Shown here: piece after piece, positions 1 through 29,913 of the stretch
How positions within the stretch are numbered: the first letter of the stretch is position 1
Layout of the letters: every line of letters begins with the position of its first letter
Source of the DNA: Flavobacterium sp.
GTDB taxonomy: Bacteria > Bacteroidota > Bacteroidia > Flavobacteriales > Flavobacteriaceae
Direction: 5' to 3'
DNA length: 29,913 nucleotides
Assembly (NCBI GenBank): GCA_024642295.1
Contig: JAHEBK010000001.1
Coordinates: forward strand, 1 to 29,913
The notes under the pieces: generated by a model
What the model saw: only the letters and a program-made list of their open reading frames with translations
Database searches by the model: none
Told to the model about the DNA's origin: nothing
Made by a program: the position numbers and the translations under genes

Positions 1-272
1 GAAACCGAAATCGTATCAAAAGGCAATTTGTTTGGTTTTCGAACAGGGACAAAGCCAGCTTTTAGCTCTTGTGCTAATAACATTCCGAATAAAAAACCTC
101 TACTTTCTGCCCCTACCACCTTATCTATTTGCTGTCCTTTTAGCGAATCTACTAAAATATCCAAACATTCTTTAGTAGCTTTTGAATCTAACAACAATGG
201 TGTGATATCTTTAAATACAATTCCTTTTTTTGGAAAATCCTGAATATCACGTATATAATTCTTAATTGACAT
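1..272 (-). CDS. apt: Adenine phosphoribosyltransferase, 5' part only (3' end outside window)
   Basis: Makes AMP from adenine and PRPP in purine salvage, in the cytoplasm. Reading from ATG at 272-270, the first 90 residues are open. They begin MSIKNYIRDIQDFPKKGI, continue with FKDITPLL, then VVGAESRGFLFGMLLAQ and GFVPVRKPNKLPF. These are the conserved N-terminal blocks of the Apt family, including the flexible-loop region RKPNKLP. The PRPP-binding motif lies further on and is outside the window, so roughly half of the usual 170-residue protein is visible. The gene diverges from the tRNA-Arg unit. Family assignment is direct from the motifs; completeness of the gene cannot be judged. Confidence 0.93.
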   Translation of the reverse strand, partial: MSIKNYIRDIQDFPKKGIVFKDITPLLLDSKATKECLDILVDSLKGQQIDKVVGAESRGFLFGMLLAQELKAGFVPVRKPNKLPFDTISV

Positions 273-300
273 TTTTTTTAGTTTAAATTCTATTTTAGGC

Positions 301-330
301 TTGCAAATTACACATTTATACTTATATTTG
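301..330 (+). promoter_or_regulatory. Bacteroidota-type promoter for tRNA-Arg
   Basis: TTG at 301-303 and TATATTTG at 323-330 are separated by 19 nt, the classic -33/-7 arrangement (TTTG/TAnnTTTG) of the Bacteroidota primary sigma factor. The tRNA begins 58 nt downstream of the -7 element. Confidence 0.75.
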
Positions 331-388
331 CACCCGCAAACAGGTTATGTTAATCACTTATTATTTTAATGTTTAACAAACTTATTTA

Positions 389-462
389 GGCCTCGTGGCG
401 CAACTGAATAGCGCACTTGATTACGGCTCAAGAGGTTACTGGTTTGAATCCAGTCGAGGTCA
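389..462 (+). tRNA. tRNA-Arg (anticodon ACG)
   Basis: A full cloverleaf can be folded by eye. Acceptor 389-395 pairs with 455-461 (one G-U), with discriminator A462. The D stem is GCGC 398-401 with 411-414, the anticodon stem CTTGA 416-420 with TCAAG 428-432, and the T arm ACTGG/CCAGT around TTTGAAT. The anticodon ACG lies at 423-425; its A34 is expected to become inosine so that it reads CGU/CGC/CGA. The 3' CCA is not encoded. Confidence 0.96.
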
Positions 463-468
463 CAAAGA

Positions 469-507
469 AAACCGCAAATCCACTTATAAGGGTTTGCGGT
501 TTTTTTA
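469..507 (+). terminator. Intrinsic terminator after tRNA-Arg
   Basis: Stem 470-481 (ACCGCAAATCC core) pairs with 490-501 through one G-T wobble. The loop is 8 nt and a run of seven T follows. It sits 7 nt after the tRNA. Confidence 0.88.
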
Positions 508-676
508 TTTTTCACCAATAATATAAATACTCAATCTTAAAGAGTGTATCATTATAAAATTTATTTCTTTAAGCCATTAAAATATGCATATCAATTCAAA
601 AAAGATGTAAATAAATAATATATTTTATTCAATACCAATGCATTAAAAATAATATCAAAATTAAGTCAAAAAATAG

Positions 677-707
677 TTTGTAAACATCAAAACAGTTCCT
701 ATATTTG
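677..707 (+). promoter_or_regulatory. Bacteroidota-type promoter for tRNA-Tyr
   Basis: TTTG at 677-680, exactly 19 nt spacer, TATATTTG at 700-707: a perfect match to TTTG-N19-TAnnTTTG. The tRNA starts 39 nt after the -7 element. Confidence 0.85.
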
Positions 708-745
708 CAACCGCTTAGAGCAATATACACTAAGCAACTGGCTAC

Positions 746-826
746 GGGGAGATACTCAAGCGGCCAACGAGGGCAGACTGTAAATCTGCTGTGTGAACTT
801 CGCAGGTTCGAATCCTGCTCTCCCCA
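746..826 (+). tRNA. tRNA-Tyr (anticodon GTA)
   Basis: Class II tRNA with a long variable arm. Acceptor GGGGAGA 746-752 pairs with TCTCCCC 819-825, discriminator A826. The anticodon stem is GCAGA/TCTGC around CTGTAAA, anticodon GTA at 780-782. The T arm is GCAGG/CCTGC around TTCGAAT. CCA is not encoded. It has its own promoter and terminator. Confidence 0.96.
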
Positions 827-828
827 CA

Positions 829-861
829 AAACGCTGTAATTTAATTGCAGCGTTTTTTTTT
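829..861 (+). terminator. Intrinsic terminator after tRNA-Tyr
   Basis: AAACGCTGTAAT at 829-840 pairs with ATTGCAGCGTTT at 844-855 (one G-T wobble) over a 3 nt loop. A run of T continues to 861. Confidence 0.88.
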
Positions 862-1205
862 GTGCAAAATTTAAAAAACTATAACACCTCATTATTGGGA
901 TCAATCTCAAAAGTTGGGGATTAGCCGAAAATGTTATACAATCTGAATAAAAAAAAATCTATTTTTCTAACCCCTCTGAATTGATTTCTAAAAGCTTTTA
1001 TTCCTAAATTCTCCACCTTGTTATATCAATGTGCTAATATTGCAATTGATTAATCAGTATTGTTGTTGTAGATATTTCGTAATTTCTGCACTTTTAATTA
1101 ATTATTGACTTCAAACTCCATCAATCTACCATTTGTTGCAATATCTTCAGAGTGGTTAGCACAAATACCATATATAAAGTAATAAATTAGCATATTATAT
1201 GAATT

Positions 1206-1333
1206 GGCATTCATTTATATAAATGAATGTCTACTTTTAAAAAACGTTACACAATACAAGCATTATATGCAAATACATATAATATTTGATTAATCAAAAA
1301 CTATATGCTTTTGCATATAATTATAGTAATGCC
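1206..1333. repeat. Cluster of four short palindromes
   Basis: Four inverted repeats lie close together. 1208-1229 is a perfect 22 nt palindrome (arm CATTCATTTAT). 1262-1283 has arms ATTATATG/CATATAAT around CAAATA. 1285-1298 is the perfect palindrome TTTGATTAATCAAA. 1302-1319 has arms TATATGC/GCATATA around TTTT. The outer hexamers GGCATT (1206-1211) and AATGCC (1328-1333) are also complementary, so the whole block could close into one multi-hairpin structure. AT richness makes chance palindromes easier. Function unknown. Confidence 0.55.
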
Positions 1334-1415
1334 AACGATACAATTGAAATCCTAAAATGGCAATACACACCTAAAAAAAGCATTCCTTACCTCAATCGAT
1401 TTCAACTGCTATTAC

Positions 1416-1456
1416 AAAAAAAAGAGGGGTAGAATTTATTTAAAATCTTACCCCTC
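1416..1456 (-). terminator. Terminator-like hairpin, - strand orientation
   Basis: GAGGGGTA (1424-1431) pairs perfectly with TACCCCTC (1449-1456), and the stem can extend inward with AT pairs. Eight A at 1416-1423 give a U-run directly after the stem on the - strand; there is no T-run on the + side. No - strand gene is recognisable upstream of it. Confidence 0.6.
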
Positions 1457-1655
1457 AAAATCAATAAATTTTTATTTGGTTATCAAAATGATTGTCTAAT
1501 TTGAAATTTTAAATGTATTTGGAAATTTCGCCATATCCTTTTCCTTCCTTACTTTACTTAATTCCAAATTTACTAAACTGTATAATTTTAACTTTTTTTG
1601 GGACCAATAAATTCATTAATTATAAAGAACAGATAGAAAATTAAACATATAGTTT

Positions 1656-1663
1656 TATATTTG
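1656..1663 (+). promoter_or_regulatory. -7 element of the LAS peptidase promoter
   Basis: TATATTTG matches TAnnTTTG. The -33 position, 19 nt upstream, reads ATAG, so it is poor. Transcription would start near 1670, leaving only about 20 nt before the CTG at 1693, which supports a start codon close to that position. Confidence 0.55.
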
Positions 1664-1692
1664 CATTTTAATTATTAAAAAAACACCACCTT

Positions 1693-2658
1693 CTGAAAAC
1701 CTATATATTACATCGTTTTTTTACAATATTACTACTACTAATAAATAGCTTTTCTACAGAAGGAAAAGTTCCCGAAAACAGTTTAATTCCAAACAGTAAA
1801 CTATTTTTAAGACTTTCAAAACTTGGAATAAAAAAAAATCATCTCTCAATATACAGTTACCCTAGTTCTATAAAGGATACAACTGGTAAAAATATAAATT
1901 CTATAAAACGTGATAGCACAAAAGCTCCAGGTATAAAAAAGAAAGCTACTATTACAAAAATCACAAAAAAGGCTAACTCAATTATTACCTATACTATTTA
2001 CTATGATGGAAGAATTGAGAAATTTATTCCTAAACTCATCCAAAAAGAATTTAAAAACAAATACCAGTATATTTATCAAGATTCCAAAGGAAAAAAATAC
2101 CCTTTAGGAAACTTTACTGTCTATAATATTCCGATGTACAATGGCACTGAAGGAAAAAGAGTCAATCTAATTAACTTAGAAGAGGTACCCAAAAGTTATA
2201 AAAAAGAAAAGCTACAGTACCATTTTAATATTGATTCGCCTCGATCCTATGTTAACGAAAAAACTTTGGCTAGTTTTTTTGGAGCGATGTTAGAAGTTAA
2301 TTATTTGGATATTGGTTGCAATGGTTTTAGTCATCAAGATGGTTCATCAAAACCTAGTAAAAGTCATGTCAATGGTAACAACGGTGATTTTAAATACCTC
2401 AGAATTGATAAATCTTTAAAATGTGGTTCTGGAACGAGCTTAAACATCATAAAAAGCCCAGATTCACTAGACTACAAGAGACAGAATAAATGGAATAATG
2501 CGTTAAATAAATTTGGTTGGAAATCGATGCTGGGATGGTCGTATAAACACAAAGGCAAAAAGAAATATCTAAATCATATTACACATAACACGAAAAATCA
2601 TCACCATCATCTTCATATACAACATTACGAACCTCTTTTTAAAGAAATAAAAGAATGA
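1693..2658 (+). CDS. LAS-superfamily (M15/M74-like) metallopeptidase, probable CTG start
   Basis: Probable secreted zinc peptidase acting on cell-wall peptide bonds, judged from motifs only. Counted from CTG 1693 it has 321 residues. H225-x6-D232 (in SHVNGNNGD) and H306-L-H308 (in HHHHLHI) match the HxxxxxxD and HxH zinc-binding pattern of the LAS clan (VanX/VanY, MepA). The first in-frame ATG is at 2134, in the middle of the domain, yet the frame stays open upstream to a stop at 1669. Codons from CTG 1693 read (M)KTYILHRFFTILLLLINSFS, a good signal peptide, and the promoter lies just upstream. I therefore start at CTG; a sequencing error or mutated ATG is possible. The stop overlaps the next start (ATGA). 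Exact substrate is unknown. Confidence 0.7.
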   Translation: MKTYILHRFFTILLLLINSFSTEGKVPENSLIPNSKLFLRLSKLGIKKNHLSIYSYPSSIKDTTGKNINSIKRDSTKAPGIKKKATITKITKKANSIITYTIYYDGRIEKFIPKLIQKEFKNKYQYIYQDSKGKKYPLGNFTVYNIPMYNGTEGKRVNLINLEEVPKSYKKEKLQYHFNIDSPRSYVNEKTLASFFGAMLEVNYLDIGCNGFSHQDGSSKPSKSHVNGNNGDFKYLRIDKSLKCGSGTSLNIIKSPDSLDYKRQNKWNNALNKFGWKSMLGWSYKHKGKKKYLNHITHNTKNHHHHLHIQHYEPLFKEIKE

Positions 2659-3272
2659 AAAAAATAGTCTTTCTACTGGTAGTTGCAGTCTTTTTATCTT
2701 GCAAAAAAGACAACGATAGGCCTAAAGTTTCCAAGGAAGCTAAACAGGATACTACCTCTATAATTTATAATTCTAAAGCAATAGAGCCGTATTTAGAATT
2801 AGACCTTGAGCAAATTGAATATAAAATTGTTGGATTAAAAAACAATCAAAAATTCACAGCAGAAGAAATAAAATTTCCCATAAAAGGAAATGATTTTGAT
2901 TTTAGTAAATCCCCTACTCTTGATTATTATATCGTTCATTCTTTTAATATTGATGCTACAAACTATAAAATACTAGCCTATAACAGCTATGGCGAAAACG
3001 ACTCAAAAGTTTTGAATGTACAATTAAACAGCTATGTTTCAGGGTTGCAAAAGGATGCTTTGCTACTGGATTGTAGATTTACTTTTGAAACCGAATATTA
3101 TCGAAATTTCACTATCAATTCAGATCACACAATTGAAATTAAAAAAATAGCTGTAGAAAGTTTAATTTTTAACGAAGCAGGCGATATTATTGGAAAAAAA
3201 GAGGCCAATGATACTATTACTGAAGTTGTAAAATACAAAATGAATCCTTTAGGAGATTTTACAAAATTATAG
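2655..3272 (+). CDS. Hypothetical small lipoprotein
   Basis: A 205-residue protein with a lipoprotein signal peptide (MKKIVFLLVVAVFLSC; Cys at about 16) followed by a charged segment KKDNDRPK, so it is probably anchored in the envelope. The rest alternates hydrophobic and polar stretches as in a beta-rich domain, without a motif I recognise. Its ATG overlaps the TGA of the preceding peptidase gene by 4 nt, so the two are translationally coupled and probably act together, for example as a peptidase and its partner or inhibitor (inference only). Confidence 0.8.
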   Translation: MKKIVFLLVVAVFLSCKKDNDRPKVSKEAKQDTTSIIYNSKAIEPYLELDLEQIEYKIVGLKNNQKFTAEEIKFPIKGNDFDFSKSPTLDYYIVHSFNIDATNYKILAYNSYGENDSKVLNVQLNSYVSGLQKDALLLDCRFTFETEYYRNFTINSDHTIEIKKIAVESLIFNEAGDIIGKKEANDTITEVVKYKMNPLGDFTKL

Positions 3273-3304
3273 ATTAATCGTTTCCTAGAGAGCTACAAAA
3301 ACAG

Positions 3305-3332
3305 AAAGCCTCATCAAATAAGACGAGGCTTT
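3305..3332. terminator. Hairpin between convergent genes (bidirectional terminator)
   Basis: AAAGCCTCATC (3305-3315) pairs with GACGAGGCTTT (3322-3332) with one A-C mismatch and a 6 nt loop. It separates the + strand lipoprotein gene from the - strand bcp. T-rich sequence follows better on the - strand (TTTCTGTTTTTG). Confidence 0.7.
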
Positions 3333-3352
3333 GGTGTGTTATATAACATAAC

Positions 3353-3805
3353 TTATTTCAAAATTTGAGCAGCGTGTTCTTTGGTCTTCACTTTTTCAAT
3401 TACTTCATCAATAATACCATTTTCATCAATAACAAAAGTAGTTCTATGAATACCATCATACTCACGTCCCATAAATTTTTTAGGTCCCCAAACACCAAAG
3501 GCTTGAATTACTTCTTTGTCTTCATCAGCAAGTAACGGGAATGGCAAATGGAATTTATCTTTAAACTTGGCTTGGGCTTTTTTATCATCGGCACTCACAC
3601 CCAATAATTCGTAATTATTGGCTTGAAAACGAGAATAATTATCTCTTAAATCACAGGCTTCGGCGGTGCATCCTGGTGTACTGGCTTTGGGATAAAAGAA
3701 AACGACTAATTTTTTCCCTTTATAGCTAGCTAATTCATGGACTTTACCGTCTTGGTCTATTCCCCAAAATTCGGGTGCTTTATCTCCTTTTTTTAATGTT
3801 GTCAT
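3353..3805 (-). CDS. bcp: Thioredoxin-dependent thiol peroxidase (Bcp/PrxQ peroxiredoxin)
   Basis: Reduces hydrogen peroxide and organic peroxides in the cytoplasm, with electrons from thioredoxin. The 150 residues are the usual full length. The peroxidatic motif ASTPGCT carries Cys46, and Cys51 five residues later is the resolving Cys of the two-Cys PrxQ type (CTAEAC). FFYPKAS before it and the YDGIHRTTFVIDENG block near the C-terminus are typical. It is transcribed alone, convergent to the lipoprotein gene, and divergent from nth across a repeat-containing intergenic region. Confidence 0.95.
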   Translation of the reverse strand: MTTLKKGDKAPEFWGIDQDGKVHELASYKGKKLVVFFYPKASTPGCTAEACDLRDNYSRFQANNYELLGVSADDKKAQAKFKDKFHLPFPLLADEDKEVIQAFGVWGPKKFMGREYDGIHRTTFVIDENGIIDEVIEKVKTKEHAAQILK

Positions 3806-3850
3806 TTTTTTGAGTTATGAGTTATGAAAATTAAATATTGCAAAATTGAT

Positions 3851-3910
3851 ATTGCTATTTATTGCTATTTGCAATTTGACATTGCTATTGTAATTTGACA
3901 TTGTCATTGT
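3851..3910. repeat. Short tandem repeats upstream of bcp
   Basis: Two exact copies of ATTGCTATTT (3851-3870) are followed by two 19 nt units, AATTTGACATTGCTATTGT (3873-3891) and AATTTGACATTGTCATTGT (3892-3910), differing only at CT/TC. They lie about 50-100 nt upstream of the bcp start, within its likely promoter region. Confidence 0.75.
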
Positions 3911-3912
3911 TT

Positions 3913-4056
3913 TGCCCCAGATGGAAGTGGAAAGCCCGGACTGAAAAAACCTATTTTTTTCTTGGTTAAAAAGAGCGACCGGCAGGAAGCTCCTTTTTAA
4001 CCATAGAAAAAAAGGTTTTTGAAGGAGGACTTGTAACGTACAGCTGGATTAGGCAC
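3913..4056. repeat. Large imperfect palindrome (about 140 nt) between bcp and nth
   Basis: The core hairpin is GGTTAAAAAGAGC (3964-3976) with GCTCCTTTTTAACC (3989-4002), one bulged base and a loop GACCGGCAGGAA. It is extended by AAAAACCTATTTTTTTCT (3945-3962) against the complementary A-rich arm 4004-4020. The flanks are also related by inversion: TGCC and CCAG-x-TG-x-A-x-GT on the left match the reverse complement of 4031-4054. The element is richer in GC at its ends than the surrounding DNA. It looks like a mobile or structured intergenic repeat rather than a gene. Confidence 0.7.
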
Positions 4057-4100
4057 ATTGTACTTTTTATGCTATTTTTACATTCCATAAAATTACTAAA

Positions 4101-4751
4101 ATGACCAAGCAAGAGCGTGTAACATTTGTTATAAATACGTTAAAAGAATTATATCCTACGATTCCGATTCCCTTAGACCATAAAGATCCTTACACTTTAT
4201 TGATTGCTGTTTTATTGTCAGCGCAATGCACAGATGTGCGTGTGAATCAGATTACGCCTTTGCTGTTTGCCAAGGCTGATAATCCCTATGATATGATTAA
4301 AATGTCTGTCGAGGAAATCAAGGAAATTATTCGTCCTTGTGGGCTTTCGCCAATGAAATCAAAGGGAATTCATGGTTTGTCTCATATTTTAATCGAAAAA
4401 CACAACGGACAAGTGCCGCAGAGTTTTGAAGCTTTGGAAGAATTGCCAGCTGTGGGACACAAAACAGCCAGTGTGGTTATGAGTCAAGCTTTTGGAGTAC
4501 CTGCTTTTCCTGTTGACACTCATATTCACCGCTTGATGTATCGTTGGAATTTGACTAATGGAAAGAATGTAGTGCAAACGGAAAAAGATGCTAAACGTAT
4601 TTTCCCTGAAGAATTATGGAATGACTTGCATCTACAAATAATTTGGTATGGTCGAGAATATTCCCCAGCTCGTGGATGGGATTTGGAAAAAGATATCATC
4701 ACCAAAACAATTGGCAGAAAAACGGTGATTGAAGAATATCATAAAAAATAA
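4101..4751 (+). CDS. nth: Endonuclease III (DNA glycosylase/AP lyase), lacking Fe-S cysteines
   Basis: Base-excision repair enzyme that removes oxidised pyrimidines and cuts the AP site. The 216 residues cover the normal length. Visible motifs are LLSAQCTDVRVN near the N-terminus, the helix-hairpin-helix LPAVGHKTASVV with the catalytic Lys, and VDTHIHRL with the catalytic Asp. In the classical family the C-terminus carries four cysteines (C-x6-C-x2-C-x5-C) binding a 4Fe-4S cluster. Here that region reads YGREYSPARGWDLEKDIITK with no Cys at all; the protein has only two Cys in total. The cluster must therefore be absent. My impression is that related flavobacterial Nth proteins share this, but I cannot check it here. 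Confidence 0.93.
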   Translation: MTKQERVTFVINTLKELYPTIPIPLDHKDPYTLLIAVLLSAQCTDVRVNQITPLLFAKADNPYDMIKMSVEEIKEIIRPCGLSPMKSKGIHGLSHILIEKHNGQVPQSFEALEELPAVGHKTASVVMSQAFGVPAFPVDTHIHRLMYRWNLTNGKNVVQTEKDAKRIFPEELWNDLHLQIIWYGREYSPARGWDLEKDIITKTIGRKTVIEEYHKK

Positions 4752-4784
4752 AATCACTAATTTGGCAATTCAAATTAGTGATTT
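4751..4784. terminator. Hairpin terminator between nth and the small - strand gene
   Basis: AAATCACTAATTTG (4751-4764) and CAAATTAGTGATTT (4771-4784) form a perfect 14 bp stem around GCAATT. The U-run is better on the - strand (TTTTATTTTTT), so it can serve both the nth and the sigma-factor/small-protein transcripts. Confidence 0.8.
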
Positions 4785-4798
4785 ATTGGAGCAAAAAA

Positions 4799-4942
4799 TT
4801 AGTTTGAAATTATTTCAATACTAATATTTTCAACTTTTAAAACACATAGTGCTTTTGAGTAATTCAGTAAAAAAGAAACGACTTCTTTTTTGGGTTTAAG
4901 TGCTTTTGGAGCAACATTTTTCTTAGTGTAGATTTTTGCCAT
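4799..4942 (-). CDS. Small basic protein, 47 residues, downstream of the sigma factor
   Basis: An open frame from ATG 4942 to TAA 4799. The protein starts MAKIYTKKNVAPKALKPKKE, then VVSFLLNYSKALCVLKV, and ends ISIEIISN. The N-terminal half is lysine-rich and basic; the second half is hydrophobic. It begins 51 nt after the sigma-factor stop codon on the same strand, and a perfect terminator hairpin lies directly after its stop, which supports a real gene in the same transcript. I do not know a function; it may be an RNA- or nucleoid-associated small protein or simply a regulon companion of the sigma factor (speculative). Confidence 0.65.
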   Translation of the reverse strand: MAKIYTKKNVAPKALKPKKEVVSFLLNYSKALCVLKVENISIEIISN

Positions 4943-4993
4943 ATCCTAGGTTTTTGTTATTTATACTAGAACGACAATTTTAATTAGATATTG

Positions 4994-5578
4994 CTAATTA
5001 GTCAAAATAATTTGATGCTTTTCAATTATTTTTCTCAAATTCATTAATGCGTAACGCATTCTTCCTAATGAGGTATTGATACTTACACCTGTAACCTCCG
5101 AAATTTCTTTAAAACTCATATCTTGATACATGCGCATCACCAGTACTTCTTTTTGATCTTCAGGAAGTTCTTCTAGCAATTTACGCACATCAGCTTCAAC
5201 TTGTTCAACTATAATCTTGTTTTCAATAGTTAATTCTTCATCACTCATTATAGAAAAAATAGAAAATTCTTCTGTCTCACGAAACATAGGCATTTTTTTA
5301 TTTCTTCGAAAATGATCTATAATAAGATTGTGAGCAATACGCATGACCCAAGGAAGAAATTTTCCTTCTTCATTATAGGAATTGGATTTTAGTGTTTTGA
5401 TTACTTTAATGAATGTGTCTTGAAAAATATCGTTAGAAATATCTACATCAGAAATTTTGGAATATATAAATCCGTAAATACGAGATTGATGTCTTTTGAT
5501 TAACGTTTCCAAGGCTTTTTCATTCCCTGTCATATAATCCTTTACCAGTAAAGCATCTGAGAGTTCAATATTAGCCAT
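4994..5578 (-). CDS. ECF-type RNA polymerase sigma factor (sigma-70 family)
   Basis: A 194-residue extracytoplasmic-function sigma factor. Region 2 (about residues 25-95) contains QDTFIKVIKTL and FLPWVMRIAHNLIIDHFRR, for -10 recognition and core binding. Region 4 (about 133-186) contains LPEDQKEVLVMRMYQDMSFKEISEVTGVS, a helix-turn-helix for -35 recognition. No anti-sigma factor gene is adjacent; the gene downstream encodes only a 47-residue soluble protein. It may thus belong to the Bacteroidota ECF factors that act without a linked anti-sigma. Targets cannot be predicted here. Confidence 0.92.
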   Translation of the reverse strand: MANIELSDALLVKDYMTGNEKALETLIKRHQSRIYGFIYSKISDVDISNDIFQDTFIKVIKTLKSNSYNEEGKFLPWVMRIAHNLIIDHFRRNKKMPMFRETEEFSIFSIMSDEELTIENKIIVEQVEADVRKLLEELPEDQKEVLVMRMYQDMSFKEISEVTGVSINTSLGRMRYALMNLRKIIEKHQIILTN

Positions 5579-5671
5579 AATAATACTTTTAGTTAGTTTT
5601 TTTGGTGTTTTTCTAAAAAAGTATTTTTATAGTATAGGCTAAAATTATTTTTTGTTAAGTAAATATTTTAC

Positions 5672-5704
5672 CAAATTTAACAATTATTTATTTTAATAAG
5701 CAAA
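5672..5704 (-). promoter_or_regulatory. Possible promoter of the sigma-factor gene
   Basis: On the - strand TAAATTTG (5679-5672) matches TAnnTTTG and TTTG (5704-5701) lies upstream, but with 21 nt between them rather than the usual 19. It is 94 nt upstream of the sigma-factor ATG. Confidence 0.45.
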
Positions 5705-5719
5705 TTAAAGACGTTAAAA

Positions 5720-5753
5720 TTACAATTAACATCCAAAGTAATTTCAATTGTAA
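5720..5753 (-). terminator. Possible weak terminator at the end of the glucan locus
   Basis: TTACAATT (5720-5727) and AATTGTAA (5746-5753) form an 8 bp AT-only stem with an 18 nt loop, about 30 nt after the stop of the 833-residue gene. Only four T follow on the - strand, so this is tentative. Confidence 0.3.
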
Positions 5754-5781
5754 CATTCAGAATACTACTGTCTTACTAAAA

Positions 5782-8283
5782 TTATCGCTTCAATGTGAAA
5801 TGAGATTTAAAAGTTTTGGCAATTCCATTTTCAACATAATTAGTCAAAAACCAATAATCATCCGTTATTAATTGTTTTCCATTGTATGTTCCATCCCAAC
5901 CTGATTCTGAAGGTCTTAGTTGTTTCAACAACTTCCCATATCGGTCATAAATCCATATTACAGCATTTAAATCAAGTTCTTTAATGTTCCAAGTATCATT
6001 AATTCCATCATTATTGGGAGTGAAGTATTTGGGATAATTTATTACGGTAACCTCGATTTCCAAATTAGTGCACAATCCATCATCAATAACGTTTATTAAA
6101 TGCGTTCCCGATGACACATATCTGAAAACATTTGAATCTTGGAAATCAAATGAGTCCAATTTATAATAGAAAGGTCCATTTCCCCCTATTACGGTTACTG
6201 TTATCGTTTGATTTTCAATAAAAGCAGCTTCTTGTTCAATTACTAAACTTTGTCCTTGTGAAAATTCATTTACAACCCCATTTACAAGAGGTGATGTACA
6301 TCCTGTTGCCTTGTTAGTTACCTCAACTCCATAATTTCCTATTTTATCAGCATTATACGTACTATTAACTGCATTAGGTATCAGTGAACCTTCATAATAC
6401 CAAGAAAAGCTAAAATTAGCAGGATTCAATTGTGTATCCAATGTAAAAAACTGAGAGGATGGTTTGGAAGAATTAAGACAAATTACTCCATCAGTTATTT
6501 TGGGAATTGGCAAACCATAAACCGTTACTTGAATAGGAATCGTTTCTCCTTCACAGCCATTATAAACAGGAGTTACAAAATAAGTAATTACAGTATCCGC
6601 TTCAGTATTTGAAGTAACTTGCTGACTAATAACTGCTCCATTTCCTGCTGAAACTCCAGCAATACCATTTGGATTAACAGACCAATAAAATGTAGTCCCA
6701 ACTATATCCGAAGTTAAATTAATAGCAGTTTGTTCGTTTGAACAATACGCAACGCTACCATTAAAACTAACAGTAGGGACTTGGGTAACCGCAATTACAA
6801 CTGAGTCTGAAACATTCTCTGTACAAGACAGTGCTCCAGGAAATGAAGCACTAACAAGTTGGTAAGTTGTTTCTTTTTTCAATATTTCAGTGGTCAAGGT
6901 TGCTGCACCAGTTGCGTCCAGATTTATTGTTTGAATAAACCCTCCATCTACTTTGTATTCCACAATGGCATTGGGAGTACCACTAAAATTAATTAATGCT
7001 GTATCTCCACAATTAACTGAATTCACGCTCGATATTGAAACTGTTGGTAATGGCAAAACAGTCAGTGATACAGCTGTTCTTGAGTTGCTTTTGCAATTCG
7101 TACTTAGATTAAAAGCTTCTGCGTAATATGTGCCTGCAGTTGTAGGTGTGTAACTTGTATTATTTGCTACTAATAAATTCCCACCAATTGACGAATCGTA
7201 CCAATTTACTCCAATACCAGAACTTGATGCAACTGTTAATGCCGGAAACAATTGATTGCTACAAATTATTTTATCTCCGTTGCTAATGCTGTTTGGTGTT
7301 GACAGTGAAAAAGAAATGGTAAACACTTCAGAGACTGCCGAACAAAAATCATTACTTAAATTTGCAATATCTTGAGCCAATTTTGTTCTATAATAAGTCG
7401 AAACAGTAACATTTGAAGCTGTATAATTAGCTGTGTTTGCGCCTACAATATCTGTCCAATTCACACCATCATTACTAGATTGCCATTGATAAAAATACGT
7501 TGATGAACCAAGTGTATTGGCTTCTAGATTGATTGAAACTATAGATTGATTGAAACAAGTTTTATACGTATCTCCTATTGCAGATGGACTTGTAATTTTC
7601 GTGAAATCTCCACAAGATCTAAATTCAATATCATCCAGTGCTAAGTCATTTCCGCATCCTCCTGTACTGTTGTTTTTCATTTTCAAAACTACTGCTGTTT
7701 GATTTCCAGTAGTGAATACCAAACTAAATTGTTGCCAATTAGGACTTGAAGTACCTATAATATTTCCAGTATCACCAAATCCTAAGAGTGTTGTTTCTGT
7801 TTCATTCCATATTTCGAATCTAACATTTATAGGAATTTCACCCGATCCACAAAAATTGGAATTAGGGTTATATATATTTAAAAGCCAAGACGAAAAAACA
7901 AAAGTGGTATTGATACACAACCCTGTAACTTTTCTTTTGTAAAATTCTCCAGTTGTATTCGCATTTGCATTGATAATTAAAGCTTTTCCATTGGTGTCAT
8001 TTGGGGTATGATCTAATGAATTGTGCCAAGTACTATACAAATTTGTTTTATAAAATAGTGTATAAAAACCATCATTGGGAGTACCTGAAATAAATGGATA
8101 ATTGGTCACGCCTGCTGGTAATATAGGTCCATAATTAGTTCCATTTCCAAAATCCTCAATAAAAACTGGTACACCTTTACTTCCAGAACAGCTACCCAAT
8201 TGTGCATAACCAACAAAGTGTATTACTAGAAGCAAAAGTAATATTGATTTAAAACGGAGCATATCAATGAATAATTGTTTCAA
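5782..8283 (-). CDS. T9SS type B sorted multidomain surface protein (Ig/PKD-like repeats)
   Basis: An 833-residue secreted protein. A signal peptide is best seen from the Met at residue 8 (MLRFKSILLLLLVIHFVGYAQ), which may be the true start. Residues about 35-225 form a beta-sandwich ending in LALDDIEFRSCG, the usual end of MAM/jelly-roll binding domains in Bacteroidota. Several Ig- or PKD-like repeats follow (about 255-680), with blocks such as YQWQSSNDGVNWTD and TYTPTTAGTYYAEA-like segments. The last 80 residues (YFTPNNDGINDTWNI, IYDRYGKLL, GWDGTYNG) are the CHU_C/gliding-type, type B sorting domain. It lies 30 nt after the GH16 gene and is probably the last gene of the locus. No enzymatic motif is visible; glycan binding or adhesion is plausible. 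Confidence 0.82.
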   Translation of the reverse strand: MKQLFIDMLRFKSILLLLLVIHFVGYAQLGSCSGSKGVPVFIEDFGNGTNYGPILPAGVTNYPFISGTPNDGFYTLFYKTNLYSTWHNSLDHTPNDTNGKALIINANANTTGEFYKRKVTGLCINTTFVFSSWLLNIYNPNSNFCGSGEIPINVRFEIWNETETTLLGFGDTGNIIGTSSPNWQQFSLVFTTGNQTAVVLKMKNNSTGGCGNDLALDDIEFRSCGDFTKITSPSAIGDTYKTCFNQSIVSINLEANTLGSSTYFYQWQSSNDGVNWTDIVGANTANYTASNVTVSTYYRTKLAQDIANLSNDFCSAVSEVFTISFSLSTPNSISNGDKIICSNQLFPALTVASSSGIGVNWYDSSIGGNLLVANNTSYTPTTAGTYYAEAFNLSTNCKSNSRTAVSLTVLPLPTVSISSVNSVNCGDTALINFSGTPNAIVEYKVDGGFIQTINLDATGAATLTTEILKKETTYQLVSASFPGALSCTENVSDSVVIAVTQVPTVSFNGSVAYCSNEQTAINLTSDIVGTTFYWSVNPNGIAGVSAGNGAVISQQVTSNTEADTVITYFVTPVYNGCEGETIPIQVTVYGLPIPKITDGVICLNSSKPSSQFFTLDTQLNPANFSFSWYYEGSLIPNAVNSTYNADKIGNYGVEVTNKATGCTSPLVNGVVNEFSQGQSLVIEQEAAFIENQTITVTVIGGNGPFYYKLDSFDFQDSNVFRYVSSGTHLINVIDDGLCTNLEIEVTVINYPKYFTPNNDGINDTWNIKELDLNAVIWIYDRYGKLLKQLRPSESGWDGTYNGKQLITDDYWFLTNYVENGIAKTFKSHFTLKR

Positions 8284-8313
8284 TGAGAGGTTTATAGAAT
8301 TGAAGGGTACTTG

Positions 8314-10023
8314 TTATTTTTTTGAAATTTTAAAATTCTGAATCCCTTGTGAATTATTAACTTGTAAAAAATAAACACCTGATTTAAAGGCACTCATATC
8401 TATAGTATGATAAGACTTTACCTCATCATCAACAAGGATTTGTCCAAGTATATTTTTCAAAGTAATTTTATTATTATCATCTACCAACTGTAAATTCAAG
8501 ATATTATTAACAGGGTTTGGATATAAATACTGTTTCTGTTTAAAAAAACTGTTCACACTTAATGGACAATTACTACCTACCACATAAGAAAAATATTTTG
8601 TTACTGCTAATCCATTAGCAAAGGCAAACTTAACCGCATAATTAATCGTTGTTCCAAGCGTTTGTCCGGTTATAGTTTTTGTAAAAATAGTTCCAGATAC
8701 ATTTGACATTTCTGATTCTTCAAAAGGGGATTGTTTCCATAAATATGCTACAACTCCAACTTTTTCAGTATCTAAAAGTTCGAAAGTGAATTTCACATCT
8801 GTTTCAATAGTTTCAAATGAATAGTTGTATCCTGTGGAGAACGAATTTTGAGAAGCCTCTGTAGAAGTTCCTGAACATTTAATTGTCGTGTCCTCGGTCG
8901 TTTTTGCGGAAAGCACAATTGGATTATTGAGTGCAACATTACTAGAAGCATCAGTTGCTGCGACACTAAAAGTGTAATCCGTATTGGGAGATAATCCATA
9001 AATTACAAGTGATTTTGGAGTACCTGATGTACTATATGACGAAATCGTTTCAGAACCATAATTAACTTTATAAGACACCGTTCCCGAATCATCTGTAGCA
9101 TTCAACAATAATTCAACTGAATTGCCTGTTACTGCTCCCACCGAAGCTGTGAAATTAGATGGTGCTTGCGTATCTGGAGTGGTATTTTGATATACTCTCA
9201 CATAATCAATCACCATTGATGATTGGGTAAAATTAGCGTCTATTGTTCCTGCAATTCCTCCCATTGCAATATTTAATAAAATATATTGTTCTTTATCAAA
9301 TGGCCAAGTACTGGCGTCTTTAACCGTTGGATTATAGGTATAGTATAATACATTATCTAGTAAAAAAGATATTTGGTTTGGTGACCAATTCATTGAATAA
9401 ATATGATAGTTTGAATCAATATTCGAATCGGCTACTATACCTCCTATATCCTTTGTATTTCCAAATGAAGAAGGAGTATGTAACGCACTTTGAATATAAT
9501 TTTTAGGCTCTGAACGAGTGATTCCATGTTCCATTATATCAATCTCACCACATGCTGGCCAATTTGTTGTACCATAATTTGCTGCAAAATAACCTCCAGG
9601 TTCATTTACATTTTTACCCAACATCCAAATGGCCGGCCAAGTTCCAGACTCTATTGGTAATTTTGCTCGAACATCTATACGACCATATTTGAATGCGAAT
9701 TTTGAATTAAGTCTTGCCGATGTATATTGTTTTGTAACACCTTGATTTGTATAATTTTCTTTTTTAGCCACAATATATAAGTTGCCTGAATCTACAAAAG
9801 AGTTTGTTTGTTGATTTGTATAATGTTGCACTTCTCCATTAAACCAACTTCCTCCTCCTGGCAATTGTGTTTGATGAAACCAATTAGAAGTATTGACAGC
9901 GCCATTAGTAGAAAACTCATCAGACCAGACTAAATCTTTATATACAACATCCACTTGTGCATAACCAAATTGAGAAGTTAAAAAATAAGTCAGGAGAATC
10001 AGATATTTAATGTAATTTTTCAT
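8314..10023 (-). CDS. GH16 laminarinase with fibronectin III and T9SS type A sorting domain
   Basis: Endo-acting beta-1,3-glucanase predicted for cleavage of laminarin outside the cell. Domain order in the 569 residues: signal peptide ending YAQ (1-23), GH16 catalytic domain (about 28-285), fibronectin type III (about 288-375), a further beta domain (about 380-490), and a Por-type A C-terminal sorting domain (LYPNPVNNILNL to FKISKK). The active-site signature GEIDIMEHG puts nucleophile Glu160, Asp162 and acid/base Glu165 in the expected ExDxxE spacing. Gaps are 94 nt to the GH17 gene upstream and 30 nt to the next gene. Family is certain; laminarin specificity follows from the subfamily look and the neighbours. 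Confidence 0.92.
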   Translation of the reverse strand: MKNYIKYLILLTYFLTSQFGYAQVDVVYKDLVWSDEFSTNGAVNTSNWFHQTQLPGGGSWFNGEVQHYTNQQTNSFVDSGNLYIVAKKENYTNQGVTKQYTSARLNSKFAFKYGRIDVRAKLPIESGTWPAIWMLGKNVNEPGGYFAANYGTTNWPACGEIDIMEHGITRSEPKNYIQSALHTPSSFGNTKDIGGIVADSNIDSNYHIYSMNWSPNQISFLLDNVLYYTYNPTVKDASTWPFDKEQYILLNIAMGGIAGTIDANFTQSSMVIDYVRVYQNTTPDTQAPSNFTASVGAVTGNSVELLLNATDDSGTVSYKVNYGSETISSYSTSGTPKSLVIYGLSPNTDYTFSVAATDASSNVALNNPIVLSAKTTEDTTIKCSGTSTEASQNSFSTGYNYSFETIETDVKFTFELLDTEKVGVVAYLWKQSPFEESEMSNVSGTIFTKTITGQTLGTTINYAVKFAFANGLAVTKYFSYVVGSNCPLSVNSFFKQKQYLYPNPVNNILNLQLVDDNNKITLKNILGQILVDDEVKSYHTIDMSAFKSGVYFLQVNNSQGIQNFKISKK

Positions 10024-10117
10024 TATTTAAGTTATAAATATTTCTATATATGAATCTAATTTGTAATTTATTAAAGCATACAAATGGTTATTGAATTTTA
10101 AATTTTTAAGTCTTTTA

Positions 10118-11038
10118 CTAGAATTTTAATTTTTCATTTTTATCCCAAAGTCCCCAATAAGCCCCTACTTCACCTTCAGCTCCCACTTTCCATGATTCAT
10201 CAAAAGAAGAAAAATAAAATATATCGATATCTTCTTGCTGAGACCACAACTGAGTATTTATAAAATATTTCAAAGCATTTTCAGATGAAGGATGTGAATC
10301 TTTAAAACTTTCCCCTTTACTTGGCCATCCCGTTTCGGTTATTATTACGGGTTTGCCCTTGGCCACATTCTTAGCTTGATGATACATTCCTTTCATGTGC
10401 ACTAAAGAATAATCGATAATACTTCCTTCCCAGTAGGGATAGCAATTTGTTAATATCACATCACAAGCCTCAGTAATTCTGGGTTTAATAGTGAATTCAT
10501 AATAAGCATCAACGTAGCCTACAGGAATTGATTCTGGAATAGCTTCTTTTACTCTATTTATAAATTCTAGAAGTTCATCTTCTGTTAAATCTTTACGATA
10601 CATCACCTCATTACCTACAGCTGCAATATCAACATAACCTTCTTTTGAGAGTTGTATTAAACCTTCTATTTCTTTTTCATTCACTTCTGGATCATTTCCT
10701 AACCAAGCACCCACTAGAGTTTTGATACCATATTCCCGAGCAATCTTCGGGATAAATTCATTCCCTTCAGTACAGGAGAATGAACGCACCCATTTAGTAT
10801 AGGGGGCAATAATTTTCATTCTTCTTCGCACTTGCTCTTCGGTGATAATGTCACCTGGTTTTTGCCCATCTTCATAAAGACTAAAGCAAAGCCCTTTCAT
10901 ACCTATTGCTAAAATTTCAGAAAATAAATTTTGAATTTCTGTTTCAGACTTTCCTGAAAAATCTAGACCATTTCCAAAATCTGGATTGGAGTAATCAACA
11001 GTTTCTTTATAATCTATATAATCTTTTCTAAATGACAT
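10118..11038 (-). CDS. GH17 beta-1,3-glucan hydrolase or transferase, cytoplasmic form
   Basis: A 306-residue clan GH-A enzyme of family GH17. The acid/base Glu144 sits in AAVGNEVMYRKD and the nucleophile Glu235 in VIITETGWPS, both standard GH17 signatures. The protein starts MSFRKDYIDYKETVDYSNPD with no signal peptide, so it should act in the cytoplasm on oligosaccharides brought in by the transporter encoded just upstream. Its start lies inside the end of that transporter gene (11 nt overlap), indicating coupled translation. Together with the phosphorylase it suggests an intracellular stage of beta-1,3-oligoglucoside breakdown. Whether it releases glucose or transfers glucosyl units cannot be told from sequence. 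Confidence 0.88.
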   Translation of the reverse strand: MSFRKDYIDYKETVDYSNPDFGNGLDFSGKSETEIQNLFSEILAIGMKGLCFSLYEDGQKPGDIITEEQVRRRMKIIAPYTKWVRSFSCTEGNEFIPKIAREYGIKTLVGAWLGNDPEVNEKEIEGLIQLSKEGYVDIAAVGNEVMYRKDLTEDELLEFINRVKEAIPESIPVGYVDAYYEFTIKPRITEACDVILTNCYPYWEGSIIDYSLVHMKGMYHQAKNVAKGKPVIITETGWPSKGESFKDSHPSSENALKYFINTQLWSQQEDIDIFYFSSFDESWKVGAEGEVGAYWGLWDKNEKLKF

Positions 11039-12560
11039 CTGATTCCGCTTTTAATTTATTGTTTTTAAGAGCTCTTCGCTCCTCAAGTTCTTTCTTAATC
11101 CTACTAACTCTCTCTTCATTTAAATTATAATTCCACATAATCCACACGGCTAATCCAGCGGTAATTGAAGGAATCGTTATATCTGCAATTCTTAAATCAT
11201 TCATTGTTTCTAAAGTTTGCACAGATTTTCCAGCATCAAACCCTACCATTGATAACACTAAACCTCCTAAAGCTAAGGCTATAGATTGCCCAATTTTTAC
11301 CATCCACCAGTATACCGCTCCAAAGGTTCCTTCTCTTCTTGGAAGTCCATTTCTTAATTCATCTAAATCACAAACATCTGCTGTCATACTCATCATTAAA
11401 GTAAACAATCCTCCTAATCCAAAGGCCATAAAAGGAATTGGCAACAACAACATAATGGGCATTTCTACAGAAAATTTCACCACACCTACTTGCAATATCA
11501 TATCATTAAAAAGTACAGCTGTATTTTCGTCAACAACAACAAAACCCCACCATTTTAGCATATATCCAATTATAGAAATGAAAGTTGAAATAATAAATGC
11601 ATTTCTTTTTCCGTATTTATTAGCCAACCAAGAAACTATAGGAATTATTAAAACAGCAGTTCCAAAAGCTCCTAGTATTGAAAAAATTGCTGGAACAGTA
11701 CCTGCCATTTCATAACTGCCATTATACATGTAAAAAACAATGATAAAATAACTAAAAGAAGCCACCATTTGGAACCCATTGAAAACTAAAAATGTAGCTC
11801 CACATAATCGCATAAAGGGATTATTTTTAGTCATATTTTTAATGTTTTCCCATAGGATAGCCATATTACTTCCTAGGCTTTTAAATGTTATTTTAGCCTT
11901 ACTTTCATCATCAGAAACATCAATTTCCCGACAAAAAATAGCAGGTAATAATCCGAAAAACATACATGCAAATCCAACAAAAAGCGATAAGGTTCGTACA
12001 CCATCAGCTTGACTATCAAACAAATCTTTATTAGCGATAAGTACCCAAAAAAGCGGTACAATCATCCATGAGATTTGTCCAACCATATTAGCAATTCCCA
12101 TTAATCTAGTACGTTCTTTTGTATCAGAAGTCATCTCATATCCCATTCCAATTAATGGTGTTGAAAAGATGGTATTGGCAAAAATGAATAGGATTGAAAA
12201 AATTAAAAAGTACCAAAAATTATAGGTAGATCCATTTTCTTCAAACATTTGCCATTGGACAACAAATAAAATAGCTGATAAAATCGCACCTACAAAAATA
12301 TATGGTCTTCTTCTGCCCCATTTTGATGATGTATTGTCTGTAATAAAACCCATAATTGGATCTGATAATGCGTCAAAAAATCTAGGAATTGCAGCAAGTA
12401 AACCCGCAATTGCAGGTTCAATACCAAAAGCAGTTATCAAGAAAAAGGAAAAAACACCCAGTGCTCCAGGCAATAAGTTATTTACTAAATGTCCTGAACC
12501 AAAGGCCGCTTTTTGAAGCAATGGTACTCTTTCTTGAATATAAGGTTTGTCTAGTGCCAT
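11028..12560 (-). CDS. GPH/MFS sugar:cation symporter
   Basis: A 510-residue inner-membrane protein with about 12 hydrophobic segments. The loop MGFITDNTSSKWGRRRPYIF (about 70-89) is the D-x6-GRRRP signature of the glycoside-pentoside-hexuronide:cation symporters (MFS_2). The C-terminal cytoplasmic tail is rich in Lys and Glu (SRIKKELEERRALKNNK). It lies 7 nt after the GH30 gene and overlaps the cytoplasmic GH17 gene, so its cargo is most likely short beta-1,3-gluco-oligosaccharides such as laminaribiose (inference from context). It provides the inner-membrane step of the pathway. Confidence 0.9.
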   Translation of the reverse strand: MALDKPYIQERVPLLQKAAFGSGHLVNNLLPGALGVFSFFLITAFGIEPAIAGLLAAIPRFFDALSDPIMGFITDNTSSKWGRRRPYIFVGAILSAILFVVQWQMFEENGSTYNFWYFLIFSILFIFANTIFSTPLIGMGYEMTSDTKERTRLMGIANMVGQISWMIVPLFWVLIANKDLFDSQADGVRTLSLFVGFACMFFGLLPAIFCREIDVSDDESKAKITFKSLGSNMAILWENIKNMTKNNPFMRLCGATFLVFNGFQMVASFSYFIIVFYMYNGSYEMAGTVPAIFSILGAFGTAVLIIPIVSWLANKYGKRNAFIISTFISIIGYMLKWWGFVVVDENTAVLFNDMILQVGVVKFSVEMPIMLLLPIPFMAFGLGGLFTLMMSMTADVCDLDELRNGLPRREGTFGAVYWWMVKIGQSIALALGGLVLSMVGFDAGKSVQTLETMNDLRIADITIPSITAGLAVWIMWNYNLNEERVSRIKKELEERRALKNNKLKAESDVI

Positions 12561-12567
12561 AATAATT

Positions 12568-14094
12568 TTATTTAGATTTTATTACTATTGTTTGTAATGC
12601 TTTAGCATTTATAGCAATTTTTTTATTTTGGTTGTTGAGTTTTATTTCAATCGAAAACGCATCATCTGTTGGATTAAAAATCACTACAGCAATACTTCCA
12701 TCAGGGTTTTTTGCGGCAGTTGACACCACTTCTTTCGAATTTATAGCGCAGCCTATTTTAACAGCGCCAGGACGTATAAATTTGCTAAAATGTGCCATCG
12801 TATAGTACAATGGTGTAAAATAAACGGCATCTTTTTCTATATCAACTATGACGGGCGCGACACACCAATTTTTAAACCAATTTGGCCCACCTTGTGTATC
12901 TAATACCATATTCCAGTCTACCCAACCATCTACCCAATTATTCAAACAACCTATGATGTCATTTGCATAGCGATTTACAGGGGCATATTTTGGATGTAAA
13001 TATTTTTCTTTTTCACTAGCCCAATCCCAGCCCCAATCTGTAGCTTCTTTTTTCCAATACCAAGCGTCGTCTTTCCAATGTGGTATTTCAGAATCAACAC
13101 AAGCTTCTGTTTGAATTAAATGTTTGGTCGGTGCTTTATGATGTGCATTTTGTAAATATTCTGGGAAAACTTCATAGGTGCTTTCATACCAATGAATAGC
13201 TGTTCCTGCAAAATATTTAGATGAATTTTCATCTCGGTACATTTCATCTACCCATTCTTTCAATCCAGCTCTATTTTGATCGTAGCCTAAAATTTTCACC
13301 TCGCCTTTTCCATCAGCGTCTAATTTTGGTCCTAAATGATTCTGAACAAAATCAGTCATTTCTTTAGGTGAAAAATGGGTGCTTTCCCAATTATTTCCAT
13401 TTCCATGAGGTTCGTTAATCACTGTAACTCCCCAAATATCTATTCCTTCTTTTTTATATGCCTCTATATACTTTGAAAAATATAATGCAAAAACATCATA
13501 GTATTCAGGCAATAATTTCCCTCCCACATAATTTTTATTGTCTTTCATCCAAGGTGGTGCTGACCATGGAGAAGCTATAATATTGAACCCCTCTTTAGAA
13601 ATGGATTTTGCATCCAAAATCATCGGGATTATATCTGACTTATCATCTTCAATTGTAAAATGTTCCAATGTCATATCATTTGGTACTTTTGAATAGGTAT
13701 AATTACTTAATGAAAAATCACAAGAAGCGATATGAGTACGGGTAAGGGAGTAATTAGCTCCTTCTTGGCTAAAATAAGCCTCCAATATTTTTTTACGATT
13801 TTCACCACTTAATCGATGGAGTAATGAAGCAGAAGCTTCTGTAAAAGAGCCTCCAAAACCAGTAATGGTTTGGAATTTCTCATTAGGGTCTAAATTAACT
13901 ACCAGATGTTTTTCACTATTTGTAAATTCTGTTATTTTTTTTAATGAATTTCCCTGTTTAGAAGTTTCGTAGACTGTAACATCCATATCATTTAACTGTT
14001 CACAACTTTGCATCATAAATACCGTAATAAAAAACATTATTAACTTACTAATGAATATGCTCTGTTTAATTCTTATCATTTTTACAATTTTCAA
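12568..14094 (-). CDS. GH30 beta-glucanase lipoprotein (likely beta-1,6 debranching)
   Basis: A 508-residue clan GH-A enzyme of family GH30. The acid/base Glu228 is in VTVINEPHGNGN and the nucleophile Glu330 in HLIQTEACVDSE. The block TGFGGSFTEASA near residue 80 and SPWSAPPWMK near 175-184 are typical of the family. The N-terminus ends with a lipobox FMMQSC (Cys31), so it is an envelope lipoprotein. A shorter start at Met6 (MIRIKQSIF) is possible. In laminarin loci GH30 members remove beta-1,6 branches or act on beta-glucosides, which fits here. It is separated by 3 nt from the GH17 lipoprotein gene upstream and 7 nt from the transporter gene downstream, so it lies in a single operon. Confidence 0.9.
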   Translation of the reverse strand: MKIVKMIRIKQSIFISKLIMFFITVFMMQSCEQLNDMDVTVYETSKQGNSLKKITEFTNSEKHLVVNLDPNEKFQTITGFGGSFTEASASLLHRLSGENRKKILEAYFSQEGANYSLTRTHIASCDFSLSNYTYSKVPNDMTLEHFTIEDDKSDIIPMILDAKSISKEGFNIIASPWSAPPWMKDNKNYVGGKLLPEYYDVFALYFSKYIEAYKKEGIDIWGVTVINEPHGNGNNWESTHFSPKEMTDFVQNHLGPKLDADGKGEVKILGYDQNRAGLKEWVDEMYRDENSSKYFAGTAIHWYESTYEVFPEYLQNAHHKAPTKHLIQTEACVDSEIPHWKDDAWYWKKEATDWGWDWASEKEKYLHPKYAPVNRYANDIIGCLNNWVDGWVDWNMVLDTQGGPNWFKNWCVAPVIVDIEKDAVYFTPLYYTMAHFSKFIRPGAVKIGCAINSKEVVSTAAKNPDGSIAVVIFNPTDDAFSIEIKLNNQNKKIAINAKALQTIVIKSK

Positions 14095-14097
14095 CTA

Positions 14098-15339
14098 TTA
14101 AGGTGTTTTAACATCTAAAAATAAAGCGTCCATGTTACCATCATACGTCTTTGAAATAGGCTTACCATCCCGAGTTAGATTTTTAAAAACACCTTTATCA
14201 ACTAAATCCCACAGGACATACTTTGCTTGTGATTTTAAATTTATTAGCCCAAAATGATTTTCGGAACCTAATTCATTCCCACTGTCTTTCCATTTTTCAT
14301 CAAATGCTTCAAAATAAAAAAGCGTTATTTTTTCTTTATTTGTCCATTCTCGCATTAACTTATAATATAAAGCCGATTTATATTCATCCGTTGCTTTGGA
14401 ACCTGAATCTCCATAATGCTCATTACAAACAGTAGCCCAACCCGTTTCACCAATATGAACCGGTTTATCAACTCCCATTGATTTCATGTAATCCACTACA
14501 CTTTTATATTGTGAAATAGCATAATCTCTAGCTCTAGCCATCGATAAATCAATCTTTTCTTTTGGTACCAATGAATTTTCATTTTCTTTTGTACCCCAAA
14601 AAATTGGATTATAATGAGTATCGTGCATGGGGTAAGTATGCATCGAAATGTAATCAACAGCTTTGATAAGTTGCTTTAAATCTTCCACATGATATTCGGC
14701 ACCTCCTCCGCCCCATGAAGCAAAATTATCAGAACTAGTTATCCAAATTTTTTCAGGTAGTTTTCCTTCCTTTTTTTGGTTTTGCAAATAATTAACCCAT
14801 TTTAAAATTGTTTTAGGTTCAACATAATAACTTGTCGCCCATTTAACCATTGCTTCATTACCTACTGCAATCACCTTCACTATTTCAGGATATTGATTTG
14901 CTAATTTAATAGCCTCCTCAATTTCAATCGCGTTTCGCTCACTTTCCTCATTATGAATTGGAGCACGATCAGTCCAGGCATTTTTACAATCTATCCAGGC
15001 TCCTAACATTAGATACATTTCAAAATTGGCATCCTTTTCTTTTAATGCTCTTATGGCTTCTAATAACCGAGAAGCTTCTTTATGATGAACATTGTAAGTC
15101 CTGATGACTTTAATATTCATAGCTGCCATAATTTTTAAATCCTCCGTAATTTGTGCAACAGTAGGTTCAACATCTCTCGTTTTTGTTCTATATCCACCAT
15201 AACAGATGGCTTGGTAATCTGGATTTCCTATAATTTGTTCTGGACTGATATCCATAATTTTTTTAGAATGCATATTTTTTAGTCTACAAGAAGTAAATAG
15301 TGTTAGTAGTATTAAAAATTTAATAATAGAATTTTTCAT
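14098..15339 (-). CDS. GH17-family glucanase lipoprotein
   Basis: A 413-residue lipoprotein (LILLTLFTSC, Cys18) of family GH17. The acid/base Glu162 is in VIAVGNEAMVKW and the nucleophile Glu298 in VHIGETGWATV; VIRTYNVHH (about 78-86) and FYFEAFDEKWK near the end are further typical blocks. It is longer than the cytoplasmic GH17 of the same locus and only distantly similar to it, so it is not a recent duplicate. Gaps of 3 nt on both sides place it firmly in the operon with the phosphorylase and GH30. Likely cuts beta-1,3-glucan fragments in the periplasm or on the surface. Confidence 0.88.
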   Translation of the reverse strand: MKNSIIKFLILLTLFTSCRLKNMHSKKIMDISPEQIIGNPDYQAICYGGYRTKTRDVEPTVAQITEDLKIMAAMNIKVIRTYNVHHKEASRLLEAIRALKEKDANFEMYLMLGAWIDCKNAWTDRAPIHNEESERNAIEIEEAIKLANQYPEIVKVIAVGNEAMVKWATSYYVEPKTILKWVNYLQNQKKEGKLPEKIWITSSDNFASWGGGGAEYHVEDLKQLIKAVDYISMHTYPMHDTHYNPIFWGTKENENSLVPKEKIDLSMARARDYAISQYKSVVDYMKSMGVDKPVHIGETGWATVCNEHYGDSGSKATDEYKSALYYKLMREWTNKEKITLFYFEAFDEKWKDSGNELGSENHFGLINLKSQAKYVLWDLVDKGVFKNLTRDGKPISKTYDGNMDALFLDVKTP

Positions 15340-15342
15340 TTA

Positions 15343-18300
15343 CTATAAAAAAATGGACACTTTGATTAAACTAATTACTCCTTCACGTTTGAATATTTTT
15401 TGGCTTATATCATGGTTTAAAGTCAATGATGAAAATGTTTCGGTTGCACCAGAACTAAACACTACTTCAATGCTTTTTTTATTACTTAATTTATAGATTA
15501 TTGGCACTTGACAAATGGTAAAAGCTAATTCCCCTTTCTCTAATGTCATCTCGAATGATTTATTTTTGACATCAACAAAAACAGCTTTCTCTTCCTGTTT
15601 TAGAAATTGATTTTTGCTTAAAAAAGTAGGGTGGAATTTTATTAATCCATCAACTACATCAATACCTAATTCTCCTTTTCTGGTAAGGATGTCTTCTTTT
15701 ACTTGGCCAGTCATTCCAGGCTGTTGTGCTCCTCGATGCGATGGAGTATGAGAATAGGGGTCTGTAGGGAACGCACCATATAATTCAGCTGTTTTATGAA
15801 CTCCAATTCCTGCACCAATTTCTTCATAATGAGAAACCAATTTGTTTATGACACTACTATCCTCTTTTTCTTCATACGCATTTTCAATTACCTCTAGCAC
15901 TGCTAAATGTAGTTTAGAAACCATATGCCAGTAAATTGAGCCCAATCCTTCGTAGCCGAAAAAAGTCCCCGACCTACCAGTAAATGCCTTATGATTAAAT
16001 ACATTTTCAAAAATTTGCAGTAATTCCTCTGATTCTTTTTCAACTAAATCATGGTATTCTTTTTGATTTTTAAGTTGATTTAAAGCTTCCTTAAGGTCAT
16101 TCGCGTTATTGAAATTTCCATTAAAATGGTAACCTCCCCTAATATCTTTATTGACTACCAAACTATTATTATTAGCCATTAACTTAGTTAGTAGGGCAGA
16201 ACTTTCTATATTTTCTTTTGGAATATTATTCTTTTCTAAAAATTTAGGCAAGTCCTTATTTGGATACAAAATATAACTATTTTGGTCTTTTCGATACAAC
16301 GCACTATTTCTTAATGACTCTAGTATTTGAAGAGATTCATTTGCGCTTAAGACTCCAGAGCTTAAAACTGCCACTTGTCCTTCGAGCATTTCACTAAGAT
16401 TTGATACCAAAACCCCATCATTCTCAATGGACATCAAATTATAAGAATGATACAGTTTATCAGGTCTTTGATTAGCACTAATTGAATGTTCTATAAAAGC
16501 CAAACTAACCTTTGTAAACGTCTTTAAACCAGACATGGAATGGGTTCTTTTCTTGCCCCAAAATCCACTGTTATACACTTGAATGCGATATTCAGAAGCA
16601 GCTTTCCCTAATCGGTCTATTATTTTTTTACGGTTTTTGTCATCAATTTTTCCTGAAAGCAACTGTTGATTTTCAACTAAACATTCTCTAACTTCATGAT
16701 AAAATTCAACCATTTCATTAGAAATTTTTATTGTATCTAAATTCGAAGCGTCTAACAATTTTTCGAACGTTTTTAAAAATCGTCGCAAATAACAAAGTGT
16801 TACCATGGATACTCCGTTCCCTACCAATGCATTGTTAGCATCATTCCATTCTGGTCGTTGCGTATTCATCCAAATTCCACCTTCTGGAATAAAGTTTGAC
16901 ATTTTTGCCAAAACGGTAGCTAAGATTTTTTCAATAAAATTTACATGATAAATGGCATCTGTATTATCATAAATTAAGGCGCCATCAGCTCCGGTTTTTT
17001 CACGACGTTCAATTATTTTTGCTTCCCAATCATGACTGTATTCTATTGTGTCTTTGGGATTTTTAAGAATGTCCTCATACGATTTTATTGTATAAGGAAC
17101 TGCTGCATATACAAAACATTCATTTTCAAAATAAGAATTTAGTTTACCTGGATAATACTTTTCTATAAACTCTAAAAATTTTAATAAATAAATAATTTGA
17201 TGATCTCCCCAATATCCAATATATGACCATGGATTATCCGGTTCTATAGCTTCCCAATCAAATCCAGATTTAGTTACTCTGTATGGGTTGTATCCATCAA
17301 ATGTAGATGCGTTTAAAAACTTGTGAATCATCCCTTCAATAAAATTAGGATAAGCATGTGCTAATGATTCCCAATTTTGAAAAATATCCCTCCAATTTCC
17401 TTCGTAATCTAATATTTTAGAATCATCAACTTCGCTACGAGTATTGATAGAAAACTTGTTCCAAGGGCGGCTAGGATCACCATGTCTACGACTGAATTTT
17501 AAAGGCAAATACTCCGTGCAGAGTCTTACCAGATCTTGATTAACCTGAAGTTTCATCAATTCCAGTAATTCGATATATGAAAATTGATTTTTTAAATCTT
17601 TTACAAATGATTGATTACTTTGAAACAACTGATTATTTGCTTTTGACAAATACAAAACAAAATCCTTCTTGTCGATTTGATAGTTTTCATCAAAAATACC
17701 CCCACGCATGATATTAAAAAGCACATTAGAGAAATGTCTAGTGTCAATTAATTTATCTTCTGTAAATTGAAGTCCATCTGCGGAAGCGTTAAGCGATATT
17801 AAATTTTGCTTGCCTAATTCAACATCAATACTAAGTTGCGATTCAAGTGTTTTATCATGAATTATAGACTCTGAGAGTTGAATAACCTGTGACTGGTTTT
17901 GATTTACATTGGCAATGATTTTCCATTCTTTGGAAGTGTTTTTATTCAAAAAAATATCCTTTGAAATAAAATAAGCACCTTTCTCGCCTTTAATATCATT
18001 CTCTGCCGATACTTTTTGGAATTTCCTAAAAGCAGGGAGCTGCCTAGATGAAACTAAATGAATAGCATCATTCAATCCCATAGACCACACTACATTTGCT
18101 TTAAGAGCTTCACTAGGCTCTGCTTTATCCACAATTATGGCGCTCAAAGCATATACTCCTATTCCACTCTCTCCTAATAGTTCATTTCTTTTATAAGCAT
18201 CAACAAGATTACTTGTGCTTGATTGTAAATCACTACTAACACCATAGGGCATAATATTTTGAATACCATCAAGTATAGAAATAGCATAATCAACATTCGA

Positions 18301-18741
18301 GTTATTGATAATTTCTACAGTTCTAATAAAGCCAAAAAGATTAGTAGAGCTCCATTGATACCTGTATGTTAACTGTAAATCATGATGAATTTCTTCAAAA
18401 ATAATTTTATTCCCATACAGATTTTTATATAAATTTCGGGTCAGCTTATAGCTGTCATTAAAACGCTCTGAAAAAGGTTCCCAAACTAATTGCGTACTAT
18501 CAAACTGAATTTGAAAAATTGATTTACTTCCCGTAAAATCGGCAAATTCTGTTATTTTATCATCGGTATAATATGGAAAAAGTGCGTATTCTGCATTCTT
18601 TCTTCCTGCTGTAAGACCGCCATTACTTGATATAAACAGCCAGTGATTAGAATCACTAACTAAGCTCATAAAAAATGGACGCATGCTATCGCAATTTTCT
18701 ATTTTATAATATTTCTCTCCTGCTAATTCGACTAACTTCAT
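15343..18741 (-). CDS. GH149-like beta-1,3-glucan phosphorylase
   Basis: A 1132-residue cytoplasmic protein without a signal peptide. It has a GH94-related phosphorylase layout: N-terminal beta-sandwich (about 1-370), (alpha/alpha)6 barrel (about 390-1040), and small C-terminal beta region. The motif PEWNDANNALVG (630-641) matches the GH94 catalytic-acid motif (DWND), placing the acid at Asp634. HTPSHRGAQQPGMTGQV (996-1012) lies where the phosphate-binding segment is expected. The length near 1100 residues, and company of GH16, GH17 and GH30, point to GH149, whose known members phosphorolyse beta-1,3-glucans to glucose 1-phosphate; GH161 is the main alternative. It is the first gene of the second tight gene set, 340 nt after the binding-protein gene. 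Confidence 0.75.
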   Translation of the reverse strand: MKLVELAGEKYYKIENCDSMRPFFMSLVSDSNHWLFISSNGGLTAGRKNAEYALFPYYTDDKITEFADFTGSKSIFQIQFDSTQLVWEPFSERFNDSYKLTRNLYKNLYGNKIIFEEIHHDLQLTYRYQWSSTNLFGFIRTVEIINNSNVDYAISILDGIQNIMPYGVSSDLQSSTSNLVDAYKRNELLGESGIGVYALSAIIVDKAEPSEALKANVVWSMGLNDAIHLVSSRQLPAFRKFQKVSAENDIKGEKGAYFISKDIFLNKNTSKEWKIIANVNQNQSQVIQLSESIIHDKTLESQLSIDVELGKQNLISLNASADGLQFTEDKLIDTRHFSNVLFNIMRGGIFDENYQIDKKDFVLYLSKANNQLFQSNQSFVKDLKNQFSYIELLELMKLQVNQDLVRLCTEYLPLKFSRRHGDPSRPWNKFSINTRSEVDDSKILDYEGNWRDIFQNWESLAHAYPNFIEGMIHKFLNASTFDGYNPYRVTKSGFDWEAIEPDNPWSYIGYWGDHQIIYLLKFLEFIEKYYPGKLNSYFENECFVYAAVPYTIKSYEDILKNPKDTIEYSHDWEAKIIERREKTGADGALIYDNTDAIYHVNFIEKILATVLAKMSNFIPEGGIWMNTQRPEWNDANNALVGNGVSMVTLCYLRRFLKTFEKLLDASNLDTIKISNEMVEFYHEVRECLVENQQLLSGKIDDKNRKKIIDRLGKAASEYRIQVYNSGFWGKKRTHSMSGLKTFTKVSLAFIEHSISANQRPDKLYHSYNLMSIENDGVLVSNLSEMLEGQVAVLSSGVLSANESLQILESLRNSALYRKDQNSYILYPNKDLPKFLEKNNIPKENIESSALLTKLMANNNSLVVNKDIRGGYHFNGNFNNANDLKEALNQLKNQKEYHDLVEKESEELLQIFENVFNHKAFTGRSGTFFGYEGLGSIYWHMVSKLHLAVLEVIENAYEEKEDSSVINKLVSHYEEIGAGIGVHKTAELYGAFPTDPYSHTPSHRGAQQPGMTGQVKEDILTRKGELGIDVVDGLIKFHPTFLSKNQFLKQEEKAVFVDVKNKSFEMTLEKGELAFTICQVPIIYKLSNKKSIEVVFSSGATETFSSLTLNHDISQKIFKREGVISLIKVSIFL

Positions 18742-19081
18742 GCCAATATGATATTTAACTCTTATTAATAAAAGTTGATTTATTTATGGATAGTTATTAC
18801 TAAGGCTAAAAAGCTAGTAATCTATATCTCTTTTTAATTTTTAATTAAAAGGCCGAAATAAATCGACCTTTTAATTAAAATAACTAGTTACTTTCACGTT
18901 TTAAAAAATGAAATTCTAATTACAACATTGTAATAATGACAAGAAGTAAGTAGATTTTAAGTATAGAAAAGCTATCCAGATTGATTTAAAGCCAATCTAA
19001 AATCTAATTATTTCTAGTTCACATTTATAAATAACTGGCTAACAGTTACAAATTAGTGCTAACCAGTTACTGTTTTTATCC
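18742..19081. other. Intergenic gap splitting the glucan locus into two gene sets
   Basis: 340 nt without an open frame. It holds a strong hairpin (18839-18880), an inverted repeat TTACTA/TAGTAA with an inner GCT/AGC (18797-18820), a small palindrome ATTACAAC/ATTGTAAT-like near 18919, and repeated TAACTG/GCTAAC words near 19040-19075. No convincing TAnnTTTG promoter was found on the - strand. Confidence 0.6.
18839..18880. terminator. Hairpin between the two gene sets of the glucan locus
   Basis: TTTTAATTAAAAGG (18839-18852) pairs perfectly with CCTTTTAATTAAAA (18867-18880), and CG/CG closes further inside a short loop. It could terminate or attenuate the upstream set (ends 19082) before the phosphorylase gene, or act as an RNA-processing or stability element. 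Confidence 0.65.
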
Positions 19082-20941
19082 CTAAGGATTAATCACAATT
19101 GAAACATTATCTAAATACAAAGTTGAGTTACAGCCTGGTACACCACCGCATATAGCAACAAACTCAGATGTAATTCCGCCGCTTACATCACCCGCATTTA
19201 CCGTATATGTTGTAGTAAAAGACTGCCAAGAAGCAGTTGGAGTAACTGCAATATTTACAACTTGATTAACACCACTTGCAGCTTCAACAAAAGATTGAAT
19301 AGAATAAGCACCACTTATTCCTGCAAGTGATCCTTTATAATCAAAAGAGATTTTTACTTTGTCACCAACTTTAATTCCTCCAGCACCTTTTCTTTCTTGT
19401 TTAAGAGTTGGATTCAATCCAGAAGGACTAGCTTCTAATTTAGCAGACCATGTTCCTGTTTTACTATCGGTGTTAACAGCTTCTACAATCCCGCCATTTT
19501 TATAAACTGCCCATCCGTCAAGGTTTCCATTTTCAAAACCTCCGTTGGTAGCTATTTCGCCTGCTGCTGGAGTACCACCTCCACCACCACCGCCTGTAGT
19601 CCTTTCATAAACTTTAAGATCATCAAAATAATACGTATTGGTATTGTTTCCATTCAAGTCAAAGAATATTACAATCTTGTTGAATTTATTTGTGTTAGTT
19701 GCTGCAAAAGGAAATGTTAATTCTTCCCATTCATTGGTTTTAGTAGTAGTTAGTTCTAATTCCGTATTATTTCCAGCATTACCTATTTCTTCTAATTTTA
19801 ATCTAACTTTAAATCCTGCTTTAGCTGAATACACTTTTATTTTTAAACCTGCATTAGCTGTAAAATCCAATTTGGCATTCAAATTAATTTGGTTGTTATC
19901 CCATGGGAATTGCCCACTTTTAACAATCTTAGCTACTTTACAAGAACTATTAAGTGCATTTGTTGCATTAGGATTGTCAGCCCATGAAAAACCTGCTCCA
20001 TCTGAAATTATAGATGTACTCAAATCAGTTTTAAAAGTCATATTCAAACCTACAGCACCTAGTGTTTCTGCAGTTTCTGCAGTACATGTTCCGCTTCCGC
20101 CTCCGCCTCCGCCAACACGAGTATATAATTTTAGGTCATCAAAGTAATAGGTATTTGTATTTTTTGTAGCCAAATCAAATATCAAAACAATTTTATCATA
20201 TTTACCACTAGCAGTCGTAGGGAAATCAATCGTTAGCTCTTCCCATGCACTTGTTTTAGTGGTTGCAACTTCAACTTCAGTATTGATAGCCGCATTTGCT
20301 TTATCTTCTAATTTTAATAATACTTTAAAACCTGGTACTTGAGAATATACTTTTATTTTGAAACCTGCATTAGCGTTTAAATCTAATTTTGAACCTAAAG
20401 CAATTTGCACGTTATCCCATGGATTAATTCCTTGTTTTGATACCTTACCAACTTTACAAGAACTATTGATTGCATTATCATAATTAGGATTTGATACCCA
20501 AGCAAAACTTGCTCCATCTGAAACAATGCTTCCAGCAACTGGTTCTGTTTTAAAAGTCATGTTTAAGCTAGCAGCAACTAGTGATTCTGCTGTTTCTGAG
20601 TTACAAGGGATTGTAGGTACTGTAATTGTAATTACACTTTCATAAGTGTCTGAATCTCCCGCTAAATTTCTTGACTTTAATACTACTGTGTGTGTTCCTG
20701 CACCAAAGGTTTTGATAGGATTAATATCAGTAGAGGTTTCACCATCTCCAAAATCCCATTCATAGTTTTTGGCATTTTCTGAAATATTTATAAACACCAC
20801 TGTTCCAGTCGTAGGGTTGATGGTATAGGTATAACCTGCTACTACTTCAGGGTAGTTCGTGTTTTCATCAGTACATCCAAAAAGGGATATTGTCAAGATC
20901 AAAATTGAAATTTGCTTCACTATTTTTATTAAATGTTTCAT
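19082..20941 (-). CDS. Surface glycan-binding lipoprotein: PKD, duplicated beta-domain, CBM4/9-like
   Basis: A 619-residue lipoprotein (ILTISLFGC, Cys23). Order of parts: PKD domain (about 31-108; YEWDFGDGET is the PKD hallmark), repeat A (about 113-275), poly-Gly linker (277-282), repeat B (about 286-446), a second poly-Gly linker (450-456), and a C-terminal CBM4/9-like jelly roll (about 460-619; TNGGFENGNLDGWAVY). Repeats A and B both end in NTNTYYFDDLK and share SSCKV, PWDN, IKVYS and WEELT. No catalytic motif is seen. As the last gene of the set after GH16 it probably holds laminarin at the cell surface, in the role that SusE/F-like proteins play elsewhere. Confidence 0.82.
   Translation of the reverse strand: MKHLIKIVKQISILILTISLFGCTDENTNYPEVVAGYTYTINPTTGTVVFINISENAKNYEWDFGDGETSTDINPIKTFGAGTHTVVLKSRNLAGDSDTYESVITITVPTIPCNSETAESLVAASLNMTFKTEPVAGSIVSDGASFAWVSNPNYDNAINSSCKVGKVSKQGINPWDNVQIALGSKLDLNANAGFKIKVYSQVPGFKVLLKLEDKANAAINTEVEVATTKTSAWEELTIDFPTTASGKYDKIVLIFDLATKNTNTYYFDDLKLYTRVGGGGGGSGTCTAETAETLGAVGLNMTFKTDLSTSIISDGAGFSWADNPNATNALNSSCKVAKIVKSGQFPWDNNQINLNAKLDFTANAGLKIKVYSAKAGFKVRLKLEEIGNAGNNTELELTTTKTNEWEELTFPFAATNTNKFNKIVIFFDLNGNNTNTYYFDDLKVYERTTGGGGGGGTPAAGEIATNGGFENGNLDGWAVYKNGGIVEAVNTDSKTGTWSAKLEASPSGLNPTLKQERKGAGGIKVGDKVKISFDYKGSLAGISGAYSIQSFVEAASGVNQVVNIAVTPTASWQSFTTTYTVNAGDVSGGITSEFVAICGGVPGCNSTLYLDNVSIVINP
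19604..20605 (-). repeat. Internal tandem duplication in the binding-protein gene
   Basis: Two consecutive segments of about 160 codons (about 20605-20117 and 20086-19604) encode the related domains A and B, each closed by a poly-glycine linker coded by GC-rich GGN runs that stand out in this AT-rich DNA. Similarity is clear in protein and moderate in DNA, so the duplication is not very recent. Confidence 0.75.
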
Positions 20942-20965
20942 CTTTATATTGTATTTGGTTAGTTG

Positions 20966-21904
20966 TTATTGTTTGTAAACTCTTACGTAATCAATCAGCA
21001 TCGATTGTGGAAAAACAGTTTCGCTATTTGGAGCTCCTAAAAAATCGCCACCAACGGCTAGGTTAATGATTATATAGAATGGTTTGTCAAAAGCCCATTT
21101 GTTCCATCTTGCTTTTAATTCAGTACATCTCTCTTCTGATAACCCATTACATAAATATTCCGGCATAGGACTTGTTGGTAAGTCTTTGGGAGTTATTTGA
21201 TTATACAACACATCATCTATATAATAATTTATATAATTTGGCCCCCATTCAATACCAAATACGTGAAAACCAGTATCAAAACGATTATCTAATAAACTAT
21301 AACTTTTTGAAATGGATGTACCACCTGAATACCCTAGACCATGTACCGTACCTAAGACTTTTGTAGGCTCTTGTCCTCGAAACTCCATAATATCAATTTC
21401 ACCACAACTAGGCCAACCCACTTCATCTGAATCTGCTCCTAGAAGCCAGAAAGCAGGCCACATTCCTTGTCCAAAAGGCACTCTAATTCTAGCTTCGAAG
21501 CGACCATAAGCTTGGTCAAATTTACCTTTAGTCAATAATCTTGCAGAAGTATAAGAAGCACCTTCATAAGATTCTTTTCTAGCAGTAATGATTAATACTC
21601 CATTTTGCACAGTCACGTTTTCTTGTCGATTGGTGTAATATTGCAATTCGTTATTACCCCAGCCATTAGTTCCAGTACCAATGTCATACCCCCAAATGGC
21701 ACTATTAGGTGCTCCATTAGTGTCAAACTCATCTGACATAGTCAATTGACTAAAAGTAGTGACTGTTTGTTTTTCATCTGTAGTACAACTTGAGATTACA
21801 AAAAGTGGCATCGCTGAAAGGAATGCTTTAAAAAGCAGCGATTTTACTCGTATTGAATTTATATATGTTTTTTTCATTTTTTCTTGTTTTACTATTTTCA
21901 CCAT
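20966..21904 (-). CDS. GH16 laminarinase lipoprotein
   Basis: Compact GH16 endo-beta-1,3-glucanase. The longest frame gives 312 residues, but the Met at residue 10 (MKKTYINSIRV) is the likelier start: an A-rich stretch precedes it and it opens a normal lipoprotein signal ending FVISSC. The signature GEIDIMEFRG provides nucleophile Glu169, Asp171 and acid/base Glu174 (numbering from the first Met). WPAFWLLG and the C-terminal SMLIDYVRVYKQ are characteristic. Unlike the second GH16 of the locus it has no extra domain and no T9SS sorting signal, so it is anchored by lipid. It lies between the two glycan-binding lipoprotein genes. Confidence 0.92.
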   Translation of the reverse strand: MVKIVKQEKMKKTYINSIRVKSLLFKAFLSAMPLFVISSCTTDEKQTVTTFSQLTMSDEFDTNGAPNSAIWGYDIGTGTNGWGNNELQYYTNRQENVTVQNGVLIITARKESYEGASYTSARLLTKGKFDQAYGRFEARIRVPFGQGMWPAFWLLGADSDEVGWPSCGEIDIMEFRGQEPTKVLGTVHGLGYSGGTSISKSYSLLDNRFDTGFHVFGIEWGPNYINYYIDDVLYNQITPKDLPTSPMPEYLCNGLSEERCTELKARWNKWAFDKPFYIIINLAVGGDFLGAPNSETVFPQSMLIDYVRVYKQ

Positions 21905-21909
21905 TATTG

Positions 21910-23346
21910 TTATTCTTTGTAGAAATACATATTATCCATATAAAGAGCTTTTACATTAGAAGATTTTATATTTTCAATGATAATTAAATTGACACCTGTT
22001 TTATCCAATGACGTTTCAGACGTTGGTCTAATTGGAATTTTAATTGTTGCCCATACTCCTGCTTGAAAATTAGAACTAGGATAAACCACTGGAGCTCTAG
22101 GATCTAATTGATAACTTTGACCAATACGGTTTTGTTGAAAAGTAGTAGCAGTACTATTTTCATTTTTAAATGTTAGGAGAAGGTCGATATCAGTTGGTAA
22201 TTCTAACATCATGATATCAACACTAAAATGAGTCATGTCCGAAATGTTTAATGGAGTTGTAAGCTGCGTACCAACAAAATTAAAATCGGCATAATTAATT
22301 ACATTCTGACCTTTTACAGCAATTGCTCCTCCAGTTGTTGTTTGGTATGGTGCCCAAAATCCATTGTAATAATTCACAGGTACATTTGCATATTGGTCAC
22401 TAAAAACTGAAATAACCTTACTTTGAGGTAATGTAGGTAAAGGTGCTACAGGAAAACCACCCGCAACATTAATTGTTAAAGAACCAACTGCTTTAACACC
22501 TGCAATAGAAGCTGTAATCTTTGAAGTACCTGAACCTACAATGGTAACAATACCAGAATCACTTACTCTAGCAACTTCTATATCGGATGATTTAAACGAA
22601 AAATAAGAAGGAGCAACAGTAATAGATTGATTTAAACCCGATTCCAAATTAAATGTTTCTGTTAAACTATAATCAGCCAAATTGAATACATCTCCCAAGA
22701 ACTTAGTTTCTACTTTATCTAAACCATTAGCAATAAATGGTCGTGGTTGTGCAATCGTTCCTAACTTTTCAAATTTCAACTCATCAATCCAAAAAGTATA
22801 GCCTTTATCATTTTCAGGTCCTTCGGCATACCAAAACATTCCTTTTTCTAAAGTCAATTTTGAGGCATCTGGAATAGGAATAATCACTTTTGTCCAGTTT
22901 GTAGTCAATGCTACATTCTTGATGGTTGTAACGTATTTGTTTTCACCAAAATCATTCCCAAAACCAGCTTCATTCAAAGTAGCAGCTTGAGAGGCTTTTA
23001 TCCAAAAAGTTAGCGAATCAAAGTCTGACAAATCGCGACCACCATCAGGAAATATTGCTCCTGCATAAGATCCTGCAGGATTTCCAACATTAGGAACATC
23101 AAATCGCATTGAGGCAGTTCCTTTGAATTTTACATCTGTATCCACCGTGAAAGCATTTAAAACCGAACCTGAAAAGGGATAATAATTCAAGCCTCCACTA
23201 AATCCATCTATAAAGACATCACCCGTTTTTGGATAAGTTGCAAAAGCTACCTCATCAGAAGGATTTCTGTCACATCCAACAGTCACCGTTAGAATTAATC
23301 CCAAAAGCAATGTTATTTTTGAATATATATAATTGTTCTTTTTCAT
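21910..23346 (-). CDS. Surface glycan-binding lipoprotein with Ig-like (Big2) domain
   Basis: A 478-residue lipoprotein (ILTVTVGC, Cys25). An N-terminal beta-sandwich (about 40-195) ends with YTFWIDELKFEK, as in carbohydrate-binding jelly rolls. A bacterial Ig-like domain follows (about 205-295; SDSGIVTIVGSGTSKITASIAG is typical of Big2). A second beta-sandwich (about 305-478) ends with ALYMDNMYFYKE. There is no catalytic signature. Position directly after the enzyme-barrel fusion gene (15 nt) and 5 nt before the GH16 gene suggests that it presents beta-glucan to these proteins on the cell surface. The two sandwiches could be separate binding modules. Confidence 0.8.
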   Translation of the reverse strand: MKKNNYIYSKITLLLGLILTVTVGCDRNPSDEVAFATYPKTGDVFIDGFSGGLNYYPFSGSVLNAFTVDTDVKFKGTASMRFDVPNVGNPAGSYAGAIFPDGGRDLSDFDSLTFWIKASQAATLNEAGFGNDFGENKYVTTIKNVALTTNWTKVIIPIPDASKLTLEKGMFWYAEGPENDKGYTFWIDELKFEKLGTIAQPRPFIANGLDKVETKFLGDVFNLADYSLTETFNLESGLNQSITVAPSYFSFKSSDIEVARVSDSGIVTIVGSGTSKITASIAGVKAVGSLTINVAGGFPVAPLPTLPQSKVISVFSDQYANVPVNYYNGFWAPYQTTTGGAIAVKGQNVINYADFNFVGTQLTTPLNISDMTHFSVDIMMLELPTDIDLLLTFKNENSTATTFQQNRIGQSYQLDPRAPVVYPSSNFQAGVWATIKIPIRPTSETSLDKTGVNLIIIENIKSSNVKALYMDNMYFYKE

Positions 23347-23361
23347 TTTTTTCAGTTTTAA

Positions 23362-26300
23362 TTATTTACCAATATTAATGTGTATGTACGTTCTAATCTC
23401 CCATTCATTTCCGTTAGGGAAACCTATAGGACTTATTATAGGTGAAGTAGCAAATTCTTCGGCTACATTAGGACTGTAACGAGGGGAATATTGATTAAGG
23501 GAACGCCAAGTACCACGAATTCCAATCTGTGTATTGGGTAAAATAAACCAATCCGGTTTTCCAACTGTTGTTGATAGATCCAGCATTAATTGAACTGGAT
23601 AGGTCAAGTTAAAATCACGATGATAATCAAATGGTCCCCAATCGTTAATTTTAAAACTATGTGTTAATTTGATTTTATTATAAAGCACTCTTACATCTCC
23701 TCCAATACGCTCTATTAATCTGGCGTCACTACCATTAGATTGTGCATTACCAAAGTAGAAATTAGCAATTAAACCTAAATCTGGGTGTACTTTAGATACC
23801 ACTCGTGAATTTACTTCCCACAAATCATTTGCAGGTGCTGAATTAGGAAATGCAAATGATGTTCTATTGCTTAAAAAACCAATTGCTGCATCTTGAGTTG
23901 TAGGCAAATGACGGTAAACAAAGCCTAAATTAAAAGCAAACTTAGCATCTTCAGCTCTATCATTATCCCATTCATACATCCATGTTCCTGGTGTAGGATC
24001 ATAAGTAAGTAATAACTCTCCCGCAACAGTTTCTCTATTTCCTCTTACCGCAAATGGATCGTCTTGAATATTTCTAAGTCTTCCAGGACCTTGAACATCA
24101 TTTGGCATAGCCGCAACAATAGGTTTTTGCCATAAAAAGTTAGGTGCTATTTGAAAATTACCCACACCAACAGTAAAACCTGTTAAAACATTCGTTTGAT
24201 TTCCGCTACCGCTGTCTTTCAATTTCCAGCCTGTAAAAGTTTTTGTATTGTCAGCACCGCCATTGGCAACTAAGCCCATTGCTGCGGCCTGTCCGTACCA
24301 ATTAAAAGTACCTTTTGAATAAGTCAATTTAACTTTACCGCCCCAATTGTCCATTGAGTTAATTTTATCGGTGAATACCGTATACTTAACGTATCCAGGT
24401 ACCTCAGCATGATCAGGAATACCATTTAGATTCAAATCTAAAATAATTGATGGTTTGTTCTCATTGGCAAATTGAAATTCTCTTCCGTTTAAAGGTTGCC
24501 CTCCCCAAATACCACCAACTTCAATTCCTAATTGACCAAGTTTTGTTTTTGCATGCAATGTTACTCTACGCGTTTTTGGAAGTGGAATAGCGCCCGAAGT
24601 AACGGCATCAGCAGCATCAGCAATATCTTCGTGATAAATCCCTGTAAGATTAAATCTTCCTACTTTTTTACTGTATTTTAATAAAACCGCTGGATTGGCT
24701 CCCCACCAAAGTTGGGGCCCAAAGGCTGCTTTAAAACCATTAAGTGATTTTTTACCGTCAATTTCAAAACCTGAAATCTCACCATTATAAATATCTAAGT
24801 TAGGTCCGTAATTCGCTTCTGGGTATAGTCCAAAAAAATCACCTTCATATCCCCAATGATAATGTCCTTTACGATAAAACCCTCTTAAATCAAACTCTTT
24901 TGCATTCCATTCATATTCCGCATTATAAATCTGAACCCGATTAATATCTGTAAGTTCTAAATTTCCTTCTGTTGTATTTACAGTTTTAGAACGTCCTCTA
25001 TTCTCATAGAAAATTTCATCAATTGGATTTTCAGCAACATGCCCCAGAATATTAACATTAATATTGGCTCTCATATTTGAAGAAGGTTTTCCTTCAACCC
25101 CTACAAAATAGGATTGCATATGATCAAATCCCAATTTATTAGGATAAGTTGTTGTTTCCGTATCTTCATTTTTAGGCGTTGTAATTAAACTTCCGCCTGT
25201 ATTGAATGTTGTAAATTCAGCTCTTAAATTACTTAAACTAATTTTATCGCTACTAGTACTATTTAATGCAGCTTTATCTCCTCTTGCTCTTAAAACAGCA
25301 TCCATAATTTGAATGTTTTTAAAAGCGTTATCAATATATTCTAGCGTTGCTCCATCAGCATACGGATTGATATTATGTGCTTCTTTTAGAGCGTAATAAG
25401 TAGCTCTCGGGTATAAATCATAAAGTCCTCTTTCATTTGTTGGTCCTTTGGCACAAATACCAAACCACTCTTCATTCATATTATTTTCACCAACTTTATA
25501 GTCCTTAGCATAACCACCATTACTCCAAGATGCATTGCTATCATGAATATCTAAGTTTTTGGTTTGCCCAAATTTCCACCAACCATCACTAAATTGGAAC
25601 GTAAAACCACCAATCGAATTTTGAGCTTTTCCTAAACCGGCTGCATTTTCATATATTTCTTTCCAATTACCTAAATCGTAAAAAGCTTGCATTTTTTGAT
25701 CCTCTTGATTTTCTATTGCATTAAAGGCATCTGAACCAAACTCTGTAAATAAAATTGGCTTATTCACTTTGTCTTTAACAACTTTAAATGCGTCTCCAAA
25801 AGATACACCACGATACATATTAACTCCATAGATATCAATATTTTTACATTCATCTGCAACAATATCAATGAATAGTACATCACCATTACAAAGGGCTACA
25901 GGTTGATTTGAATTGATTGATTTCATTTTAATTGCAGCGTCATTCATAAGTTTATACATGGGTCTACCACGTTTTTCACCTATAAATTTTTTCTGTTGTT
26001 CATCATCAGGAAAATCTTCAGTATCTGCACCAGCCCAAAATAAACCATAGTTGTTTTCGTTACCTAGTAAGAACAATAAAACTCCAGGTGTATTTTTATA
26101 TACTTTGGCCATTTCAGTTACTTCATTCAGTAATAACTGTTGTGTTTTTAGATCACTGTAATCTGTAACAGGAACCCATACGCCATTTATGGTAAGGCCA
26201 TATCTACCAAATGGATGATTAAGCATGGTGTAAATACCATAATTTTCATAAATATATTTTATCCATTTTGGCTGTATCCCTGTGTAAATTCTAATGGAAT

Positions 26301-26559
26301 TTACACCCATATTTTTCAACAAACCCATTTCAGCATCAAGTGCCGCTTTAATTACGTCATCTGACTGCTTCCATAAGCTGTAATTGTAATTAGTGCCTAT
26401 TGGAAAATAATCCCAGTTCATACCGTTGATCATAAAATCTTTTCCATCGACCACTAATTTCATTCCATTATCATTAGTAACAACTGACACTTTATTTGAT
26501 TGTGAAAAAAGAGAAGTCGTTATTAAAGAAAGTATTACTAATAGAATTTTGTTTTTCAT
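23362..26559 (-). CDS. Clan GH-A glycosidase fused to an outer-membrane beta-barrel
   Basis: A 1065-residue exported protein (signal peptide MKNKILLVILSLITTSLFSQ). Residues about 25-400 are a TIM-barrel glycosidase of the GH2-C/GH5-like type: FMINGMNWDYFPIG, SIRIYTG, LLGNENNYGLFW with likely acid/base Glu168, and ILFTEFGSDAF with likely nucleophile Glu273. After a linker (about 400-480) the rest, to residue 1065, is a succession of amphipathic beta strands rich in aromatic and Gly residues with Asp/Asn-rich turns (e.g. FGPQLWWGANPAVLLKYSK, VQLMLDLSTTVG). It ends EWEIRTYIHINIGK, as in outer-membrane barrels. One loop, DLNLNGIPDHAE, looks like a calcium-binding repeat. It is the first gene of the set after the regulator. 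No TonB box or plug domain was seen. GH family number is uncertain. Confidence 0.78.
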   Translation of the reverse strand: MKNKILLVILSLITTSLFSQSNKVSVVTNDNGMKLVVDGKDFMINGMNWDYFPIGTNYNYSLWKQSDDVIKAALDAEMGLLKNMGVNSIRIYTGIQPKWIKYIYENYGIYTMLNHPFGRYGLTINGVWVPVTDYSDLKTQQLLLNEVTEMAKVYKNTPGVLLFLLGNENNYGLFWAGADTEDFPDDEQQKKFIGEKRGRPMYKLMNDAAIKMKSINSNQPVALCNGDVLFIDIVADECKNIDIYGVNMYRGVSFGDAFKVVKDKVNKPILFTEFGSDAFNAIENQEDQKMQAFYDLGNWKEIYENAAGLGKAQNSIGGFTFQFSDGWWKFGQTKNLDIHDSNASWSNGGYAKDYKVGENNMNEEWFGICAKGPTNERGLYDLYPRATYYALKEAHNINPYADGATLEYIDNAFKNIQIMDAVLRARGDKAALNSTSSDKISLSNLRAEFTTFNTGGSLITTPKNEDTETTTYPNKLGFDHMQSYFVGVEGKPSSNMRANINVNILGHVAENPIDEIFYENRGRSKTVNTTEGNLELTDINRVQIYNAEYEWNAKEFDLRGFYRKGHYHWGYEGDFFGLYPEANYGPNLDIYNGEISGFEIDGKKSLNGFKAAFGPQLWWGANPAVLLKYSKKVGRFNLTGIYHEDIADAADAVTSGAIPLPKTRRVTLHAKTKLGQLGIEVGGIWGGQPLNGREFQFANENKPSIILDLNLNGIPDHAEVPGYVKYTVFTDKINSMDNWGGKVKLTYSKGTFNWYGQAAAMGLVANGGADNTKTFTGWKLKDSGSGNQTNVLTGFTVGVGNFQIAPNFLWQKPIVAAMPNDVQGPGRLRNIQDDPFAVRGNRETVAGELLLTYDPTPGTWMYEWDNDRAEDAKFAFNLGFVYRHLPTTQDAAIGFLSNRTSFAFPNSAPANDLWEVNSRVVSKVHPDLGLIANFYFGNAQSNGSDARLIERIGGDVRVLYNKIKLTHSFKINDWGPFDYHRDFNLTYPVQLMLDLSTTVGKPDWFILPNTQIGIRGTWRSLNQYSPRYSPNVAEEFATSPIISPIGFPNGNEWEIRTYIHINIGK

Positions 26560-26594
26560 AATATCATCTATTTTTTTAAGTGATTCTTTTAAAT

Positions 26595-26618
26595 AATAAA
26601 TACAAAGCTGTATTTATT
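26595..26618 (-). promoter_or_regulatory. Leader hairpin upstream of the fusion gene
   Basis: AATAAATAC (26595-26603) and GTATTTATT (26610-26618) form a perfect 9 bp stem around a 6 nt loop, 36 nt upstream of the fusion-gene ATG. No T-run follows on the - strand, so it is not a simple terminator. Confidence 0.45.
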
Positions 26619-26707
26619 TCATGTCTATCAATGTTTATTAATTGCAACTTATATTGTTTTGGAAGTAAACTATTATAGTAAACCAATAAAACATTCTAAG
26701 TGTAAGG

Positions 26708-26788
26708 CTAATGAATAGCCATGTTAGGATTTTTACGACTTAATTGGGCTACTAGACAAGGAGTAATTCTTTGATAAATTGGTTTCAT
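26708..26788 (-). CDS. Possible 26-residue leader peptide
   Basis: An open frame from ATG 26788 to TAG 26708 on the - strand. It starts MKPIYQRITPCLVAQ, has a basic stretch SRKN, and ends PNMAIH. An A-rich stretch (AAAAAACTAAAAAT) directly before the ATG fits Bacteroidota translation starts. It lies 149 nt upstream of the fusion gene, in the probable mRNA leader of the operon. The composition looks protein-like rather than random AT-rich sequence. Function is unknown, and a frame this short could be chance. Confidence 0.4.
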   Translation of the reverse strand: MKPIYQRITPCLVAQLSRKNPNMAIH

Positions 26789-26950
26789 ATTTTTAGTTTT
26801 TTGTTTGATATAAAATTAGATACTTACATCGTTAATTCCTCAGAAATAACCCTTACAAAAAACATACAACATAAAAATAAGGCATTTTTTTTACATATAT
26901 ACCAAAAAAAGCCCTAAAACACTACTAAAACCATTGCTCTTGTTTTAAAT

Positions 26951-26991
26951 AAAAAAATAAAAAAACCACAACATTTAGGTAATGTTGTGGT
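26951..26991 (-). terminator. Terminator of the regulator gene
   Basis: CCACAACATT (26966-26975) and AATGTTGTGG (26981-26990) form a perfect 10 bp stem around TAGGT. On the - strand it is followed by TTTTTTTATTTTTTT. It lies 35 nt after the regulator stop and separates it from the operon. Confidence 0.9.
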
Positions 26992-27025
26992 GTTGTATAG
27001 TTTCATGAACTAAATGTGAGCCTAA

Positions 27026-29842
27026 CTATACAGCTAGAATATACTCAACAAGGCCTTGTTCATGCGCCAAATCCATTTTTTTACGTAAACGGTATCTTTT
27101 TATCTCCACAGATCGAACGGAAATATTCAATAGAGGTGCAATTTCTTTAGAGGATAAATTCAATCGTAAATATGCACATAAACGCAAATCATTTGGTGTT
27201 AATGAAGGATGTGCTGCTTTTACTTTTTTCAAAAAGTCTTTATCTGTATTATCAAAAGCTTCTTGAAAAACACTCCAAGCATCATCTTTAGTTATATTTT
27301 TATTAATTATGGAAATAACTGATTTGATACTTCGATTATCACTTTCTGCTGTTTTCTTTAAATCCTCTTGGATAAAACCTAACAATTCATTTTTGTTATT
27401 CAAACTCATTGTAGATGCCGCAAGCTCTTTATTAATACTGTCAACATCTTGAGAAAGCTGTTCATTTTTAAGGCGCATCATTTGTTGCTCATTTTCTAAT
27501 TCTTTGATTTCTAGCAACAAGTTATTCTCTTCTATTAATTTCGCTTCTTTTCTTTGATAATATCGTTTGTATTGTTTGTGAATTATTCGTGCTACAAATA
27601 GTATTAAAATAAAATAAATAAATATTGCTAAATTAGTCCCATACCAAGGTTTTAAAATCGTAAAAGAATAAACGACAGTATTTTCTAAATTAGAGTTTGC
27701 AAATTTTGCTTTCACTTTAAATACATAATCACCAGAGGGTAAATTCTTAAAATTTACTGATGATTTTGTATTCCAATCACTCCATTCCTCTTGAAAACCT
27801 TCTAAAACATATTGGTATTCTGGATTCAAGTATTTATTATACTCTGGAACGGTAAAACTGAAACTAATATTATTTTCACTGTGATTATAAGTCCCTTTTT
27901 CCTGAATAGCATTATAATGAACGACTTCATTCATTGTATTAGTAATGATCCCCGTGATAGAAACTTTATAATTTTTGAAAACCAAATCATTAATATTCAT
28001 TGTATAATACCCATCAGTGGTTCCAAATAAATAATCGGAATTTGATAATTGAGAAATATTTTCATACCCCAACATCGAATTAGTTATAGAGGCAGGAATC
28101 GGAATGCTATTTTGTTTGAGTTGGTCACTTAACTTCGTTGCGGCATAATAACTAGTATAATTTTTTGAAAACAACCATATTTTTTGAGAATTATCCACAA
28201 TCATTTTACCGGAGGTGTATTCATCTTTTTCAAATACAGAGCTTAATAAGGAATCTTTTTTAAATTCCTTTGTTTTAGGATTCAATTTAAAAACACCCTC
28301 TTTATAAGCATAATAAATTGAGTTGTTGAATTTCGTTAAACTAGCGTTTTTCCCTTTGGTTGGATATTCGTAAGTAGTATACTTTTTTACTTTTTGAAAT
28401 TGGTTGTCTATCTCTAACCTAAAAACACCTTTGTATTCATGGCTTACAAAAATTTCAAACGTATTGGTTGGATCAAAATGCTTTGACGAATAATCAAATC
28501 CTTGTATTTTATTTCTAAAAGACCATTGATTGTTATGCTTTTCCAGAACTGAAATACCATAATAGTTTCCTTGCAACAAAAGATTCTTTTGACCAGGCAA
28601 TTTTTCAAATTTCCATGTTCCAGATTTAGAAAATATAGTTTGAATAATACCATTATCTACAATATATGTTCCCCTGTCGTGCCCACAAAACAAAGTATTA
28701 TCATACACAAACAAAGACCAAACTTGCCCTTTAGTACCACTAACCAACTGAAAATCATCATTACTCTTGTACTTTTTATAAAAAAGTCCCTGGTTAGTTC
28801 CTACATACAATTTTCCATTATAAAGCTTTGAAGTGTAAACGGTTCCTAAAACACCTGAATCATCAACAAAACTCTGAATAGGCGATTGTAAATTAATGCA
28901 GTTAATTCCGTTGTCAAGACCAATCCAAAGATTTTTTTCGGCATCTTCAAATAATGACAAAGCGGTATTATTACTTAATCCTTTTCGTTGCGAAATATGG
29001 TATTGTTTTTTTCCTTCTTTAGATAAAATAAAAATCCCATTGGAAACTGTCCCTACTGCATATCCTCCAGAAGACAATAACTCACTACTAAACACATTAC
29101 TAGATTCCAGCTCAACATCAGCTTCAGTAGCGACTTTAGACAATTGCGTGCCTGACAACATATAAAAACCCTGGGTTTCAGTCAAAATCAATACCCCTTC
29201 TTGTGCTGCAAAAACATTGATTATTCTATTAGACTTTAATATCGGATGATTTGAAATCAATTTACTTTTTCCTCCTTCAATTTCATATAACCCATCATGA
29301 TAGGCTTGGAAATATATAGCATTTGGTGTTTTAAAAGATTTCAAAATACTGGTGCTAGCAGCAATAATTTTAAATTTTCCCGTTTTTGAATCATAAATGT
29401 AAATTCTATTCAAAGACTGAAAAATTAACCATTGGTCAAAACTTAAGATATTCCAAAATTGTTCATCATCAAGAATATGCTTTTTTATGGATTTACTCAG
29501 TGAGTGATATTGAAGTAATCCATCAGCTTTCCGTTTCCAAAAACCAAATTCCATATAACTACCTGTGTATATTTTATCACCAATCACTTTTACAGAACGA
29601 ATGATAGTTTCATTTGGCGAAGGGTACAATTGCCAATTTGAACCATTGAATTCCAATAGTCCATCATTATTTGCAAAAAAAACAAATTGATTTTGGTCTT
29701 GAGAAATCATCCAGTTTTGATTTCCTGCTCCATAGGTTTCAGGAACATATTTTACAATGGGTGGTAACTCCTGAGCTAAACTAAATAAAAAGTTAAACAA
29801 AAGTACTAATGAGAAATATAGGGTATTTTTACTTTTAAGCAT
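27026..29842 (-). CDS. Transmembrane sensor-regulator: beta-propeller, Y_Y_Y, LuxR-type HTH
   Basis: A 938-residue one-protein signalling system. A signal peptide (MLKSKNTLYFSLVLLFNFLFSLAQ) is followed by a large periplasmic beta-propeller region (about 30-645; repeats such as LFEDAEKNLWIGLDNGI are Reg_prop-like), and a Y_Y_Y domain (about 655-731; YQYVLEGFQEEWSDW, LPSGDYVFKVKA). One membrane helix follows (about 737-755; LAIFIYFILILFVARII), then a coiled coil (about 760-830) and a C-terminal LuxR-type helix-turn-helix (about 878-935; LTPNDLRLCAYLRLNLSSKEIA, SVRSVEIKRYRLRKKM). There is no histidine kinase or receiver domain, unlike hybrid two-component regulators. It probably senses glucan fragments in the periplasm and activates the adjacent operon, in the manner of SusR-type regulators. 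Confidence 0.9.
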   Translation of the reverse strand: MLKSKNTLYFSLVLLFNFLFSLAQELPPIVKYVPETYGAGNQNWMISQDQNQFVFFANNDGLLEFNGSNWQLYPSPNETIIRSVKVIGDKIYTGSYMEFGFWKRKADGLLQYHSLSKSIKKHILDDEQFWNILSFDQWLIFQSLNRIYIYDSKTGKFKIIAASTSILKSFKTPNAIYFQAYHDGLYEIEGGKSKLISNHPILKSNRIINVFAAQEGVLILTETQGFYMLSGTQLSKVATEADVELESSNVFSSELLSSGGYAVGTVSNGIFILSKEGKKQYHISQRKGLSNNTALSLFEDAEKNLWIGLDNGINCINLQSPIQSFVDDSGVLGTVYTSKLYNGKLYVGTNQGLFYKKYKSNDDFQLVSGTKGQVWSLFVYDNTLFCGHDRGTYIVDNGIIQTIFSKSGTWKFEKLPGQKNLLLQGNYYGISVLEKHNNQWSFRNKIQGFDYSSKHFDPTNTFEIFVSHEYKGVFRLEIDNQFQKVKKYTTYEYPTKGKNASLTKFNNSIYYAYKEGVFKLNPKTKEFKKDSLLSSVFEKDEYTSGKMIVDNSQKIWLFSKNYTSYYAATKLSDQLKQNSIPIPASITNSMLGYENISQLSNSDYLFGTTDGYYTMNINDLVFKNYKVSITGIITNTMNEVVHYNAIQEKGTYNHSENNISFSFTVPEYNKYLNPEYQYVLEGFQEEWSDWNTKSSVNFKNLPSGDYVFKVKAKFANSNLENTVVYSFTILKPWYGTNLAIFIYFILILFVARIIHKQYKRYYQRKEAKLIEENNLLLEIKELENEQQMMRLKNEQLSQDVDSINKELAASTMSLNNKNELLGFIQEDLKKTAESDNRSIKSVISIINKNITKDDAWSVFQEAFDNTDKDFLKKVKAAHPSLTPNDLRLCAYLRLNLSSKEIAPLLNISVRSVEIKRYRLRKKMDLAHEQGLVEYILAV

Positions 29843-29913
29843 CTATAAACGATTTATTGAACATAAATATATTAAATATTTGGTTATCTAAAACCAGTAA
29901 AGGCATGTTTAAA

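Follow-up and report, generated by a model that had tools for sequence, protein, structure and literature searches.

The window (the whole 29,913-nucleotide stretch of Flavobacterium sp. DNA that was analysed) encodes, on its reverse strand, a protein of 1065 amino acids predicted to combine a glycosidase and an outer-membrane beta-barrel. The features of this gene and its neighbours are as follows.

23362 to 26559, reverse strand: glycosidase/outer-membrane-barrel fusion gene, 1065 amino acids, stop codon included (open reading frame)
26500 to 26559, reverse strand: predicted Sec signal peptide, residues 1-20, without a lipobox (by-eye reading and a predicted helix at 2-17)
25360 to 26490, reverse strand: clan GH-A TIM-barrel domain, residues 24-400 (Pfam GH2_C, PDB profile match to GH158, AlphaFold2, fold searches)
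26056 to 26058, reverse strand: E168, predicted acid/base, in N167-E168 (invariant in 101/101; aligned with BuGH158)
25741 to 25743, reverse strand: E273, predicted nucleophile, in TEFG (invariant in 101/101; aligned with BuGH158)
25261 to 25344, reverse strand: helical linker from enzyme to barrel, residues 406-433 (AlphaFold2)
23368 to 25242, reverse strand: predicted outer-membrane beta-barrel, residues 440-1064, about 24 strands (structure prediction and fold searches)
21910 to 23346, reverse strand: partner lipoprotein of 478 amino acids with a CBM30/CBM11-like part, a Big_2 Ig part and one more part at the C-terminus
20966 to 21904, reverse strand: GH16 lipoprotein, predicted surface endo-glucanase (Pfam, N-terminus, acidic tail)
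19082 to 20941, reverse strand: PKD and CBM4_9 lipoprotein, predicted surface binding protein (Pfam, N-terminus, tail)
15343 to 18741, reverse strand: GH149 1,3-beta-glucan phosphorylase, signal peptide not seen (NCBIfam equivalog, 1752.7 bits, cut-off 1150)
14098 to 15339, reverse strand: GH17-like lipoprotein, predicted periplasmic (Pfam 24.2 bits, under the 28.2 cut-off)
12568 to 14094, reverse strand: GH30 lipoprotein, predicted periplasmic (Pfam, N-terminus, tail)
11028 to 12560, reverse strand: MFS_2 sugar transporter
10118 to 11038, reverse strand: GH17 with no signal peptide, sharing 11 nt with the MFS gene
27026 to 29842, reverse strand: regulator with a propeller repeat, a Y_Y_Y domain and a LuxR-type match just below cut-off

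The initial annotation placed enzyme and barrel in one polypeptide, and the 1065-residue frame does hold both the GH-A domain and the predicted barrel. The 120 homologues listed cover 97-100% of the fusion protein length. The N-terminus, read by eye, has a Sec signal peptide and no lipobox, and Pfam did not match a T9SS C-terminal sorting domain, in line with the suggestion that the enzyme would be fixed in the membrane without lipid or T9SS. A loose lipobox pattern was found in 10/80 homologues, none of which has an acidic residue within the next six positions.

Clan GH-A enzymes are defined by a TIM barrel in which N-E follows the fourth strand and a second Glu lies at the seventh. In the fusion protein, N167-E168 follows the predicted strand 160-165 and E273 closes strand 269-273. 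N167, E168 and E273 are invariant in 101/101 aligned homologues. By predicted fold and Glu positions, the N-terminal domain is a member of clan GH-A, as first annotated; the two Glu are in place and the catalytic residues are not displaced. The best PDB profile match of the domain was a GH158 structure (9oro, E = 6.4e-4; 6pal, E = 8.9e-4) and the best Foldseek matches were GH158 and GH157, while VIA-align on the enzyme structure gave a tie among GH157, GH2 and GH158. GH158 is a family with laminarinase activity, in which the BuGH158 catalytic pair is E137/E220 (PMC7157763). The fusion domain shares the clan GH-A fold with GH158/GH157 endo-beta-1,3-glucanases (6pal, 9oro, 9fz9) and its Glu pair aligns with that of GH158, but identity is 12-21% in the listed structural alignments and GH158/GH157 enzymes lack a membrane barrel. 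The titles of solved GH158 and GH157 entries name a laminarinase or a complex with laminari-oligosaccharides. The fusion domain is thus a putative beta-1,3-glucanase and at most a candidate member of GH158. Against Pfam, the TIM barrel gave a weak GH2_C match (26 bits). GH2 enzymes carry sugar-binding and Ig-like domains ahead of the TIM barrel. Membership in GH2 was rejected because the signal peptide leads straight into the TIM barrel and GH2_C is the only match; the GH2 sugar-binding and Ig-like domains were not found in the fusion, and an outer-membrane barrel is foreign to GH2. Databases name fusion-type proteins GH2, and PMC13188888 probably does so too.

In the AlphaFold2 prediction, the C-terminal half (440-1063) forms a single barrel with about 24 strands, in agreement with the barrel first proposed at residues of about 485-1065. 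Two short strands (694-700 and 726-732) make the count 24 or 26, and some loops have pLDDT below 50. When the barrel was modelled alone, 50/50 listed VIA-align matches were membrane beta-barrels by title, with PapC and FimD first, at modest TM-scores against single PDB chains (at most 0.39 among the 50 listed). PapC/FimD pilus ushers, which secrete pilins, are about 10% identical to the barrel and resemble it in size and shape only. The full-length model listed glycosidase folds only, so its silence on the barrel carries no meaning. The alternation of residues along the strands was reached by 0/2000 shuffles. On the strength of the barrel fold matches and strand alternation, a set of soluble beta domains or a chance match was rejected. 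We therefore predict an outer-membrane beta-barrel with amphipathic strands, one short-turn side, a Sec signal and a closed wall, closure being deduced from matches that run along closed barrels from one end to the other. By sequence, the barrel had no credible relatives in the PDB (one match, an antibody light chain, E = 0.5), and Pfam matched nothing in it at E ≤ 5. A plug or TonB-receptor domain was not matched by Pfam in the whole protein (E ≤ 0.001) or in each half (E ≤ 5), which argues against identity as a SusC or other TonB-dependent transporter.

In outer-membrane barrels, the short-turn side is generally periplasmic. Under the 24-strand count, the turns on the enzyme side have a median of 2 residues (sum 53), whereas the loops opposite the enzyme have a median of 27 (sum 293); 24 and 26 strands have the same parity, and the choice between them leaves the predicted orientation unchanged. 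Since the enzyme joins the barrel on the short-turn side, it is predicted to be periplasmic, where it would probably cut glucan that is already inside. The direction proposed in the initial annotation, an enzyme that feeds its own pore and passes product into the periplasm, is thus probably reversed. Three far-side loops (565-593, 617-623 and 974-986) are 95-100% conserved, compared with 74% for the whole barrel, and their F/W/Y/H share is 29-38% versus 15%. Loop 762-787 is also conserved (87%), yet only 8% F/W/Y/H, so loop conservation is not of a single kind. The conserved, aromatic-rich far-side loops suggest that the barrel is likely a channel more than a mere anchor.

The gene for the partner lipoprotein starts 15 nt past the fusion gene, and its product is likely a surface glycan-binding protein. 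It was present in 77/77 genome-contig loci having DNA downstream of the fusion and in 32/32 further fused loci, versus 0/13 solo-GH loci. The barrel is tied to the partner gene, and both are missing together at solo-GH loci. An outer-membrane barrel, an adjoining surface-type lipoprotein and PUL enzymes recall SusC/SusD systems; the fusion differs in its N-terminal enzyme, in having no plug or TonB-receptor match and in a partner that is not SusD-like (SusD-like Pfam matches in 0/40 partner family members).

The surroundings are of laminarin type, as initially annotated: GH149 scores over its curated cut-off, GH16, GH17 and GH30 genes are nearby, and the setting is repeated in relatives. Among 80 fused loci, relatives of the GH16 lipoprotein were found at 70, of the PKD and CBM4_9 lipoprotein at 36 and of the regulator at 64; GH149 was near at 56/80, GH17b at 53/80 and GH30 at 37/80. 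An acidic tail after lipidation is a sign of surface export, and in most cases the GH16, PKD-CBM4 and partner lipoproteins have such tails.

We consider it fairly probable that the fusion acts as a channel without a plug, through which pieces of beta-1,3-glucan enter, and that it carries its own glucanase at the periplasmic mouth. In this model, surface lipoproteins (the partner, PKD-CBM4 and the GH16 endo-glucanase) would bind and cleave laminarin outside, the partner serving the barrel as SusD serves SusC. Fragments would cross the wide pore, with the conserved, partly aromatic loops as a selective path, and the tethered GH-A domain would shorten them in the periplasm alongside the GH17 and GH30 lipoproteins. 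Import of the fragments would then fall to the MFS protein, and the GH149 phosphorylase and cytoplasmic GH17 would complete their breakdown.

Could the barrel instead serve to display the enzyme outside? If the GH domain were threaded out in the manner of an autotransporter, the barrel would be only an export pore and anchor. Autotransporters have a helix before strand 1 and a barrel of 12 or 16 strands. The N-terminal domain and the helix just ahead of strand 1 recall this arrangement, and the neighbouring lipoproteins are of surface type, with acidic tails; however, the barrel has about 24 strands. Most solo GH proteins, which have no barrel, retain a comparable helix-like stretch at the C-terminus; the one in the fusion is therefore not necessarily a pore helix. 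Loops conserved at 95-100% would be unnecessary in an anchor, as would the partner lipoprotein that is missing wherever the barrel is missing, and we regard surface display as quite unlikely. The glycan might also be another one: the substrate may be some other beta-glucan or a different glycan, with the fusion not a laminarin enzyme. The company of GH149, GH17, GH30 and GH16 in the window and in many relatives makes this improbable.

A periplasmic enzyme on a plain membrane anchor, with uptake through SusC/SusD encoded elsewhere, is also an unlikely reading, although several observations fit it. Solo GH genes without the barrel occur in related loci, and a SusC/SusD pair lies upstream of the fusion at 11/54 loci. 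At the other 43/54, none was found within 9-10 kb; since a pair was near the solo GH at only 2/13 loci, and most solo-GH loci thus likewise lack one nearby, local absence is weak evidence. SusC-model matches were present in 37/37 fused genomes tested, above cut-off in 35, so import in trans is possible, and the strong form of the SusC-absence idea failed (0/37 genomes without any match). The model also matches E. coli, and below-cut-off matches may therefore be any TonB receptor. Against a plain anchor, two near-complete genomes with the fusion (G066 and G255) had no SusD by two models (49/54 first-look candidates scored in G066, 27/27 in G255), nor any SusC that scored over the curated cut-off. 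G051 had one SusC above cut-off and G144 had SusC, both with no SusD by two models. Moreover, 5/13 solo GH proteins have a lipid-anchor pattern; as such forms exist, a 620-amino-acid barrel with highly conserved loops would be a costly anchor, and the joint absence of barrel and partner also speaks against this reading. 

Taking the entry channel a step further, we tentatively propose, at somewhat less than even confidence, a second, TonB-plug-free beta-glucan import in Bacteroidota, in which a barrel of about 24 strands, an inner-mouth glucanase and a dedicated lipoprotein replace SusC/SusD.

The protein is widespread in Bacteroidota, and one genome scan yielded 578 relatives. Uncharacterised homologues had been anticipated, and 5339 proteins of 7998 candidates scored gave E ≤ 0.001. 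Barrel matches occurred in 35/395 genomes, and no barrel without the enzyme was seen among the 395; frames were at least 1028 amino acids except for fragments in G235 (300 amino acids), G204 (a second piece, 99 amino acids) and G119 (55 amino acids, E = 0.005). In a GH-domain tree of 61 sequences (43 fused, 14 solo and 4 outgroup, with L051-L130 sampled every fourth locus), solo sequences were interspersed with fused ones, and well-supported branches forced at least 5 changes. Repeated barrel loss would suit this tree; the ingroup base lacks resolution, and the fusion may have had a solo-first origin.

Two known fusions are comparable. Like the Cyc2 fused cytochrome-porin, the protein joins a catalytic domain and an outer-membrane porin in one polypeptide, but the Cyc2 domain is a redox domain for iron and no glycosidase, and about 24 strands are predicted here (PMC8406198). 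Like FbGH17B of Formosa, an MFS-GH17 fusion, it would pair a laminarin hydrolase with a transporter in a laminarin cluster, whereas FbGH17B joins its GH17 domain to an inner-membrane MFS transporter rather than an outer-membrane barrel (PMC6246565).

If true, the architecture would be that of a glycosidase joined to a pore of the outer membrane. We found no published description of such a glycosidase-barrel fusion, in a search whose coverage left most subscription journals and preprints outside. Beyond the single-gene view of the initial annotation, the tie to the partner gene and the frequent lack of SusC/SusD are new. Among the carbon stores of marine algae, laminarin is a major one. Should the fusion indeed serve as an entry channel, then what has so far been catalogued as an ordinary enzyme is a widespread route for algal glucan. 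PUL surveys built on SusC/SusD pairs (e.g. PMC6298971) could miss fusion-type loci. With such a channel, one could also test what part TonB energy plays in laminarin uptake, using organisms that depend on this system.

The gene under study is:

26559 to 23362, minus strand, 1065 codons plus stop: fusion of a GH-A enzyme domain and a predicted outer-membrane barrel

Read by eye, its product begins with a Sec signal peptide that lacks a lipobox. Structure prediction gives the fold good support. The sole Pfam match of the protein is a weak one to the GH2 TIM-barrel model (26 bits, cut-off 21). When a profile from an alignment of 101 relatives (A3) was run against solved structures, its best matches were two GH158 enzymes, 9oro (E 6.4e-4) and 6pal (BuGH158; E 8.9e-4). 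N167-E168 and E273 align with N-E and E of 6pal, and a count along the printed alignment puts the counterparts of E168 and E273 at chain residues 115 and 198. These are 83 apart, and the catalytic pair of BuGH158, given as E137 and E220 in PMC7157763, is likewise 83 apart. N167, E168 and E273 are identical in 101/101 aligned relatives; E168 and E273 are the two glutamates that the initial annotation placed in the enzyme domain. Its proposal of a glycosidase followed by a barrel was borne out by HMM search for the first half, which matches the GH2 model and GH158 enzymes; the barrel half gave zero Pfam matches at E up to 5. Some GH matches contain an in-frame stop, for example copies without the barrel (solo-GH) in genomes G415 and G417 and the fused copy in G408.

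We then asked how widely the fusion occurs. It is common to many genomes, as had been anticipated: 35 of 395 genomes contain the barrel piece, fragments included, and 48 of 395 across the phylum have a match with E of 0.001 or less, in some cases a distant one or one confined to the GH part. Among scored candidate proteins, 5339 of 7998 passed E 0.001, and query coverage was 97-100% in all 120 matches listed. A scan of genome contigs turned up 587 pattern-bearing stretches, and at least 578 of these code for a relative. The named source taxa include Flavobacteriaceae, Saprospiraceae, Lewinellaceae, Chitinophagaceae/Chitinophagales, Melioribacteraceae and Ignavibacteria. The architecture is real and widespread and, as far as the literature searched shows, uncharacterised. 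Because the window's own genus had 0 matches among 20 genomes listed, the fusion gene in the window may have been laterally acquired, or often lost in the genus.

Gene neighbourhoods were compared in the best 80 of the at least 578 relatives' loci, that is, in closer relatives. Relatives of the partner (the adjoining lipoprotein gene, 21910..23346, minus strand) occur in 77 of these loci, GH16 in 70, the Y_Y_Y/LuxR regulator in 64, GH149 in 56, GH17b in 53, GH30 in 37 and MFS in 25; loci stop at 10 kb or less, so far-downstream genes are undercounted. Where the partner is missing (L106, L107, L124), the sequence stops 0-309 bases past the fusion. By automated count the partner is the next scored gene in 76/77 loci; in the 77th (L060), its frame was called from a start that lies some 200 bases within the fusion, and the overlap filter removed it. 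A lipobox was found in 52/80 partner frames, 64/73 GH16, 25/33 PKD-CBM4, 39/56 GH17b and 27/32 GH30. At least two acidic residues lie within six after the lipobox in 45/52, 55/64, 25/25, 5/39 and 6/27 of these, respectively. Acidic tails of this kind are a surface export signal in Bacteroidota. The partner's N-terminal part is CBM30/CBM11-like and its middle is Big_2 Ig-like, with weak matches for the window's copy; by domain content, these parts appear to resemble those of surface glycan-binding proteins.

Other features of the window and of related loci were also recorded. The window's regulator (27026-29842) is a single protein that joins a propeller repeat to a Y_Y_Y domain and to a LuxR-type match, and its relatives lie upstream of the fusion in 64/80 loci. 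T9SS-type proteins (CHU_C with Ig_7; GH16 with Por_Secre_tail) come after the laminarin genes at 5782-10023; among the 80 loci, GH16_T9 has relatives in only 6 and the CHU_C protein has one in 1. Two plus-strand frames at 2134-3272 (174 and 205 aa) have zero Pfam matches at E up to 0.01. L163, L164 and L165 (Melioribacteraceae/Ignavibacteria type) have a 415-423-aa protein between partner and GH16, and a GH149 relative was not found within their 20 kb. The MFS gene and the next, signal-less GH17 gene (10118-12560) share 11 nt. This pair may be a split form of the inner-membrane MFS-GH17 fusion of the Formosa laminarin cluster, which is described in PMC6246565.

According to a 2026 report (PMC13188888), Muricauda laminarin PULs often begin with a LuxR regulator, and a GH2 beta-glycosidase, GH16 (one or two) and GH149 are upstream of GH17, GH30, MFS and GH17. 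In five Muricauda/Allomuricauda loci (L085, L097, L100, L104, L116) the GH2_C-type domain encoded between the LuxR-type regulator and GH16 belongs to the fusion. Because the position is the same, the fusion is very probably the gene listed as GH2 in that report. The term 'outer membrane' is absent from its main text. Four laminarin PUL variants are reported in PMC6298971, and the word 'porin' is absent from it. Fusion of a catalytic domain to a porin has a precedent in Cyc2 (PMC8406198).

PULs without SusC/SusD are known and termed non-canonical (PMC9122927). Using phmmer (E up to 1e-8) with the SusC, SusD and TonB-receptor frames of the window's genome as queries, we found no relatives in 43 of the 54 loci whose two flanks are each 9 kb or longer; in the other 11, a SusC/SusD pair lies upstream of the fusion. 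The remaining 26 of 80 loci were uncounted because their flanks were too short. The SusC model matched in 37/37 fused genomes tested, and above the curated cut-off in 35. Genomes G066 (100% complete) and G255 (99%) had zero SusC-model matches above this cut-off and lack SusD by PF07980 and PF14322; both carry fusion, partner, GH16 and MFS. Both also have many sub-cut-off matches, in frames about 700-1070 aa long, and other TonB receptors may account for these.

Next, we compared fused loci with solo-GH loci. The partner is present in 32/32 further fused loci (L042-L050, L150-L162 and L163-L173 minus L168, a contig end), in L166 upstream rather than downstream. A partner profile search found it in 0/13 solo-GH loci (L031-L036, L143-L149; L037, a 3-kb contig, was left out). 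Fisher's test gives P = 1.4e-11 for this contrast, but it treats related genomes as independent, and some solo contigs are short. All 13 solo loci have at least one relative of GH149, GH17, GH30 or MFS, GH149 in 12, and tblastn for the barrel sequence found none in the seven solo loci searched this way (L031-L037). In a tree of GH domains, solo rows are nested in fused groups more than once. An enzyme found without the barrel, and a barrel never found without the partner, is what one would expect of a channel and its lid. A lipobox-like pattern occurs in 5/13 solo relatives (L032-L036), in each of which at most two of the six residues that follow are acidic; the others lack the pattern and mostly have a signal-like N-terminus (by eye; L149 ambiguous). 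These N-termini are compatible with, rather than proof of, a periplasmic enzyme. Genome G418 carries both copy types (L145 and L158). Distant GH-only relatives (L038-L041; 22-26% identical) lie close to GH16 or GH17 genes; the two scanned, L038 and L039, show weak GH72-like similarity, and L039 also has a carboxypeptidase-regulatory-like domain.

In the predicted structure, strand 1 is entered from the short-turn side whether 24 or 26 strands are counted. Turns on this near side have a median length of 2 residues; on the far side the median is 27 when 24 strands are counted and 19 when 26 are. Known outer-membrane barrels turn their short turns toward the periplasm, and the enzyme domain is therefore predicted to be periplasmic, an orientation that is moderately supported. 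The barrel's most conserved stretches are far-side loops: 565-593 (95%), 617-623 (100%) and 974-986 (96%); the corresponding figures are 74% (whole barrel) and 78% (GH domain). Their aromatic/His share is 29-38%, versus 15%. A fourth far-side loop, 762-787, is 87% conserved, yet 8% aromatic. Purely outward-facing loops tend to vary, and the conserved aromatic loops look like a binding path inside the pore. On the near side, segment 854-873 shows conservation too (88%) and may contact the enzyme domain.

Conservation and gene company are what point to a transport role. From the parts list and its conservation, we propose the following as the likely mechanism. Surface lipoproteins would bind and cut laminarin, and the fragments would pass through the wide barrel, which lacks a TonB plug. 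At the inner mouth they would be trimmed immediately by the tethered GH-A domain, so that the gradient would stay directed inward. The rest of the path would fall to the lipoproteins of GH17 and GH30 type, the MFS permease, the cytoplasmic GH17 and GH149.
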